NCBI RefSeq assembly: GCF_022811685.1
Contig: NZ_CP094532.1
Coordinates: 521,501 to 585,500 of the forward strand
Direction: 5' to 3'
DNA from: Chryseobacterium suipulveris
Lineage (GTDB): Bacteria; Bacteroidota; Bacteroidia; Flavobacteriales; Weeksellaceae
DNA length: 64,000 bases
The position numbers were made by a program, and so were the translations under genes. A model generated the notes under the pieces. It searched no databases and had not been told where the DNA came from. It saw only the letters and a list, made by a program, of their open reading frames with translations. Shown here one piece after another: positions 1 to 64,000 of the stretch (positions within the stretch are counted from its first letter, which is position 1; every line of letters begins with the position of its first letter).

Positions 1-322
1 GCTGGCTACATTAGTAATCATCATTAACCAAGTAAATAATCAGAAAAAATTAATCAGTTTAGAAAATAAGGTTTTTGATTACCTGGGAAAAATTTCTTAC
101 GGACTTTATATATATAATCCCCTGATTATTTTTTTGATTTCATTTGTTCTGAAAGATTTATTAACATCCAGTTTATTCGTAAATCTAATTCTGATCTATT
201 CAGTTACCATTTTAGTTGTCATACTGGTATCTCATTTGTCCTATTTTTATTTTGAAAGCAAATTTCTAAAATGGAAAGACAAATTTGCCGTTGTAAAAAG
301 CAAGAGTAGTTATAGCAAATAA
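1..322 (+). CDS. Acyltransferase family 3 protein, C-terminal part (truncated by window edge)
   Basis: The frame is open from base 2 and gives about 106 residues, ending at the TAA at 320-322. The segment KISYGLYIYNPLIIFLIS closely matches KISYGLYVWNPLLIYLVS of the next gene, so this is the membrane-embedded C-terminus of an OafA-type acyltransferase. Such proteins usually acetylate surface sugars at the inner membrane. Two hydrophobic segments and a basic cytoplasmic tail are visible. It lies 21 bp upstream of a full paralogue, which points to a tandem duplication. The catalytic N-terminal half lies outside the window. Confidence 0.85.
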   Translation, partial: LATLVIIINQVNNQKKLISLENKVFDYLGKISYGLYIYNPLIIFLISFVLKDLLTSSLFVNLILIYSVTILVVILVSHLSYFYFESKFLKWKDKFAVVKSKSSYSK

Positions 323-343
323 AATAAATAATTTAACCGATTT

Positions 344-1477
344 ATGCAAAAAACTAAACCCATCTACTTCTCAGGTTTAAACGGGATCAGAGCCATCGCG
401 GCTTTGGTCGTGGTGATTTCCCATATCAACAATCGTTTGCCCAATTTTAATCTAGAAAAAGGCCCACTGATCGTGGCAGCTGACTATGCCGTAACGGTTT
501 TTTTCACATTGAGTGGATTTTTGATCACGTATTTGTTACTCGCAGAATTAAAAGAAAAACAATTCATCGATGTGAAGAAGTTTTACATCAGGAGGATTTT
601 GCGGATCTGGCCCTTGTATTTTCTGTATTTGGTACTGACTATGGCGATCATCGGATTTGACCAATTGAGATGGCCTATCCTGCTCTACATTTTTATGATT
701 CCGAATTTCAGAAATTCTATCGCCCAATATTTTTCAGGTTTGGTTTCAAAAATTCCGGGCCATAATTTTCTGGTAGGACATTATTGGTCGTTGGGTGTGG
801 AAGAACAATTCTATGCGTTCTGGCCATGGATCGTACGGAAAACGAAATATTTACTGCCATTTCTTTTGATTTTTCCGGTGACGTATGTGGCATTAAAAAT
901 TCTGCTTCATTTTATTGATGCGCCTAAATCTATTTTGGTATTTGTAAATTATACCCGATTTGGCTGTATGGTGATCGGGGCATTGGGTGCTTATTTATAT
1001 TTTCATAAAAAAGAATGGATAACGGACTTATTAAATAGGAAAGTTTTTGAGATTCTTGCTGTGTTGTTTTTTGTATTAGTTTTATTCAATAAATTTCACA
1101 TAGCATCACCCATAAATCACGAGATAGCATCTGCCTTTACTTTGTTAATTATTATCAATCAAATTACTAATTCCAAAAAATTATTTTCTTTAGAAAACAG
1201 AATTTTAAACTTTTTGGGAAAAATTTCTTATGGCTTATATGTTTGGAATCCTTTGTTGATTTATTTAGTTTCTTTAATTTATCAGAACTACTTTTTAGAC
1301 ATTAAAATGAATACCGTGCTTTTGGTAATTTTAGTATTTATGATAAACACGGCTGTAATTATTGCTGTTTCGTATGTGTCTTATGAATATTTTGAAAAAA
1401 GATTTTTGCGCATAAAGCATAAATATACGACTGTGAAAAGTTCAGCAACCAAAGAAGAATATAATGAAAAAGCATAA
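344..1477 (+). CDS. Acyltransferase family 3 (OafA-like) membrane protein
   Basis: This 377-residue protein has the length and about ten hydrophobic segments usual for the Acyl_transf_3 family. Family hallmarks are visible: the N-terminal GLNGIRAIAALVVVISH stretch with the conserved His at about residue 27, the RRILRIWPLY segment at 83-92, and WSLGVEEQFY at about 148-157. By family knowledge it transfers an acyl (often acetyl) group to a surface polysaccharide or lipid sugar at the inner membrane. It is the full-length paralogue of the partial gene just upstream. Its 3' end overlaps the ATG of a glycosyltransferase remnant by 14 bp, an operon-style junction. The substrate cannot be read from sequence. 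Confidence 0.9.
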   Translation: MQKTKPIYFSGLNGIRAIAALVVVISHINNRLPNFNLEKGPLIVAADYAVTVFFTLSGFLITYLLLAELKEKQFIDVKKFYIRRILRIWPLYFLYLVLTMAIIGFDQLRWPILLYIFMIPNFRNSIAQYFSGLVSKIPGHNFLVGHYWSLGVEEQFYAFWPWIVRKTKYLLPFLLIFPVTYVALKILLHFIDAPKSILVFVNYTRFGCMVIGALGAYLYFHKKEWITDLLNRKVFEILAVLFFVLVLFNKFHIASPINHEIASAFTLLIIINQITNSKKLFSLENRILNFLGKISYGLYVWNPLLIYLVSLIYQNYFLDIKMNTVLLVILVFMINTAVIIAVSYVSYEYFEKRFLRIKHKYTTVKSSATKEEYNEKA

Positions 1478-1595
1478 AATCCTTTTCATCACTTGGGATG
1501 GTCCGCAAACTTCGTATAGGGAAGGATTGTTTATGCCGATTTTCATGAAATAGCAAAACTCCGTTCGCAAAACCAGAATATATGTAAAAATTTAA
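1464..1595 (+). pseudogene. Remnant of a glycosyltransferase 5' end
   Basis: From the ATG at 1464 the frame reads MKKHKILFITWDGPQTSY then REGLFMPIF and stops at 1551-1553. This matches the start of the intact glycosyltransferase at 2989 (MKNLLFITWDGPQTSYMEGLFMPIF). One base shift near 1544 restores the frame as HEIAKLRSQNQNI, aligned with QEVSKRENI of the intact gene. So this is a separate, frameshifted and truncated copy of the 5' end. It begins inside the end of the acyltransferase gene, as an operonic gene would. Recognisable similarity ends at about 1595, before the ATPase gene. Confidence 0.8.
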
Positions 1596-1772
1596 GATGC
1601 ATAATCGAAAAAATTCCGAGAATCTGTTTATATTGTTACTTCAGGCATTATCCTTAAAATTAAAATCAAAACGATAACTTTAAAAATAAGTGGAAAAGTT
1701 TTAACTGTAATTATAATATTTATATATTTGCTGAATAATTAAAATACGATTATAGTTTTTATATCACGAAAA
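1596..1772. other. AT-rich spacer before the ATPase gene
   Basis: No open frame or repeat is recognised here. The sequence is very AT-rich and separates the decayed glycosyltransferase start from the ATPase. It probably holds the ATPase promoter, but no clear TAnnTTTG motif is seen. Confidence 0.5.
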
Positions 1773-2972
1773 ATGGATTCCGCAATTCCTCGTCCTAAGT
1801 ATCTGAAGCGCATTGAGCCATTTATCGGGAAAAATCTCATTAAGGTTTTTACCGGACAGCGGCGTGTCGGGAAAAGTTATTTGCTTTTCCAGATTATAGA
1901 AGAAATTAAAAAAAAGGATTCCGAAGCTAAAATCATTTACATCAACAAAGAAGATTTGGCTTTTGCACATCTTCGAAATGCCGATGATTTGAACGGGTAT
2001 GTTTTGCAAAATAAATCCGCAGAACAAAAAACCTATGTTTTCATTGACGAAATTCAAGATATAGAAAATTTTGAAGCAGCGCTTCGCTCCCTTTTGCTCG
2101 ACAAAAATTTAGATTTGTATTGCACCGGAAGCAATGCGAATCTTCTTTCCTCGGATATCGCTGGACATTTGAGCGGCAGATACATTGAAATTCCTGTTTA
2201 TAGTTTGTCTTATACCGAATTTTTGGATTTTCATCAGTTGGAGGATTCCGATGATGTGCTGGAAAAATATCTGAAATTAGGTGGATTGCCTTATCTTATT
2301 CATCTTCCTTTGGAAGAAGCGGTTGTATTTGAATACCTTGAAAATGTATATTCCACGATTTTGTTTCGGGACATCATCAATCGGTTTTCGGTGCGCAATA
2401 CCGTGTTTTTGGAACAGTTGATTTTGTTTCTCGCTTCCAACACCGGAAGTCTTTTTTCTGCAAAAAAAATCAGTGATTTCTTGAAATCCCAAAAAATAAA
2501 AATGGCTCCAAACCAAGTTCAAACCTACATTCAGCATCTTACCAATGCCTTTTTAATTCATCGGGTAAACCGTTATGATATTGTAGGGAAACGGTTGTTT
2601 GAAATTGGCGAAAAATATTATTTTGAGAATCTCGGTATTCGAAATGCACTTTGGGGATTTCGTGCGGAAGATCGAGGGAAAATTCTCGAAAATGCAGTTT
2701 ATAACCATTTGCTTACGGAAAATTATAAAGTACAAGTGGGGATTATTGCAGACAGCGAAATTGATTTTATTGCCGAAAAAAACGGTGAAAAAATGTATAT
2801 TCAAGCCACTTTGACGCTCAACGAAGAGAAAACCATCGAAAGGGAATTCGGGAATTTATTGAAAATAAAAGACAATTATCCGAAACTACTCATCACAATG
2901 GACAAGTTTTCAGGAAACACTTTTGAAGGCGTAAAACTAACCGATTTAAGAACTTTTTTAATGGGAAATTAA
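1773..2972 (+). CDS. AAA ATPase with DUF4143 C-terminal domain
   Basis: This 399-residue soluble protein has a Walker A motif GQRRVGKS at residues 28-35 and a Walker B block YVFIDEIQDIE at about 88-98. It ends in the DUF4143-type domain (IDFIAEKNGEKMYIQATLTL), a region that looks like a restriction-endonuclease fold in this family. Such ATPases are abundant and patchily distributed in Bacteroidota, and their role is unknown. It sits between a broken and an intact copy of a glycosyltransferase start in an otherwise sugar-related operon, so it looks like an inserted cargo gene. No glycan role should be inferred. Confidence 0.85.
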   Translation: MDSAIPRPKYLKRIEPFIGKNLIKVFTGQRRVGKSYLLFQIIEEIKKKDSEAKIIYINKEDLAFAHLRNADDLNGYVLQNKSAEQKTYVFIDEIQDIENFEAALRSLLLDKNLDLYCTGSNANLLSSDIAGHLSGRYIEIPVYSLSYTEFLDFHQLEDSDDVLEKYLKLGGLPYLIHLPLEEAVVFEYLENVYSTILFRDIINRFSVRNTVFLEQLILFLASNTGSLFSAKKISDFLKSQKIKMAPNQVQTYIQHLTNAFLIHRVNRYDIVGKRLFEIGEKYYFENLGIRNALWGFRAEDRGKILENAVYNHLLTENYKVQVGIIADSEIDFIAEKNGEKMYIQATLTLNEEKTIEREFGNLLKIKDNYPKLLITMDKFSGNTFEGVKLTDLRTFLMGN

Positions 2973-2988
2973 AAACACAAATAAAACA

Positions 2989-4179
2989 ATGAAAAACCTC
3001 CTCTTCATCACCTGGGACGGTCCCCAAACTTCCTATATGGAAGGATTGTTTATGCCGATTTTTCAAGAGGTTTCCAAAAGGGAAAATATCCGTTTCCACG
3101 TGATGCAGTTTACTTGGGCAGATCCGCAGAAAATCGCCGCGATAAAAAAAGTTGCTGAAGAATTCGGGATTCAATACACGTCGGTTCCAATTATGAAAAA
3201 ACCGGTGGCTTCGCTTGGAAGTTTGTTCACACTGTTTACTTCAACCAAAAAAATAGAAAAATATATCCGCAGAAATAACATCGATGTGGTGATGCCACGC
3301 AGTACGTTTCCTGCTTTTATGGTGAATAAAATCAAAAACCAAAATTTCAGCATCATCTTCGATGCAGATGGACTGCCCATTGAAGAAAGAGTAGATTTTG
3401 CAGGATTAAGCCGACGCACTCGCCAGTACCGCTGGATGAAAGCCATTGAAACCCGAATGCTGAAAAATGCAGATGCAGTGATTACCCGTTCGCAAAAAGC
3501 AATTGAATTACATCTGCAAAATATTGGCGAATCGTACCGCGGGAAATTCTCCGTCGTAAAAAATGGGAAGGATGCAACGGTTTTTATACCCAACGAAATA
3601 CAAAGAATTCAAACCCGAAAGGAATTGGGAATTGCAGACGAGAAACTTTTTGTGTATGCCGGTTCTCTCGGTCCTCAATACGGCATTGCAGAAATGCTGG
3701 AAATTTTCGGTCGATACAGCGCACTTCATCCGGCGAGATTTTTAATCCTCACCGGTTCTCCCGAAGTATTGGAATCTTATCTTACAACAGAACTTCGCGG
3801 CAAAACCATCATCCGCAAAGTTCCAGCAAATGAAGTTCCCCGCTATTTAAATGCTGCAGATTTGGCATTCGCCATCAGAAAACCCACTTTCAGCATGCAG
3901 GGAGTTGCACCGATCAAGTTGGGCGAATATCTGCTGTGCGGACTTCCCGTAATTGCCAGCAAAGGAATCGGCGACAGCGAATCGATTCTTAAAAACTTTC
4001 CGGAGAGCTACCTTTTCGACCACGACGTGTGCATTGAAAACCAAGGGCAAAAAATCCTAAACTTTATCGGGCAGTCTCAATCCTTTAATCGCGAAAATTG
4101 CCACGTCCGTGCAAAGGAATTTTTTTCGTTGGAAGCGGCGGCGGAATCGTATATTAGTGCATTGAAAAAATTAATATGA
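2989..4179 (+). CDS. Glycosyltransferase family 4
   Basis: This 396-residue cytosolic protein has the two-domain GT-B pattern. The N-terminal acceptor domain starts MKNLLFITWDGPQTSY. The nucleotide-sugar domain contains KLFVYAGSLGPQYGIAEMLEIF and the C-terminal APIKLGEYLLCGLPVIASKG block typical of GT4 enzymes. It would add a sugar to a surface glycan; donor and acceptor are unknown. Its last codons overlap the epimerase gene by 4 bp (ATGA type). Its 5' end is duplicated, in decayed form, at 1464-1595. Confidence 0.88.
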   Translation: MKNLLFITWDGPQTSYMEGLFMPIFQEVSKRENIRFHVMQFTWADPQKIAAIKKVAEEFGIQYTSVPIMKKPVASLGSLFTLFTSTKKIEKYIRRNNIDVVMPRSTFPAFMVNKIKNQNFSIIFDADGLPIEERVDFAGLSRRTRQYRWMKAIETRMLKNADAVITRSQKAIELHLQNIGESYRGKFSVVKNGKDATVFIPNEIQRIQTRKELGIADEKLFVYAGSLGPQYGIAEMLEIFGRYSALHPARFLILTGSPEVLESYLTTELRGKTIIRKVPANEVPRYLNAADLAFAIRKPTFSMQGVAPIKLGEYLLCGLPVIASKGIGDSESILKNFPESYLFDHDVCIENQGQKILNFIGQSQSFNRENCHVRAKEFFSLEAAAESYISALKKLI

Positions 4180-5312
4180 ATACAGAAAAAATACTGATTA
4201 CCGGTGGTGCCGGATTTATCGGCTCTAATCTTGCCCTTCATCTTTTGGAGCAGGGAAAGGAAGTCGTGGTTCTGGATAATCTATCGTCACAGATTCATGG
4301 GAATCCTGATGAATCTCCACTGTATCAGAGCATCAAAAGTAAGGTCACTTTTATTAAAGGTGATGTACGCAATTCCGATGACTGGAAGCAAGCTTTAAAA
4401 GGAGTCCATAAAGTGGTTCATCTTGCTGCTGAAACCGGTACCGGACAAAGCATGTATGATATTCAGAAGTATATCGACGTGAACTGCAGCGGTACAGGAA
4501 TTCTGCTCAATTATTTGGCCAACGAAGAGCATGAGATCGACCGTGTAATTGTCGCTTCCTCGAGAGCAATTTACGGGGAAGGAAAATATCATTGTACAGA
4601 ACACGGCATTGTTTATCCCGAAAGCAGAAAAGAAAGCGATATGGCAAAAGGTGAGTTTGAACCGAAATGTCCGGTTTGTAATTCAGAACTCAAACTGTTG
4701 CCAACAACCGAGGATTCTAAAATTCACCCATCATCGGTGTACGGGATCACCAAACAGTTTCAGGAACAAACAGTTCTGAATGTTTGTGGTTCACTTGGAA
4801 TTGACGCAGTCGGCTTAAGGTATCAGAATGTTTACGGGCCGGGTCAGTCGCTTAAGAATCCATATACCGGAATCCTCTCCATCTTTTCTACCCAGATTTT
4901 GAATGGGAACAACATCAATATTTTTGAGGACGGAAATGAGAGCAGAGATTTTGTCTTCATTGACGACATCGTAAAAGTCACCGCAATGGCTCTTGACAAT
5001 GAGAATGCTTCGGGAAAAAGCTATAATGTTGGAACCGGAAAGCAAACTACGGTATTACAGGTCGCAGAGAATCTCCGAAAGATTTACGGAAGCGAAGTGG
5101 AAATTAACATTTCTGGAAATTTCAGAATTGGAGATATCCGTCATAATATTGCAGATTTAACCCAACTTCAGAATGATTTTCAATTTACTCCTGAAGTGAT
5201 GTTTGAAGAGGGAATTGCAAAATTTGGCAATTGGGTGAAAACACAGAAAGTGGAAGAAGACCGGTATGCAAAATCTATTCAGGAAATGAAGGAGAAAGGG
5301 TTATACAAATAA
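4176..5312 (+). CDS. NAD-dependent sugar epimerase/dehydratase with Cys/His insert (dTDP-L-rhamnose 4-epimerase-like)
   Basis: This 378-residue extended SDR has a Rossmann motif GGAGFIG at residues 10-16 and the catalytic YxxxK at Tyr189-Lys193. An insertion between the substrate-binding strand and the YxxxK carries His139, Cys140, His143, Cys165 and Cys168, resembling a small zinc site. From memory such an insert occurs in a subgroup that includes dTDP-L-rhamnose 4-epimerases (6-deoxy-L-talose formation); this assignment is tentative. It overlaps the upstream GT4 gene by 4 bp and is followed after 6 bp by another GT4 gene, so the three likely form one operon. Confidence 0.75.
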   Translation: MNTEKILITGGAGFIGSNLALHLLEQGKEVVVLDNLSSQIHGNPDESPLYQSIKSKVTFIKGDVRNSDDWKQALKGVHKVVHLAAETGTGQSMYDIQKYIDVNCSGTGILLNYLANEEHEIDRVIVASSRAIYGEGKYHCTEHGIVYPESRKESDMAKGEFEPKCPVCNSELKLLPTTEDSKIHPSSVYGITKQFQEQTVLNVCGSLGIDAVGLRYQNVYGPGQSLKNPYTGILSIFSTQILNGNNINIFEDGNESRDFVFIDDIVKVTAMALDNENASGKSYNVGTGKQTTVLQVAENLRKIYGSEVEINISGNFRIGDIRHNIADLTQLQNDFQFTPEVMFEEGIAKFGNWVKTQKVEEDRYAKSIQEMKEKGLYK

Positions 5313-5318
5313 TAGCGG

Positions 5319-6551
5319 ATGAAGGAATTTGTTTTTTTTACGCTCAACGATTTTACCAAAGAGGGAGGTGGTACGATTCGGATTCTCGGCATTCTGAATG
5401 AACTTGCCAAGAAAGAGGTGGCAATTACGCTGATTTCAAATATTCAGGATCGGTCAAAGGTTGACTCCCGAGTGAAACATATTCCCATAAATTTTCCCAT
5501 TTCAAGAGAAGATAAAAGGAAAATCCAGTTTCTACTCGGCGTCACAAATTATCAAACGGTAAACAGGAAATATAAGCCTTTGCTGTCGCGGCTTTCAGAA
5601 ATTTTCAGCACACTAAGTCCGGAAAGCAAATTTATCTTTTGTGAATACCTTGATAATTCTGTGGGTTACTGGTTGAAAAAAAACAAGGTCATTCCCTCTT
5701 ACATCAACGACATTCATGGAGTTGCGGGATTTGAATTTGATTTCCAGGCAAAGCAGGCAAAGAATCTGAAAACCAAATTGGGATTCATGCTTAGAAAATT
5801 TATTGCCGAAAGATTAGACCGCAAAGTCTTTGATGAAGCTTCAGGAATTATTTATGCAAGCAAAGCGATGTACAGCTATTATGACAGAAAGTACCGTTCC
5901 TTTCATACAAAGAAAAATTACCATCTTCCTTATCTCTTAAATGATGCCAATGTTTCGGCTTCTGATGAAAAGCTTGTTGCAGAAATTAGAAAGAATCTGG
6001 ACTTAAATGAAAATGACTTTATATTTCTTTTTGCCGGTGCGTTTAAAGAAACGGGTGGTGTTCCCGATTTAATCAAAGCTTTTGCAAAGGTTAAGAAAAG
6101 GTTTTCTTCAGCGAAACTTATTGTGATCGGTGATGGTCCATCGTATGCCGAATGTGAAAAGATTGTCAAAGATGAAAAAATTGGGGACCGCTGTTTTCTT
6201 GTGGGCAGAAAACCGTATCACGAGTTGAGTTCGTACCAGGAAGTTGCAGATGTAATTGTTTGTCCAGACCGCCAAAATAATTATTCGGAACTGATCGTTC
6301 ACGTGAAATACCTCGATGCACTTGCTTCAGGAAAATTGGTGATCAACGGAAGTTTTAAGAGCGTACAAGAAATTAATCAGGATAAGGAACTTTCCCTATT
6401 GTTTAAGCCATCGGATATTAATTCCCTTGCTGAACAAATGTCTTTAGCCATCACTAATCGTGAAGAATTGGAAAGAAAATTCGAAGGAGTAAACCGTTAT
6501 GTTTTAGAGATTCTGACTTATAAAAATAATATTAACGTGCTTTTAAACTGA
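5319..6551 (+). CDS. Glycosyltransferase family 4
   Basis: This 410-residue protein has a GT-B layout. The N-terminal part carries a glycine-rich loop (FTKEGGGTIRILGIL) and the C-terminal part the GT4-type block FAGAFKETGGVPDLIKAFAKV followed by LIVIGDGPSYAEC. The usual E-x7-E region is modified (YSELIVHVKYLDALASGK). It should transfer a sugar from a nucleotide donor to a growing surface glycan in the cytoplasm. It starts 6 bp after the epimerase gene and belongs to the same operon. Confidence 0.85.
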   Translation: MKEFVFFTLNDFTKEGGGTIRILGILNELAKKEVAITLISNIQDRSKVDSRVKHIPINFPISREDKRKIQFLLGVTNYQTVNRKYKPLLSRLSEIFSTLSPESKFIFCEYLDNSVGYWLKKNKVIPSYINDIHGVAGFEFDFQAKQAKNLKTKLGFMLRKFIAERLDRKVFDEASGIIYASKAMYSYYDRKYRSFHTKKNYHLPYLLNDANVSASDEKLVAEIRKNLDLNENDFIFLFAGAFKETGGVPDLIKAFAKVKKRFSSAKLIVIGDGPSYAECEKIVKDEKIGDRCFLVGRKPYHELSSYQEVADVIVCPDRQNNYSELIVHVKYLDALASGKLVINGSFKSVQEINQDKELSLLFKPSDINSLAEQMSLAITNREELERKFEGVNRYVLEILTYKNNINVLLN

Positions 6552-6557
6552 TTTCTC

Positions 6558-6566
6558 TACATTTGT
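6558..6566 (+). promoter_or_regulatory. Possible -7 promoter element (TACATTTGT)
   Basis: The sequence matches the Bacteroidota -7 consensus TAnnTTTG and ends only 4 bases before the ATG at 6571. If used, the transcript would be leaderless or nearly so. A very similar element precedes the paralogous gene at 8776. No convincing upstream TTG was fixed. Confidence 0.4.
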
Positions 6567-6570
6567 TTAC

Positions 6571-7779
6571 ATGATCCTTGACCTGATATACTTGCTCGTC
6601 ATTATTGCTGTTACGCTGCAGTTCCCTGGGATGTTGCTTAATCAAAAAGAGCAGCAGTTTTTGGATATTGCTAAAAAACTGGTGTTGTTTCATTTTTTGC
6701 TGGGGGTCGCATACTACTTTCAGACCCGAAACGGCGGTGGAGATGCATGGGGGTATTGGCGTGCCGGAAAAAGTATGACAGGCGACACTTTTTGGGTGGC
6801 AATCAGAGAAGGAGAAGGAACGCTTTTCACTCAGGCACTCAACTATTTTCCTGCAGGAGTTCTCAATATGGGTTTTTTTGCCAACACCATGTTTTTCAGC
6901 ATGCTGGGAGCATTGGGGATGGTTTTGTTTTTTGTGGTGGCCATCCGTACTGTTCCCTACAATAAAATTATTTCTGGTTATGTGTTATTTCCTGTCATTT
7001 TCTTTCTGCCCAACCTGCATTTCTGGAGTGCAGGGGTCGGAAAAGATACGATTCTTTTTCTGTGCATCGCGATGTTCGCTTATGGCGTGATGAAGCCGCT
7101 TGTAAGGATGCCTCTTTTGATCATCAGTATTTTACTGGCACTTTCCATCCGTCCTCATATCGTGCTTTTCCTCGTGGTGGGTTTTGGTTTGGCGTATATC
7201 ATGGGGGGTAAAGTTTCCGCCTTTCAGCGGTTTGCATTTTCTGCCGTCCTGATCGGAATCGGCATTGCCATCCTGCCCTCCGTAATGGAGTTTGCAAAAA
7301 TCGAGGAGGCCTCCGTGGAAAGTTTTGACAGTTTTGCAGCAAAAAAAGCAGACGTGCTTTCTCGTTCGCATACGGGTTCCGCAATTGATATTTCATCTTA
7401 TCCTTTTCCTCTGAAAGTACTCACTTTCTGGTTCAGGCCTTTCTTTTTTGATGCAAGAAATATTAACGGACTTGTAGCTTCAATAGAAAATCTTTTGCTG
7501 GTAATCGTTTTCATTAAAGCGATGCGTACGCAGCCGCTTAAAGCCTTCAGAGCAGCCCCTTTCGTTATTAAAGGGCTTGTGTTTTTCCTGATCGTGGGTA
7601 CCCTCGCTTTTTCACAATCCTTAGGAAATGTCGGGATCATGATCCGAATGAGGAATATGTTTCTTCCCGGTCTGCTTATTTACCTGATGTGGGTCTTTTC
7701 CTACGAACAGCAAAGAATCCGCGAGTTTCAACTCTACCAAAAACAACTTTCTGCACTGAAAAAGAAGAAAGAGGAATAG
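6571..7779 (+). CDS. Polytopic membrane protein, polymerase-like (function unknown)
   Basis: This 402-residue protein has around ten hydrophobic segments. It is clearly paralogous to the protein at 8776: both share LPNLHFW followed by a GK(D/E) pair, an RPH motif in a membrane segment, and a FWFRP motif before a large loop. A charged, Lys-rich tail ends the protein. Its size, topology and place after GT4 genes suit a Wzy-type polymerase or lipid-linked sugar transferase, but no family signature was recognised. It follows the GT4 gene by 19 bp. Confidence 0.6.
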   Translation: MILDLIYLLVIIAVTLQFPGMLLNQKEQQFLDIAKKLVLFHFLLGVAYYFQTRNGGGDAWGYWRAGKSMTGDTFWVAIREGEGTLFTQALNYFPAGVLNMGFFANTMFFSMLGALGMVLFFVVAIRTVPYNKIISGYVLFPVIFFLPNLHFWSAGVGKDTILFLCIAMFAYGVMKPLVRMPLLIISILLALSIRPHIVLFLVVGFGLAYIMGGKVSAFQRFAFSAVLIGIGIAILPSVMEFAKIEEASVESFDSFAAKKADVLSRSHTGSAIDISSYPFPLKVLTFWFRPFFFDARNINGLVASIENLLLVIVFIKAMRTQPLKAFRAAPFVIKGLVFFLIVGTLAFSQSLGNVGIMIRMRNMFLPGLLIYLMWVFSYEQQRIREFQLYQKQLSALKKKKEE

Positions 7780-7831
7780 ATGCAAATTGTTGCAGGTTGC
7801 AAATGGGTGCAAATTGTTGCAAGGTGCAGGG

Positions 7832-7972
7832 CGCAACAGCACCGCTGCGGCTTTGCCTCGGTGAGCAACCTTCGGAGTGACAAAACGCTGAGTACAGCTT
7901 TTTCGTCATTTTCAAGATAGCGTTTGTCGTGCTGTAAGCACCTCAACCCCGCGCAGCGGCACGGTTGCAAAA
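7832..7972 (+). repeat. Composite dispersed repeat, copy A
   Basis: Two modules occur in a fixed order. Module 1 has a CACCG...CGGTG hairpin followed by GGAGTGACAAAACGC. Module 2 has GATAGCGTTTGTCGTGCTG, then CCTCAACC and a GC-rich hairpin ending GGCACGGTTG. The same two-module layout recurs inverted at 11674-11790 and 12143-12268; module 2 alone recurs at 8209-8266. The copies are diverged but alignable by eye. Confidence 0.7.
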
Positions 7973-8008
7973 CTCACCCGCTCACCAACCCCCAACTCAT
8001 GCGCTCCT

Positions 8009-8044
8009 GTCATCCAGAACGCAGCGCAGCGGAGTGAAGGATCT
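8009..8044 (+). repeat. TGTCATCC...GAAGGATCT dispersed repeat
   Basis: The stretch starts TGTCATCCAGAACGCAGCG and ends GAGTGAAGGATCT. It resembles a widespread short interspersed repeat of Bacteroidota genomes (remembered, not searched). Only one copy was found in the window. Confidence 0.5.
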
Positions 8045-8208
8045 GTTCAAAGTACGAAATGCGAAATACGAAAAGAAAATCTCAAGTTGGTTAAGTTCAC
8101 TCGCAGAAACCTCAAACCTCAAACCTTAAATTCACGAACCTTCCAACACACCCCGTTTTTCTTCGGACTTCGGACTTCCGTCTCTCCAAGCTTGCACATC
8201 ACTCTAAA

Positions 8209-8266
8209 GATAGCGTTTGTCGTGCTGGAAGCCCCTCAACCACTCGTAGTGGCACGGTTAGAAAAC
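8209..8266 (+). repeat. Composite dispersed repeat, half copy B (module 2 only)
   Basis: It starts AAAGATAGCGTTTGTCGTGC and ends GGCACGGTTAG, matching module 2 of copy A. The central hairpin differs (CCACT-CGT-AGTGG here against CCGC-GCA-GCGG in copy A) yet stays self-complementary. Confidence 0.65.
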
Positions 8267-8358
8267 ACTCCAACATCCGCTTCACGCAGAATAATTTGCC
8301 ACAAATGCACGAATATTTCTTCTGATAATCTTTCGACCTCGGAGATTTTTGCGTGAAG

Positions 8359-8541
8359 AAAAATTGAAGTTTCTTCCGGACGGAATTTTCTACTGCTTCT
8401 GCATAAAAACCTCCACTGTCCGAAGCGCGGCAAAAATCGTTATCGAAGACAAATCTTACTTCCGCGCAAGTTTTGGAAACCTAATGAAATGGTTCAACGA
8501 CCAACGGGAGTTAATTTTTCTTCGAAGAAACTTCAATTTTT
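8359..8541. repeat. 18-bp perfect inverted repeat with 147-bp spacer
   Basis: AAAAATTGAAGTTTCTTC at 8359-8376 is the exact reverse complement of 8524-8541. The arms flank a spacer with no recognisable gene. It could be the remains of a small non-autonomous element. Confidence 0.5.
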
Positions 8542-8760
8542 TAGCAAAAAGATCCAGTCTTGATCTTTTGTTACTTTTGCATCAAGGCAAAAGTAAAAGA
8601 ATAAAAAGGAACCTTGCTTCTGCAAAATCGTCCGACTTTTGAGCGAATTCACTCGCACAAATCCACCCGAAGCAACTTCACTCGCAGAAATTCACGCATT
8701 TCAATCTCCATCCCAATTGCCGAAAGCCGACCGCCGAAAGCAATCTCAAACCAAATTCCC

Positions 8761-8769
8761 TACATTTGC
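8761..8769 (+). promoter_or_regulatory. Possible -7 promoter element (TACATTTGC)
   Basis: It matches TAnnTTTG and ends 6 bases before the ATG at 8776, nearly the same placement as before the paralogous gene at 6571. A usable transcript would be almost leaderless. Confidence 0.4.
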
Positions 8770-8775
8770 ACAGCA

Positions 8776-9831
8776 ATGAAAAAGTTTCAGCAATATTTTC
8801 CCGTGCTGCTTATATGCTACCACTTTGCGTTTTTCTACGTCGCGTGGCGGGTATTGCTGCTGAAAAATGGCGACGCCTACAAATACTGGTTCGTGGGAAA
8901 GGATTTGTCGGGAATCAGCTGGACAAGCTTCCTGAAACCCGGAACCGATCTCATCAATCTCCTCACTTTCCCATTGGTCAAATACCTGCATCTCCCATTT
9001 TGGAGCGGTTTTCTCATTTTCAGTGCTGTAAGTGGAGTAGGGATTTGGATTCTTTGGCGACTGCTGATGAATCTTGCAGAGGACCGCTTGAAAATCGTCG
9101 CGGGAATTCTGCTGTTATTACCCAACCTCCATTTCTGGACTTCGATTCCGGGAAAGGAGAGTGCGGTATTTTTGATATTGGTACTGCTATTGAAACGGTT
9201 TTTGGAACAGAAGGTTTTTACGCCCGCATTTCTCTTGTTTTTTATTGCTTTGGTTTTAATCCGGCCACATATTGGTGCGGTTTTTTTGGCTGCATTGGTT
9301 TTCGCTTTGGTCTTTACTGCAAAAATAGGGGTAAAGAACAAGGTTTTTTTGACGATCGGTGCGCTATTGCTAATGTCGGGAGTCGCCTGGATTTTAAAGG
9401 GAATACTTCGCGGAAATTATCCGCTTTTTTATAATATCGAGCGTTATTACCGTGCGCATATCAAAGTGCTCAAACATACCGAGGCGTATGTTCCTTTGGA
9501 CCAGTACTGGCTCCCCCACAAGATTTTCACCTTCTGGTTTCGTCCGCTACCTTTTGAAAAGTCAGGTCTGCTTTACACCGTGCTCAGTATCGAAAATACG
9601 GTCTTGCTTCTCATTTCTGCATTTGCGGTGTATTTTGCCATCAGAAATTTCAGGAAAGTAATTGCAGATCAGAGGATCATTTTCTGCGCTTTATTCCTTC
9701 TCTTCTTCTCTGTGATGTATGTGTATGCATACGCGAACTACGGGCTTATTATGCGAACGAGGATTATGGGGTTTCCTTTCGTTGCGGTTGTTTTGATGAT
9801 CGCATTGGGTTCTTTTCAGCGAAGAAGATAG
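8776..9831 (+). CDS. Polytopic membrane protein, paralogue of the gene at 6571
   Basis: The ATG at 8776 gives MKKFQQYFPVLL and 351 residues; upstream in-frame sequence is repeat-like, so longer starts are rejected. About ten hydrophobic segments are present. Shared landmarks with the 6571 protein are LPNLHFW then PGKES, an RPH membrane motif, and FTFWFRPLPFEKS. It is probably a polysaccharide polymerase or sugar-lipid enzyme, but no family was recognised. It is isolated between repeat-rich spacers. Confidence 0.6.
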   Translation: MKKFQQYFPVLLICYHFAFFYVAWRVLLLKNGDAYKYWFVGKDLSGISWTSFLKPGTDLINLLTFPLVKYLHLPFWSGFLIFSAVSGVGIWILWRLLMNLAEDRLKIVAGILLLLPNLHFWTSIPGKESAVFLILVLLLKRFLEQKVFTPAFLLFFIALVLIRPHIGAVFLAALVFALVFTAKIGVKNKVFLTIGALLLMSGVAWILKGILRGNYPLFYNIERYYRAHIKVLKHTEAYVPLDQYWLPHKIFTFWFRPLPFEKSGLLYTVLSIENTVLLLISAFAVYFAIRNFRKVIADQRIIFCALFLLFFSVMYVYAYANYGLIMRTRIMGFPFVAVVLMIALGSFQRRR

Positions 9832-9858
9832 TGATCTCGTGGGTGCATATGGGTGTTT

Positions 9859-10166
9859 AAAAAGAGCCAAGGAAAAAGAGCCAAGAGCCAAGTGCAAATT
9901 GGTGCAAGGTGCAGATGGACGTTAAAAAGAGCCAAGGAAAAAGAGCCAAGAGCCAAGTGCAAATTGGTGCAGGGTGCAGATGGACGTTAAAAAGAGCCAA
10001 GGAAAAAGAGCCAAGAGCCAAGTGCAAATTGGTGCAGGGTGCAGATGGACGTTTAAAAAGAGCCAAGGAAAAAGAGCTAAGAGCCAAGTGCAAATTGGTG
10101 CAAGGTGCAGATGGACGTTTAAAAAGAGCCAAGGAAACAGAGCCGAGAGCCAAGTGCAAATTGGTG
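9859..10166 (+). repeat. Tandem repeat, five units of 65-66 bp
   Basis: Units begin with AAAAAGAGCCAAGG at 9859, 9924, 9989, 10055 and 10121, so the periods are 65, 65, 66 and 66 bp. Each unit contains AGCCAAGAGCCAAG, then GTGCAAATTGGTGCA and GCAGATGGACGTT. The last unit is degraded and loses the 3' part. Open frames through it are artefacts of the period. Confidence 0.9.
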
Positions 10167-10210
10167 TAATGTGAAGTGGTAAAGTGGTGCAGAGGAGAAG
10201 AGGTTCAGAG

Positions 10211-10326
10211 GTTTACTCACAATTTTATTTATTTTTTTATTTGAGTTCGTGAATGCTGCGCATTTCGAGTTTACTCACAATTTCATTTATTTTCTTTTAT
10301 GAGTTCGTGAATGCTGCGCATTTCGA
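10211..10326 (+). repeat. Tandem duplication of 58 bp
   Basis: Two adjacent units, 10211-10268 and 10269-10326, start GTTTACTCACAATTT and end GCTGCGCATTTCGA with a few differences in the T-rich middle. No coding role is seen. It lies in the gene-free stretch 9832-10489. Confidence 0.85.
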
Positions 10327-10489
10327 GTTTCAAGTTCCAACGTGGATAAACTCACTCGAAGAAATTCACAGCTCCGTGAATTCACTATTGACATTTTCCC
10401 GCTCCAATTCACCAACTCACCCACACACCAACACAAAAATTGCCGCCCAGCTTCCGACTTTTCATTATCTTCGCAGCCAGAAACAAGAC

Positions 10490-11677
10490 ATGAAAAAACT
10501 CATCCGCGTTACCACTATTCCGCTTTCCTTAGACAAACTTCTGGGGGAGCAACTGCGTTTTATGAACGGGCATTTTGATCTAACTGCGGTTGCTGCGGAA
10601 GAGGAGGAGCTGAAAAGAGTGGCCCGAAAATATGGAGTAAAGTATTTTCATGTTGAAATGACGAGGCAAATTACCCCGATTAAGGATTTACGGGCCGTTT
10701 GGAAAATGTACAGGTTTCTACGAAAAGAAAGCCCGGAAATTATTCACACCCATACTCCTAAAGCGGGATTGGTTGGAATGTTGGCTGGTTTTCTTGCGGG
10801 TGTTCCGGTTCGTGCGCATACCGTTGCAGGATTGCCTTTACTGGAAACAAGTGGAGCAAAAAGGAAAGTTCTGAATTTCGTGGAATGGTTTACGTACCGG
10901 TGCGCAACGCATGTTTATCCGAACTCTTTTGGATTGAAACAAATTATCCTTAACGAAAAATTCTGTAATCCCACAAAACTTAAAGTCATCGGGAAAGGGA
11001 GTTCCAACGGGATCGATACTGAATTTTTTAACCGTTCTCATATTTCTGAAGACGCCAGAGTTACTTTACGCAATGAGTTAGGAATTTCTGAAAAAGACTT
11101 TGTTTTTATATTTGTCGGGCGATTGGTAAAAGATAAGGGAATCAACGAATTGGTAAAAGCATTTTGTGAACTTCGAAACAGCAGAGATTTTACATTTTCC
11201 AATAATGGCATCGATTTATCGAATGTGAAACTTCTCCTGGTAGGACCACTGGAACAGGAACTCGATCCGCTTTCACCGGAAACCATTGCTGAGATTGAGA
11301 AAAACTTCAATATCATTACCACGGGTTACCGCGATGATGTGCGTCCTTATTTTGCGCTATCGGATGTATTGGTATTTCCGAGTTACCGTGAAGGATTTCC
11401 GAATGTGGTGCTTCAAGCAGGTTCGATGGAGCTTCCAGCCATTGTAACCGATATTAACGGCTGCAATGAAATAATCAAGGATGGCGAAAATGGACTTATT
11501 GTTCCGGCAAAGAACAGTGATCAGCTTCTGAAAGCGATGCGGAAAGTTTTTGATCCAGAACTCAGAAACCGTCTAAAAAGTAACTCCAGAACAGAAATTG
11601 TATCCAATTACCGGCGAGAAATAGTATGGAACGCACTCCTTGAGGAATACGGAAAACTTCTTAGCCAAAACCGTTGA
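10490..11677 (+). CDS. Glycosyltransferase family 4
   Basis: The ATG at 10490 (MKKLIRVTTIPLSLDKLL) gives 395 residues; the frame is open further upstream but runs through the 58-bp duplication, so that extension is rejected. GT4 hallmarks are KDFVFIFVGRLVKDKGINELVKAF, then LLLVGP, and the E-x7-E region PSYREGFPNVVLQAGSMELPAIV. The N-terminal part contains IIHTHTPKAGLVGMLAG, seen in WbnK/PimB-like lipopolysaccharide transferases. It stands alone between repeat-rich spacers. Confidence 0.88.
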   Translation: MKKLIRVTTIPLSLDKLLGEQLRFMNGHFDLTAVAAEEEELKRVARKYGVKYFHVEMTRQITPIKDLRAVWKMYRFLRKESPEIIHTHTPKAGLVGMLAGFLAGVPVRAHTVAGLPLLETSGAKRKVLNFVEWFTYRCATHVYPNSFGLKQIILNEKFCNPTKLKVIGKGSSNGIDTEFFNRSHISEDARVTLRNELGISEKDFVFIFVGRLVKDKGINELVKAFCELRNSRDFTFSNNGIDLSNVKLLLVGPLEQELDPLSPETIAEIEKNFNIITTGYRDDVRPYFALSDVLVFPSYREGFPNVVLQAGSMELPAIVTDINGCNEIIKDGENGLIVPAKNSDQLLKAMRKVFDPELRNRLKSNSRTEIVSNYRREIVWNALLEEYGKLLSQNR

Positions 11678-11790
11678 GGTGCTTCCAGAGCAACAAACGT
11701 TATCGTCAAATTGAGGACATGCTATAAGAAGCGTTTTATCACTTCGAAGGTTGCCCACCGCGGCGAAGCCGTACCGGTACACTCACTCAC
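11674..11790 (-). repeat. Composite dispersed repeat, copy D (inverted)
   Basis: Read on the minus strand it has the module 1 words GTGGGCAACCTTCGAAGTGA and AAAACGCTT, then the module 2 words CGATAACGTTTGTTGCTCTG and AAGCACCTCAAC. It is truncated at the module 2 hairpin, where it meets the glycosyltransferase stop codon. It has the same orientation as the copy at 12143-12268; the two bracket a GIY-YIG pseudogene. Confidence 0.6.
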
Positions 11791-12103
11791 TGTACTCAAA
11801 CAAATGGTTGAGGAACTCCAGCTGTGGATTGACCCTGCGAATCAGTTCCCATTTTTTCGCCCGGGTAAAATCCTTGATTTCCTTCTCTCTGGCGATAGCT
11901 TCCTGAATCTATGTGAATTTTTCGTAATACAATAAATATCCGAGGTGATACCGCGCCGAAAAACTTTTGGGGTTTAACCTTGTTTGGTGCTGCCACAGTC
12001 TTCTGGCTAAATGGTTGTTTACTCCCGTCTAAAGGACTGTGCTGTTTTTGTTGGTGATGATGTAAATGTAGTAGGTGTGGTACCCTTCGAAGAAAGCGTT
12101 CAT
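11783..12103 (-). pseudogene. GIY-YIG (URI-type) endonuclease pseudogene
   Basis: Reading the minus strand from the ATG at 12103 gives MNAFFEGYHTYYIYIITNKN followed by STVL-stop-TGVNNHLARRLWQH, then ARYHLGYLLYYEKFT-stop-IQEAIAREKEIKDFTRAKKW and NPQLEFLNHLFE. This is a complete small GIY-YIG nuclease domain interrupted by two in-frame TAG codons at 12029-12031 and 11909-11911, with no frameshift. The Tyr of the usual VLYTG motif is lost to the first stop. The stops indicate an inactive gene. Confidence 0.82.
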
Positions 12104-12142
12104 GGTTGAGTTTTGATCAAAGTTAGAAATTTTTTTCAACCT

Positions 12143-12268
12143 TGCCGCTGCGCGTGGTTGAGGTTCTTCCAGCACGACAAAAGTTGTCTTTAAAGTGACG
12201 TACATATTATACCCTGCGTTTTGTCACTCCAAAGGAGTCTCACCTCGGCGCAGCTGCAACGGTGCAAT
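12143..12268 (-). repeat. Composite dispersed repeat, copy C (inverted)
   Basis: On the minus strand module 1 reads GCACCGTTGCAGCTGCGCCG, then GGAGTGACAAAACGCAGGGT. Module 2 reads CAACTTTTGTCGTGCTGGAA, then CCTCAACCACGCGCAGCGG. The order matches copy A. It lies just upstream (by gene orientation) of the GIY-YIG pseudogene. Confidence 0.65.
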
Positions 12269-12309
12269 CACTCAGTCACTTAACTACATAGTCGATGATT
12301 TTCAGGAAG

Positions 12310-13293
12310 TTACTTAAACGCCTCCACAACTTCCTCCACCGTTACATTTCCGAAGAATTCAGTGAGGTTTTCTGATTCGAAAAGTTTCGTGAGCTGTTCA
12401 ACTTCATGATGGAGCCCGATCAGTTTAGATTCTAATTCCTCTACAGGTCGGGATGCGAAAAAGTCGCCGAAAATCTTTGCCTTTTCGATGGTTCCTTTTA
12501 CCACGTCCAAATGCACTTCAATAAAACCGGCGGGAACTTTAATCGCTTTCTGAAAATTATAGTTCGGCGAAAAACCGAAATTCCAGTCCCAGGTTTCGTA
12601 TTTTTCTTTGGCGAGCTGCTCGATTCCGGCAATATCTTCAGCAGTGAGCATGTACGCTTTCGCTCCCGGATTGTTGGCGGCAATTTCTTCTTTTAGCAGG
12701 TGCTTCATCTTCTCGGTCGTTGTTCCTTCCGGAAGATAATGGATGAGGTTGGTGACGCGTGATCGGGTGGATTTTGTTCCTTTGTCGGTAAATTTTAGGG
12801 GGTTCACTTTTAAAGCTTCTGCCAGAACTTCCATTTCAGAATTCAGGAGGATGGTGCCGTGTTGGATCATTTTTCCCAGTCTTGCGAGTTTTGCGTTGCC
12901 GCTGAATTTCTTGTCTTCTACCAGAAGGTCATTTCGTCCTTTAAGAACTGCGGGTACTCCAAGTTTGTTCAAAAGTTTCAGCACCGGTTCGGTAAACTGT
13001 TTGAAATCCCCGAAATCATGGTCTCCTAAAAGCGTGTGGAAAGAGAAGTTGAGGTTGCCCAAATCATGGTAAACTGCGCCTCCTCCTGACATTCTGCGTA
13101 CTACATTTATTCCTTTTTCTTTTACGTAATCGAGGTTGATTTCAGCAAGCGTATTCTGGAATTTTCCAACAATGATGGAGGGTGCATTTACATAAAGTAA
13201 AAACAGGTCTTCGGTTGGGAATCTGCTCAGAAGGTATTCTTCGGTAGCGATATTGAAATAGGCATTGTTGGAAGGGGAGTCGATAAGGAGCAT
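12310..13293 (-). CDS. lplA: Lipoate-protein ligase A
   Basis: The enzyme activates lipoate with ATP and attaches it to lipoyl domains of 2-oxoacid dehydrogenases. The ATG at 13293 (MLLIDSPSNNAYFNIATEEY) gives 327 residues; an upstream in-frame TTG is rejected because it overlaps the -7 promoter motif. Signatures visible are RRMSGGGAVYHDLGNLNFSF, the KFSGNAKL segment with the expected lysine, and the HGTILLN block, followed by the C-terminal accessory domain. It is a single gene facing away from the T9SS genes. Confidence 0.93.
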   Translation of the reverse strand: MLLIDSPSNNAYFNIATEEYLLSRFPTEDLFLLYVNAPSIIVGKFQNTLAEINLDYVKEKGINVVRRMSGGGAVYHDLGNLNFSFHTLLGDHDFGDFKQFTEPVLKLLNKLGVPAVLKGRNDLLVEDKKFSGNAKLARLGKMIQHGTILLNSEMEVLAEALKVNPLKFTDKGTKSTRSRVTNLIHYLPEGTTTEKMKHLLKEEIAANNPGAKAYMLTAEDIAGIEQLAKEKYETWDWNFGFSPNYNFQKAIKVPAGFIEVHLDVVKGTIEKAKIFGDFFASRPVEELESKLIGLHHEVEQLTKLFESENLTEFFGNVTVEEVVEAFK

Positions 13294-13304
13294 GGGCTTT
13301 TTTC

Positions 13305-13313
13305 GCAAAATTA
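13305..13313 (-). promoter_or_regulatory. lplA -7 promoter element (TAATTTTGC)
   Basis: On the minus strand TAATTTTGC fits TAnnTTTG and lies 11 bases before the ATG at 13293. No clear TTG was found at the expected upstream distance. Confidence 0.45.
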
Positions 13314-13471
13314 AGGAATTCTAACATTTTTTTTGCTCTTCTTTCCGCGGCAGAAAAAAACTAATCCTGTTTAGTTTAAGTTCTTTTAATTTTTGTGGTA
13401 TCCAAAATACCTGGCTGTTCGGTGGACTAGTATAGGGTTTTAATAAAAATTTAGAGCAGGTTTAAATTTTA

Positions 13472-13531
13472 CCAAATAGACCTGAATTTGTTTTCCCCAA
13501 CCCTAAAAGGAGCAAATTCAGGTTTATTTGG
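13472..13531 (-). repeat. Hairpin element 1 with conserved 22-nt loop
   Basis: Arms 13472-13490 and 13513-13531 pair over 19 bases with one mismatch (a G/T wobble). The 22-base loop (13491-13512), read on the minus strand, starts CTCCTTTTAGGG and ends GGGGAAAA. The loop matches those at 13544-13565 and 48055-48076, while the arms are unrelated apart from an AATTT core. Confidence 0.8.
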
Positions 13532-13533
13532 AA

Positions 13534-13575
13534 GGAAATTTTCCTCCCTTTAGGGACGGGGTAAAGAAAATTTCC
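13534..13575 (+). repeat. Hairpin element 2 with conserved 22-nt loop
   Basis: Arms GGAAATTTTC (13534-13543) and GAAAATTTCC (13566-13575) are perfect complements. The 22-base loop begins CTCCCTTTAGGGA and ends GGGGTAAA. It lies 2 bp from element 1 in opposite loop orientation. Confidence 0.8.
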
Positions 13576-13649
13576 GATATAAAACTTTTATTGAATAAAA
13601 TTTAAACAGGCTCTAAACAGGCTCTTAAAAGATATTGTTTTTTTTGATT

Positions 13650-13658
13650 TATCTTTGC
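13650..13658 (+). promoter_or_regulatory. -7 promoter element (TATCTTTGC)
   Basis: It fits TAnnTTTG and is followed by a leader of about 100 bases before the T9SS gene at 13763. A TTG at 13635-13637 is too close (12 bp) to be a canonical -33 element. Confidence 0.55.
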
Positions 13659-13664
13659 ACCGTC

Positions 13665-13709
13665 ATGAGAAGACGCAGCGCTTATTTTTTGCTGTCTGGC
13701 TTCTATTAA
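13665..13709 (+). CDS. Possible leader peptide MRRRSAYFLLSGFY
   Basis: A 14-codon open frame with a basic start and hydrophobic end begins 7 bases after the -7 element and ends 53 bases before the T9SS gene. Downstream, TGATGA and TCATCA words flank a 20-base loop just before the ATG at 13763. There is no ribosome-binding evidence. It could be a regulatory upstream ORF or chance. Confidence 0.3.
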   Translation: MRRRSAYFLLSGFY

Positions 13710-13762
13710 TGGCGAAAAAAACACAAATGATGAGTTGAGTTGTAACCATTAATTCATCATCT

Positions 13763-16471
13763 ATGAAAGAATTTCAACAGCTGCAAAATAAGTTCGCTAT
13801 AAGCAGCATTTTGACCAGGAAAACAATTTTCTTTGTTTTTCTATTGGTCTCATTTTTTACATTTGCCCAAAGTGCCGGTGATTTCAGAACTAAGGTTCCA
13901 CAGTCTGCAAGCCAGAACTGGATTACCGTTTCTGCTTGGGAGACCTTTAATGGGACTTCTTGGGTGCCTGCAACGCAATATCCTGGTCAAACCTCTGGAA
14001 ACTATAAAGTAACGGTTTCTGCGCAGACTTCAATTTTTACATCACTCCCGACGATCAGTATTGGAACCCTTGTTATTGAGGGTTTTCTTCAGATTGATGC
14101 AGATCTTACTTTGCCAACTACGTCAGTATTGCAAATTAACGCCGGAACATTGTATCTGAACGGAAAGAAAAGACAGGTTCGCTTAGCGGCGAATACCAAA
14201 ATTGAGATCACCGGATATACCGGAACCAACGGAATTCAATCTTCGGACTGTAATAATAATGTTGCCGTTTTTATCGGATCTGTGAAATATGCTGCTTGTA
14301 CCGGAAGCGGAAATACCACGGTGGGTGATTTTTCAACGATCAACGAAAATGGAGGATCGCTTAAGGCGGAACCTCTTGCAACGCCCAATGCAATCTGCTC
14401 AGGAGAAAGCGTAAATATCACTGCAACTGCAAATACTGTTACGGACTTAACCTATAAATGGCAGGTTGTGAGTGCGCCACCAGGATACAGTTTACCTAGT
14501 GGAAATTCAACTGCACAGTTTTTGGGAACGATGGTGCTTACACTTCCGGGTACCTACACATTCCGTTATACGGTGAGCAAAAACTCAACTTCGGTATCGG
14601 GAGACGTTACCATTCAGGTGTATGCAAAACCAGATGCCGGAACTATCAGCGGAGTTAATCTGTGCAGCAAATATGGTAATAACACTGTAACACTTACCGG
14701 ACACACCGGAAATATCGTAAAGTGGCAGTCGTCGCCAACTTCGGATTTCAGCAGCGGTGTTGTAGATATTGCGGAAACAGCAAGTCAGATCCATATCGGT
14801 AGTCTTCAGCAAAATTTATTTTACCGTGCTTTAATTGCCAACGGTACTTGCAGCGTTTTCTCGCCGGTTGCCGCGGTAACAGTAAGTGCAACGGCTTTCG
14901 AAGGTAATCAGTGGAGTAACGGGCTTCCTGATATTACCAAAAGAATCGTGATCTATAACGATTATTCTTTTTCCGGAGATGTGCAGGGTTGTGCATTGGA
15001 AGTAGTTTCAGGAGCGAAAGTTACCGTTCCCGGAAACAGCAGCTTGACCTTGGACGGTGAAATTGAAGTTATTTCAGGTACTTTTACAGTGGACAGTGAC
15101 GCAGGGTTGATTCAGAAAAATGACAATGCTCAAAATACTGGGAATATCACTGTAAAAAGACAGTCCAGAATGAAGCGTCTTGATTACACGTTGTGGGGAG
15201 CTCCGGTTGCTCAGCAGAACTTGTTCGGTTTTTCACCGCAAACTTTGACCAACCGATTTTATCTTTACAATGAGACCGATGATACTTTTAATACCAACGG
15301 ACTTACCAGCTCAACGGTATTCGTTCCGGGGAAAGGTTATGTAGTTCGGTCACCAAATAATTTTCCTTCAACGTACAGCGAAACCAGCTCGGCAAACCTG
15401 TTTACCGGCGTATTCACAGGGAAGCCAAATAACGGGGCTTATTCGGTAACGCTTCAAAAACTGGGACAGGGCTTTAATTTGGTAGGAAATCCGTACCCGT
15501 CGAATATCGATTTTGACCAACTGTATCAGCAAAACAGTGCAGCAATTGAAAGCACTGCCTATTTTTGGACCTATGTGAACTCGGCCGATCCAAATGGGAA
15601 CTATGTAGCCAACAACTATGCACAGTATGTGGGTGGAACCGGGAATCCTGCCACCAACGGAACCCAGGTTCCAACCAATATCATCAAAACCGGACAGGGA
15701 TTTTTCGTACTGGCAAAAACTGATGGTGCTGTTTTGCACTTTAACAACAATATAAGAACAGAAAGGAAAACCGGTATCTTCTTCAATGTAGCGCATCGTG
15801 GCGTTTCTGCAGCTAAAGACCGGTTCTGGCTTAAACTCACCTCACCATTGGGCAACAGCAATTCTTTAGCAATTGTTTATACAGAGGGTGCAAAAGACCA
15901 GTTTGATGCTGAATATGACGGCAAGTTACGTATCATCGGTTCTGATTCCTTCTATTCTGTTGTCGATGAACACAAATTGGCAATCCAGGGAAGAAGCTAC
16001 CCGCTTAAGCAGGACGACAAGGTGCAGATTGGGTTTGTAGCTTATCAGGACGGAATTCACACGGTATCGCTCGCCGGTAAAGAAGGAATTTTTAATGACG
16101 GTAATCCGGTGTATCTTCATGATAAAGTTACAGGCGTTTACAAAAATTTGCAGGAAGGGGATTATCAGTTCTCCGCTGAAAAAGGTTCCAACGATACCCG
16201 TTTCGAGATTGTTTATCTGGACAAAAATGTGCTTTCTGTAAATCCGGGGGCAAGAGAAGATATAATCATCTATAAAGACGGAGCAGATGTAGTCGTGAAG
16301 TCATCTGAGAAAATAGTTGAGGTTCAGCTTTATGACCTTTCGGGGAAACTGGTCTACCGTTCAAATGCAAACGGTAATGAGTTACGGGTAGAAAATCGAT
16401 CAGCCCCAGGTGTTTTTATCCTGAAAGTGTTTCAAAAAGGAAAAATCACCGTGAAGAAAGTGAGAAACTAA
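13763..16471 (+). CDS. T9SS-secreted surface protein with type A sorting domain
   Basis: This 902-residue protein has a cytoplasmic lead of about 20 residues, then a signal peptide ending FFTFAQ. A beta-rich N-terminal half holds a PKD/Ig-like stretch (about 210-290). A region shared with the next gene begins MKRLDYTLWGAPV and includes GFNLVGNPYPSNIDFDQLY. The last 75 residues (VQLYDLSGKLVYRS to VKKVRN) are a typical T9SS type A C-terminal signal. By family knowledge it crosses the outer membrane by T9SS and is surface-attached or released. Ligand or substrate is unknown. Confidence 0.88.
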   Translation: MKEFQQLQNKFAISSILTRKTIFFVFLLVSFFTFAQSAGDFRTKVPQSASQNWITVSAWETFNGTSWVPATQYPGQTSGNYKVTVSAQTSIFTSLPTISIGTLVIEGFLQIDADLTLPTTSVLQINAGTLYLNGKKRQVRLAANTKIEITGYTGTNGIQSSDCNNNVAVFIGSVKYAACTGSGNTTVGDFSTINENGGSLKAEPLATPNAICSGESVNITATANTVTDLTYKWQVVSAPPGYSLPSGNSTAQFLGTMVLTLPGTYTFRYTVSKNSTSVSGDVTIQVYAKPDAGTISGVNLCSKYGNNTVTLTGHTGNIVKWQSSPTSDFSSGVVDIAETASQIHIGSLQQNLFYRALIANGTCSVFSPVAAVTVSATAFEGNQWSNGLPDITKRIVIYNDYSFSGDVQGCALEVVSGAKVTVPGNSSLTLDGEIEVISGTFTVDSDAGLIQKNDNAQNTGNITVKRQSRMKRLDYTLWGAPVAQQNLFGFSPQTLTNRFYLYNETDDTFNTNGLTSSTVFVPGKGYVVRSPNNFPSTYSETSSANLFTGVFTGKPNNGAYSVTLQKLGQGFNLVGNPYPSNIDFDQLYQQNSAAIESTAYFWTYVNSADPNGNYVANNYAQYVGGTGNPATNGTQVPTNIIKTGQGFFVLAKTDGAVLHFNNNIRTERKTGIFFNVAHRGVSAAKDRFWLKLTSPLGNSNSLAIVYTEGAKDQFDAEYDGKLRIIGSDSFYSVVDEHKLAIQGRSYPLKQDDKVQIGFVAYQDGIHTVSLAGKEGIFNDGNPVYLHDKVTGVYKNLQEGDYQFSAEKGSNDTRFEIVYLDKNVLSVNPGAREDIIIYKDGADVVVKSSEKIVEVQLYDLSGKLVYRSNANGNELRVENRSAPGVFILKVFQKGKITVKKVRN

Positions 16472-16495
16472 ATCACGGGAGATCAAATATTTTGT

Positions 16496-16525
16496 AAAGA
16501 AGGACAGGTGATGCCGTCCTTCTTT
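16496..16525 (+). terminator. Rho-independent terminator
   Basis: AAAGAAGGAC pairs with GTCCTTCTTT across a 10-base loop, with a run of T at the 3' arm. It lies 25 bp after the stop of the T9SS gene. Confidence 0.9.
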
Positions 16526-16590
16526 TTTATTTCTAAAAATTAATAATTAATTAACTAAAAAAAAACACATCGCAAAGCAAAAATATAGTA

Positions 16591-16599
16591 ACTTTGTGC
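16591..16599 (+). promoter_or_regulatory. -7 promoter element (TAACTTTGT)
   Basis: It fits TAnnTTTG and lies about 70 bases before the ATG at 16670. It directly precedes an in-frame GTG, which supports choosing the ATG at 16670 as the start. Confidence 0.5.
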
Positions 16600-16669
16600 C
16601 GTGCGAGTCAGTGGTTACGATAAATATTGCTCTTGCATTTTAGCCCTGTATGCTTTTAAACTAAAGATT

Positions 16670-19600
16670 ATGAAAAAAATATATTTACTGCGTTTTGTTT
16701 TTTCGCTCGTTTTTGCTGTTTTGTCTATAAAAGGAAGGGGGCAGGCTACACTGCCATTTTCTTATGATGATGGAAAAGGTTCATTGCCCACCGGACTAAC
16801 CCAATCTGGATTAGGTTCAGATTATTCAGCGTCCCCGAAGCTGAAATTTGATACACAGGGAGCTGCTCTTAACCTGTTTTTCTCAGATTATCCAGGAGTT
16901 TTAAGTTATAATGTCAAAGGAAATCCAGGTACTGGTAGCGCTACTTCGGGCACGTTCTTAATTGAAGAATCCGATAATGGCATCAATTGGACTACTCTTC
17001 GGACCATTACTAACAAAAATAATACGACAACTACTTTTAATGATAATCCTAAGAACACCACAAGGCACATTAGGTGGACTTATAGTATTAAAACTTCTGG
17101 GAATATTGCATTAGGAGCAATAAATTTGACAAAATCTTCCTGCACAACCCCCACTCAATCCTTTTCCTCTTCTTCTGTAACAAAAACTGTCGGCGATCCT
17201 GCGTTTACCAATACTTTTACCACCAATTCCACAGGTACGGTAACGTACAGCAGCAGTAATACCGCGGTTGCTACTGTAAATACAACGACAGGATTGGTAA
17301 CGATTGCGGGAGCCGGATCTGCAAACATCACTGCAACAACCGCTGCAAACGGATCTTTCTGTGCGGCGACATTAAGTTACTCGCTCACCGTAAATACCGG
17401 CTCAACGCCCTCTATTTCGGCTATTCCCACATCGCTCAGTGGTTTTACCTATGTTGCGGGTAGTGGTCCTTCTGCATCGCAAAGCTTTACCGTAACGGGA
17501 AATAATTTGAGTTCCGGAATTACCGTAACCGCACCTGCCAACTTTGAGGTTTCAACCAATAACAGCACTTTTAGCAATACGGTAAGTTTGCCAGTTTCAG
17601 GTGGCACGGTTTACGCACGTCTTGTTTCCGGACTTGCAGTGAACAATTATTCGGGGAATATTTCTTTATCCAGTACCGGTGCAACCACACAGAATGTGGC
17701 AGTTTCGGGGAGCGTGACGGCGGCAGTTTGTACTTTTTCCGAGACGTTTAGCGGAATTGGAACTACTGCAAGTTACGGCACACGAACTTGGACAGGTATT
17801 GATTCGACGGGTGGGAATACCGGTGCGTGGACTGCCACGGATGCAAGAGAAGATCAGACGATTAACGGAAAAGCAATTACAATAAGAAGCGGAGCGGTAA
17901 CCTCACCAACATTCAATAATGGGATAGCAAGTTTGACACTAAAAACGAAATTTCCTTTTGCTGAAAGTTCTGGAAATTTAGTTTTAAAAATAAATGGAAC
18001 GAGCGTTGGAACATTGCTTTATTCTGAAATGGATGGCTCAACAGTTATAACAAAAACATTCAGTAATATTAATATACCGGGAAATATAGTGATTACACTA
18101 GAGTCTTCGGGGGCGAGATACACCATCGACGACATTTCCTGGACCTGCTTCTCCGGATCACCAACCCCCGTAATCAACGTAAAAGGTAACAACATCACCA
18201 TTCCCAATGGAAGTACCACCACTTCTACCGGCAACAACACTGACTTCGGTACGACATTAATTTCTGCTCCAATTACCAAAACCTTTACCATTGAAAATAA
18301 TGGTTCTGCCAATCTGATTTTAGACACTCCTGCAGTGTTAATGCTTGACGGTTCAAAAGGGTTCAACGTATCTGCACAACCGGCAACCAACCCGATGACG
18401 GGATACAGTAACCAGACTTTTACGATCACATTTACGAAAACAACTCCAGGAATCTATGAAGATACGGTGATGATTGGCAGCAACGCGTCGAACACCACCG
18501 TTTATTCCTATAAGATAAAAGCCCAGGTTTTGGAACCGGTACTTAATGTATCCACCACTGCGCTCAGTGGATTTACGTATCCGCTTTCTCAGGGACCTTC
18601 CGATACACAGAACTTCACAGTGAACGCGAGCAATCTTAGTAGTGATGTTACCGTAACTTCCACCACAAACTGGGAAATCTCAACCAACCTAACTTATGAT
18701 GGAAGCAATACAAGTCCTTACAATAGCATTACCTTACCGAAGACTGCTTCGAACACCGCACAAACCAATCCGAGCATCCATGTGAGGTTGAAAGACGGAC
18801 TTCCCATTGGAATTTATTCCGGAACTATTACCATTGCTACGCCGGGAACTGCCTCGAAGACAATTGCTTTGAGCGGGGAAGTAACTGCGGGTATACCTTC
18901 TATAAAAGTTACAGGCGCAGGAAGTACGATTAATAATGGCAGCAGCAACCCAACTGGTTTGAACAACACACTTTTTGCCGGAACCAATTTGGGAAGCTCC
19001 AGTATCATAAAAGATTACGTAATTGAGAACAGGGGAGCGCTACCTTTAGTGATCAATGAGATTACGCTTACCGGCGCAGATGTTTCTAATTTTGTCCTGA
19101 TCAATCCGCCTGCACCGGGAACAACGCTTAATCAGTTCGAGACGTACACGTTTTCTGCACAGTTCGCTCCGGTATCAGAAGGGGTTAAGAATGCAACCGT
19201 TACGATATCAAATAACGATTCCACCCAAAATCCATTCACCTTTGCCATCCGTGGAAATGGGCAGTATTGCGCGGCAGTGGGTAAAATCATACTTGCTCAG
19301 CAGGGATTTGAAGGAGCGACTACTGATCCGCTTGCTTTTTCAACGACGAGCTTTGGTGAACCAGGTCCGCTCACAGGGCTTATTTCAGGGAAAAGCACCA
19401 CCGCTGATCGACCATCCAACAATAACTTCTATGCTGAAGGATTACAGGGCTATGCTGTGCAGGGAAAAGATCTCGTGGGCGAAATTGAGTCCGGACTTAT
19501 CTTTACTTTTGATCCTGTAAGTACATTACACTACACAAACATTGAACTATCGATGAAAATTGCCGGTTTTTCCATTGGAAGTACTACAAACGGGATCGAC

Positions 19601-21607
19601 TGTTCCAATACCGGAAATACGTGTTTAACCAATGACACGGAAAAGATCGACCGGTTTTTAATCGAGGTGAGTCCGGATGGAGGTGCTAACTGGTACAAGC
19701 AGGCAGCAGTTGTCGCTGGAGAAATGAATGTGGCATGGAGTTTTGGAAGTGCCAACGGTTCACCGGCCTCTATCGGCTACAACGAAAGTAATAATCCACA
19801 GTATTTTAAAGCTTATACTTCGGGTGCAATCAATGCCTTATCAATTACCAATCTTCCTGCCGTTGCAGCGCTCAAAGTTAGAATTACTGCGGGGAATAAC
19901 AGTGACAAGGAAATGTGGGTCATCGATGCCGTAAAAATCACCAGTACCGGTTTGAATCCCAATATTTGGAACGGTACCCAATGGTCGCGAAATACTGTTC
20001 CCATTAATTCCGACAAAGTGATTATTGATGGAAATTATGATTCAGCAGTAAATGGTTCTTTTCAGGCATGCCAATGTGAGATTAAGAGTGGTGCAAAACT
20101 TACCGTTGCTGCAGGAAATCCTGTAACCGTTTCCGACTGGATGGTGAACAACGGCATTGTGTCGGTTCAAAATGATGCCGGTTTCGTACAGGTTAAAGAT
20201 GTAAATTCCAACAGCGGAACGGGAACTTACGAAATCCACCGCGATGCGTTGATGAAACGCCTTGACTATACCTATTGGGGATCACCTGTTCAGTCACAAC
20301 AGCTCAAAGCATTTTCTCCTCTTACGGTAGCGACTAGATTTTATACTTATAGGGAATCTACCGACCTTTTCGAAACAGTAGACTATAATCAGAATTTTAT
20401 TCCTGGAAAAGGGTATGCAATCCGTGCGGCAAATACCAATCTTTCGTCAACATACAGTACTACAGCAGTAGTGCATCCCTACGTTTTTGTAGGTACAGTA
20501 AACAATGCAACGATTTCTTTCCCACTTTCCTATACTCCGGTAACCGACCCTATGACAGGGCTGCATGCTGTTGCAGGTTATAATTTAGTGGGAAATCCGT
20601 ATCCGTCCAATATCAATTTTAGAAAATTTTACCAGAACAACAATACTAAAATTCAAAACAAGGCCTATTTCTGGACCAATACCAATCCAACTCCTTCAAC
20701 TCCGCAGGGATCAACTTACAACGGCGCCAACTACGCAGCACTCAATGCTACAGGAGGTGCTGCAGCGACCAATTCATTTAAGATTCCAACAGAATATATC
20801 AAAGTGGGGCAAGGTTTTATGGTGCAGGCAAAACCAGGGAATAATAATATAAATTTGGTGTTTAGCAATTCCATCCGAGATAACCGACCAGACCATTCCT
20901 CTGTATTTTACAACAAAGGTCTGTCCGGAACTACTGATCAGCTTGACCGCTATTGGTTGAAACTGACCACTCCTTCGGGAAATTTTAATACGCTACTTAT
21001 CGGCTATATTGATGGTGCAACCGATGGCATTGACGAAGATTACGATTCGCAGGTTTTCAAAATGGGCAGCGACGTGTTCTACAGTAGCGTGAATGATGAA
21101 AAACTGATTATCCAGGGAAGAAGTTATCCGCTGAACACGAATGATGTGGTTAAACTTGGTGCGGTAATGTATGAAACAGGAAACTATACCATCAGTTTGC
21201 TGAATAAAGAAGGAGTTTTTGACGGTACACAAACCATATACCTGAAAGACAAGCTCACCGGAATTGAAACCAACCTTAGTATTTCAGATTATGTATTCTC
21301 CGCTGAGCAGGGAACCAGTGCGGGACGGTTTGAAATCCGTTACCTTCCGGAGGCAATCCTTGGTGCTTCCGACTCCACAGCAAAAGGAGATGTTGAGGTC
21401 TACCGCGACGGAAATGCCTTCGTGATCCGCTCCCACAAAGAGGAAATCAAAAGCGTGGAAGTTTATGATTCGTCGGGAAGAATGGTCAGATCAAACAAAA
21501 ATAAAGCGAAAGAAATCAGGATGGACGCGGAAGCGCTTTCTAATGGCGTCTATATTCTCAAAATTGAGCAACAAGATCAACAGATAACTAAAAAGGTCAT
21601 TAGATAA
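16670..21607 (+). CDS. Large T9SS-secreted multidomain surface protein
   Basis: The ATG at 16670 (MKKIYLLRFVFSLVFAVLSI) starts a clean signal peptide; the longer frame from 16601 would bury it. The 1645-residue product holds a Big2-like domain (AVATVNTTTGLVTIAGAGSA), two copies of a repeat that starts LSGFTY and contains LSSGITVTAPANFEVS or LSSDVTVTSTTNWEIS, and two choice-of-anchor/HYDIN-like domains (TIENNGSANLIL; VIENRGALPLVI). It ends with a region homologous to the 13763 protein and a T9SS type A signal ending ITKKVIR. The function is probably adhesive or structural. Confidence 0.88.
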   Translation: MKKIYLLRFVFSLVFAVLSIKGRGQATLPFSYDDGKGSLPTGLTQSGLGSDYSASPKLKFDTQGAALNLFFSDYPGVLSYNVKGNPGTGSATSGTFLIEESDNGINWTTLRTITNKNNTTTTFNDNPKNTTRHIRWTYSIKTSGNIALGAINLTKSSCTTPTQSFSSSSVTKTVGDPAFTNTFTTNSTGTVTYSSSNTAVATVNTTTGLVTIAGAGSANITATTAANGSFCAATLSYSLTVNTGSTPSISAIPTSLSGFTYVAGSGPSASQSFTVTGNNLSSGITVTAPANFEVSTNNSTFSNTVSLPVSGGTVYARLVSGLAVNNYSGNISLSSTGATTQNVAVSGSVTAAVCTFSETFSGIGTTASYGTRTWTGIDSTGGNTGAWTATDAREDQTINGKAITIRSGAVTSPTFNNGIASLTLKTKFPFAESSGNLVLKINGTSVGTLLYSEMDGSTVITKTFSNINIPGNIVITLESSGARYTIDDISWTCFSGSPTPVINVKGNNITIPNGSTTTSTGNNTDFGTTLISAPITKTFTIENNGSANLILDTPAVLMLDGSKGFNVSAQPATNPMTGYSNQTFTITFTKTTPGIYEDTVMIGSNASNTTVYSYKIKAQVLEPVLNVSTTALSGFTYPLSQGPSDTQNFTVNASNLSSDVTVTSTTNWEISTNLTYDGSNTSPYNSITLPKTASNTAQTNPSIHVRLKDGLPIGIYSGTITIATPGTASKTIALSGEVTAGIPSIKVTGAGSTINNGSSNPTGLNNTLFAGTNLGSSSIIKDYVIENRGALPLVINEITLTGADVSNFVLINPPAPGTTLNQFETYTFSAQFAPVSEGVKNATVTISNNDSTQNPFTFAIRGNGQYCAAVGKIILAQQGFEGATTDPLAFSTTSFGEPGPLTGLISGKSTTADRPSNNNFYAEGLQGYAVQGKDLVGEIESGLIFTFDPVSTLHYTNIELSMKIAGFSIGSTTNGIDCSNTGNTCLTNDTEKIDRFLIEVSPDGGANWYKQAAVVAGEMNVAWSFGSANGSPASIGYNESNNPQYFKAYTSGAINALSITNLPAVAALKVRITAGNNSDKEMWVIDAVKITSTGLNPNIWNGTQWSRNTVPINSDKVIIDGNYDSAVNGSFQACQCEIKSGAKLTVAAGNPVTVSDWMVNNGIVSVQNDAGFVQVKDVNSNSGTGTYEIHRDALMKRLDYTYWGSPVQSQQLKAFSPLTVATRFYTYRESTDLFETVDYNQNFIPGKGYAIRAANTNLSSTYSTTAVVHPYVFVGTVNNATISFPLSYTPVTDPMTGLHAVAGYNLVGNPYPSNINFRKFYQNNNTKIQNKAYFWTNTNPTPSTPQGSTYNGANYAALNATGGAAATNSFKIPTEYIKVGQGFMVQAKPGNNNINLVFSNSIRDNRPDHSSVFYNKGLSGTTDQLDRYWLKLTTPSGNFNTLLIGYIDGATDGIDEDYDSQVFKMGSDVFYSSVNDEKLIIQGRSYPLNTNDVVKLGAVMYETGNYTISLLNKEGVFDGTQTIYLKDKLTGIETNLSISDYVFSAEQGTSAGRFEIRYLPEAILGASDSTAKGDVEVYRDGNAFVIRSHKEEIKSVEVYDSSGRMVRSNKNKAKEIRMDAEALSNGVYILKIEQQDQQITKKVIR

Positions 21608-21647
21608 TCAATTTTTTAAGCCCTCTTTTACCTCTTCAAAATCATTT

Positions 21648-21675
21648 CGGGAACCGTAGGTGTTCCCGATTTTTT
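21648..21675 (+). terminator. Rho-independent terminator
   Basis: CGGGAAC (21648-21654) pairs with GTTCCCG (21662-21668) over a 7-base loop, followed by ATTTTTTTA. It ends the large T9SS transcript. Confidence 0.88.
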
Positions 21676-21814
21676 TATTTCTCATTTTGAGATTTTCTGT
21701 TTTTATCAGTTTTCTCAGGAAAATTTTAAGAAATTTTTAATAGATAATATGCTTAGAATAATTTATTAAGAAAGATTGTGAGTTGCGGATAATCTCCAAA
21801 AAAAAGGGATTTTT

Positions 21815-22396
21815 TTGGAGATTCCTAACACTTATCAACTCGACCAACGCATTCGATGTGAATACTGATGCACCCTTGCTGATCGTGGGATCTGATTCCT
21901 TATTCAGGGAAGGGCTTATCCGCTGCTGGTTACGGATGTAGTAAATCTGGGCATGAAAATGTTCCAACCGGGAATCCATACCATTTCGATGGTGGAAAGA
22001 GGAGGGGTGTTCGAGAGTGGACAACCAATTTACCTGCACGATAAAGTACAGGGAACTTACACAAACCTTCAAAATGGAGACTACACTTTCACAGCCAATG
22101 TTGGAGCTGACGAGTCACGCTTCGAAATCGTGTATGAAACAGGTGCGGTTTTAGGAACCGATTCTATGGTGAAAAAAGATATTTTGGTGTACCGCGACGG
22201 ATATACATTTGTAGTAAAAGCGTCTGAAAATATCACGCAAATTCAAGTCTATGACACATCAGGCAAATTAATTTCAGTACAGTAGCCAAATTCTGCAAAA
22301 GCAGTTTATGATGCAGAATCTACCAGCAACGCGGTCTATGTATTGAAAATCACTACTGCAAGCGGAAATATCGTTACCAGAAAAGTGGTGAGGTAA
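21815..22396 (+). pseudogene. Decayed T9SS surface protein, C-terminal region only
   Basis: The remnant starts near NAFDVNTDAPLLIVGSDSL, then a deletion of about a dozen residues shifts the frame into GRAYPLLVTDVVNLGMKMFQ. It continues through a C-terminal region matching the intact neighbours. A TAG at 22283-22285 follows GKLISVQ, after which the same frame continues PNSAKAVYDAESTSNAVYVL to VTRKVVR at 22396. So it has one frameshifting deletion, one nonsense codon and no N-terminus. It is a third paralogue of the T9SS genes upstream. Confidence 0.85.
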
Positions 22397-22414
22397 ATTG
22401 CGGGACAAGATGAT

Positions 22415-22452
22415 AAAAAAGCTGTAGCTTCTTTGGACGCTGCAGCTTTTTT
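22415..22452 (+). terminator. Rho-independent terminator after the T9SS remnant
   Basis: AAAAAAGCTGTAGC pairs with GCTGCAGCTTTTTT with one G-U type pair and a 10-base loop. Its survival behind a pseudogene fits recent decay. Confidence 0.85.
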
Positions 22453-22721
22453 TCTTAAATTTAGTTTCTAAAAAATTAGTGAAAATTTATTATTTGGTTA
22501 ATATAGAGGTTGGTATTCTTTTTGATAATGAGATGAAAAATATTTATAGGATTTAGCTGTATTCATCGTTGTTTGAGAGTACTAAATATAATTGTTCTTA
22601 AGAATTAACAGCTGAAATTCAAAAGTTGAAATAAAAATTAATAATTTTGTAACCTTAATCCTTTCGAAAAATTTTTGCGAATCGGTTTGAAAATTGTAAT
22701 AAAGGCACAAAAAACATTAAT

Positions 22722-23427
22722 ATGAGTAAAGATTTATTTTTTAGAATAAGCGGTTTATTTGCTTTCGTTTTGTTATTTATGTCCGTTGATGTATTCGGGC
22801 AGATCTATACCTATGATTTTGGCACTGGTACAGGAACTGCCGATGGATCCAACGCCAATAACGGTGGAGCTGGAATTACCAACTTTTTCACTGGAACACC
22901 TGCAGGAGGAGGAACGTACAGAGTTCGAATGGGGACTGCTGGAGGTTCTTTAATCCTGGCCAATCCTGGTACTTCACTGGGAACAGGATCCGAAGCTCAG
23001 TTAACCGCATCCAGCAGTGGTGCGGTCAATATGTTCAGTGTGTACAACTGGAATAATCCGCAACAGATTCTCTATCTGAAAACAAAAATAAGAAGTACGT
23101 CCTCTGCAGACGGGACCATAACTAAACACAGCAGGGAATGGACAATGGTCGATTTGAAGTAGTGTATGAGATTCCTAATTTGGCAACTGGTGACAACATA
23201 AAGGAAAGCGTTTCCATTTTTAGCAAAGAAGAATCATTGTAGTGAAATCCTCAGAAACGATATCAAACATTCAAGTTTATGATACTTCAGGAAGATTGAT
23301 TTCAACTGTATCACCTAATGCCAAAATCGCGGAAATTAATTCTTTTAGTTTTGTGAGAGGAATGTATGTTATGAAAATCTCTTTGGCTAAAGGAGAAGTG
23401 ATCAATAAAAAGGTGATTAAGAATTAA
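22722..23427 (+). pseudogene. T9SS surface protein with internal deletion and frameshifts
   Basis: The first 146 codons encode a signal peptide (MSKDLFFRISGLFAFVLLF to DVFGQ) and an N-terminal beta domain. Near 23135 the frame is lost: a shifted frame reads NGRFEVVYEIPNLATG, the usual end of the pre-sorting domain. A further shift near 23235 leads to VVKSSETISNIQVYDTSGRL and a T9SS signal ending VINKKVIKN. The start and the sorting domain are kept while the middle is deleted. Confidence 0.85.
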
Positions 23428-23441
23428 ACCGAAATTGTCAT

Positions 23442-23494
23442 AACTGCTTTCAATAAACAGCGCACTTTATTTTTTTGAAAGCAGTTGTGTTTTT
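23442..23494 (+). terminator. Possible terminator with long loop
   Basis: AACTGCTTTCAA (23442-23453) is the exact complement of TTGAAAGCAGTT (23475-23486), with a 21-base AT-rich loop and GTGTTTTTA after it. It lies 15 bp past the T9SS remnant. Confidence 0.65.
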
Positions 23495-23519
23495 ATCACA
23501 AAAAAACTAAAAAGTTTAT

Positions 23520-23528
23520 TACTTTTGC
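23520..23528 (+). promoter_or_regulatory. -7 promoter element (TACTTTTGC)
   Basis: It fits TAnnTTTG and starts a 180-base leader before the gene at 23709. No TTG lies at the usual distance. It may be the main promoter of the downstream glycan operon, since no terminator follows for several genes. Confidence 0.5.
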
Positions 23529-23708
23529 ATTCGAAAAAATAGAAGTAAAATTTACTGGTTATGTCTTTAACTTATTATTAAATTTTTGAAGTCGTAGTTG
23601 TGAGTTTTAAAAAAAATCATAAATTCGTTGAAATAAAAACGCATTGTCAATTATTTAGCTAAGTATTTATAATTTAGTTTTAAATAGTACAATCATTCAA
23701 GAAACAAA

Positions 23709-23969
23709 ATGAAAAAAACTATAATAATACTGTTGCTCTGGGTCTGTGGGAATGTGTTTTCGCAGGAATACGGAAACCGTTTCCAGCAGAATGACGGACA
23801 GAACAACGTGGAAGGTTCTTACCAAATGGAAAATGCTCCCGGTGATCCACCAGGCGACGACGATCCGCCACCAACGCCAATTGATGACTATGTCCCTCTA
23901 CTTGCAATAACTGCCGTAGGACTTATTGTATACTATTCCCGCAAGAGAATTATAATAACCAAGAGTTGA
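23709..23969 (+). CDS. Small exported protein with PID-type C-terminal sorting signal
   Basis: The 86-residue product has a signal peptide (MKKTIIILLLWVCGNVFS), a short Gln/Asn-rich middle and an acidic proline-rich linker (GDPPGDDDPPPTPIDD). It ends with a membrane segment YVPLLAITAVGLIVYY and a basic tail SRKRIIITKS. A tripartite end (PID motif, membrane helix, basic cluster) is the layout of PEP-CTERM-like sorting signals; I recall a Bacteroidota family called PID-CTERM. It overlaps the start of the polysaccharide operon. A role in glycan assembly is inference only. Confidence 0.7.
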   Translation: MKKTIIILLLWVCGNVFSQEYGNRFQQNDGQNNVEGSYQMENAPGDPPGDDDPPPTPIDDYVPLLAITAVGLIVYYSRKRIIITKS

Positions 23970-24013
23970 AATTTATTCTTTTTAGATTAAATTTGGGCTC
24001 AGTACTGTATAAA

Positions 24014-24622
24014 ATGTACAAAAACCAACTAAAACCTGTATTAGATTTTACTGTTGCACTTGTAGCTTTCATTTTGTTAAGTCCTGTTTTTCTTGTTGTT
24101 AGCTTGCTGCTGGCAATAAGTAATAATGGGAAGCCATTTTTCTTTCAGAGAAGACCCGGTAAAGATGGGAAGATATTTAAGATCATCAAGTTCAAGTCGA
24201 TGAATGATAAAAAGGACAAAGATGGTAATTTGCTCCCCGATTACGATCGGTTGACATTTGTTGGTAAAATTGTAAGAAAAACCTCTCTTGATGAACTGCC
24301 TCAGCTACTTAACGTGCTGAAAGGAGATATGAGTTTGGTTGGACCCAGACCGCTTTTGCCCGAATATCTTCCATTATACAATGCGATACAAAAAAGAAGA
24401 CACGAGGTTAGACCGGGAATTACGGGTTGGGCACAGGTGAACGGGCGCAACGCCCTGAGTTGGGAAGAAAAATTTCACTACGATGTGGAATATGTTGATC
24501 ATGTATCTTTCGTATTAGATATGAAGATAATCTTGATCACATTAGAAAAAGTGTACAAGAGACACGGGATAAACCCCAATAATTATGTGAGTGTGGAACC
24601 GTTTAAAGGGAGTTCTGTATGA
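24014..24622 (+). CDS. Initiating sugar-phosphate transferase (PglC/WcaJ-like)
   Basis: The ATG at 24014 (MYKNQLKPVLDFTVALVAFI) gives 202 residues, the usual size for the PglC-like core enzyme. One N-terminal membrane hairpin is followed by the conserved catalytic domain: RRPGKDGKIFKIIKFKSMND, KTSLDELPQLLNVLKGDMSL and GPRPLLPEYLPLY. It transfers a sugar phosphate to undecaprenyl phosphate at the inner membrane. The following PglD-, PglE- and PglF-like genes suggest the donor is a UDP-diacetamido-trideoxyhexose. It overlaps the next gene by 4 bp. Confidence 0.9.
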   Translation: MYKNQLKPVLDFTVALVAFILLSPVFLVVSLLLAISNNGKPFFFQRRPGKDGKIFKIIKFKSMNDKKDKDGNLLPDYDRLTFVGKIVRKTSLDELPQLLNVLKGDMSLVGPRPLLPEYLPLYNAIQKRRHEVRPGITGWAQVNGRNALSWEEKFHYDVEYVDHVSFVLDMKIILITLEKVYKRHGINPNNYVSVEPFKGSSV

Positions 24623-25227
24623 TTCTTTATGGAGCCAGAGGACAGGCAAAAGTGATCTATGACCTCATCCTTTCAAACAACCACCTGCTGGAGTATTTGG
24701 TGGATGATAACCCACCTGAGAATTTTCCGCATAATCTGGCCATCTATAAGCCGGAAAAAGGGTTAATCCAAGGAAAAAAGGTTATTATTGCGATTGGTGA
24801 TAATAAAATCAGAGAAAAGATATGTAATGACATAAAGTTTCTCTGCGAATTTGAAACAATGCAGCACCATACCGCCTATGTTTCACGATTTGTGCAGATT
24901 GGAGAAGGTACTGTGATCATGCCGAAAGTGTGTATTAATGCAGAAGTGAAAATAGGTAAGCATTGTATTATTAACACTGGAGCAGTTATTGAACATGAGT
25001 GTGTTATCGAGGATTTTGTACATGTTTCACCCAACGCAACTTTGGCGGGAAATATTATGATTAAAAAGGGTGCCCATATCGGTATGGGAGCAAATATTAT
25101 TCAAGGAGTGACGATTGGTGAGAATGCCACTGTCGGGGCAGGATCTGTAATCTTGAATGATGTTCCTGATAATGCCGTAGTCGTGGGAAATCCTGGACGG
25201 CTTATAAAGATGAAGCAAGAAAAATGA
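24619..25227 (+). CDS. Sugar O/N-acetyltransferase, PglD/NeuD-like
   Basis: This 202-residue protein has an N-terminal Rossmann-like half (MILYGARGQAKVIYDLIL) and a C-terminal left-handed beta helix of hexapeptide repeats (GKHCIINTGAVIEHECVIED, VHVSPNATLAGNIMI, GAGSVILNDVPDN). PglD-type enzymes acetylate the 4-amino group of UDP-4-amino sugars using acetyl-CoA; the HECVIEDFVHVSP stretch holds the histidines expected at the active site. It is flanked by a PglC-like transferase and a PglE-like aminotransferase with 4-bp overlaps. Confidence 0.9.
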   Translation: MILYGARGQAKVIYDLILSNNHLLEYLVDDNPPENFPHNLAIYKPEKGLIQGKKVIIAIGDNKIREKICNDIKFLCEFETMQHHTAYVSRFVQIGEGTVIMPKVCINAEVKIGKHCIINTGAVIEHECVIEDFVHVSPNATLAGNIMIKKGAHIGMGANIIQGVTIGENATVGAGSVILNDVPDNAVVVGNPGRLIKMKQEK

Positions 25228-26363
25228 AAAACGAAAAAATTTGGCTTTCATCGCCTCATATGGGCGGTGCCGAAATGAAATACATTCAACAGGCATTTGA
25301 CGAAAACTGGATTGCTCCGCAAGGTCCTAATGTGAATGGTTTTGAGCATGATATCGAAAAATTTCTTAATGAAGATATTTATGTAGCAGTATTAAGTTCA
25401 GGAACTGCGGCATTACATCTTGCACTTATTTTATTGGGTGTAGAGAAAGATGACTTTGTCATATGCCAATCCTTAACGTTTTCTGCTTCTGCAAATCCTA
25501 TCGTCTATATGGGAGCTGTCCCGATTTTTGTAGACAGCGAGAAAGATACCTGGAATCTGTGTCCCAACGCTGTTGAAGACGCGATAAAGTATGGGATTTC
25601 TAAAGGGAAGAAACCAAAAGCTATTATTGCTGTATCATTATATGGAATGCCCTACAAGGCAGATGAAATAAAGGCTTTGTCAGAAAAATACGAAATTCCG
25701 GTTATTGAAGACAGCGCGGAAGCGTTGGGAAGCTCCTACAAAGGACAAAAATGTGGAACTTTCGGTGACCTCTCGGTTCTTAGTTTCAATGGGAACAAAA
25801 TAATTACAACCTCAGGTGGCGGCGCACTTATCCTTAAAGATATGGAGTTTAAGAATAAGGCGGTTTTCTTGTCAACACAAGCAAAAGATGATGCGCCACA
25901 TTATGAGCATACTTATATTGGATACAACTATAGGATGAGTAATATTTGTGCAGGGATTGGTAGAGGGCAAATGGAGGTGCTTGCGGAAAGGATCGATCAA
26001 CGCCGAAAAAACCACTTCTTTTACAAAGAAATATTTAAAGATCACCCACACTTTAAGCTACATATGGAGCCAAGTTCAGATTTCTTTTCTAACCATTGGC
26101 TTAGTATCGTTCAGCTCGACCCTTCATCGAAAATAGATTCAGCACAACTTCGACATAATTTTCATCAGCAAAATATCGAGACAAGGCCAGTGTGGAAACC
26201 AATGCACATGCAGCCAGTGTTTAGGGATGCTTTATTTTTCGGATCTCATCTCTCTGATAATTTGTTTAGGAATGGTCTCTGTCTACCATCTGGCTCTAAT
26301 CTTTCCGACAAAGATTTTGTAAGGATTAAGGAAGTACTATCCGAGGTATTCTTATTATCATAA
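25224..26363 (+). CDS. UDP-4-keto sugar aminotransferase (PglE-like, DegT/DnrJ/EryC1/StrS)
   Basis: This 379-residue PLP enzyme has family blocks SSGTAALHLALILLGV near 58-73, VIEDSAEALGS at about 160-170 and SFNGNKIITTSGGGALI with the PLP lysine at about residue 192. It would convert UDP-4-keto-6-deoxy-GlcNAc to the 4-amino sugar with glutamate as donor. It lies between PglD- and PglF-like genes, completing the set for a 2,4-diacetamido-2,4,6-trideoxyhexose. Confidence 0.92.
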   Translation: MKNEKIWLSSPHMGGAEMKYIQQAFDENWIAPQGPNVNGFEHDIEKFLNEDIYVAVLSSGTAALHLALILLGVEKDDFVICQSLTFSASANPIVYMGAVPIFVDSEKDTWNLCPNAVEDAIKYGISKGKKPKAIIAVSLYGMPYKADEIKALSEKYEIPVIEDSAEALGSSYKGQKCGTFGDLSVLSFNGNKIITTSGGGALILKDMEFKNKAVFLSTQAKDDAPHYEHTYIGYNYRMSNICAGIGRGQMEVLAERIDQRRKNHFFYKEIFKDHPHFKLHMEPSSDFFSNHWLSIVQLDPSSKIDSAQLRHNFHQQNIETRPVWKPMHMQPVFRDALFFGSHLSDNLFRNGLCLPSGSNLSDKDFVRIKEVLSEVFLLS

Positions 26364-26463
26364 GGAAAAATTGAAAATTAGTCGAATTTTCGTATTTTCG
26401 TATACTTTAGTGTGGCTCTCTTTTGTGAGGTAGTTATTTTTTGTTTATTAATCAATTAATGAA

Positions 26464-28404
26464 ATGAATTTCCGCAAAAAAATCAGGAAGAAAATATACA
26501 GCGGGGATAATATTATGAACTTATCAGATATAAGATATTTACCACGATGGATAATATTGTTAATTGATGTTTTCTTTATTTTTCTCGCTATTTCTTTTTC
26601 TTGTTATCTTATAGAAAAGCTGAGCTTTAGTACCCAAAAGGTTTTTTATGACGGGCGATATATGTATGGGTTGATTGTGGCTACAAGTGTTGTATTCATG
26701 GTGGCTTTCCGTACATATGCCGGAATTATTAGACATTCTACATTTATTGATCTTTTTAAGCTTTTCTTGGCTACTTTATGTACAGCGATTGTTGTCGGTG
26801 TCATTAGTTTCTCAGTACGGATTGTTTCAGGATTCCGAATGATTCATATGTCGGTTCCTTTCCTAGCAATTTTTTTTGCATCTTCTTTTATGTTGCTGTT
26901 CATATTCCGACTTTTTGTGAAAGAGTTCTTTCACATTGCGCGTGAATTTAGGCGAAGTACTCTCAAGAAAAGGATTTTGGTTTTGGGTATTGATGAGCAG
27001 TCCATTGCTATTGCAAGAGCTATCCTGGATAATCCAAATTTGCCTTACCATGTAGTAGGATTTTTAACCCAAAGACACGACTCCAAACGTGCTCATTTGC
27101 TTGGGAAACCCATATTCATTAAAGAAAAAATAGAACGAAATACGAAGGAAGACCTTGCGTTAGATGGGGTTTTGATAGTTAAGGAAATGATGGCCAAAAA
27201 CGAGATGGATTCTTGGGTTAATCTTTTTCTTGAAAAAGATCTTCAAGTTTTCAAAGCGCCTTCTGTACAAAAACTGCGAGATAGTGATTTTGGGATGACT
27301 ATCCGAAATCTTCAGATTGAAGATCTTCTCAATCGTAAACCGATCAGGATCGAAAATGAAGAGGTCAAAAAAAGACACTATAAGAAATCCGTATTGATAA
27401 CCGGTGGAGCTGGATCAATAGGAAGCGAAATATTGAGACAAGTTGCACAATTTGATCCCGAAGTCATAGTTGTCGTGGATCAGGCAGAAACGCCGCTTTA
27501 CGAGATAGAGCTTGAAATGCGCAAAAGCTATCCTCATATTCAGTTCAAGTTTGTTCTAGCAGATATTTCTAACATTCATAGGATTGAACCGCTTTTCGAG
27601 AAGTACCGTTTCTCTATGGTCTATCATGCGGCTGCTTACAAACATGTGCCAATGATTGAAGAAAATCCACATGAAGCAATTTTGGTCAATGTGCTCGGCA
27701 GTAGAAATTTGGCCACGCTGTCTTGTAAGTACAAGGTAAACCGGTTTGTAATGGTATCAACGGATAAGGCGGTAAAGCCAACCAATGTGATGGGTGCATC
27801 GAAACGAGCTGCTGAACTTTTTGTGCAGGCACTGCAGAATACCGAAGGAAATATTACAAAATTCATTACCACACGTTTTGGGAATGTTTTAGGTTCAAAT
27901 GGTTCTGTAATACCGCACTTCAAAAAACAGATTGAAGCAGGAGGTCCGGTTACAATCACTCATCCCGATATTGTGCGGTATTTCATGACAATCCCCGAAG
28001 CTTGTGATCTCGTTTTGCAAGCAGGTACAATGGGCAAGGGAGGTGAGATTTTCGTTTTTGATATGGGGGAACCAATGAAAATTCTTGATCTTGCCACAAG
28101 GATGATTAAGCTATCAGGATTTGAGCCAAATTCTGATATCAAAATTGTTTTCACAGGTTTAAGACCGGGCGAGAAATTATATGAAGAACTGTTAAGCGAT
28201 GACGCTAAGACAATGCCTACCCACAACGAGAAAATAATGATTTCAAAAGATCCTACAATGGCTTATGAAGAAATCGAGGTTTTCTTCAAAAGAATTATTC
28301 GTTCTGCCTTTCGAAGGGAAAAAGTTGAAGTGGTGCAGATTTTGAAGGAGATCGTTCCCGAATTCAAAAGCAACAATTCCATTTACGAGGTTTTGGATAA
28401 GTAA
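26464..28404 (+). CDS. UDP-GlcNAc 4,6-dehydratase, membrane-bound (PglF/WbpM/CapD-like)
   Basis: This 646-residue protein has four N-terminal membrane segments, a first Rossmann domain (KKRILVLGIDEQSIAIARAI) and a second catalytic SDR domain with GGAGSIGSE. The active-site stretch STDKAVKPTNVMGASK has Met where classical SDRs have Tyr (MxxxK), as known for this family. It makes UDP-2-acetamido-2,6-dideoxy-4-ketohexose. An in-frame ATG at 26515 is an alternative start. Confidence 0.92.
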   Translation: MNFRKKIRKKIYSGDNIMNLSDIRYLPRWIILLIDVFFIFLAISFSCYLIEKLSFSTQKVFYDGRYMYGLIVATSVVFMVAFRTYAGIIRHSTFIDLFKLFLATLCTAIVVGVISFSVRIVSGFRMIHMSVPFLAIFFASSFMLLFIFRLFVKEFFHIAREFRRSTLKKRILVLGIDEQSIAIARAILDNPNLPYHVVGFLTQRHDSKRAHLLGKPIFIKEKIERNTKEDLALDGVLIVKEMMAKNEMDSWVNLFLEKDLQVFKAPSVQKLRDSDFGMTIRNLQIEDLLNRKPIRIENEEVKKRHYKKSVLITGGAGSIGSEILRQVAQFDPEVIVVVDQAETPLYEIELEMRKSYPHIQFKFVLADISNIHRIEPLFEKYRFSMVYHAAAYKHVPMIEENPHEAILVNVLGSRNLATLSCKYKVNRFVMVSTDKAVKPTNVMGASKRAAELFVQALQNTEGNITKFITTRFGNVLGSNGSVIPHFKKQIEAGGPVTITHPDIVRYFMTIPEACDLVLQAGTMGKGGEIFVFDMGEPMKILDLATRMIKLSGFEPNSDIKIVFTGLRPGEKLYEELLSDDAKTMPTHNEKIMISKDPTMAYEEIEVFFKRIIRSAFRREKVEVVQILKEIVPEFKSNNSIYEVLDK

Positions 28405-28423
28405 TACAGAATTGTATATTTGC
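28393..28423 (+). promoter_or_regulatory. Promoter TTG-N19-TATATTTGC for the export genes
   Basis: TTG at 28393-28395 lies inside the end of the dehydratase gene and TATATTTGC at 28415-28423, 19 bp apart, matching the Bacteroidota consensus. The ATG of the Wza-like gene follows 24 bases later. It could drive the export and assembly genes separately from the precursor genes. Confidence 0.75.
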
Positions 28424-28447
28424 AAAAATTTTTTTAGAAGATTTATA

Positions 28448-29233
28448 ATGAATAAAAATATTCCATGGTTCCTATGCGTCATTTTTTTTATTACCGCATG
28501 TAAAACAAAAGAAAAAACCAGCCAGTTAAACTACATGCAAAATGTAGAACAGGTCGCGGTAGAAGCATCGATGAAGAATGCTTATCCTACAATCCAGATC
28601 GGGGATAACCTTTTGATCTACGTCACTGCAAAAAACATGGATGTAGTAAGACCATTCAACCAAAATTATTACTCTACTCAAACTTCCACCGCAGTAAATG
28701 CGCCTTCTTCTGAAAAACCTTACATTGTTGATACATCCTACGAAATCGACTTTCCAACACTGGGTAAAATTAATGTTCAAAATAAAACTGTTGAAGCGAT
28801 CAAGCAAGAACTCACTACGCAAATTTCAAAATATGTGATTAATCCTACGGTTACCGTTCGGCTTGCAAACTTCAAAGTTACCGTATTGGGTGAAGTCGCT
28901 CGACCCGGTATTGTGGGTGTACCGGAGGGACAAACTAATCTCTTGGCTGCATTAGGTTTAGCTGGAGATGTCACAATGTATGCTGATAGACGCAACGTAC
29001 TTATTGTGCGTAACGCTGATAACGAAATTTCTAAGCATCGAATCGATATGATGGATGCTAATTTCATCAATTCCCCCTATTTTCAGTTGAAGCAGAATGA
29101 TGTAATCTATGTTGCGTCGAACGAAAACAAAGAAAAAGTTGCAAGGCAGGATCCAAACACCGGTATATACATTGCGGTTGCAGGTATGGTGATCGGTCTT
29201 GCGGGCATTTTTATTACCATTTTTAAAAAATAA
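28448..29233 (+). CDS. Polysaccharide export lipoprotein (Wza-like)
   Basis: The ATG at 28448 (MNKNIPWFLCVIFFITAC) gives 261 residues with a lipobox ITAC, lipidated at Cys18. The Poly_export domain is visible (IQIGDNLLIYVTAKN, then VDTSYEIDFPTLGKINV) and a SLBB-type repeat (VTVLGEVARPGIVGVPEGQT). A C-terminal hydrophobic segment (IAVAGMVIGLAGIFITIF) could span a membrane. It is the outer-membrane export component paired with the following Wzc-like gene. Confidence 0.92.
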   Translation: MNKNIPWFLCVIFFITACKTKEKTSQLNYMQNVEQVAVEASMKNAYPTIQIGDNLLIYVTAKNMDVVRPFNQNYYSTQTSTAVNAPSSEKPYIVDTSYEIDFPTLGKINVQNKTVEAIKQELTTQISKYVINPTVTVRLANFKVTVLGEVARPGIVGVPEGQTNLLAALGLAGDVTMYADRRNVLIVRNADNEISKHRIDMMDANFINSPYFQLKQNDVIYVASNENKEKVARQDPNTGIYIAVAGMVIGLAGIFITIFKK

Positions 29234-29246
29234 TTTAGTTTAGAAA

Positions 29247-31604
29247 ATGAGTCAGATCTCAAAAGCAGAAAATTCAGAAGAAATAAATATAAGCGAGATA
29301 ATTAGACCTTACCTTAATAAATGGAAATGGTTTTTACTTTCGTTATTTTTGCTCATATCTTTGGTTTTGTTTTACATTTTAAGGACATCACCAGTCTATG
29401 AAATACGTTCTACAGTACTCATTCGTGATGTCAAAAAATCGGCTCTGGATTTTGGGATGATGTCTGAACTTTCAAGTTTTGGTGGACGATCTTCGAGTAC
29501 GATTAATAATGAGATGGAGTTATTGAGGTCTAGAAAGCTCATGAAGGAAGTAGTAGAGCGACTAGGCATTCGTACAAAAGTTTTTGCCGAAAATGGATTG
29601 AAAAAACCTGAATTATATGGGGAAATGATGCCCTTCGCTGTAAAAGTTATCACGGAAAAGGAGATTGACCCTGATGTAAAAATACGACCGGTCAAGGTTA
29701 AGATGTCAGGTGATATACTTACACTTGATGCAGATAATTTTAGCAAGCCAATTACGACCACATACAACAAGACTATCAGCTTGCCCTACGCAAATTTGAT
29801 GATTGTAAAAAACCCGAATTTTAATAAAGTCAAAGCAAAGAAATTAGAAAACTTCTTTTTCACCTTTACTCCTGAAGAGAAAACCGTCATCGATTTACAG
29901 AAGAATCTTGATATTAGTCTAGTAGACAAAGACGCGACTGTTATTGGCATTAATTTTAAGTATGCCAATATAGAGAAAGGAAAAAAAGTTGTAAATACAC
30001 TCATCGATGCTTATAATGATGACGCAATCAATGATAAAAATTCCGAATCAAAGAAAACCAAAGAATTTATTGATGAAAGACTTTCTATTATTACCAATGA
30101 ATTAGGGGAAGTTGAAGATGAAAAACAAAGATTTAAAACCGCAAATCAAATTACTGATATTCCTACCGAAACACAAATTAATTTAGGGAATTCGGCGGCA
30201 TCCAGATCGAGGTTGTTAGATACTGAAACACAGTTATCAATTAATAATGATTTGATTAGCTATCTTTCAAAACAAGGTACAAATCAAGTTTTGCCATCTA
30301 CAATTGGTCTTAGTAATCCCACAGCTTCAGCAAATATTAGCACTTATAATGAGTTGGTTATGGAGCGAAATAGACTTCTAGAATCTGCAACGCCGCAAAA
30401 TCCAGCCATTGTAGAACTTACAAAACAGATTGCCAATGTAAGAACTGCAATCATGGATAATCTTGTTAAGAATCGGACTAGTTTGAGCGAAATTCGCAAT
30501 CAAATTATAAGTGAACAAAATGTACTGAACTCCAAAATTAGAAAAGTTCCGGTTTGGGAAAAAATGTTTAGAAACATTGAAAGACAACAATCCATCAAAG
30601 AAAATCTTTATCTTATTCTCTTACAGAAAAGAGAAGAAACCGCTATACTTTTAGCAAATACTACACCGAAGGCAAAAATTGTTGACTATGCTTTTCCTTC
30701 AATAAAGCCGGTAGCTCCAAAGAAACTTATAATTTTACCTGTGGGCGTTATACTAGGTTTACTGATACCCGGTATGTTTATTTATCTACGTGAGATTCTG
30801 AACAATAAAGTAAGAAGTAAGCATGATCTAGAGAAGATAAGTAAAGCAAACATTATTGGCGAGTTACCAAGTGTTGTTAAGGGTGAATCTGACATTGTTG
30901 TACAGAACGATTTGTCACCAATGGCTGAAGCATTTAGAATTTTAGTTACCAACATGAAGTTTATGCTTCCAAGAAAAGACAAAGCACAAATAATCTTTGT
31001 TACATCTTCAGTGAAAGGAGAAGGTAAGACATTCGTTTCCGTAAATATTGGTCTTACCTTGGCAAATGCTAAAACTAAAGTTCTCGTCATTGGCGCCGAT
31101 ATTAGGAATCCACAGTTGCAGAGATATAATCCTTCTGCAAAAGGCATTGCCGGGTTAACAGAATATTTGTATGACTCAACGATAAAACCTGAGGATGTAA
31201 TTCACCAGTCTAACATAAATTCCTACTGTGATTTTCTTTATTCTGGAAGTATTCCTCCTAATCCAACAGAGTTGCTTAGCAATGGTAGAATGAAAACCTT
31301 AATTGATGAAGTAAGTAAACGTTATGATTATGTCATTTTGGATACAGCACCTTTGATGTTGGTTACAGATTCATTATTATTTGCAGACTATTCAGATTCT
31401 ACTGTTTACGTTACCAGATCCAACTATACGGAAAAGAAATTAATAGATTTCGCAGATAATTTAATTGATCAAAAGAAAATCAAAAATGTAGCATTTGTGT
31501 TGAATGATGTTAAGAAGGAGTATTTCAGCTATGGAAATAAGTATGGTTATGGTTATCAAGCTGAAGAAAAGACTTGGTTTCAGAAGCTTATAGGTAGAGA
31601 ATGA
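29247..31604 (+). CDS. Chain-length determinant / tyrosine kinase (Wzc-like)
   Basis: This 785-residue protein combines an N-terminal Wzz domain with two membrane segments (about 25-47 and 500-520) and a long coiled periplasmic part with a cytosolic BY-kinase. Walker A is SVKGEGKT at about 587-595, Walker A' is VLVIGADIRNPQ, and a downstream Walker B-like YVILDTAPLML follows. The C-terminus has a tyrosine cluster (EYFSYGNKYGYGYQAEE), the expected autophosphorylation tail. No partner phosphatase (Wzb-like) is seen in the window. Confidence 0.93.
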   Translation: MSQISKAENSEEINISEIIRPYLNKWKWFLLSLFLLISLVLFYILRTSPVYEIRSTVLIRDVKKSALDFGMMSELSSFGGRSSSTINNEMELLRSRKLMKEVVERLGIRTKVFAENGLKKPELYGEMMPFAVKVITEKEIDPDVKIRPVKVKMSGDILTLDADNFSKPITTTYNKTISLPYANLMIVKNPNFNKVKAKKLENFFFTFTPEEKTVIDLQKNLDISLVDKDATVIGINFKYANIEKGKKVVNTLIDAYNDDAINDKNSESKKTKEFIDERLSIITNELGEVEDEKQRFKTANQITDIPTETQINLGNSAASRSRLLDTETQLSINNDLISYLSKQGTNQVLPSTIGLSNPTASANISTYNELVMERNRLLESATPQNPAIVELTKQIANVRTAIMDNLVKNRTSLSEIRNQIISEQNVLNSKIRKVPVWEKMFRNIERQQSIKENLYLILLQKREETAILLANTTPKAKIVDYAFPSIKPVAPKKLIILPVGVILGLLIPGMFIYLREILNNKVRSKHDLEKISKANIIGELPSVVKGESDIVVQNDLSPMAEAFRILVTNMKFMLPRKDKAQIIFVTSSVKGEGKTFVSVNIGLTLANAKTKVLVIGADIRNPQLQRYNPSAKGIAGLTEYLYDSTIKPEDVIHQSNINSYCDFLYSGSIPPNPTELLSNGRMKTLIDEVSKRYDYVILDTAPLMLVTDSLLFADYSDSTVYVTRSNYTEKKLIDFADNLIDQKKIKNVAFVLNDVKKEYFSYGNKYGYGYQAEEKTWFQKLIGRE

Positions 31605-32917
31605 AGCTAATATTTAAAAGAATATTAAATAATAGTTTCCTACAAGACAGTTTTTGGGCACTTTTGGGGAATGTCATATTTAGAGGTGCTGCTTTGATCA
31701 CCTCTATCATGCTTGCACGCATTCTGCAAAAAACTGTTTTTGGTGAATTTAACTCCCTGAAGAACACACTTACGACGCTTGCAATTTTTACTACATTTGG
31801 TTTGGGGTACTCTTCAACAAAATTCATTGCAGATTATATCATTCTAAAAAAAACTAATCCTAAATATTTGGTAAGAAAGATTTACACTATTACCCTTGTT
31901 TTCAGTGGGTTAATTTCATTTCTTCTGTATGTCTTTTCGTCAAAAATTTCTCTTTTATATTATAATAGTCTTACATTCTCGCAAGAAATAAAAATTCTAT
32001 CTCTCTGGGTGCTGCTCACAGCGGTTTCAACTGCTCAGAATGGTGTTATTGCGGGTTTTGGAATATTTAAAAAGCTTACATCAGTTAATATTGTAATGGG
32101 ATTAGTCACCATCTTATTTCTCCCTGTTCTTGCTTATTATTATGGATTAACAGGAGCATGTTTTGCTTTGCTACTCATTCAGGCCGCTAATGCAGTTTTA
32201 TATTTTATATTGATTGACAAAGAACTTAAGCTATTAAGCACCAATTCATTTAAAAACATATCTACACATACAGAACCGGCATATAAAGATATTCTGATTT
32301 TCTCTCTACCCTTAACTCTTATTGAGGCATTCTTTTCTCTTTTTCTCTGGTTGAATTATTTTTTGCTTCAAACTTATCAGAATTATGATGAGGTTGCTTT
32401 GTATGCAGCTGCAATGCAATGGTATATTGTATTGCTATTTATTCCTACTGTATTAAGAAACGTTATACTTTCCTATTTTTCAAAGAACGATTCTGCTTCA
32501 AAAAAACAAGTTTTGAGAAACGCTGTCCTAATTTCATTTGTAACGACTCTTTTTCCAGCTTTGTTATTAAGTTTTATTGCCCCATATATTTCAAAAATGT
32601 ACGGGGAATCATTTCATGGTCTCACTACGGTATTAAGGATTGTAATCTTTATTCCGGTTTTTTCTAGTATCTTGAATGTCCTTGAACAGTTTTTATTCTC
32701 ATGTTCTAAAAATTGGATCGTTTTTATTATCTGTTTCACAAAGGATTTTCTAACATTTCTTATATTCTTTTGTGTTTTGTACTTTTGGAATGTTCAGCAT
32801 GGTGCAATATATTTAACTTCTGCATATCTGCTGATGAATGTTGTAACTATGGTTATTTATGGATTAATCTATTACAGGACTGATGTTTTTAGACAGTATT
32901 TGAAGTCAGTTAACTAA
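31601..32917 (+). CDS. Polysaccharide flippase (Wzx-like)
   Basis: This 438-residue protein has about 12-14 hydrophobic segments and starts within the Wzc-like stop codon (ATGA overlap). The N-terminal segment SFWALLGNVIFRGAALITSI followed by ARILQKTVFGEFN is characteristic of the MATE/MOP polysaccharide transporters. It should flip lipid-linked repeat units to the periplasmic face. Confidence 0.9.
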   Translation: MKLIFKRILNNSFLQDSFWALLGNVIFRGAALITSIMLARILQKTVFGEFNSLKNTLTTLAIFTTFGLGYSSTKFIADYIILKKTNPKYLVRKIYTITLVFSGLISFLLYVFSSKISLLYYNSLTFSQEIKILSLWVLLTAVSTAQNGVIAGFGIFKKLTSVNIVMGLVTILFLPVLAYYYGLTGACFALLLIQAANAVLYFILIDKELKLLSTNSFKNISTHTEPAYKDILIFSLPLTLIEAFFSLFLWLNYFLLQTYQNYDEVALYAAAMQWYIVLLFIPTVLRNVILSYFSKNDSASKKQVLRNAVLISFVTTLFPALLLSFIAPYISKMYGESFHGLTTVLRIVIFIPVFSSILNVLEQFLFSCSKNWIVFIICFTKDFLTFLIFFCVLYFWNVQHGAIYLTSAYLLMNVVTMVIYGLIYYRTDVFRQYLKSVN

Positions 32918-32940
32918 ACATTCGGCAGTAATTTGTTTTA

Positions 32941-34278
32941 ATGGATAAAATTGTAGCAATAATTATATTAATATTTGGAATAGCTATTTTCAGCTATGCC
33001 CCGTTAAAATATGATTATGGGTATAGTGTATTTTGTGGTGTGGCTTATGTCGTAATAATTTTATTGTATAATCTTGTTAGAAAGAAGGCGAATTATTTCG
33101 ATTTCGACTCGTTATTCTTTTTCACCTTTTTCTTTGTCACGCTTTACTATCCCATATTCATGTTTGAAACCGACGCGACTAGATATGTGTTCTTTTTATT
33201 TCAATTTGATACAGATGTAATTCCCAGATCTTCAGCATTGGCTGTTTTGGGTATGGCAGCATATGTTTTTGGGTCATTATTAGTTTTTCCAAAAAGCAAT
33301 AAACAAGAAGATAGTAATGAAAAGAAAAGCGGCAGATTAGTTAAGACTAAAAAATTTTATTATATTGCTCTAATACTTTTCATTCTTTATATTGCTACAG
33401 GTGGCTATTTTGAATTGAGAGCAGTTTATTTTGGAGGAGTTTATGAGGCCAATCCTGTTTCAAAGTACATTAATTTGTTTTATCCTGCCTTTCTTTTCGC
33501 AGGCATCATCTGTGATTTTTATAATGCAAAAATTATTTCTCCCAACAAGTTCAGGTTCAGAAAAATTAGTATTATAGCATACATAACAATATTGGTAATT
33601 GTGCTCGGACTTTTGTTTGCAGGTAGTAGGACAATTCCCTTACAAGTTATTTTGATGATTTTGGGTCTTTATTCTCTTCTTTACAAAAAGGTAAATCTTA
33701 TTAGATTTTTAGGTTTTATCCTTATTGGATTGATAACCATGTTCTCAGTGGTAATATTACGAGGATATCAACAGGACTCAAAAACTAGCGGTGCAGATAT
33801 CGTTATGGATTTGATTATCAACAATCGTAATAATTTCTTAGCCATTGAACAAGTAAGGGATAACGGTTATACTTATGGAGAATCAATGCTATCCCAATTT
33901 GTTGCACCGATTCCATTCTTTCAAAACCTGTTGCTCAGTAGTGGATACAAAGAACAAGAATTATCGTCGCAAAAGCTTTTTACGTTTATTACCCTTGGAG
34001 AACTGGATAAGTTTTATGGTATTGGGACTACTATTATAGCAGATGTTTATATTGCATTTGGAGTAATTGGAGCTATTTTTTTTATGAGTTTTCTGGGTTA
34101 TACCATTAATAAAAATCGCATTAAAGCTAACAATAGTATCTTTGCACTTACTGCGTACGCCATCTTTATCTCTTATTCAATCTATCTTGCGCGTGCGGAA
34201 TATTTTTTCTTTATGAGATATTTAATATGGACATTAATGATTGTTTTATTAGCAACAAAAAAATTTAGATTCAATTAG
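32941..34278 (+). CDS. O-antigen/capsule repeat-unit polymerase (Wzy-like)
   Basis: This 445-residue protein has about 12 hydrophobic segments and a large soluble loop after AGSRTIPLQVILMILG. The loop contains RGYQQDSKTSG. It matches the oligosaccharide repeat-unit polymerase pattern, with the Arg-rich loops expected of Wzy. Its place directly after the flippase supports the call, as Wzy sequences are otherwise poorly conserved. Confidence 0.82.
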   Translation: MDKIVAIIILIFGIAIFSYAPLKYDYGYSVFCGVAYVVIILLYNLVRKKANYFDFDSLFFFTFFFVTLYYPIFMFETDATRYVFFLFQFDTDVIPRSSALAVLGMAAYVFGSLLVFPKSNKQEDSNEKKSGRLVKTKKFYYIALILFILYIATGGYFELRAVYFGGVYEANPVSKYINLFYPAFLFAGIICDFYNAKIISPNKFRFRKISIIAYITILVIVLGLLFAGSRTIPLQVILMILGLYSLLYKKVNLIRFLGFILIGLITMFSVVILRGYQQDSKTSGADIVMDLIINNRNNFLAIEQVRDNGYTYGESMLSQFVAPIPFFQNLLLSSGYKEQELSSQKLFTFITLGELDKFYGIGTTIIADVYIAFGVIGAIFFMSFLGYTINKNRIKANNSIFALTAYAIFISYSIYLARAEYFFFMRYLIWTLMIVLLATKKFRFN

Positions 34279-34353
34279 ATTTATGAAAGAGTTTTAGATT
34301 TATTGTTTAATTCATAATTAATATAGCTTTAAGATACGAAAAAAAGATAAGTA

Positions 34354-35505
34354 ATGAAATTATTATATTGTATTCCGACACTGGAAACAAGCGGGGGAAC
34401 AGAAAGAATTGTTGTTGAAAAAATAAATTACCTGATCGATAATGGTTACGAAATAATCATCATAACGACTGAAGGCAAATCCCGTAAATCTTTTTTTAAT
34501 TTAAATGCGAAAGCAACAGTTATTCCTTTAAATATCAATTTTAATGAGGTCCTCAATGAAATACTGCCACTAAAATTACTGAAGACAAAAAGTAAATTAC
34601 GGTTATATAAACAACAGCTTAAGCAATTAATAGACAGGGAATCAATAGACATTGTGATTTCAACTGGTGCAAAAGAATTGGAGTTTCTTGGAAAACTCGA
34701 CATTTCCGCCAAGAAAGTCTGCGAGCTACATTTCTCTAAAAATTTTCGAAAGCAGGCCTACATTTCCAGAAGTGCCAATATCTTCTGGAATTTGATTGGC
34801 GAACTGCGTACCAGAGAATTGATCAACCAAACAAAAAATCTTGACAAACTCGTAGTATTAACAAAAGAGGACGAATCGGAATGGAAAGAATCGAATGAAA
34901 ACATTACCCAAATCTATAATTTTAGTGCTTTCGAATCCGAAGAAGTATCCAACTTAAATACTAAAACCGTAATTGCCGTAGGAAGATTGGCAGAACAAAA
35001 AGGCTTCGACTTGCTCATCGATGCATGGTCTTTGGTAGTTGCAGAAAATAATGATTGGATACTTAGAATTTTGGGTACAGGACATTTAGAAAACCAGTTG
35101 AAAGAGCAAGCTAAAAGACTTGGAATATTTGATTCCATTGTTTTCGAAGGACAAACTGATTTTGTTGCAGAAAAAATACTTCAAAGTGCTATATTTGCAC
35201 TTTCATCTAGATATGAGGGATTTCCATTAGTTTTGTTGGAGAGCATTACCTGCGGAGTACCAATCGTTAGTTTTGATTGTAAAACAGGGCCAAGCGAAAT
35301 CATAACCGCAAACGACTGCGGAATACTCGTTCAAGACGGAAATATTCACGAATTTGCCAAATCACTCATTAAAGTAATGAATGACGAGGAGTTGAGAAAA
35401 AAAATGGGAGAAAAAGCAAAAGAAAAGTCCCGTTTTTTTTCTAAAAAATTTATTATGAACCAGTGGACCGCATTATTTGATGAGTTAATGAAGGTTAAGA
35501 AATGA
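34354..35505 (+). CDS. Glycosyltransferase family 4
   Basis: This 383-residue protein has GT4 blocks: an N-terminal IPTLETSGGTERIVVEKIN, then VIAVGRLAEQKGFDLLIDAW, WILRILGTGHLENQL, and the E-x7-E segment ALSSRYEGFPLVLLESITCG followed by KTGPSEII. This resembles the galactosyl- and glucosyltransferases of capsule loci. It overlaps the next gene by 4 bp. Confidence 0.92.
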   Translation: MKLLYCIPTLETSGGTERIVVEKINYLIDNGYEIIIITTEGKSRKSFFNLNAKATVIPLNINFNEVLNEILPLKLLKTKSKLRLYKQQLKQLIDRESIDIVISTGAKELEFLGKLDISAKKVCELHFSKNFRKQAYISRSANIFWNLIGELRTRELINQTKNLDKLVVLTKEDESEWKESNENITQIYNFSAFESEEVSNLNTKTVIAVGRLAEQKGFDLLIDAWSLVVAENNDWILRILGTGHLENQLKEQAKRLGIFDSIVFEGQTDFVAEKILQSAIFALSSRYEGFPLVLLESITCGVPIVSFDCKTGPSEIITANDCGILVQDGNIHEFAKSLIKVMNDEELRKKMGEKAKEKSRFFSKKFIMNQWTALFDELMKVKK

Positions 35506-36527
35506 TACTTATAGACACAATCTTCATCAACAATGGTGGGGGTAAAATTTTACTTGATTATCTTTATGATGTGTTGGGCGCCATTCCAAAACACAAAATC
35601 ATTATGTTAATCGACCACAGAATTAAGTCTGAGTATTCATTGAAGAAAGACGGTGATATTGAGTTCATTTTCTTGAAGGGACTGACTGAGCGCAACAACT
35701 TCTACAAAAAAAACGCAACAAAGTTTAATACAATATTATGTTTTGGTAATATTCCTCCAAATATCAGGACAGATGCCAAAGTTTATACCTATTTTCATCA
35801 GCCAATGTATTTGAATATTCCAAAAGAGTTTAGTACTTTGGAAAAAATCAAATTTAAGCTGAAGATTTTTATTCTCAATTCATATAAAAATAATACCGAT
35901 TTTTGGTTAGTGCAAAGTCTATTCATAAAGGATGAACTGCAAAAAAAGTTCAAATTACCTGAGAAAGCAGTAAAAAAGTTACCTTTTTATCCTCCTTTCA
36001 AAGATGAAAAAACATATCAAAGAATACCTAATACGTTTCTGTATGTAAGTAATGCTAATCCGCATAAAAACCATTTTAGATTAATTGACGCATTTTGCCA
36101 GTATTATAACCAGCAAAAGAAAGGTGAACTCACACTCACAGTGAATCATACCTTTCCGGAAGTAGTAAAATATATAGAGAAAAAGGTGAAAGAAGGATAC
36201 CCCATTAATAATATTGGTTTTATTTATAGGGAAGATCTGTATAGGTATTATCATACCCATGAATATCTAATTTTTCCAAGTTTAGCTGAAAGCTATGGAC
36301 TGGGAATTATCGAAGCAATCGAAAACGGCTGTAAGGTTTTAGGAGCAGACTTGCCTTATATGCATGAAATTTGCGTTCCGACGCTTTCGTTTGACCCTTT
36401 ACAGACGAACGAAATATTTAAATGTTTGATGAAGACCGGCGAAGCAGATAACCTCCCGTTCTCAAAACCCAAAACACGAAATCAAATAGACGAGCTAATA
36501 AAATTATTGACCTCGAATGAAAATTAA
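35502..36527 (+). CDS. Glycosyltransferase (GT1/GT4-type)
   Basis: This 341-residue protein has a C-terminal GT-B domain with NTFLYVSNANPHKNHFRLID and the acidic pair region FPSLAESYGLGIIEAIENGC. The N-terminal half is short and diverged, with YFHQPMYLNIPKEF. It should add one sugar of the repeat unit; specificity is unknown. It overlaps the following gene by 11 bp. Confidence 0.85.
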   Translation: MILIDTIFINNGGGKILLDYLYDVLGAIPKHKIIMLIDHRIKSEYSLKKDGDIEFIFLKGLTERNNFYKKNATKFNTILCFGNIPPNIRTDAKVYTYFHQPMYLNIPKEFSTLEKIKFKLKIFILNSYKNNTDFWLVQSLFIKDELQKKFKLPEKAVKKLPFYPPFKDEKTYQRIPNTFLYVSNANPHKNHFRLIDAFCQYYNQQKKGELTLTVNHTFPEVVKYIEKKVKEGYPINNIGFIYREDLYRYYHTHEYLIFPSLAESYGLGIIEAIENGCKVLGADLPYMHEICVPTLSFDPLQTNEIFKCLMKTGEADNLPFSKPKTRNQIDELIKLLTSNEN

Positions 36528-37551
36528 GGATAAAACTCTCCTCATAACAGGAGGTACAGGTTCCTTTGGAACAGCTGTACTAAATCGCTTCTTGAAAACA
36601 GACCATTTCAAGGAAATCCGTATCTTCTCTCGCGACGAGAAAAAGCAGGACGATATGCGGAATCTTTATAAAGACGATAAAATAAAATATTACATTGGAG
36701 ACGTAAGGGATTACACCAGTGTTGAACCCGCAACAAAAGGTGTGGACTATGTTTTTCATGCTGCAGCACTGAAACAGGTGCCATCTTGCGAATTCTTCCC
36801 AATGCAGGCGGTAAAAACCAATGTGGAAGGAACGCAGAACGTAATCCGTGCTGCTGCTGCAAGTGGCGTGAAAAAAGTGATCTGTCTTTCCACTGACAAA
36901 GCGGCATACCCAATTAACGCAATGGGAATATCTAAAGCAATGATGGAAAAAGTTGCAGTAGCTGAGTCCAGAAATCTCACCGATACGGTTGTTTGCCTTA
37001 CCCGTTATGGAAACGTTATGGCATCCCGAGGTTCAGTAATACCTCTTTTTGTAAAGCAAATTCAAGCTGGGCAGGAAATTACGGTGACTGATCCAAAAAT
37101 GACAAGATTTCTAATGTCACTGGAAGAAGCTGTGGATTTGGTTTTGTTTGCATTTGAACATGGCAATCCCGGAGACCTGTTTGTCAATAAAGCACCTGCA
37201 GGAACTATTGGGGACTTAGCACAAGCTCTAAAGGAAATGTATAAAGCTAATAATCCAATCAAAATTATTGGCACACGGCATGGAGAAAAATTGTATGAAA
37301 CGCTTTGTACAAGAGAAGAAATGATCAAAGCACAGGATATGGGAGAGTTTTTCAGGATTCCTGCAGATAATAGAGATTTGAATTATGCACAATATTTTTC
37401 CGAAGGAGTCAGTAATGTTGACGACATTCAGGATTACCATTCTCACAATACTGTACAGCAGGATGTTGAAGGTATGAAAAAATTACTGGGAAAACTTCCA
37501 CTAATTAGGAAGGAGGTGTTCGGAGAAGACGTATTGCAGTATCCTGACTAA
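36517..37551 (+). CDS. UDP-GlcNAc 4,6-dehydratase/5-epimerase (CapE/WbjB-like)
   Basis: This 344-residue soluble SDR has TGGTGSFG at residues 11-18 and the active-site stretch STDKAAYPINAMGISK with Met136-xxx-Lys140, the MxxxK variant known in CapE/FlaA1 enzymes. It would invert C5 while dehydrating UDP-GlcNAc, the first step to UDP-L-FucNAc or UDP-L-QuiNAc. The next genes supply a cupin, a 2-epimerase and a reductase. Confidence 0.9.
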   Translation: MKIKDKTLLITGGTGSFGTAVLNRFLKTDHFKEIRIFSRDEKKQDDMRNLYKDDKIKYYIGDVRDYTSVEPATKGVDYVFHAAALKQVPSCEFFPMQAVKTNVEGTQNVIRAAAASGVKKVICLSTDKAAYPINAMGISKAMMEKVAVAESRNLTDTVVCLTRYGNVMASRGSVIPLFVKQIQAGQEITVTDPKMTRFLMSLEEAVDLVLFAFEHGNPGDLFVNKAPAGTIGDLAQALKEMYKANNPIKIIGTRHGEKLYETLCTREEMIKAQDMGEFFRIPADNRDLNYAQYFSEGVSNVDDIQDYHSHNTVQQDVEGMKKLLGKLPLIRKEVFGEDVLQYPD

Positions 37552-37556
37552 AATTT

Positions 37557-37964
37557 ATGATAATGAACGATCCACAAATTATCTCAGGAAATAGTTATGC
37601 AGACCAAAGAGGGATTTTATTCTATAATAATGACTTACGACTCGACGAGGTAAAAAGACTATATTTTATTGAAAGTGTAGATTTGCACACCGTGCGTGGT
37701 TGGCAAGGACATAAAATAGAGAAAAGATGGTTTTCTGCAGTAGTCGGATCGTTTGAGATAGAAGTAATTTCCTTTGAAAATATGGAAAAAGGCAGCGCTA
37801 TCGAACAAAAATTTGAGCTTGATAGTCCCGCCCAAGTGCTCCATGTACCAGCAGGTTACCTTACTGCAATAAGGAGTCGTGAACCGAAGTCCCGTTTGTT
37901 GGTATTCGCAGACTATGCTCTTAAAGAAATAAAAGATGAATACAGGTTTCCTTACAAGAATTAA
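37557..37964 (+). CDS. WxcM-like cupin (sugar ketoisomerase/epimerase-like)
   Basis: This 135-residue single-domain cupin has VRGWQGHKIEKRWFSAVVGS as the metal-site-like strand and PAQVLHVPAGYLTAIRS as the second cupin motif. Relatives include the WxcM C-terminal domain and FdtA/QdtA 3,4-ketoisomerases. It lies between CapE-like and WecB-like genes. In S. aureus CapF a cupin is fused to the reductase, so a split CapF is possible but unproven. Confidence 0.75.
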   Translation: MIMNDPQIISGNSYADQRGILFYNNDLRLDEVKRLYFIESVDLHTVRGWQGHKIEKRWFSAVVGSFEIEVISFENMEKGSAIEQKFELDSPAQVLHVPAGYLTAIRSREPKSRLLVFADYALKEIKDEYRFPYKN

Positions 37965-37967
37965 TAC

Positions 37968-39089
37968 ATGAAAAAAATGAAAGTGGCCACAGTTATAGGA
38001 ACAAGGCCTGAAATTATTAGATTGGCAGAATGCATCAAATTATGCGACACCTATTTTGAGCACATTCTTATCCATACGGGTCAGAATTATGACTATGAAC
38101 TTAATGAAATTTTTTTTGAAGACCTGGAGCTGAGAAAGCCAAACCTTTTTCTGAATGTGGCAGGTAATCATTTGGGTGAAACTATAGGGAATGTTATTGC
38201 AAAATCTTATGAGGTTCTAGCCAAAGAAAAACCTGATGCACTTTTAGTGTTAGGAGATACCAACAGTGTATTATGTACCATTGCAGCAAAACGTCTCAAA
38301 ATTCCAATTTTCCATATGGAAGCGGGAAATAGATGTTTCGACCAGAATGTGCCAGAAGAAATCAATCGAAAAATTTCTGATCATATTTCAGATATTAATC
38401 TCACCTACACAGAAAATAGTAGAAGATATTTGCTGAGTGAAGGATTTAGAAAAGACCACGTTTTCGTAACAGGCTCGCCTCTATTAGAAGTCCTCGAAAA
38501 GTATAAAGATAAGATTGAAAATTCTGATGTGATTTCAAAATTAGGTTTGGAAGAGAATAAATATATCGTTGTAAGTGCCCACCGCGAAGAGAATATCGAC
38601 ATCAAAAACCATTTCGAAATTTTGGCGGAATCACTAAATACGGTAGCTGAAAAATACGGATTGCCAATTATTTTTTCAACTCACCCAAGAACCAAAAACA
38701 GAATTGAGAAAAGCGGAATCCAATTCCATCCTCTAATCAAAAATGTACCACCGCTTGGATTTTTTGATTATGTAAAATTGCAAAAAAGTTCATACGTTGT
38801 ACTTTCGGACAGCGGCACTATCAGTGAGGAATCAGCAATGATGGGATTTCCTGCAGTAAGTATCAGAACAAGTACCGAAAGACCTGAAGCGATAGATTGG
38901 GGAACCATCGTTTTGGGCGGAATTTCCAAAGAGAGTATGATCAACTCAATAGAAATCGCAAAAGGACTTGCACTAACCGCCGATGCTCAACTTCCTATTG
39001 AATATACGATCAAAAATACATCTGCACGAGTAGTTCGCGCAATTCAGAGTTATACTTCAATTATTAACAAAGTGATTTGGGACAAATAA
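37968..39089 (+). CDS. UDP-N-acetylglucosamine 2-epimerase (WecB/CapG-like)
   Basis: This 373-residue protein has family blocks VIGTRPEIIRLAECI, HTGQNYDYELN, VLGDTNSVLC, FHMEAGNRCFDQNVPEEINR and the C-terminal DSGTISEESAMMGFPAVSIR. In this context it most likely epimerises C2 of a UDP-6-deoxy-talosamine intermediate, as CapG and WbvD do, rather than UDP-GlcNAc. Its TAA shares a base with the next ATG (TAATG). Confidence 0.92.
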   Translation: MKKMKVATVIGTRPEIIRLAECIKLCDTYFEHILIHTGQNYDYELNEIFFEDLELRKPNLFLNVAGNHLGETIGNVIAKSYEVLAKEKPDALLVLGDTNSVLCTIAAKRLKIPIFHMEAGNRCFDQNVPEEINRKISDHISDINLTYTENSRRYLLSEGFRKDHVFVTGSPLLEVLEKYKDKIENSDVISKLGLEENKYIVVSAHREENIDIKNHFEILAESLNTVAEKYGLPIIFSTHPRTKNRIEKSGIQFHPLIKNVPPLGFFDYVKLQKSSYVVLSDSGTISEESAMMGFPAVSIRTSTERPEAIDWGTIVLGGISKESMINSIEIAKGLALTADAQLPIEYTIKNTSARVVRAIQSYTSIINKVIWDK

Positions 39090-39949
39090 TGAAAAAAGTT
39101 TTAGTAATTGGCATAAAAGGTATGGCAGGGCATGTGGTCTTTCGAAAGCTACAGCAAGAAGGAAACTATGACGTTTATGGCGTTGCACGAAGCATTGAGT
39201 CTACGGATAAAACCTTTAATCTTGATGTAATCCACACTGATAAACTTAAAGAAATTATTGCTGAAAACCAATTTGATGCTGTAATCAACTGTATCGGAAT
39301 TCTCAATAAAGATGCCGAAGATCATCCTGCAAAAGCCATTTGGTTCAATAGTTATTTCCCACATTTCCTTGAGGACATCACCAAAAATAGTGCAACGAAG
39401 GTGATACATATCAGTACCGACTGTGTTTTTTCGGGGAAAGATGCAGGAGGATATACTGAAGAAAGTTTCCGCAACGGTATCGGATTTTATGCACAGTCAA
39501 AAGCGTTGGGCGAAATTACAAATGGGAAAGACCTTACGATCAGAACCTCCATCATCGGTCCAGAACTTAATCAGAACGGAATTGGGCTTTTCCATTGGTT
39601 TATGTTCCAAAGTTCTGAAACTCAACTGGGAGGATTTACCAATGTTTATTGGTCCGGAATTACCACTATTGAACTTGCAAAGGTAATAATCGACGCATTG
39701 GAAAAGAATGTAACCGGACTAAAGCAGATATCTCGCGAAAAAATAAGCAAGTATAATTTACTGAAACTCTTCAATGAAATTTTCCGCGGAGGCAAAATGA
39801 ACATTGTTGAAAATCCGGATTATTATTCGGATAAAAGCTTGGTTAGCATAAGAAACGACTACGAGTATCAGGTTCCGGATTATGTAACAATGCTCGAAGA
39901 AATGAAAACTTGGATAGAGGAAAACGAAATTTATGATTACAAAGGGTAG
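39089..39949 (+). CDS. RmlD-like SDR reductase (UDP-4-keto-sugar reductase)
   Basis: The ATG at 39089 (MKKVLVIGIKGMAGHVVF) gives 286 residues. It has the Rossmann motif GIKGMAG, an STDCVFSGK active-site strand and YAQSKALGE giving YxxxK. The family is RmlD/WbvR-like. Its position after CapE- and CapG-like genes argues for reducing UDP-4-keto-L-sugars to UDP-L-QuiNAc or UDP-L-FucNAc rather than making dTDP-L-rhamnose. Confidence 0.82.
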   Translation: MKKVLVIGIKGMAGHVVFRKLQQEGNYDVYGVARSIESTDKTFNLDVIHTDKLKEIIAENQFDAVINCIGILNKDAEDHPAKAIWFNSYFPHFLEDITKNSATKVIHISTDCVFSGKDAGGYTEESFRNGIGFYAQSKALGEITNGKDLTIRTSIIGPELNQNGIGLFHWFMFQSSETQLGGFTNVYWSGITTIELAKVIIDALEKNVTGLKQISREKISKYNLLKLFNEIFRGGKMNIVENPDYYSDKSLVSIRNDYEYQVPDYVTMLEEMKTWIEENEIYDYKG

Positions 39950-41123
39950 GCTTTTTGTTGTTTCGGAACTGTTTTTTCCTGAAGAAACTTCTACTGCTTT
40001 TGTTATGACAAAAATTGTCAATAAACTAGCAGAGAAATATGACGATATAGAGGTGGTATGTGGTATGCCGGTATATGATAACAATACTCAAAAGAACGAT
40101 AACTATTTTTTGAAGGACTCTGTAAAGGTAACTAGAATTGAAACTTTCGCTGGATCAAAGAATAATTTGATCCAGCGATCAATTCGTTTTGTATCACTTA
40201 GTTTCTCGATGTTTTTTCTACTTCTAAAAAAAGTTAAGCGAAATGATACCGTTACAATAGTGACCAATCCAGCTCCAATCATCCTTCTTGCGTCACTACT
40301 GAAATTGCTAAGGGGCATGAAACTGGTTATTTTGGTTCATGATGTTTTTCCTGAAAATACGGTGCCAGCAGGAATTTTAAAAGATAAGAAATCAATAGTG
40401 TACAAGGTTCTTTGTACGCTATTTAATAAAGCATATTCATCTGCCGACAAACTTATTGTTGTTGGAAGGGACATGGCAAATGTTATGAAACTTAAGACGG
40501 CAAAGAATCCCAATCTCGAAATAGAAGTAATAGAAAACTGGTCTGAAAATAAGCTGGTGATTCCTAAAGATAACTTGCTGAGTACTGATAAAGTGGTATT
40601 TCAATTTGCTGGTAATTTAGGGCGCGTTCAAGGACTAAAAGAACTTTTACAGGTTATTCATCGATCAACCAATAAAAATACGGAATTTCATTTCGTTGGC
40701 GAAGGTGCGGTAAAACAAGAAATGATTGAGTATGTATCGGACAACAATTTGAAGAATATCATCTTTCAGAAAGGATATAAGAGGAGTGAACAAGTGGAGA
40801 TATTGAACAATACAGATATTTCGATTGTAATACTCTCTCCAGGAATGTTTGGTTTGGGCGTACCTTCAAAAACCTACAATATCCTTGCTGCCGGGAAACC
40901 TATTTTATATGTTGGTGACAAAGACAGTGAGGTAGATCTATTAATAAAGGATCATGAAATCGGTTACAGCTTTAGTACAGATGAAAAATTGCTACAGTTT
41001 CTGGATCAAATAAAATTAGCCGATAAAGAAAAGTTTCGAATAATGGGCGAAAGATCAAGAAAACTTGCGAATAGTATTTATTCGGAAGAAACTATTCTAC
41101 AAAAATATCAAGATGCTATTTAA
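39933..41123 (+). CDS. Glycosyltransferase family 4 (WbuB-like)
   Basis: This 396-residue protein resembles WbuB-type L-FucNAc transferases. Visible blocks are ELFFPEETSTAFVMTKI near the start, LVHDVFPENTVPAG, VFQFAGNLGRVQGLKELLQV and GLGVPSKTYNILAAGKPILY. A short hydrophobic stretch near 87-115 suggests membrane association. It overlaps the reductase gene by 17 bp. The L-FucNAc/L-QuiNAc donor genes just upstream fit such a role. Confidence 0.85.
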   Translation: MITKGRLFVVSELFFPEETSTAFVMTKIVNKLAEKYDDIEVVCGMPVYDNNTQKNDNYFLKDSVKVTRIETFAGSKNNLIQRSIRFVSLSFSMFFLLLKKVKRNDTVTIVTNPAPIILLASLLKLLRGMKLVILVHDVFPENTVPAGILKDKKSIVYKVLCTLFNKAYSSADKLIVVGRDMANVMKLKTAKNPNLEIEVIENWSENKLVIPKDNLLSTDKVVFQFAGNLGRVQGLKELLQVIHRSTNKNTEFHFVGEGAVKQEMIEYVSDNNLKNIIFQKGYKRSEQVEILNNTDISIVILSPGMFGLGVPSKTYNILAAGKPILYVGDKDSEVDLLIKDHEIGYSFSTDEKLLQFLDQIKLADKEKFRIMGERSRKLANSIYSEETILQKYQDAI

Positions 41124-41134
41124 CTTTTTTGAAA

Positions 41135-42046
41135 ATGGTGAAAGTTGGGATATTTGGTTATAGTGGTTTTATCGGCAAAAATTTAAGGGCTTCCTTGAAG
41201 ACAGAATTCGAAGGTATTAAAATCAACTTTCGCAATCCATCATGGTCGTTGAATACAGAAGGGTTGGATGTTTTCATCAACTGCATCGGAAAAGCGCACG
41301 ACCACAAAGGTACCGCCACTGAAGCGGATTACTACAAAGCAAACTACGAAATCGCTAAAGATATTTTTGAGGAGTTCGTAAAAAGTGAGGCGTCACTTTT
41401 CATCCACATAAGTTCCATTGCCGCGGTGGAGGAGAATGAGAGAGAGGAATTAATAAGTGAGGAATCCGTATGCAGACCAGTTTCCTACTACGGGAAATCG
41501 AAAAGGAAAGCGGAAGAATTTCTGTTAGGACAACAATTACCGGAAGGTAAAAAAGTGTTAATTCTGCGTCCCAGTATGATTCACGGAGAAGGCGACAAAG
41601 GAAATCTCACTTTGCTTTATAAGATAATTTCTAGAGGAATTCCGTATCCTTTGGGAGCGTTCGACAACTCGAGGACTTTTGCTTCTGTAGATAATGTTGT
41701 TTTTCTCATCAATGAAATCATTGCTCAAAAAGACAACATGGCGAGCGGAGTTTATAATATCTGCGATGACCAACCACTTTCAACCAGGAAAATCATTGAG
41801 ATTATTGGAAAAGTAAGGCAAAGTAATCCGCCTGTCTGGAAAATTCCCAAATCCTTAATCAATTTAATGTCAAAAATAGGAAATGTGGCGTCACTTCCAC
41901 TAAATTCAAAGCGATTGGGCAAAATGACTTCCAACCTTTTGGTTTCCAATGTAAAAATAAAGAAAGCACTCGGCATAAATGATCTGCCATTATCTGCGGA
42001 ACAAGGAATGATAAAAACAATCAAATCCTTTACCAAGTCATCCTAA
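41135..42046 (+). CDS. NAD-dependent epimerase/reductase (WbpV/GalE-like SDR)
   Basis: The ATG at 41135 (MVKVGIFGYSGFIGKNL) gives 303 residues; a TTG 6 bp upstream is in frame. The Rossmann GYSGFIG and YYGKSKRKAEE (YxxxK) are clear. Members next to WecA-like transferases reduce UDP-4-keto-6-deoxy-GlcNAc to UDP-QuiNAc or UDP-FucNAc (WbpV type). The membrane dehydratase at 26464 could supply its substrate. It is the last plus-strand gene before a convergent gene. Confidence 0.82.
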   Translation: MVKVGIFGYSGFIGKNLRASLKTEFEGIKINFRNPSWSLNTEGLDVFINCIGKAHDHKGTATEADYYKANYEIAKDIFEEFVKSEASLFIHISSIAAVEENEREELISEESVCRPVSYYGKSKRKAEEFLLGQQLPEGKKVLILRPSMIHGEGDKGNLTLLYKIISRGIPYPLGAFDNSRTFASVDNVVFLINEIIAQKDNMASGVYNICDDQPLSTRKIIEIIGKVRQSNPPVWKIPKSLINLMSKIGNVASLPLNSKRLGKMTSNLLVSNVKIKKALGINDLPLSAEQGMIKTIKSFTKSS

Positions 42047-42102
42047 ATTCTTTACTATACCCCTGCTTATATTTTGGATTTAATTTCGTCTCGTGATTTT
42101 GC

Positions 42103-43662
42103 CTAATAAGAAACAACCGTATCGATAAACCTGTTCTTACGCTGATTGGGATCTGTACTTCTGTTTTCAATCTTATTACTGTTCTCAAAAATACTTTCCG
42201 CATCTGTATATAAATCACTATTGGTCAAATGAATTTGAAAAGGGGTTTCTAAAATGCTGTTACTTGCTTTGGTAAACTTTGCTTTAATTGCGAAATCTCT
42301 CTTCATATCCAAAGTAGGGTACAGAAAAACCTTATTCAAATACACGTTCCCACTTATCGTTTCACCAATATAAATACCGTTTCCGTCCCCTGCCAAAATA
42401 ACATTATCGAAAATTAGATTAGTAATCATCTTTGATTGTCCCAACCTGATAGAGGTACTAAGAACTTTGCCATTCTTGGTGATGTTTTTATTCAATTGCT
42501 CAATCCTGATGTTTTCGAATCTGGCATTCAATAAATTATTCCATTTTTCATTATCTTCAGTATAGAGTCCATACAATCCTTGGTTCCAGCTTTGTCCAAT
42601 AAAGTTTAGATTTTGAGAACTAGCAGCTTCTTTAGTAACATATACACTTGCCAATCCATTTTCTCCTGCCCAACTCATGTAGTCGTATAAGTATATAATA
42701 TCTGTATACTGCGAAATCAAGATGCCAATGTCGCTTAATGTGAAAATATTCGACAAGTGTGAGACCTCAGAATCTCCGCGAAATTCAATGCCTACGTTCG
42801 CATTCTTCATATTTTGCGGGTTATCGGCAATTTGAGAAAGTTCAGCACGTGTCAATTGTGTGACGTCTCCGAAAAGAAATACCTTAATATTCTCAAGAGT
42901 CGGCTTATGCACGGCACCTATGATGATCCCCCGATTACCACGTAATCTCTTCTTATTGGGACTGGATATAACTACTGTTAAATCCTTAATATAATTATAG
43001 TCATAATTTCTTTCATTTACATTTCCGCCAACTTTTCCCAGTGAAAAAACATATGTATTAGAACGGTCTGTCTCAAGTATGACTTTAGTTTTTGCCATAG
43101 AGGTGCCTTTCAGTCCTTTAACCATATATTCGCCTTTTTTGGTATAATAGTCGCCGGGACTGAGTGAGATATCGTAAAATACCGGGTCAAGTTTTGTAAG
43201 TGCATCTACGAGATCGACTTTGATATCAAACGGAAAAACTCCATACCATTCAGGATATGCAAAATCGGTAACTGAAATAATAGATCCGCTAAGGTTAATG
43301 TTCTCAAAAATCTTCACGCGATCGGCCTTGATTCTTGTTTGTTGTCCTTTGAGCGTTCCGTTTTTCAAAATTCCTCCGTCAAACTCAAGAACGATTCTTG
43401 ATGCAAACTTATCAAAATCAATAAGCTTGTTATTCAAATTAAAAATATAGTTCCCCGGAATTACTAAACTTTTGTTTTCCGAATTACCAGCAGACTGTAA
43501 AGCACTTAGAAAAGCTGCAGAATCATCAGTTTTGCCGTCTCCTTTTGCGCCGAAATCGAGGAGCGTAACTTTCTTTTCAATTTTTTCCGGATTGAGCTTA
43601 CTCTTTCCCGAAAATAAAGTAGTGAGAAAAACTAAAACTAAGGAGAGAATACTTGCTTTCAT
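42103..43662 (-). CDS. Secreted right-handed beta-helix protein (pectate-lyase superfamily)
   Basis: The minus-strand ATG at 43662 (MKASILSLVLVFLTTLFSG) starts a signal peptide; the longer frame from 43719 is rejected. The 519-residue protein has the Pectate_lyase_3 entry motif LLDFGAKGDGKTDDSAAFLS near residues 40-60 and long beta-rich repeats after it. Such proteins bind, cleave or modify polysaccharides; a depolymerase or cell-bound glycan processing role is inference. It is the only minus-strand gene inside the glycan locus. Confidence 0.82.
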   Translation of the reverse strand: MKASILSLVLVFLTTLFSGKSKLNPEKIEKKVTLLDFGAKGDGKTDDSAAFLSALQSAGNSENKSLVIPGNYIFNLNNKLIDFDKFASRIVLEFDGGILKNGTLKGQQTRIKADRVKIFENINLSGSIISVTDFAYPEWYGVFPFDIKVDLVDALTKLDPVFYDISLSPGDYYTKKGEYMVKGLKGTSMAKTKVILETDRSNTYVFSLGKVGGNVNERNYDYNYIKDLTVVISSPNKKRLRGNRGIIIGAVHKPTLENIKVFLFGDVTQLTRAELSQIADNPQNMKNANVGIEFRGDSEVSHLSNIFTLSDIGILISQYTDIIYLYDYMSWAGENGLASVYVTKEAASSQNLNFIGQSWNQGLYGLYTEDNEKWNNLLNARFENIRIEQLNKNITKNGKVLSTSIRLGQSKMITNLIFDNVILAGDGNGIYIGETISGNVYLNKVFLYPTLDMKRDFAIKAKFTKASNSILETPFQIHLTNSDLYTDAESIFENSNKIENRSTDPNQRKNRFIDTVVSY

Positions 43663-43768
43663 TTTGTGAGGTGTTTGTACAAATATAACATTTTTCAAAA
43701 GATACAAATCAATGACCATTATTTAATAAAAATTGAAGAGAAATTATCTTTTAGGGAGAAATTTTCTC

Positions 43769-43777
43769 TATTTTTGC
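43769..43777 (+). promoter_or_regulatory. -7 promoter element (TATTTTTGC)
   Basis: It fits TAnnTTTG and ends 20 bases before the ATG at 43798. It is expected because the preceding gene is on the other strand. No TTG at 17-23 bp was found. Confidence 0.6.
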
Positions 43778-43797
43778 AACTGTTATTAAAATCACAA

Positions 43798-44757
43798 ATG
43801 CTTTACCTCATTGTCTTTATCGGATTATTTCTATTAGAACTCCTCTATTTCAAAATTGCCGATAAATATAACATTATCGATAAGCCCAACGAAAGAAGTT
43901 CGCATACCAAAATTACCTTGCGCGGCGGAGGGATTATTTTCTATTTCGGGGTGCTTGCATTTTTTATTACTGCAGGATTTCAGTATCCGTGGTTTTTCCT
44001 GGGCCTTACGTTAATCACGGTCATTAGTTTCTTAGACGATATCTATTCGCTCTCAAATAAAATCAGGATCGCTGTTCAGCTTACCAGTATGCTGCTCATG
44101 TTTTATGAGGTGCATCTGTTCGGATTCCCGATGTGGGTAGCTCTTGTTGCTCTGATTTTCTGTGGGGGGATCACAAACGCCTACAACTTTATGGATGGGA
44201 TCAACGGAATTACGGTTGCGAATAGTGTAGCAATTCTGATACTGTTGGGGATTGCAAATAATAGTATTGGTTTCGTAAATCAGGATATTATCTATTTCTC
44301 AATAATTGCTTGTTTGGTTTTTGGTTTCTTTAACTTTCGACGGAAAGCGAAGACTTTTGCAGGCGATGTCGGTGCCGTAGCAATCGCTTTTATCATCCTT
44401 TTCCTCTTGCTGTTGCTCATGATAAAGACAGAAAACTTGATTTATTGTTTATTTCTTTTTGTTTACGGTATTGATTCGGTGATGACCATTATCCACAGAA
44501 TCCGTAAAAAAGAAAATATCTTCGAAGCACACAGGAGTCACCTTTATCAATATTTAGCAAACGAAGCAAAAGTAAATCCACTGCTTGTGTCCGGAATCTA
44601 TGCATTCATACAGGTATTAGTCGGTCTGCTTGTGATGTACATGAGCAATTTCGATTGGCGTATACAGTTGGTCTTTTTCGTCATGATGCTTCTTCTGGGC
44701 ATATTGGTTTATATTCTGACTAAGAACACTTTGAAAAAGAAGTATAATTTTCAGTAA
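43798..44757 (+). CDS. Undecaprenyl-phosphate sugar-1-phosphate transferase (WecA/WbpL-like, MraY superfamily)
   Basis: The ATG at 43798 (MLYLIVFIGLFLLELLYF) gives 319 residues; upstream in-frame sequence crosses the promoter. About ten membrane segments and family motifs are visible: NERSSHTKITLRGGG, LDDIYSLSNKIR, NAYNFMDGINGITVANS, GDVGAV and the HRSHLYQ loop. It loads a HexNAc-1-phosphate, probably QuiNAc or FucNAc, on undecaprenyl phosphate. Confidence 0.92.
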   Translation: MLYLIVFIGLFLLELLYFKIADKYNIIDKPNERSSHTKITLRGGGIIFYFGVLAFFITAGFQYPWFFLGLTLITVISFLDDIYSLSNKIRIAVQLTSMLLMFYEVHLFGFPMWVALVALIFCGGITNAYNFMDGINGITVANSVAILILLGIANNSIGFVNQDIIYFSIIACLVFGFFNFRRKAKTFAGDVGAVAIAFIILFLLLLLMIKTENLIYCLFLFVYGIDSVMTIIHRIRKKENIFEAHRSHLYQYLANEAKVNPLLVSGIYAFIQVLVGLLVMYMSNFDWRIQLVFFVMMLLLGILVYILTKNTLKKKYNFQ

Positions 44758-45354
44758 ATGATGGTTCTGCCAAAATTTAACAAGTATATTTTTTGGAAGT
44801 CGGTCATAGATTTTGTTTTCTCGTTACTGCTGATTTTTGTTTTGCTTCCATTCATTTTTGTTTTGTTCATTTTGGCAACGATCGATACCAAATCACATGG
44901 ACTTTTTTCACAGATAAGGATCGGAAGGTACGGTAAACCATTCAAAATTTTTAAAGTAAGAACAATAAATCCATCAACAAATGTCTGCTCACGATACGGG
45001 CGATTTTTGAGAAAAAGCAAACTTGATGAGTTGCCACAACTCTTCAATATTTTTCTGGGACAAATGAGTTTTGTCGGGCCGCGTCCGGATATACCCGGAT
45101 ATTATGACAAACTCGTTGGGAAAGATAGGGAAGTACTTCAACTAAAACCAGGTGTCACTTCACGGGCAAGCATCAAGTACATTAATGAAGAAGAAATGCT
45201 CAAAAATGTAAACAACCCCAACTATTACAATGACGAAGTGATTTTTCCCGAAAAAATAAAAATGAATTTGGAGTATTTACGAAGTTTTTCATTTAGGGAA
45301 GACCTTCTGATACTTCGTAAAACATATAATGTTTATTTTAAAAGTAAAAAATAA
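44758..45354 (+). CDS. Second initiating sugar-phosphate transferase (PglC/WcaJ-like)
   Basis: This 198-residue protein has an N-terminal membrane hairpin (FVFSLLLIFVLLPFIFVLFI) and the catalytic blocks RIGRYGKPFKIFKVRTI, KSKLDELPQLFNIFLGQMSF and GPRPDIPGYYDKL. It is a paralogue of the gene at 24014, with a different C-terminus (KPGVTSRASIKYINEEEML). The ATG follows the upstream stop directly. Confidence 0.9.
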   Translation: MMVLPKFNKYIFWKSVIDFVFSLLLIFVLLPFIFVLFILATIDTKSHGLFSQIRIGRYGKPFKIFKVRTINPSTNVCSRYGRFLRKSKLDELPQLFNIFLGQMSFVGPRPDIPGYYDKLVGKDREVLQLKPGVTSRASIKYINEEEMLKNVNNPNYYNDEVIFPEKIKMNLEYLRSFSFREDLLILRKTYNVYFKSKK

Positions 45355-45356
45355 TT

Positions 45357-45365
45357 TATATTTGC
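45357..45365 (+). promoter_or_regulatory. -7 promoter element of the rml genes (TATATTTGC)
   Basis: A strong TAnnTTTG match lies 52 bases before rmlC, just after the stop of the sugar transferase. No upstream TTG at the usual spacing is seen. Confidence 0.6.
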
Positions 45366-45417
45366 GAGGTCTAAAAGTACAAAAGATCAAAAATTTTTCT
45401 TCCAAAACTTCTTATTA

Positions 45418-45963
45418 ATGAAAATTAAAGAAACCCCACTCAAAGACTGTTACATCATAGAGCCAACCATATTTGAAGACGAGCGCGGCTACTTTTATGA
45501 AAAATTCAACGAAAAAAAATTTGAAGAACTTACAGGTATGAATGGACATTTTGTTCAGGACAATATTTCCAAAAGTTCTTATGGCGTCCTTCGCGGATTA
45601 CATTTGCAGAAAGGTGAACATGCTCAGGCAAAATTGGTATCGTGTCTGGAAGGTAAGGTTTTTGATGTTGCGGTAGACCTTCGCCCGGATTCCCCAACTT
45701 ATGGGAAATGGTTCGGCGTTGAACTTTCTGCTGAAAACAAATTGCAGTTTTATGTCCCGAGAGGATTCGGCCATGGTTTTTCAGTGTTGAGCGATACCGC
45801 CATATTTTCATATAAGTGCGATAATTTCTATAATAAAGAAGCAGAAGGAAGCGTAATTTGGAATGATCCGGATTTAGATATTGACTGGAAACTTCCGCAC
45901 GATATCGTTATTCTTTCCGAGAAAGACAGAGATCTTCCTTCTTTTTCGGAACACAATTTCTAG
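45418..45963 (+). CDS. rmlC: dTDP-4-dehydrorhamnose 3,5-epimerase
   Basis: This 181-residue cupin has the usual RmlC length and blocks: DERGYFYEKFNEKKFEEL, the catalytic-His motif RGLHLQ, FDVAVDLRPDSPTYGKW and YVPRGFGHGFSVLSD. It converts dTDP-4-keto-6-deoxy-D-glucose to dTDP-4-keto-L-rhamnose. It is followed by rmlB and rmlA. Confidence 0.95.
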   Translation: MKIKETPLKDCYIIEPTIFEDERGYFYEKFNEKKFEELTGMNGHFVQDNISKSSYGVLRGLHLQKGEHAQAKLVSCLEGKVFDVAVDLRPDSPTYGKWFGVELSAENKLQFYVPRGFGHGFSVLSDTAIFSYKCDNFYNKEAEGSVIWNDPDLDIDWKLPHDIVILSEKDRDLPSFSEHNF

Positions 45964-45965
45964 TT

Positions 45966-45994
45966 CCCCTCCATTGGAGGGGTGTCCGAAGGAC
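45966..45994 (+). repeat. Double palindrome after rmlC
   Basis: CCCCTCCA and TGGAGGGG pair around a single central base, followed at once by GTCC-GAA-GGAC and then GGGGTGG. It sits 2 bp after the rmlC stop. It resembles short GC-rich flavobacterial repeats and shares the GGGGT ending with the 22-nt-loop hairpins. Confidence 0.6.
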
Positions 45995-46044
45995 GGGGTG
46001 GTTTTAAATGACCTTCTCAAACTTTAACCATTAAATCAAATGAA

Positions 46045-47124
46045 ATGAAAAATATCATTATCACCGGAGGTGCCGGTTTCATCGGTTCACACGTCGTAAG
46101 AGAATTCGTGAAGAATCTTCCTAATACCAAAATCATCAACCTCGATGCTTTAACTTACGCTGGAAACCTCGAGAATTTAAAGGATATCGAAAACGAGCCC
46201 AACTATGTTTTCGAAAAAGCCGATATCACAAAACCGGAAGAACTGAAAGCAGTTTTCGAGAAATATCAACCAGATGCCGTTGTACATTTGGCAGCCGAAT
46301 CGCACGTGGATAGGAGTATCACCGATCCAAACGCGTTCATTAATACCAACGTGATCGGAACCGCCAATCTTTTGAATCTGGCAAGAGAATTTTGGACGTT
46401 AAATCCTGATCACCAACACGGAAACTATCCTGATGAGCCAAGAACAAACCTGTTCTACCACGTTTCTACAGACGAAGTTTATGGCGCATTAGGCGAAACA
46501 GGATTCTTTACCGAGGAAACCTCCTACGACCCGAAATCTCCGTATTCCGCTTCCAAAGCTGCTTCTGACCATCTGGTGAGAGCTTACGGAAATACCTACG
46601 GAATGCCGTTTATTATTTCCAACTGTTCCAACAATTACGGGCCGAACCATTTTCCTGAGAAATTAATTCCGCTTTGCATCCACAATATTTTGAATGAAAA
46701 ACCGCTTCCAATTTATGGAGACGGAAAATATACCAGAGATTGGCTGTATGTGATCGATCACGCGAAAGCGATTTTCCAGATTTTTCATGAAGCGAAAACC
46801 GGTGAAACCTACAATATTGGTGGATGGAACGAGTGGCAGAATATTAATTTGGTTAAAGAATTAATCAAGCAAGTTGACGAAAAAATCGGAAAACCTGCGG
46901 GTTATTCTGAGAAACTTATCACTTTTGTGAAAGACAGACCTGGACATGACAAACGCTACGCCATCGATGCCACAAAACTTGCAAACGATCTGGGCTGGAA
47001 ACCATCGGTAACTTTTGAGGAAGGACTTTCTAAAACCATCGACTGGTTTCTGGAAAATAAGGAATGGCTCGATCACGTGACGAGCGGAGATTACCAGAAA
47101 TATTACGAAAAACAATATAATTAG
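46045..47124 (+). CDS. rmlB: dTDP-glucose 4,6-dehydratase
   Basis: This 359-residue SDR has [10 protein letters not shown] near the N-terminus, [13 protein letters not shown], the active-site strand [10 protein letters not shown] and [15 protein letters not shown] with the YxxxK pair, plus [17 protein letters not shown]. It makes dTDP-4-keto-6-deoxy-D-glucose. It is 1 bp from rmlA. Confidence 0.96.
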
Positions 47125-47125
47125 A

Positions 47126-47986
47126 ATGAAAGGGATTATTCTTGCAGGTGGATCAGGAACAAGACTCTATCCATTAACCATCGCAGTAAGCAAGCAGCTG
47201 ATGCCGGTTTTCGACAAACCGATGATTTACTATCCGCTTTCTACCTTGTTGTTGGCGGGAATCAGGGAGATCTTAATCATCACCACTCCGCACGATCAGG
47301 AAGCGTTTAAGAAACTTTTGGGTGACGGTTCCCCAATCGGATGCAAGTTCGAATATAAAGTTCAGCCAAGTCCAGATGGATTAGCTCAAGCTTTTATTTT
47401 AGGTGAGGAATTCATCGGCGATGATTCCGTGGCATTGGTTCTGGGCGACAATATTTTCTACGGAACCGGGTTGCCGAAACTCCTCGAAAGTAAAACTAAT
47501 GTTTCTGGAGGTTGCGTTTTCGCTTACCAGGTTTCAGATCCTGAAAGATATGGCGTTGTTGAATTTGATGAAAATCTGAAAGCCGTTTCTATCGAAGAGA
47601 AGCCAACAAATCCGAAATCTAATTTTGCAGTGCCGGGACTGTATTTCTACGACAATTCAGTGGTCGAAATTGCCAAAAACCTCAAACCTTCGCCAAGAGG
47701 AGAGCTGGAAATTACGGATGTCAACAGAATTTATCTCGAAAAAGGGCAGCTTGAAGTGGGAGTAATGTCGCGCGGAACGGCGTGGCTCGACACGGGGACT
47801 TTCGATTCGCTGCACGAAGCTTCGGAATTTGTAAAAGTTCTGGAGAAAAGACAGGGCTTCAAAATCTCCTGCATTGAAGAAATCGCCTACAAAAAAGGTT
47901 TTATTAATAAGGAGCAGTTGCTCGATGCAGCCGATAAATATGGCAAAAGCGGTTACGGCGAATACTTAAAATCTTTGGTAAAATAA
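47126..47986 (+). CDS. rmlA: Glucose-1-phosphate thymidylyltransferase
   Basis: This 286-residue nucleotidyltransferase has the signature [11 protein letters not shown] at residues 7-17, [19 protein letters not shown] and [10 protein letters not shown] with the metal Asp. It forms dTDP-glucose from dTTP and glucose-1-phosphate. It ends the rmlCBA group; no rmlD follows and a hairpin element plus terminator close the unit. Confidence 0.96.
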
Positions 47987-48040
47987 GGTATTTGTTACGA
48001 GAACATCAAACTAACATTACAAGAAAAATTTCTTGCATAA

Positions 48041-48090
48041 TAAACCTAAATTTGCTCCCTTTAGGGAAGGGGTAATCAAATTTAGGTTTA
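48041..48090 (+). repeat. Hairpin element 3 with conserved 22-nt loop
   Basis: Arms 48041-48054 (TAAACCTAAATTTG) and 48077-48090 are perfect 14-bp complements. The 22-base loop begins CTCCCTTTAGGGA and ends GGGGTAAT, matching elements 1 and 2 at 13.5 kb. The arms differ from those elements except for an AATTT core. Confidence 0.85.
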
Positions 48091-48097
48091 TTTTTTG

Positions 48098-48130
48098 AAG
48101 AGAATCAAAACGTTGGTTCTCTTTTTTTTA
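48098..48130 (+). terminator. Terminator at the end of the rml unit
   Basis: AAGAGAATC (48098-48106) pairs with GGTTCTCTT (48115-48123) with one G-T pair and an 8-base loop, followed by a T run. The rimO promoter overlaps its downstream arm. Confidence 0.8.
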
Positions 48131-48143
48131 TTCTTAAATTTGC
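48113..48143 (+). promoter_or_regulatory. rimO promoter TTG-N19-TAAATTTGC
   Basis: TTG at 48113-48115 and TAAATTTGC at 48135-48143 are 19 bp apart, the Bacteroidota consensus spacing. The leader to the ATG at 48219 is about 70 bases. Confidence 0.75.
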
Positions 48144-48218
48144 ACGCCCAAAACAATCTCCCTGCTTGTGGCAGACAAGAAACGAACTCAAATTTTCAAA
48201 CCACTTCAAACCATAATT

Positions 48219-49529
48219 ATGCGCACAAAATCAACAGGTAAAAAGAAAATCAACATCATCACTTTAGGTTGTTCCAAAAATGTCGTGGATTCCGAAGTTT
48301 TGATGGGACAGCTGAAAGCCAACGGTAAAGAAGTGGTACACGAAAAGAAAGGCGATATCGTGGTCATCAATACCTGTGGATTTATCGACAATGCGAAAGA
48401 GGAATCGGTCAACACGATTCTCGATGCGGTTGAGGCAAAGGAAAGAGGCGAGATCGAAAAGGTTTATGTGATGGGCTGTCTTTCCGAGCGTTATAAACCA
48501 GATTTGGAAAAGGAAATTCCAGATGTGGATCAATATTTCGGGACCAGAGATTTACCATTATTGCTAAAGCAACTCGGCGCAGATTACAAACACGAACTGG
48601 TAGGAGAAAGATTGACCACTACTCCAAAACATTTTGCTTACCTGAAAATTTCCGAAGGTTGCGACCGACCGTGTTCCTTTTGTGCAATTCCTTTGATGCG
48701 CGGCGGACACGTTTCCACACCCATTAAAAAATTGGTGGAGGAAGCCAAAAAGTTGGCGACGAAAGGAACGAAAGAACTCATTCTCATTGCCCAGGATTTG
48801 ACTTATTATGGTTTAGATATATACAAAAAACGCGCTTTAGCTGATTTACTAAAAGAACTTGTGAAAGTTGACGGAATCGAATGGATACGTTTGCATTACG
48901 CGTTTCCGACTGGTTTCCCTGAAGATGTTTTGGAAATCATCAAAACCGAGCCGAAAGTCTGCAACTACATCGATATTCCTTTGCAGCACATCAATTCCGA
49001 TCTTCTGAAATCGATGAAGCGCGGAACGACCCACGAAAAAACCGACGCTCTTTTAGCAAAATTCAGGGAAAAAGTTCCGGATATGGCGATCAGAACTACT
49101 TTGATCGTTGGTTATCCCGGAGAAACTGAAGATCGTTTTCAGGAAATGAAAGAGTGGGTTCGAGAGCAAAGATTTGACCGATTGGGTTGTTTCACCTATT
49201 CCCACGAAGAAAATACAACGGCCTACAAACTGGAGGACGATGTTCCGCAGGAAGTGAAAGAAAGAAGGGTGGAAGAAATCATGGAGCTTCAGTCCCAAAT
49301 TTCGTGGGAGAAAAACCAGGAGAAAATCGGCAACATTTACCGCTGCATTTTCGACCGGAAAGAAGGAAACTATTTCGTCGGAAGAACCGAGTTCGATTCA
49401 CCTGATGTTGACAATACCGTGTTGGTAGATGCAACAGATACTTATATTTCCATCGGAGATTTCGCTCATGTAAAAATTACCTCCGCGGAAGAATTCGATC
49501 TTTATGGAGAATTGGTTACGGTTTTGTAA
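48219..49529 (+). CDS. rimO: Ribosomal protein S12 methylthiotransferase RimO
   Basis: The ATG at 48219 gives 436 residues; a GTG 51 bp upstream adds residues unlike the family. The UPF0004 domain cysteines are in ITLGCSKNVVDSE, NTCGFIDNAKEES and MGCLSERY. The radical SAM motif is GCDRPCSFCAIP (CxxxCxxC), and a TRAM domain ends the protein. It methylthiolates an Asp of ribosomal protein S12. Confidence 0.96.
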   Translation: MRTKSTGKKKINIITLGCSKNVVDSEVLMGQLKANGKEVVHEKKGDIVVINTCGFIDNAKEESVNTILDAVEAKERGEIEKVYVMGCLSERYKPDLEKEIPDVDQYFGTRDLPLLLKQLGADYKHELVGERLTTTPKHFAYLKISEGCDRPCSFCAIPLMRGGHVSTPIKKLVEEAKKLATKGTKELILIAQDLTYYGLDIYKKRALADLLKELVKVDGIEWIRLHYAFPTGFPEDVLEIIKTEPKVCNYIDIPLQHINSDLLKSMKRGTTHEKTDALLAKFREKVPDMAIRTTLIVGYPGETEDRFQEMKEWVREQRFDRLGCFTYSHEENTTAYKLEDDVPQEVKERRVEEIMELQSQISWEKNQEKIGNIYRCIFDRKEGNYFVGRTEFDSPDVDNTVLVDATDTYISIGDFAHVKITSAEEFDLYGELVTVL

Positions 49530-49853
49530 GACAAAATTTCACTCTTTTGAACGATGATCATACAAAAAACTTCCTGCTTTTCAAGGAAGATTTTATTTTT
49601 GCCTAATCGCTCATTATCAGTAGTATTGCAGTTGTTTTTGTACGGTATTATGCAATAGTTAGTTAATAACCTTAACTTTTTTGGATTGATTTTAACATTC
49701 TTTAACAACCTTTGTTAATTCCCATGAATAAGGAGAAAACGAATGTTATTAACAAAAAATTAAGAAGGCGTTAACGGACTTTAACACTTCGAGTATTGCG
49801 GGTTATTTTTTCGAAATAAATTTGCAGAGTCAAAACCCATAAAAGTATTCAAA
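49530..49853. promoter_or_regulatory. Intergenic region with terminator and a cluster of TTAAC/GTTAA words
   Basis: A terminator-like hairpin (CTTCCT at 49570-49575, AGGAAG at 49584-49589, then a T-rich tail) follows rimO. Between about 49658 and 49786 there are eight TTAAC or GTTAA words, including the palindrome GTTAAC, far denser than expected by chance in this composition. They precede the promoter of the RlpA-like gene. No gene is seen. Confidence 0.6.
49796..49825 (+). promoter_or_regulatory. Promoter TTG-N18-TAAATTTGC
   Basis: TTG at 49796-49798 and TAAATTTGC at 49817-49825 match the Bacteroidota consensus. The ATG at 49854 follows after 28 bases. Confidence 0.75.
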
Positions 49854-50231
49854 ATGATGAAAAGAGTGACTCTCGTAATCATAATGATGATTTCAACACT
49901 TGGCTTATTCTCTTTCAAGAATAATGCCACAGATGCCAAAAAAACAAGTTTTGCATCGTACTACCACGATAAATTCAACGGTAGAAAAACAGCAAGCGGA
50001 GAAATTTTCAGTAACAAGAAATTGACCGCAGCTCACAGATCGCTTCCTTTTGGGACTGAAATTTTAGTAACCAACCTTAGAACGGGGAAAAGCGTGGAAG
50101 TAAGAATCAATGACCGAGGTCCTTTCCATTCTTCCAGAGTACTCGATCTTTCGAAGGCAGCGTACAAAGCAATCGGTGATCCTGCAAGGGGAACAATGCC
50201 GGTTGAATTTGAAATTGTCGAAAACGATTAA
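49854..50231 (+). CDS. RlpA-like double-psi beta-barrel protein
   Basis: This 125-residue exported protein has a signal peptide (MMKRVTLVIIMMISTLGLFS) and a single DPBB domain: SYYHDKFNGRKTASGEIFS, LPFGTEILVTNLRTGKSV and the conserved RINDRGPFHSSRVLDLS. It lacks the SPOR domain of full-length RlpA, so it is a minimal form. RlpA proteins act on denuded peptidoglycan strands; enzymatic activity here is not shown. It is monocistronic with its own terminator. Confidence 0.9.
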   Translation: MMKRVTLVIIMMISTLGLFSFKNNATDAKKTSFASYYHDKFNGRKTASGEIFSNKKLTAAHRSLPFGTEILVTNLRTGKSVEVRINDRGPFHSSRVLDLSKAAYKAIGDPARGTMPVEFEIVEND

Positions 50232-50253
50232 GATTTATAAAAAATTTATGTAG

Positions 50254-50282
50254 CGCCAAACCTAATAGTTTGGCGTTTTTTT
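50254..50282 (+). terminator. Rho-independent terminator
   Basis: CGCCAAAC (50254-50261) pairs perfectly with GTTTGGCG (50268-50275) over a 6-base loop, followed by seven T. It ends the RlpA-like transcript. Confidence 0.93.
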
Positions 50283-50298
50283 GTGCGCATCTGTCAAT

Positions 50299-50329
50299 TT
50301 GTCATAAAAGTTTCTGCGGCATAAAATTG
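50299..50329 (+). promoter_or_regulatory. Possible dnaK promoter TTG-N20-TAAAATTG
   Basis: TTG at 50299-50301 and TAAAATTG at 50322-50329 give a variant of the consensus at the right spacing. The leader is about 50 bases. No CIRCE operator was seen. Confidence 0.5.
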
Positions 50330-50379
50330 GAGACCGAATTAACAAATCTTAAAATTTAAACTAAAAAAATATAAACAAA

Positions 50380-52278
50380 ATGAGTAAAATAATTGGAATC
50401 GATTTAGGTACAACCAACTCCTGCGTCGCAGTAATGGAGGGTAAAGATCCGGTTGTAATTCCTAACGCGGAAGGTAAAAGAACAACTCCTTCCATCGTCG
50501 CATTCACTGAAGACGGCGAAAGAAAAGTGGGTGATCCCGCAAAAAGACAGGCGGTAACCAACCCGACCAAAACCGTTTATTCCATCAAGAGATTTATCGG
50601 TACGCACTTTAAAGATGATGCTGCAGAAATCACGAGAGTTCCATACAAAGTGGTTTCGGGACCGAATGACACGGTAAAAGTAAAAATTGACGACAGAGAA
50701 TATACTCCACAGGAAATCTCTGCAATGATTCTTCAGAAAATGAAGAAAACTGCTGAAGACTATCTTGGTCAGGAAGTAACCAAAGCGGTAATCACAGTTC
50801 CGGCTTACTTTAATGACTCGCAAAGACAGGCAACCAAAGAAGCAGGTGAAATCGCAGGTCTGAAAGTGGAGAGAATCATCAACGAACCTACTGCAGCAGC
50901 TTTGGCTTACGGCTTGGATAAAAACCATAAAGACCAGAAAATCGCGGTTTACGACTTAGGTGGTGGTACTTTCGATATCTCGATCCTGGATTTGGGTGAC
51001 GGAGTTTTCGAAGTATTGTCAACAAACGGTGACACTCACCTTGGTGGTGACGATTTCGACGATGTGATCATCAACTGGCTTGCTGATGAATTTAAATCTG
51101 AAGAAGGTGTAGATCTGAAAGCTGATCCAATCGCGCTTCAAAGATTGAAAGAAGCAGCGGAAAAAGCAAAAATCGAATTGTCATCTTCAGCACAGACTGA
51201 AATCAACCTTCCATATATCACCGCGACTGCAACAGGTCCGAAACACTTGGTTAAGCAATTATCAAAGGCAAAATTCGAGCAACTTTCTGCTGATTTGGTG
51301 AGAAGATCAATGGAGCCGTGCAAAAAAGCTTTGTCTGATGCAGGACTTCAAGCATCTGATATCGACGAGGTAATTTTGGTGGGAGGTTCTACCAGAATCC
51401 CGATCATCCAGGAGGAAGTGGAAAAATTCTTCGGTAAAAAACCTTCAAAAGGAGTAAATCCAGATGAGGTTGTAGCAATCGGTGCCGCAATTCAGGGTGG
51501 AGTTTTAACAGGTGACGTAAAAGATGTGTTGCTTCTCGACGTAACTCCGCTTTCATTAGGTATTGAAACAATGGGTTCTGTTTTCACCAAATTAATTGAT
51601 GCAAACACTACTATTCCAACTAAGAAATCTGAGGTGTTCTCAACCGCTTCCGACAATCAACCTGCTGTAAGCATCAGAGTTGGACAGGGAGAAAGACCGA
51701 TGTTTAATGACAACAAGGAAATCGGAAGATTCGATTTGACCGATATTCCACCTGCACCGAGAGGAGTTCCGCAAATTGAGGTAACTTTCGATATCGATGC
51801 CAACGGAATCCTAAGTGTTTCCGCTAAAGATAAAGGAACCGGAAAAGAGCAGTCGATCAAGATTCAGGCAAGTTCAGGACTTTCTGATGCCGAAATTGAA
51901 AGAATGAAGCGTGAAGCTGAAGAAAACTCTGCAGCCGACGCTAAGAAAAAAGAGGAAGTTGAAATCTTCAACAAAGCAGATGGGCTTATTTTCCAAACTG
52001 AAAAACAGTTGAAGGAATTTGGCGACAAACTTTCGGCCGACAAAAAAGCAGCGATCGAATCTGCAGCAGCAGAACTGAAAACCGCTTTCGAAGCCAAAGA
52101 CATCGAATCCGTAAAAACCAAAACTGAAGCACTCGACGCAGCTTGGATGGCGGCATCTGAAGAGCTTTACGCACAAGGACAGCAAGCGCAGGGAGCTGCA
52201 GACGCAGGTCAGCAAAACCCGGGCGGAAACGCAGACGCAGAAGATGTGCAGGATGCAGATTTTGAAGAAGTAAAATAA
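50380..52278 (+). CDS. dnaK: Chaperone DnaK (Hsp70)
   Basis: This 632-residue protein is complete: the N-terminal [20 protein letters not shown], the nucleotide-binding domain with [16 protein letters not shown] and [13 protein letters not shown], the linker [18 protein letters not shown], the substrate-binding domain and lid, and an Ala/Gln/Gly-rich tail ending [11 protein letters not shown]. It folds and protects cytosolic proteins with DnaJ and GrpE, which are not nearby. Two diverged dnaK 3' segments recur at the right end of the window. Confidence 0.97.
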
Positions 52279-52310
52279 GGATCGATTAAAACCGATTAAT
52301 AATAATTATA

Positions 52311-52348
52311 AAAACGCTGTAAGCTACTAGTTTACAGCGTTTTTTTTG
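52311..52348 (+). terminator. dnaK terminator
   Basis: ACGCTGTAA (52314-52322) pairs with TTACAGCGT (52332-52340), extended by A-T pairs and followed by a T run. A near copy recurs at 63126-63165. Confidence 0.93.
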
Positions 52349-52422
52349 TTTTTTAAATCGTTTACAGAATTTTTTTCAGATTAAAAAAAAATTAGGGATA
52401 AATATTTTTCTAAAGGTGATGC

Positions 52423-53325
52423 CTACTTTACCACATTTTTCAACGCTTGATGAAGCTCATTATATTTAAAAATAAAACCTTTTGATTTAATTTTTTGGTT
52501 GCTGGCATTTACTCCGTTTAGAATTATTTCGCTCATTTCACCCATGGTAAATTTCAAAACCACGGCAGGAACTGCCATGGGAATGTAATTTTTATCCATC
52601 GATTTCGCTAAAGTTTTCATTAATTGTGCATTTGTCGGAATTTCGTCTGCACAGGCGTTGAAGGACCCATTCATGTTTTCATTTTCAAGAGCGAATAATA
52701 ACATAGAAACCAAATCGTTCACATGGATCCACGGAAAATACTGCTTACCGCTACCAACTGGTGAAGCAAGATGAAGATTGGTTAATTTTTTTAAAGGTTC
52801 CAGAAATCCACCATGGGCGGAAATTACAGGAGAAATTCTAAGTTTTACAATTCTTTCCGAAATTGCTTCGAACCGGTTTGCGGATTCTTCCCACAAGCCA
52901 CAAACTTCCGTAAGAAAATCTTTTTTTTGCGGTTCATCATTTTCCGTAGCAGCTTTTTCATCGTTCCAGTCACCGTAATAATTAATTCCTGAAGCCGAAA
53001 TAAATGACTGTAGTATAATATTTTTTTCTTTTACCTTTTTCTCTAAAAACAGGGCAGAATCCACGCGGGAACTGATGATTTCCTTCTTGTATGCCGTAGT
53101 CCACCGTTTCGCAATTGTTGCGCCTGCCAAGTGTATGATGCTATGAATACCCTCTAGAGCACCTTCTTCCAAATAGTCATTTTCATAATTCCAGACAAAT
53201 TCATGTTCGAAAATGTTTTGTTTTTTTCTCACCACGCAATGTGCAGTATAACCTCTTTCCTTAAGCGCAGAATACAATTTTTTTCCTATCATTCCGCTAG
53301 CTCCCGTGATTAAAATTTTTTTCAT
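52423..53325 (-). CDS. TIGR01777 family NAD(P)-dependent epimerase
   Basis: This 300-residue SDR has the start MKKILITGASGMIGKKLYSA with the GASGMIG dinucleotide motif, the VWNYENDYLEEGALEGI loop and IIHLAGATIAKRWT typical of YfcH/TIGR01777 proteins, plus a DUF1731-like end (NQKIKSKGFIFKYNELHQAL). The reaction of the family is not established. It is the last gene of the minus-strand unit divergent from the crt genes. Confidence 0.9.
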   Translation of the reverse strand: MKKILITGASGMIGKKLYSALKERGYTAHCVVRKKQNIFEHEFVWNYENDYLEEGALEGIHSIIHLAGATIAKRWTTAYKKEIISSRVDSALFLEKKVKEKNIILQSFISASGINYYGDWNDEKAATENDEPQKKDFLTEVCGLWEESANRFEAISERIVKLRISPVISAHGGFLEPLKKLTNLHLASPVGSGKQYFPWIHVNDLVSMLLFALENENMNGSFNACADEIPTNAQLMKTLAKSMDKNYIPMAVPAVVLKFTMGEMSEIILNGVNASNQKIKSKGFIFKYNELHQALKNVVK

Positions 53326-53352
53326 TTTAATTTTTTTTAATGTGGTGGAGAT

Positions 53353-53997
53353 TTAGATTAAATTATTAATTTCCGTAATGTCAGAATCCTTATATTGGTG
53401 ATAGACATTAAAATGAAATTCGTTTAATTTTTTTAAAGTTTTAAGTAAACTATTCTTTTCTTCAATATCTAATTTTGCAGATAAAACTCTGGAAGTGATG
53501 CTTACAGCTTCAACGGATTGATCAAAGTACTTTTTGCCAAGTTCGGAAATTTTCAATCGGGTTACCCGCTTATCTTTGCTGTCCGAAATTTCCTCCAGCA
53601 GTTTGTTTTTCACTAATCTTCTAATGATTTCCATTCCTGTCTGCTTTTCATGGGCATTCTTTTCTACCAGTTGCATTTTGGTTAGCATAGGTTCGTCCAT
53701 AATTCTGTAGAGGTAGGTAAACTCTTCGTTGTATAATTCCGGAAAATCTTGCAGACCTCTGCGAATCATCTGTTTTGTAAAACGAGACAACAGGATGACT
53801 TGCTTGGCAATTTCATTTTCTAAATCGTTGACCTTCTTTTGCTCACTCTCCGAGATAAATCGTGGACTTTGACTTCTGTAATACTTGTTATTTAAAAAAT
53901 TACGAAAATCTTCAATGGTGGAACTGTTTTTAGAACTTCCGGAATTTTCAAATTCTTGAACTTCTAAAAGTAAATTGATAAAAAAATTGGTATTCAT
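53353..53997 (-). CDS. MarR-family transcriptional regulator
   Basis: This 214-residue protein has a winged-helix domain in its second half (EPMLTKMQLVEKNAHEKQTG, IIRRLVKNKLLEEISDSKDK, RVTRLKISELGKKYFDQS). The N-terminal 60 residues are an extension beyond the core MarR size. It follows the flavin reductase gene by 2 bp. It may sense redox or aromatic ligands, but this is unknown. Confidence 0.82.
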   Translation of the reverse strand: MNTNFFINLLLEVQEFENSGSSKNSSTIEDFRNFLNNKYYRSQSPRFISESEQKKVNDLENEIAKQVILLSRFTKQMIRRGLQDFPELYNEEFTYLYRIMDEPMLTKMQLVEKNAHEKQTGMEIIRRLVKNKLLEEISDSKDKRVTRLKISELGKKYFDQSVEAVSITSRVLSAKLDIEEKNSLLKTLKKLNEFHFNVYHQYKDSDITEINNLI

Positions 53998-53999
53998 GA

Positions 54000-54629
54000 T
54001 TAAGAGATTAAAATTTGAGGTTCTGAATTGGGTTTTGCATAAGACAACTTTCCAATTTTTTCCGGTACATAATACGTATCCAACCCGGAATTCATCATTG
54101 TATTTTCTAGGTTTACAAATCCGTCTTTCTCTAAACGGGAAGGCTCAATAAACACATTTTGGATTTCGCCGATAATTAAATCCGTGTTGTTTTGTTTTAT
54201 AGTGATTTTTTCCAGAAATTTCATTCCTATTTTTACCGACGCTTCTTTCACAAAAACAAACTGATTTTCAAAGATTTCCTCCTGGAAACCGCATTCCTTA
54301 AATTCGGATTGATTTTTAGGATATCGTGCAGAGGTTTGATGCGCATTTTTTATAAAATGCTCAGTAACAAAATTAAAAGTATAGTGATTAGTTTCCAAAA
54401 TATTCTCCAAGGTATGCCGTTCGACGGTGTGTGGACGAGAAATATAGCCAAATAACGAAGGTTCTGCACCTATATGGATGACCGAATTAATGATGGATAA
54501 ATTAGATTGCCTATTTTTATCCATTGTTCCTACCAAAGCAACTTGCCTAATGCCCGCAAGCGAGTTAATTAGTATTGTTCTATATCTTTTATCTAAATTA
54601 TTTAAATCATTGCCGGAAATCTGAATCAT
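54000..54629 (-). CDS. Flavin reductase-like protein (FMN-binding split barrel)
   Basis: This 209-residue protein has the flavin-reductase-like pattern: VALVGTMDKNRQSNLSIINS, then GAEPSLFGYISRPHTVERHT and LENILETNHYTFNFV. Such proteins bind FMN and reduce it or pass electrons. It overlaps the upstream TIGR03643 gene by 4 bp. A link to light or redox responses is suggested only by its neighbours. Confidence 0.87.
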   Translation of the reverse strand: MIQISGNDLNNLDKRYRTILINSLAGIRQVALVGTMDKNRQSNLSIINSVIHIGAEPSLFGYISRPHTVERHTLENILETNHYTFNFVTEHFIKNAHQTSARYPKNQSEFKECGFQEEIFENQFVFVKEASVKIGMKFLEKITIKQNNTDLIIGEIQNVFIEPSRLEKDGFVNLENTMMNSGLDTYYVPEKIGKLSYAKPNSEPQILIS

Positions 54630-54901
54630 CGTTTTGATATTTTATTTAATGAAATGCTGCGTTGTCTTGAGCACTTGAATCTGCTGATTTCAGGATTTCT
54701 TTTCCTGAGGTGTTTTTGGCTGACTCCCGAGTTCACCCGCTTTCTCCACATTCGAAAAGAACTCGGTTTCAGGTGCTTTCGCATCAGCTTGATCACATCG
54801 GATTCCGAGAGCTTAAACTGATAGACGATGGCTTCGAAAGGAGTTCTATCTTCCCAAGCCATTTCTATGATCCTGTCTATTTGTTTTTGTTCTATAATCA
54901 T
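54626..54901 (-). CDS. TIGR03643 family protein
   Basis: This 91-residue basic protein has a helix-turn-helix-like core (IDRIIEMAWEDRTPFEAIVY, QFKLSESDVIKLMRKHL, KPSSFRMWRKRV). That core marks the TIGR03643 family, which is often found beside cryptochrome/photolyase genes. The function is unknown. The C-terminal tail is rich in Lys, Arg and Ser. Confidence 0.85.
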   Translation of the reverse strand: MIIEQKQIDRIIEMAWEDRTPFEAIVYQFKLSESDVIKLMRKHLKPSSFRMWRKRVNSGVSQKHLRKRNPEISRFKCSRQRSISLNKISKR

Positions 54902-54908
54902 AGCATTT

Positions 54909-55052
54909 TTAGGAGATGTTTACATTCTTATTCCTTCTGCACTTTTCGCTGCAATACTTCACTTCGTCCCACACTTTTTGCCATTTTTTGCGCCAACTGA
55001 ATGGTCTGTTGCAAACAGCGCAAACTTTCATGGGTAATTCGGATTTCTTCAT
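54909..55052 (-). CDS. DUF2256 zinc-ribbon-like protein
   Basis: The minus-strand ATG at 55052 (MKKSELPMKVCAVC) gives 47 residues; the longer frame overlaps the kinase gene. CAVC and CSEKC motifs (Cys11, Cys14, Cys34, Cys38) with the FSWRKKWQKVWDEVKYCSEK core are the DUF2256 signature. The family co-occurs with photolyase/cryptochrome genes. It lies 7 bp after the ABC1 kinase and 7 bp before TIGR03643. Confidence 0.88.
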   Translation of the reverse strand: MKKSELPMKVCAVCNRPFSWRKKWQKVWDEVKYCSEKCRRNKNVNIS

Positions 55053-55059
55053 TAAGACA

Positions 55060-56385
55060 TTAAATGGTAACCAAAGAAATCGTTTGCCACTGATTGATCT
55101 CAATATCCTTTGCTTTCAAATCATGCAGCATATTGTAAAGACCGAAAAATGTTCTGTTCATATAAATAAAATGTCTGGATCCGCGGTTGGTATTCATGTT
55201 TCTCAGTTCATTCATTTTTGAATATTTTTGGCCCAGTTCTGCAATTTGAGCAAAAAAGATCTCGTCCGAAAAATCAAAGGTTTCTTGATTAAAGGGTTTT
55301 GTAAACAAGCGCAGCATTTCATGAAACAATTCACCGAAAAACTGCTTTTCTTCCACACTATCTTTCTCGAGCAAAATTTCTAATTCATACAATTTTTTAA
55401 TAAAATATTCCTGATTATTCAGGTTTTCTTCTTTTGCCAATTCGAAATAGGGTACATAAAAATCATTGGGAATTTCTTTGATACAGCCGAAATCGATTAC
55501 TTGGAGCTCGTCTTTAGCCGAAATCAGGAAATTTCCCGGGTGAGGATCTGCGTGCACTTTTCTCAGGTGGTGCAGTTGGTACATATAAAAATTCCACAAC
55601 GTTTGTCCAATTTTATCACGCTGCTCCTGGCTGGGATTTGTTGAAATATATTCAGAGAAATGCAATCCGTGCATCCAATCCATTGTAATCACTCTTTCAG
55701 AGGAAAATTCTGGATAGTATTTCGGAAATTTAAGGTTGGGTAAATGTTTACATGCTGCTGCGATTTCTTGGCTTTGTTTGATTTCCAACTCATAATCGGT
55801 TTCCTCATAAAGTTTTTCTTCTACTTCATTAAAATAAGATTCTGAACCTTCTTTTTGAATGTTGAACATTCTCATCGCAATAGGTTTAACCATTTTTAAG
55901 TCGGTAGAAATACTTTCCCGTACTCCCGGATACTGGATTTTCACAGCCAATTCTTTTCCTCCTTTTTTCGCTTTATGCACTTGCCCGATACTTGCTGCGT
56001 TCACGGATTCGGCAGAAAATACATCAAAAAGGTCTTCAGGATTTTTCCCAAAATATTTTCTGAACGATTTTTTGACCAGTGCTCCGGAAAGTGGCGGAAC
56101 AGAAAATTGTGATAAAGAAAACTTCTCTACATATTGCTGTGGCATAATGCTCTTTTCCATGCTCAGCATTTGTGCAACTTTTAGCGCAGAGCCTTTCAAT
56201 TCTTTTAGGCTGTCATAGATATCAGCAGCATTATCTTCGTGTAGAATTTGCTTGGCTTGGTCTTCGTCTTTGGTGATTTTGTTGCCGTAATATTTTATAT
56301 AATTTACCCCTACTTTGGCACCTGCTTTTAGCAAGTTTGTAGTACGTTCTATTTTTCCTGTCGGTATTTTATTCAGCGTTTTCAT
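55060..56385 (-). CDS. ABC1/AarF/UbiB atypical kinase
   Basis: This 441-residue protein has UbiB-family marks: the KGSALKVAQMLSM helix (KxGQ-like), the Ala-rich loop NAASIGQVHKAKKGGKELAV with the ATP lysine, the catalytic HADPHPGNFLI and the metal motif VIDFG. The family supports ubiquinone or isoprenoid metabolism; members near carotenoid genes are known, but the substrate is unknown. It follows the TetR gene by 16 bp. Confidence 0.92.
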   Translation of the reverse strand: MKTLNKIPTGKIERTTNLLKAGAKVGVNYIKYYGNKITKDEDQAKQILHEDNAADIYDSLKELKGSALKVAQMLSMEKSIMPQQYVEKFSLSQFSVPPLSGALVKKSFRKYFGKNPEDLFDVFSAESVNAASIGQVHKAKKGGKELAVKIQYPGVRESISTDLKMVKPIAMRMFNIQKEGSESYFNEVEEKLYEETDYELEIKQSQEIAAACKHLPNLKFPKYYPEFSSERVITMDWMHGLHFSEYISTNPSQEQRDKIGQTLWNFYMYQLHHLRKVHADPHPGNFLISAKDELQVIDFGCIKEIPNDFYVPYFELAKEENLNNQEYFIKKLYELEILLEKDSVEEKQFFGELFHEMLRLFTKPFNQETFDFSDEIFFAQIAELGQKYSKMNELRNMNTNRGSRHFIYMNRTFFGLYNMLHDLKAKDIEINQWQTISLVTI

Positions 56386-56401
56386 TGTCGATGGATTTTG
56401 T

Positions 56402-57055
56402 TTACTTCCCGAATTTTTCTTTATAAAGAAATTTACCTAAATCAATAAATTTTCGAATGGGTTCGTTGTCGATCAATTCAAAACCAGTATCAATTGTTTT
56501 TTCAATGTAGAGGTCGGTTTTCTCAAACTGAGGCGACTGGTCGTTTTTCCAAAATTCGATTATTGATATAAAATGCAGCCAAAGAATCTCTTCACGATAC
56601 TTGTCGTTCCATCTTTGTAAATCTTTTGAAACCTTTTTTAATAGTTCTAACTCCTCAAAATGCAAAGTTTCCACAAATTGCTTGTGCAAATTTTTCAGCG
56701 ATTGCATCTTTATCATCATCTGCCTTGCATTACCTTTCAGTAATTCTAGGACGAATGAGCGATTTAATGTTAAATTTTCAATAAAAATATAATAGAGATT
56801 CAGCAACTTTTCTTTTGAAGACTGAGATGCGTATCCCTCCGCACTGATGCTTAATTCCAGCGATTTCTCAAATAAAATTTTCAGGTAATCTCGCTCGATG
56901 GCTTCAAAGTTTCCATAATATTTATAAAATTCTTGCTCTGTGGTGTTTAAATCTTTAGCAAATTGGTAAATATTTTTTGGACGCTCGCCATGAATCAAAA
57001 TATAGTCAGAATAAGCTTCGATAATGCTGTCTTTTGTGATTGTTTGTGTTTTCAT
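56402..57055 (-). CDS. TetR/AcrR-type transcriptional regulator
   Basis: This 217-residue protein has an N-terminal HTH (SIIEAYSDYILIHGERPKNI, YQFAKDLNTTEQEFYKYYGN, FEAIERDYLKILFEKS) and an all-helical C-terminal domain. It is transcribed divergently from crtI with an 80-bp shared control region holding an 18-bp palindrome. It is probably the local repressor of the crt genes and of itself; the ligand is unknown. Confidence 0.85.
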   Translation of the reverse strand: MKTQTITKDSIIEAYSDYILIHGERPKNIYQFAKDLNTTEQEFYKYYGNFEAIERDYLKILFEKSLELSISAEGYASQSSKEKLLNLYYIFIENLTLNRSFVLELLKGNARQMMIKMQSLKNLHKQFVETLHFEELELLKKVSKDLQRWNDKYREEILWLHFISIIEFWKNDQSPQFEKTDLYIEKTIDTGFELIDNEPIRKFIDLGKFLYKEKFGK

Positions 57056-57075
57056 TTTATAGGTGATTTATTTAT

Positions 57076-57093
57076 TTGTAAAATATTGTACAA
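57076..57093. promoter_or_regulatory. Palindromic operator between the TetR gene and crtI
   Basis: TTGTAAAATATTGTACAA has the symmetric form TTGTA-NN-ATAT-NN-TACAA. It covers the crtI -33 TTG (57086-57088) and touches the -7 element of the divergent gene (57091-57098). Binding by the adjacent TetR-type protein is inferred. Confidence 0.7.
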
Positions 57094-57118
57094 ATATAAA
57101 AATAAAAGTATATATTTG
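57086..57118 (+). promoter_or_regulatory. crtI promoter TTG-N22-TATATTTG
   Basis: TTG at 57086-57088 and TATATTTG at 57111-57118 have 22-bp spacing. The ATG of crtI follows 17 bases later. The TTG lies inside the palindrome. Confidence 0.7.
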
Positions 57119-57123
57119 GACAA
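57091..57123 (-). promoter_or_regulatory. Divergent promoter of the regulator unit, TTG-N22-TATATTTG
   Basis: On the minus strand TTG is at 57123-57121 and TATATTTG at 57098-57091, again 22 bp apart. The two promoters overlap almost completely and mirror each other, so occupancy of one should affect the other. Confidence 0.65.
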
Positions 57124-57135
57124 TTATTTTTACTC

Positions 57136-58599
57136 ATGAAAAAAGCTATAATTATTGGGTCCGGTTTTTCATCTTTGTCTGCAGCGTGCTACCTGGCAAA
57201 AGCTGGACTTAATGTAAATGTTTTAGAAAAAAATGAACAGTTGGGAGGAAGGGCTTCCATGATGGAGATAGATGAATTCAAATTCGATATGGGACCGAGT
57301 TGGTATTGGATGCCTGATGTTTTCGAACGTTTTTTTGCAGATTTTGGTAAAAGCGTATCAGAATATTATACGCTTGAAAAACTTTCTCCGGCCTACCGAG
57401 TGGTTTTTGGTAAAAATGATTTCATTGATATAGAAGATACACCAGAAAAAATTATCCAAACTTTTGAAAATATTGAAAAAGGTTCGGGAAAGCATCTGAA
57501 AAGATTTATGAGTGAATCCCAAGAGAATTATAATATCGCTATGAAGGATTTGGTTTATCAGCCAGGGCTTTCAGTAACGGAATTGGTGTCATGGGAAACA
57601 GCAACGCGATTAGGTCTCTTCGTGAAAAATATCAGTCAGCAAATCCGAAAAAATATTAAGAATCCAAAACTGAGAAGTATTTTGGAATTTCCCGTCCTGT
57701 TTTTGGGCGCGAAACCAAAGGATACACCCGCTTTTTATAATTTTATGAATTATGCAGACTTTGGTTTGGGAACTTGGTATCCGAAAGGCGGTTTTAATGC
57801 CGTTGCTTTAGGGATGGTGAAGCTGGCCAAGGAATTAGGTGTGGATTTCAAGACCAATGCTGCGGTGCAGTCTATACAGACAGAAAAAGGTAAGGTAGTG
57901 AGTGTTTCTACGGAAAAAGAAACCTTCGCTGCCGATGTTTTCGTATCGGGAGCGGATTATGCCCACACTGAAAATCTACTTAAAAATAACAGAAACTACA
58001 GAGAAGAATCTTGGAAAAAGAAAACTTTTGCTCCCAGCTCTTTGCTTTATTATGTTGCTTTTGATAAGAAAGTTGAAACTTTGGAACATCATAATCTATT
58101 TTTTGACACCGATTTTGAACAGCACGCTGAGGAAATTTACGACACAATGACCTTCCCGAAAGCGCCTTTGTTCTACGCTAATTTTTCCAGCAAAACGGAC
58201 AGCTCCCTTTGTCCGGAAGATAAAGAAATTGGTTTTTTCCTTATTCCTATTGCGGTGGATTTAGAAGATTCGGAAGAGATCCATGAGCATTATTTTAATT
58301 TAATCTTAGATAGGATTAAGAATTCAACCGGTGAAGATCTGAGGCCGAAGATTTTATTCAAAAAAAGTTTTGGAACCCAAGATTTCAAAAATCGCTATAA
58401 TTCTTGTCGGGGGAACGCTTATGGTTTAGCGAATACCTTAATGCAAACATCTGTGCTAAGACCCTCCATAAGAAATAAAAAATTAGATAATTTCTTTTAT
58501 ACAGGTCAGTTAACCGTGCCTGGTCCTGGGGTACCACCCGCATTAATTTCCGGAAAGGTAGTAAGTGAATATATTTTAAGCAAAGGAAAGTTTAATTAA
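57136..58599 (+). CDS. crtI: Phytoene desaturase CrtI
   Basis: This 487-residue flavoprotein has the N-terminal dinucleotide motif IIIGSGFSSLSAACYLAKAG, then EKNEQLGGRA, and DMGPSWYWMPDVFERFFADF. The C-terminal carotenoid-oxidoreductase signature is FFYTGQLTVPGPGVPPALIS. It introduces double bases in phytoene to give lycopene. It heads the crt operon and starts 14 bp before crtB. Confidence 0.96.
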   Translation: MKKAIIIGSGFSSLSAACYLAKAGLNVNVLEKNEQLGGRASMMEIDEFKFDMGPSWYWMPDVFERFFADFGKSVSEYYTLEKLSPAYRVVFGKNDFIDIEDTPEKIIQTFENIEKGSGKHLKRFMSESQENYNIAMKDLVYQPGLSVTELVSWETATRLGLFVKNISQQIRKNIKNPKLRSILEFPVLFLGAKPKDTPAFYNFMNYADFGLGTWYPKGGFNAVALGMVKLAKELGVDFKTNAAVQSIQTEKGKVVSVSTEKETFAADVFVSGADYAHTENLLKNNRNYREESWKKKTFAPSSLLYYVAFDKKVETLEHHNLFFDTDFEQHAEEIYDTMTFPKAPLFYANFSSKTDSSLCPEDKEIGFFLIPIAVDLEDSEEIHEHYFNLILDRIKNSTGEDLRPKILFKKSFGTQDFKNRYNSCRGNAYGLANTLMQTSVLRPSIRNKKLDNFFYTGQLTVPGPGVPPALISGKVVSEYILSKGKFN

Positions 58600-58613
58600 T
58601 AAAGAATATCATT

Positions 58614-59459
58614 ATGAATAATTTTCAAAAATTCAATAAAATTTCAGATTGTACTTCTCAGTTGGTAACTAAACAGTACAGCACTTCTTTTTACTGGGCA
58701 TCTTCGTTATTTAGTCGGGAAATTCGTCAGCATATTTATAATATTTACGGTTTCGTAAGGTTTGCTGATGAAATAGTGGATACCTTCCATGATTATGATA
58801 AGCAGAAATTGCTTAATGAGTTCGAAAGAAATTATAGAGAAACTTTGGAAAACGGAATTTCAATTAATCCTGTGATTCAGTCATTCTGCAGAACTCAAAA
58901 AGAAAATAATATTCCGCAGGATTTGGTTGATGCATTTCTATATTCCATGAAAATGGATTTAGGCGAGATTAAAGATTTGAATGATGAATTGTATAATCTC
59001 TACATTTATGGAAGCGCAGAAGTAGTGGGATTAATGTGTTTAAAAGTCTTTGTGAAAACGCAGGAGGACTACGAAAAAATGAAACCTTATGCACAAAGTC
59101 TGGGTGCAGCTTTTCAAAAAATCAATTTTCTTAGGGATATTTCCGCTGATTACAACGATTTGAATCGCACCTATTTCCCCAATGTGAATTTTCTGGATTT
59201 TTCCGAAAGAGAAAAAGCAGAAATAGAATTAAATATTAAGAGTGATTTTGAAAAGGCGCTCATCGGGATCAAAATGCTTCCTTTATCAAGCAGAAGTGCA
59301 GTTTTTATGGCGTACAAGTATTACATCAGTCTTTTCAAGAAAATTAAAAAACAGCGTGCAGAAACTTTAATGAAAAGTAGAATCCGTGTTTCTAATGCAA
59401 GGAAAATTTATCTGATGGGAGAAATGCTTCTAACAAAGAATTTATACTTTATTCGATGA
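58614..59459 (+). CDS. crtB: Phytoene synthase CrtB
   Basis: This 281-residue squalene/phytoene synthase family protein has the first Asp-rich motif RFADEIVD (Asp52, Asp56) and the second NFLRDISADYNDLNRTYFP (Asp175, Asp179), which bind Mg-diphosphate. It condenses two geranylgeranyl diphosphates to phytoene. It overlaps the next small gene by 4 bp. Confidence 0.96.
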   Translation: MNNFQKFNKISDCTSQLVTKQYSTSFYWASSLFSREIRQHIYNIYGFVRFADEIVDTFHDYDKQKLLNEFERNYRETLENGISINPVIQSFCRTQKENNIPQDLVDAFLYSMKMDLGEIKDLNDELYNLYIYGSAEVVGLMCLKVFVKTQEDYEKMKPYAQSLGAAFQKINFLRDISADYNDLNRTYFPNVNFLDFSEREKAEIELNIKSDFEKALIGIKMLPLSSRSAVFMAYKYYISLFKKIKKQRAETLMKSRIRVSNARKIYLMGEMLLTKNLYFIR

Positions 59460-59911
59460 AATTTTTGATCATAATTTTTACGCTGATGTGCAATATTATT
59501 TTTGCTCAAAACCTTAAAGAGCTGAGAAATTATTTAATTAAAGGTGAAAAATCTTCAGCTGCAGCAATACAATTAATGGAAAAGTCTGAGGCGCTTTTTA
59601 AACAAAATAAATTGCCTATTTACCAAGGTTTTTACAGTGTCGGACAATTTTTCATGGCAAAACATGCTGCCAATCCTTTTAAAAAATTATCTTATTTTAA
59701 AGAAGGAAAAAAAACATAAATAATGCAATTAGCAGCGATTCTTAAAAATTTGGGATTAAGATTGTTCAGACTGATGACCCAAGAACAGGCACCAGCTTTT
59801 CTGAATTATACCGATAATATTAAAGAAGATCGCTCATTTATTTTGAAAAATTATGAAAATACAACGGACGAAGATTTGAAAATTTTCATTAAAAAATATT
59901 TAAAAAAATGA
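59456..59911 (+). pseudogene. Frameshifted small exported protein gene within the crt operon
   Basis: The first part (87 codons) encodes a signal peptide (MKFLIIIFTLMCNIIFAQ) and ends with a TAA at 59717-59719; the same frame resumes as NLGLRLFRLMTQEQAPAFLN and runs to 59911. Between them a shifted frame reads KKNINNAISSDS. So an A lost from the 8-A run near 59707-59714 and an extra T near 59752 would explain both breaks, giving one protein of about 151 residues. The second half overlaps crtZ by 4 bp. Function is unknown. Sequencing error is possible. Confidence 0.75.
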
Positions 59912-60375
59912 TTCTACTATATTTGGCAATCACAGCAGTTACTTTTGTAGCAATGGAAGGCATCACATGGCTAACCCACAAATACATCATGCATGGACTT
60001 CTCGGCTGGTATTTTCATGAAGATCATCATCAACCTGGCTATCCACACGATTTCGAGAAGAATGATTTTTTCTTTGTGGTTTTTGCTATTCCTTGTATGA
60101 TCTTGTTTTATTTCGGCACTGTGGGCGGAATTACTTGGTTAGCGTTTTTAGCAGCGGGAGTTTTGCTCTACGGAATTTGCTACTTTTTGGTCCATGATGT
60201 ACTGATACACCGAAGATTCAAATGGTTTGATAAAGTGGACCACTGGTACTTCCGAGGGTTGAGAAAAGGACATAAAATTCACCACAAACATTTGGGAAAA
60301 GAAGATGGCGAATGTTTCGGAATGCTATACGTACCCAAAAAATATTTTATTGAAGCCAGAAAAATGCGTAAATAG
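59908..60375 (+). CDS. crtZ: Beta-carotene hydroxylase CrtZ
   Basis: This 155-residue membrane protein of the fatty acid hydroxylase superfamily has the di-iron histidine boxes HKYIMH (24-29), HEDHH (37-41), HDVLIH and HKIHHKH. It hydroxylates beta-carotene rings at C3 to give zeaxanthin. It follows the frameshifted gene with a 4-bp overlap. Confidence 0.94.
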   Translation: MILLYLAITAVTFVAMEGITWLTHKYIMHGLLGWYFHEDHHQPGYPHDFEKNDFFFVVFAIPCMILFYFGTVGGITWLAFLAAGVLLYGICYFLVHDVLIHRRFKWFDKVDHWYFRGLRKGHKIHHKHLGKEDGECFGMLYVPKKYFIEARKMRK

Positions 60376-60436
60376 TTGATCTTGATTTTTTGTTGGACTT
60401 TTTACATTAATCATTAACGATGTACTAACCATTATT

Positions 60437-61171
60437 ATGGAGAAATATTACTATATCCTTTTGAATATCGCGACATTTTCAGTGCCGTTTTTTTTTAGTT
60501 TTGAAAAGAAGTGGATGCATTTTGCGCGATTTTGGAAACCATATTTTCTAGCAATTATCAGCGTTGGGTTATTCTTTATTATTTGGGATATCTTCTTTGC
60601 ATATTCCGATATTTGGGGTTTCAACGATCAATATTTATTAGGATTTAGAATATTTAAATTGCCTATTGAGGAATGGATGTTCTTTCTTCTCATTCCTTAT
60701 TCCAGTAATTTTATCCATTACTCACTGGAATATTTCTTTCCAAGATTACAGTTAAGTATAATAGCTACGCAGATCATCAGCATCGCGCTACTCATAATTT
60801 CATTGGGCGTTGTGCTGAGTAATTATGATCGATTGTACACCTTATGCAGTTTCGGCTTATTTGCCTTGCTCATGTTGGCCCAAATCATCTATCAGTGGAA
60901 ATACGCCCGACGTTTTTATCTAAGTTTTATCCTGATTTACGTGCCATTTTATTTTGTGAATGGCGCTTTGACGGGAAGTTATTCGGCAAATCCCGTAGTT
61001 TATTATGATAATGCTGAAAATCTTGGAATTCGTGTGGGAACTATGCCACTGGAGGATTCTTTCTATTGTTTTTCGATGCTTTATAGCAGCGTACTGCTTT
61101 TTGAATTTTTAAAGAAAAAAATGAATTTAGATCAACCGATTAGAATCAATCATGGACATAAAAATAACTAA
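60437..61171 (+). CDS. Lycopene cyclase, CrtYcd type
   Basis: This 244-residue protein has about seven membrane segments and two copies of the lycopene cyclase domain: KLPIEEWMFFLLIPYSSNFIH and MPLEDSFYCFSMLYSS, each with an acidic pair (PIEEW, PLED). It combines the c and d halves in one polypeptide, as in Flavobacteriia. It cyclises lycopene to beta-carotene. It overlaps the next gene by 20 bp. Confidence 0.9.
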   Translation: MEKYYYILLNIATFSVPFFFSFEKKWMHFARFWKPYFLAIISVGLFFIIWDIFFAYSDIWGFNDQYLLGFRIFKLPIEEWMFFLLIPYSSNFIHYSLEYFFPRLQLSIIATQIISIALLIISLGVVLSNYDRLYTLCSFGLFALLMLAQIIYQWKYARRFYLSFILIYVPFYFVNGALTGSYSANPVVYYDNAENLGIRVGTMPLEDSFYCFSMLYSSVLLFEFLKKKMNLDQPIRINHGHKNN

Positions 61172-61643
61172 ACAATCTGGCATTTATACCTTAACTTCTA
61201 GACAGGTTTTGCCAATGCCCCTGGAAAAAGCATGGGCATTTTTCTCTTTACCACAAAATTTGGACAAAATTACCCCAGATGATATGGCGTTTTCCATCAC
61301 CAATAATCCACCAAACTATACCTACCAAGGACAAATTATTACCTATAAAATAGGGATTTTTCCTTTGATTAAAAATAATTGGGTAACGGAAATTACGCAC
61401 CTGAAAGAAGGTGAGTTTTTTGTAGACGAACAACGTTTCGGGCCTTATGCGATGTGGCACCACGAACACCATTTTGAAGAACTAGAAGATGGAAAAGTTC
61501 TCATGACGGACATTGTTAATTTCAAATTACCGATGGGATTTGTTGGCGATTTGGTAGCGGGATTTTTTGTGAAAAACAAAGTGAGAAAAATTTTTGAAAG
61601 TAGATTCAAAATTTTGGGAGATTTATTTCCCGCCAACAGTTAG
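61152..61643 (+). CDS. SRPBCC-family ligand-binding protein
   Basis: This 163-residue soluble protein has the START/SRPBCC opening RQVLPMPLEKAWAFFSLPQN with LDKITPDDM and the later block MWHHEHHFEELEDGKVLMTD. Such proteins bind hydrophobic ligands in a large pocket. Close relatives are commonly located between lycopene cyclase and photolyase genes. A carotenoid or flavin ligand is speculation. Confidence 0.85.
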   Translation: MDIKITKQSGIYTLTSRQVLPMPLEKAWAFFSLPQNLDKITPDDMAFSITNNPPNYTYQGQIITYKIGIFPLIKNNWVTEITHLKEGEFFVDEQRFGPYAMWHHEHHFEELEDGKVLMTDIVNFKLPMGFVGDLVAGFFVKNKVRKIFESRFKILGDLFPANS

Positions 61644-61682
61644 AAAGCGAACGTCAATACCACAATATAAAATCCAGTTTTA

Positions 61683-62978
61683 ATGAAAATCAATATATTC
61701 TGGTTCAGAAGAGATTTACGTTTAGATGATAATCATGGGCTGTATCAGGCATTATCCCAAGATTTAAAAGTAGTTCCCATCTTTATCTTCGATCAGCAAA
61801 TTCTTACTCAACTTTCCGATAAGAAAGATAAGCGGGTTCAATTTATTTACGAGGCAATTGAAAGGTTAAACAAAAAATTAGCAAAGGTGGGTTCTGGAGT
61901 TGATCTCTATTATGGCAACCCAAAGGAAGTTTTCGAAAAAATTATTAAAAAGTATGATGTTCATTCCGTTTTCACGAACGAAGATTATGAACCGTATGCG
62001 CTGAGAAGAGACGGAGAAATTCATGAATTTCTACAATCTAAAAACATTGAATTTAAAACTTTTAAAGATCAAGTCATTTTCGCACCACAGGAAGTTTTAA
62101 AGATAGATGGGCAGCCGTTTCAGGTGTACAGTCCGTATGCTAAACAATGGGAATCGCAATTACCTGAAAATTTAGAAGAGTATAAATCAGAAGATTTATT
62201 AGATCATTTTTTTCAATTTACGCCCAATCATTTGACGCTGAAAGATATTGGTTTTGAAAATTCAGGAGAAATTTTTCAAAAGCCCAGTTTAAGTGAGGAT
62301 GTCCTGAAACAATATGGTGAAAAAAGAAATTTCCCCGCAGCAGATGCAACTTCAAAAGTGTCCGTCCATTTGAGGTTTGGAACAGTAGGAATTCGAAAAT
62401 TGGTAAATTATGCCAAGAAAAATAGTAATAAATTCCTTCGGGAATTGATCTGGAGAGAATTTTTTATGATGTTGCTGTACCATTTTCCACATACCGTCAC
62501 CAAATCTTTCAAGCCAAAATACGATGACGTGAAATGGGAATTCGACGAAGATAAGTTTAAAAAATGGTGCGAAGGAAAAACAGGTTTTCCATTGGTGGAT
62601 GCAGGGATGAGAGAGCTTAATGAAACTGGTTTCATGCACAACCGAGTTCGCATGCTCGTAGCAAGTTTTTTAATCAAAGATTTGCATATTGATTGGAAGA
62701 TCGGGGAGGCATACTTTGCCAATAAATTGTTAGATTATGATCAGGCGCAAAATATTGGAAACTGGCAATGGGTAGCAGGTTCAGGTGCAGATGGTTCACC
62801 CTATTTTAGAGTTTTTAATCCATATCTGCAACAGGAGAAATTTGACAAAAATTTCACCTACATAAAAAAATGGATTCCCGAATATGGAACAGCAGAATAT
62901 CCAAAGGAAATGGTTAACCACGATGAGGAAAGAAAAAAAGCCATCGAGTATTATAAAGATGCCTTAAACAGTGATTAA
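61683..62978 (+). CDS. phrB: Deoxyribodipyrimidine photolyase (class I)
   Basis: This 431-residue protein starts MKINIFWFRRDLRLDDNHGL, the photolyase N-terminal motif. The FAD domain has VSVHLRFGTVGIRKLV, LRELIWREFFMMLLYHFP, and the signature HNRVRMLVASFLIKDLHIDW with NIGNWQWVAGSGADGSPYFR. It repairs pyrimidine dimers using blue light. It closes the crt unit, matching the TIGR03643/DUF2256 partners in the divergent unit. Confidence 0.95.
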   Translation: MKINIFWFRRDLRLDDNHGLYQALSQDLKVVPIFIFDQQILTQLSDKKDKRVQFIYEAIERLNKKLAKVGSGVDLYYGNPKEVFEKIIKKYDVHSVFTNEDYEPYALRRDGEIHEFLQSKNIEFKTFKDQVIFAPQEVLKIDGQPFQVYSPYAKQWESQLPENLEEYKSEDLLDHFFQFTPNHLTLKDIGFENSGEIFQKPSLSEDVLKQYGEKRNFPAADATSKVSVHLRFGTVGIRKLVNYAKKNSNKFLRELIWREFFMMLLYHFPHTVTKSFKPKYDDVKWEFDEDKFKKWCEGKTGFPLVDAGMRELNETGFMHNRVRMLVASFLIKDLHIDWKIGEAYFANKLLDYDQAQNIGNWQWVAGSGADGSPYFRVFNPYLQQEKFDKNFTYIKKWIPEYGTAEYPKEMVNHDEERKKAIEYYKDALNSD

Positions 62979-63034
62979 ATTTATGGTGATTTCATTTTCT
63001 TTTTAATATTTAAATAAGCATAAAACGCTAGTGA

Positions 63035-63108
63035 GTGTCAATCTCAAGGTCAAGCAAACAGTGCAGACGATGTACAAGATGCAGACTTCGAAGATATAAT
63101 TCAATAAT
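63035..63108 (+). pseudogene. Remnant of a dnaK 3' end
   Basis: The frame reads [20 protein letters not shown] then IIQ-stop, matching the DnaK tail (QGQQAQG ... DVQDADFEE). Downstream, GATCGATTAA and a run of similar sequence continue into a terminator like that of dnaK. Sequence before about 63030 shows no dnaK match. It marks the right border of the 52.4-63 kb island. Confidence 0.8.
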
Positions 63109-63125
63109 GAATTAAGATCGATTAA

Positions 63126-63168
63126 TAATGATCATAAAAACGCTGTAAGCTATTAGTTTACAGCGTCT
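63126..63168 (+). terminator. Copy of the dnaK terminator
   Basis: ACGCTGTAA pairs with TTACAGCGT as in the terminator at 52311-52348; only scattered bases differ in the loop (TATTAG against TACTAG) and T tract (one C). Confidence 0.88.
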
Positions 63169-63271
63169 TTTTTTGTTTTGAAGCTTACCGACTCCCTTTA
63201 ATAGTCGTTTTCAATTGTTTTACCTTTAAAAAACTTCCTAATATTCCATAATCATTCTTCACGCAAATCTT

Positions 63272-63302
63272 GTTGGTCGATGAAATCTTTCAGTTGGTCG
63301 AT
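63272..63302 (+). promoter_or_regulatory. Two direct GTTGGTCGAT repeats, 21 bp apart
   Basis: GTTGGTCGAT occurs at 63272-63281 and 63293-63302 with an 11-bp gap, 50 bp before the -7 element. Spacing and the TCAGTTGGT word resemble LytTR-type binding sites, which are pairs of direct repeats. An alternative is a short coding remnant on the minus strand (KFIDQLKDFIDQQDLREE). Confidence 0.35.
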
Positions 63303-63351
63303 AAACTTGTTTGGTGTTTCTATTTCATTTTAAGTCAACGGGTTATAGTTC

Positions 63352-63360
63352 TACCTTTGT
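63352..63360 (+). promoter_or_regulatory. -7 promoter element (TACCTTTGT) of the TolC-like gene
   Basis: It fits TAnnTTTG and lies 24 bases before the ATG at 63385. No clear TTG was found upstream. Confidence 0.5.
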
Positions 63361-63384
63361 TTCATCAAAATAAAGATAGAAATC

Positions 63385-64000
63385 ATGAAAAAAAATATAT
63401 TAATCCTATTATTTGCGGTGAACGCGGCTGTTTTTAGGCAGAGTTCCAAGTGGTCGCTTCAGGATTGTATTGATTACGCAATTCAGAACAACATCACCAT
63501 CAAAAAAGCTGAAATCAACAAAAAGACTTCGGAACTGAATCTTCAGCAGTCGAAATACAACAAGCTCCCTTCTGTAACCGGAAACACGAGTTTGAGTCTG
63601 CTGAATGGTTCCAGTGTGGATCCGGTGACCAGTACTTTTAATTCTCAACTTACCACTTCCAACAGTTTCAATGTGAGCTCAAGTCTTACTTTGTATCAAG
63701 GAAACCAGCTGAATCTGAACATTGAGAAAAATAAAATCCTTGTCGATCAGAGCGATTTATACTTGAAAGAAGCTTCCAACAATATTACATTGAGCATAAT
63801 CGAGGCCTACATGCAGGCTTTGTATAATTATGAGGCCATCGAGGTGGCGAGAATTACTTCAAAATCTACGCAGGAAGAGTTGAAGCAGGCGCAAGTTAAA
63901 TATAAAAACGGGGCCATTTCGGTTGAACTCTTCAACAAAGCCGACGGTTTGATTTTCCAAACTGAAAAGCAATTGAAAGAATTTGGCGACAAACTTTCAG
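63385..64000 (+). CDS. TolC-family outer membrane protein 5' part fused in frame to a DnaK segment (runs off window)
   Basis: The ATG at 63385 starts MKKNILILLFAVNAAVF, a signal peptide, then the TolC pattern WSLQDCIDYAIQNNITIKKA and SSLTLYQGNQLNLNIEKNKI up to KQAQVKYKNGAISVE near residue 181. From there the frame reads [20 protein letters not shown] then DKLS, the DnaK lid sequence, to the last base. The matching DnaK stretch ([11 protein letters not shown]...) is at 51960-52040, about 87% identical, with mostly synonymous changes. The signal cleavage region reads FRQSS instead of the usual FAQSS, hinting at decay. The frame has no stop in the window. Confidence 0.8.
   Translation, partial: MKKNILILLFAVNAAVFRQSSKWSLQDCIDYAIQNNITIKKAEINKKTSELNLQQSKYNKLPSVTGNTSLSLLNGSSVDPVTSTFNSQLTTSNSFNVSSSLTLYQGNQLNLNIEKNKILVDQSDLYLKEASNNITLSIIEAYMQALYNYEAIEVARITSKSTQEELKQAQVKYKNGAISVELFNKADGLIFQTEKQLKEFGDKLS

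Follow-up and report, generated by a model that had tools for sequence, protein, structure and literature searches.

Homology-facilitated illegitimate recombination (HFIR) leaves a short microhomology at the join. It has been described for incoming DNA of which one end is homologous to the recipient DNA and the other is not, in three naturally competent species (Streptococcus pneumoniae, Acinetobacter baylyi and Pseudomonas stutzeri); E. coli conjugation shows it at low frequency (PMC3240628). The locus analyzed here shares with these cases a non-homologous join at one end, may share the homologous join at the other, and differs from them in that the process is read from a natural genome sequence alone. 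Integrative mobilizable elements that occupy the 3′ terminus of a host gene are another related type of system. In other Kaistella genomes, about 19 nt of the dnaK end are repeated beyond an element with integrase and relaxase genes, whereas the island next to dnaK in the present genome has no integrase and the displaced dnaK tails are longer. A search of an open-access collection of papers for the dnaK end as a site of integrases or elements found no paper. The host is described here as Kaistella-like, this being the genus to which we infer it to belong. The window, i.e. the whole stretch of DNA that was analyzed, comprises 64,000 nt (G000:C1:521501-585500, with G000 designating the present genome), and its right-hand continuation was read in the segment L003 (G000:C1:570000-589999).

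A fusion of half a tolC gene with the dnaK lid

An ORF scan revealed a reading frame on the plus strand at the right end of the window (63385..>64000) that has no stop codon before the window end. With the genome outside the window included, the frame stops at 64245 and encodes 286 amino acids (L003:14886-15746), of which residues 1-179 are TolC and residues 180-286 are the DnaK lid up to the normal DnaK end. Pfam searches matched OEP (PF02321) to residues 25-198 (E 1.2e-21, profile positions 1-169 of 187) and HSP70 to residues 162-250 (E 3e-7, profile positions 510-598 of 599). The open frame and these two matches confirmed the in-frame TolC-DnaK chimera that a preliminary description had noticed at the window end, and its expectations that a dnaK tail would follow outside the window and that the frame would end like DnaK (DVQDADFEE) were both borne out. 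The tolC-family part (63385..63921, plus strand) is the 5′ part of a gene whose C-terminal half is missing; it is identified by the OEP match, by the intact TolC relative P0001 (437 aa, from a metagenome contig), which is 93% identical to residues 1-179 only, and by a frame-shifted stretch of 98 nt of this gene at the corresponding position in the Kaistella genome G043. The displaced dnaK part (63922..64000, continuing to 64245 outside the window, plus strand) extends from the lid of the substrate-binding domain to the stop codon and is identified by the open frame, its DNA match to dnaK, a tract shared with genome G022 (see below) and the junction. Among the three frames of the lid piece, the fused one alone is open; the other two run into a stop by codon 10.

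The junction lies between residues 179 and 180 (nt 63921/63922), where the identity to P0001 ends, and not after about 181 TolC residues as first proposed. From there, nt 63922-63998 match nt 51958-52034 of the local dnaK over 77 nt with 88% identity, in agreement with the earlier estimate of about 87% to 51957-52036. The chimera shows no resemblance to dnaK 5′ of the join, which is thus a non-homologous one.

Functional TolC proteins contain two OEP repeats. The chimera shares with TolC-family proteins the OEP stretch and an intact relative, but its second half is absent and a single OEP stretch is left. Similarly, it keeps the lid and the end of DnaK but lacks the nucleotide-binding and substrate-binding domains, the HSP70 match being confined to profile positions 510-598. 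Among 120 listed of 2572 matches to public proteins, none covers more than 65% of the chimera, so that no second copy was found there, and a plasmid search gave one weak dnaK match. A closer source of the TolC half within the genus was not found in 320 genomes of the family: 22 of these, including the present one, had a match at E ≤ 1e-30, no other of them being a Kaistella, and the best match among these others was 58% identical. With a looser cut-off, 24 Kaistella genomes yielded homologues of at most 32% identity.

The stop codon at 64245 is followed by a terminator-like hairpin, read from the sequence (L003 about 15767-15803), as had been anticipated, but the full tolC gene that had been thought possible further on was not present in the downstream stretch read (L003). 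Convergent with the chimera, an ORF for an ettA-like ABC-F protein is located on the minus strand (genome 585820-587508; L003:15818-17509). At E ≤ 1e-150, this gene was found in none of the 15 genomes of the same genus tested but in six of nine others of the order. It is followed by two genes that we take to be X331 and ndpA. X331-ndpA directly follow dnaK in two of 20 relatives (G012, G014) and ndpA alone does so in two more (G020, G013), while the stretch read contains no ndpA in 12 of the 20. The displaced lid, having X331-ndpA to its right, therefore occupies the place expected for the end of the resident dnaK. Inside the ndpA-like gene, 189 nt (extended coordinates 67698-67886) are exactly identical to G022 within surroundings of about 76-87% identity, and this run is read as an exchange tract.

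The island next to dnaK and its edges

The intact dnaK gene (50380..52278, plus strand) encodes 632 amino acids, and by trees and AU tests the closest relatives of its lid are not those of its 5′ part (see below). A carotenoid/photolyase island of roughly 11 kb begins at the dnaK stop codon and has the torn tolC as its right end. The horizontally shared part (52423..62978), defined by its ORFs, by the same gene order in K. montana and by its identity to other Kaistella genomes, contains what are presumably genes for a TIGR01777-like epimerase, MarR-like, flavin-reductase-like, ABC1-kinase-like and TetR-like proteins, crtI-, crtB-, crtZ- and lycopene-cyclase-like enzymes, an SRPBCC protein and a photolyase. 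Related islands are present in four other Kaistella genomes, G043, G003, K. montana (G015) and G050. The block adjoins dnaK in K. montana, where it has the same order, and in G043 and G050; in G003, the block and dnaK are on different contigs, and the final 19 nt of dnaK with the terminator stand in front of the block. The flavin-reductase-, ABC1-kinase- and TetR-like genes (54192-56912) are present here and in K. montana and missing from the island in G043, G003 and (54132-56705) G050.

In full 500-nt bins, the island is 90-97% identical to the four genomes with one exception of 84% (K. montana, 54500), and partly covered bins go down to 86%. By comparison, dnaK just left of the island is 80-86% identical to the same genomes. 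The block has thus moved between species after their divergence and has a sharp left edge. The step in identity lies at the very end of dnaK, the match to G003 beginning at 52260 and including the final 19 nt of the gene. DNA comparison therefore places the left end of the island at the last 19 nt of dnaK plus the terminator (52260..52356, plus strand), which is also where mobilizable elements of other Kaistella genomes have their attachment-like repeat.

These elements are marked by a phage-type integrase gene, which begins 801-810 bp beyond the dnaK gene in 11 of the 36 Kaistella genomes (G010, G002, G003, G007, G009, G018, G019, G024, G041, G046 and G049), the present genome being among the 25 without it. 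Eight of the 11 integrase carriers have a relaxase-like gene in the same stretch, and Pfam matches in the copy of G010 (L134:3888-11391 and L194:11605-11703) include an integrase, a relaxase, a NikA-like and a primase-like protein. At least six of the 11 genomes (G003, G010, G018, G019, G041, G046) carry a further copy of the final ~19 nt of dnaK and of the terminator at the far end of the element, a count that is a lower bound with eight candidates scored per genome. To judge from these repeats, the dnaK end is probably the attachment site of a mobilizable element in Kaistella.

At the right edge, the dnaK 3′ ends form a series: the end of the intact gene at 52278, a decayed end that includes a terminator (63037-63182), and the end that is fused to tolC (63922-64245). 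The middle member, a second displaced end that the preliminary description had overlooked, lies within the right end of the island (63037..63182, plus strand) and comprises about 68 nt of decayed coding sequence plus the terminator; nt 63063-63182 are 81% identical to 52237-52356, and the tail is 86% identical over 143 nt to the dnaK tail of K. montana. G043 and G003 also carry it in decayed form. The right end of the shared block differs in all five genomes (near 61673 for G050, 62979 for K. montana, 63077 for G003 and 63482 for G043; 63921 here). The G043 block ends with the decayed dnaK tail and the first, frame-shifted 98 nt of tolC, which implies that tolC and the middle dnaK tail were in the block before it arrived here or moved with it. 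The sequence ACTCATGTATTAAAAT is common to K. montana, G043 and G003, at or near their right edges, and suggests that the K. montana edge is a later deletion. Right ends thus also erode by deletion, and a differing right edge does not always stand for a separate arrival.

Relatives of the two dnaK lids

Over 324 nt, the displaced lid and the local dnaK share 78% identity, and the two are followed by different terminators. Compared with 35 dnaK genes, it was most similar to those of G022 (82%) and G049 (80%), its own genome reaching 78%. This set, which was also used for the trees, represents 36 genomes, with the dnaK of G003 left out as it did not match the start motif used. The first 94 nt of the displaced lid, counted exactly from the junction, are identical to the G022 dnaK; the longest exact run among 296 pairs of dnaK lids of 78-86% identity was 47 nt.

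A tree of the lids (36 rows) grouped the displaced lid with those of G022, G005 and G008 and with the own lid (98/92), while the fork that sets the displaced lid outside the other four was weaker (92/65). The own lid grouped with G008 (98/83) and with G005 plus G008 (100/96). Forcing the two lids of the present genome as sisters was not rejected (p-AU 0.127, or 0.312 without the first 94 nt). For nt 1-1578 of dnaK, grouping the present genome with G008 was rejected (p-AU 0.0017), as was grouping with G005 plus G008 (p 0.027). Since the 5′ part and the lid of the own dnaK disagree on their relatives, this gene is a mosaic. The switch in its history is near nt 1578-1600, close to where the displaced lid starts. 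In our reading of these sequences, the lid of the own dnaK would have been replaced and the displaced lid would be the former resident. A tree of rimO plus rlpA (30 rows) placed the present genome with G016, G005 and G008 (81/82); if this grouping reflects true kinship, it may be the G005/G008-like own lid that was inherited and the displaced lid that was imported. Window positions 1-12000 gave nothing usable as a further probe of kinship.

The neighborhood of rimO and rlpA also showed likely breakpoints of a large inversion, at window positions 50231-50292 and at about 8683-9706 of L206 (G000:C1:2350000-2369999). An exonuclease III-like gene directly follows rimO-rlpA in 18 of 29 relatives, and a cytochrome c gene is located upstream of dnaK in 19 of 24. 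In the present genome, rlpA is the neighbor of dnaK, and the exonuclease gene has the cytochrome pair in its vicinity, which looks like an inversion.

Origin and fate of the fusion

Our best explanation, to which we give roughly even chances, is that the fusion is the scar of a recombination junction at dnaK, left by DNA that was joined by homology at its left end and illegitimately at its right end. The incoming segment would have consisted of a dnaK lid with terminator, the carotenoid/photolyase island, the older, decayed dnaK tail and the 5′ half of tolC. At its left end, ordinary homology inside dnaK would have been used, so that a working dnaK was retained with a new lid. At its right end, the segment would have been joined without long homology, within tolC, to about codon 527 of the resident dnaK, and the lid and stop codon of the latter would have been displaced outwards to become the second half of the chimeric frame. 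The fusion would be in frame by one chance in three. Such a pattern would be the expected residue of HFIR of incoming DNA. Natural transformation might have been the route of entry, and Riemerella is a genus related to Kaistella. One study reported natural transformation in two Riemerella species and found Flavobacterium johnsoniae not competent (PMC7965970). This course of events is supported by the higher identity of the island than of dnaK to the four other carriers, by the differing right ends, by X331-ndpA to the right of the displaced lid, by the mosaic dnaK, by the grouping of the displaced lid with G022, G005, G008 and the own lid, and by the single open frame of the lid piece. Against it speak the rimO-rlpA tree, the weak fork that keeps the displaced lid outside the own lid, the sister grouping of the two lids that was not rejected, the erosion of right ends, and the 94-nt identity to G022, which either needs an extra exchange or means that the fusion was imported ready-made.

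Such a ready-made import is the main rival, which we regard as possible but less favored. The fusion would have been made in a G022-like strain, and the island together with tolC::dnaK-lid would have entered through a pair of homologous crossovers, of which the right one would lie about 94 nt inside the displaced lid, or, as a variant, through one Campbell-type crossover of a circular molecule. This would account for an exact tract that starts at the junction and is twice as long as the maximum of 47 nt among the lid pairs, it fits with the further 189-nt G022 run at 67698-67886, and the rimO-rlpA tree lets the own lid be the inherited one. However, G022 has no island genes at dnaK and no TolC match at E ≤ 1e-30. 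Moreover, the 94-nt tract may predate the junction, as an exchange in the resident dnaK that was later cut by it, and the 189-nt run implies that such exchanges happened here regardless.

Site-specific integration by a tyrosine recombinase at the dnaK 3′ end, which would have placed the island and displaced the dnaK tails, appears unlikely. The integrase genes in 11 of 36 Kaistella genomes, the displaced dnaK end with terminator in six of them and the position of the left edge of the island at the same point as the core repeat agree with it, but a core crossover would displace about 19 nt and not 324 nt and about 68 nt as observed here, no integrase match was found within 20 kb around dnaK, and the right ends differ between the island carriers. 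Integrase action may thus account for the left edge of the island and is disfavored for the tolC join.

The preliminary description had regarded tandem duplication, or an unequal crossover that involved dnaK and a tolC gene downstream of it, as the likely cause of the fusion. We consider a duplication of the own dnaK 3′ end rather improbable: the two ends belong to the same gene, have the same orientation and are 12 kb apart, and their sister grouping was not rejected (p-AU 0.127), but an identity of 78% over 324 nt, the different terminators, the 94 nt identical to the dnaK of another species and, weakly, the position in the lid tree fit poorly with it, as does the origin of the tolC part, which came with the island left of the junction, no full tolC being found downstream. 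An assembly artefact at a repeat, previously named as the main alternative, is hardly credible, for although the junction is known from one assembly only, the displaced lid differs from dnaK, its sole other match in the genome, by 12% (best 77 nt) to 22%, the sequence continues without a break on both sides within a single contig of 3,037,983 bases, and G043 independently shows this arrangement up to the beginning of tolC (98 nt).

The 286-aa protein is probably not used. Half a TolC should be unable to form a normal protomer, and residue 18, presumably near the expected signal cleavage site, is R in the chimera and G in P0001. Relaxed selection on the lid piece was considered and rejected, as its pN/pS of 0.11 over 76 codons is like that of four functional lids (0.11-0.14). 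The piece has seven residues seen in no other row, the highest number, the next being six. As there is no decay in the lid piece, the fusion event may be recent.

A TACCTTTG box ends 25 nt upstream of the chimera start and fits the -7 promoter element TAHHTTTG (PMC6847099). No TTG was present 17-23 nt upstream of this box, i.e. a matching upstream element is lacking, and TAnnTTTG boxes occur 55 times on the same strand of the window. An AlphaFold model of the chimera (15-row alignment) had a mean pLDDT of 59.9 with values of 84-92 in residues 181-250, so that the lid alone is confident. In the model, a single helix spans the join (residues 106-203), and the TolC half is too poor for interpretation. 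It is very doubtful that the frame is made and kept as a periplasmic helical protein of new architecture, in which, as modeled, an exported half-TolC would continue by a coiled-coil helix into the Hsp70 lid.

The locus is a legible record of foreign islands settling at a housekeeping gene, with a working dnaK left behind and other dnaK ends displaced in layers. It indicates that an in-frame chimeric gene can arise as a by-product of the arrival of an island. Since mobilizable elements of other members of the genus also use this site, the dnaK end of Kaistella is well suited for studying how islands are acquired.
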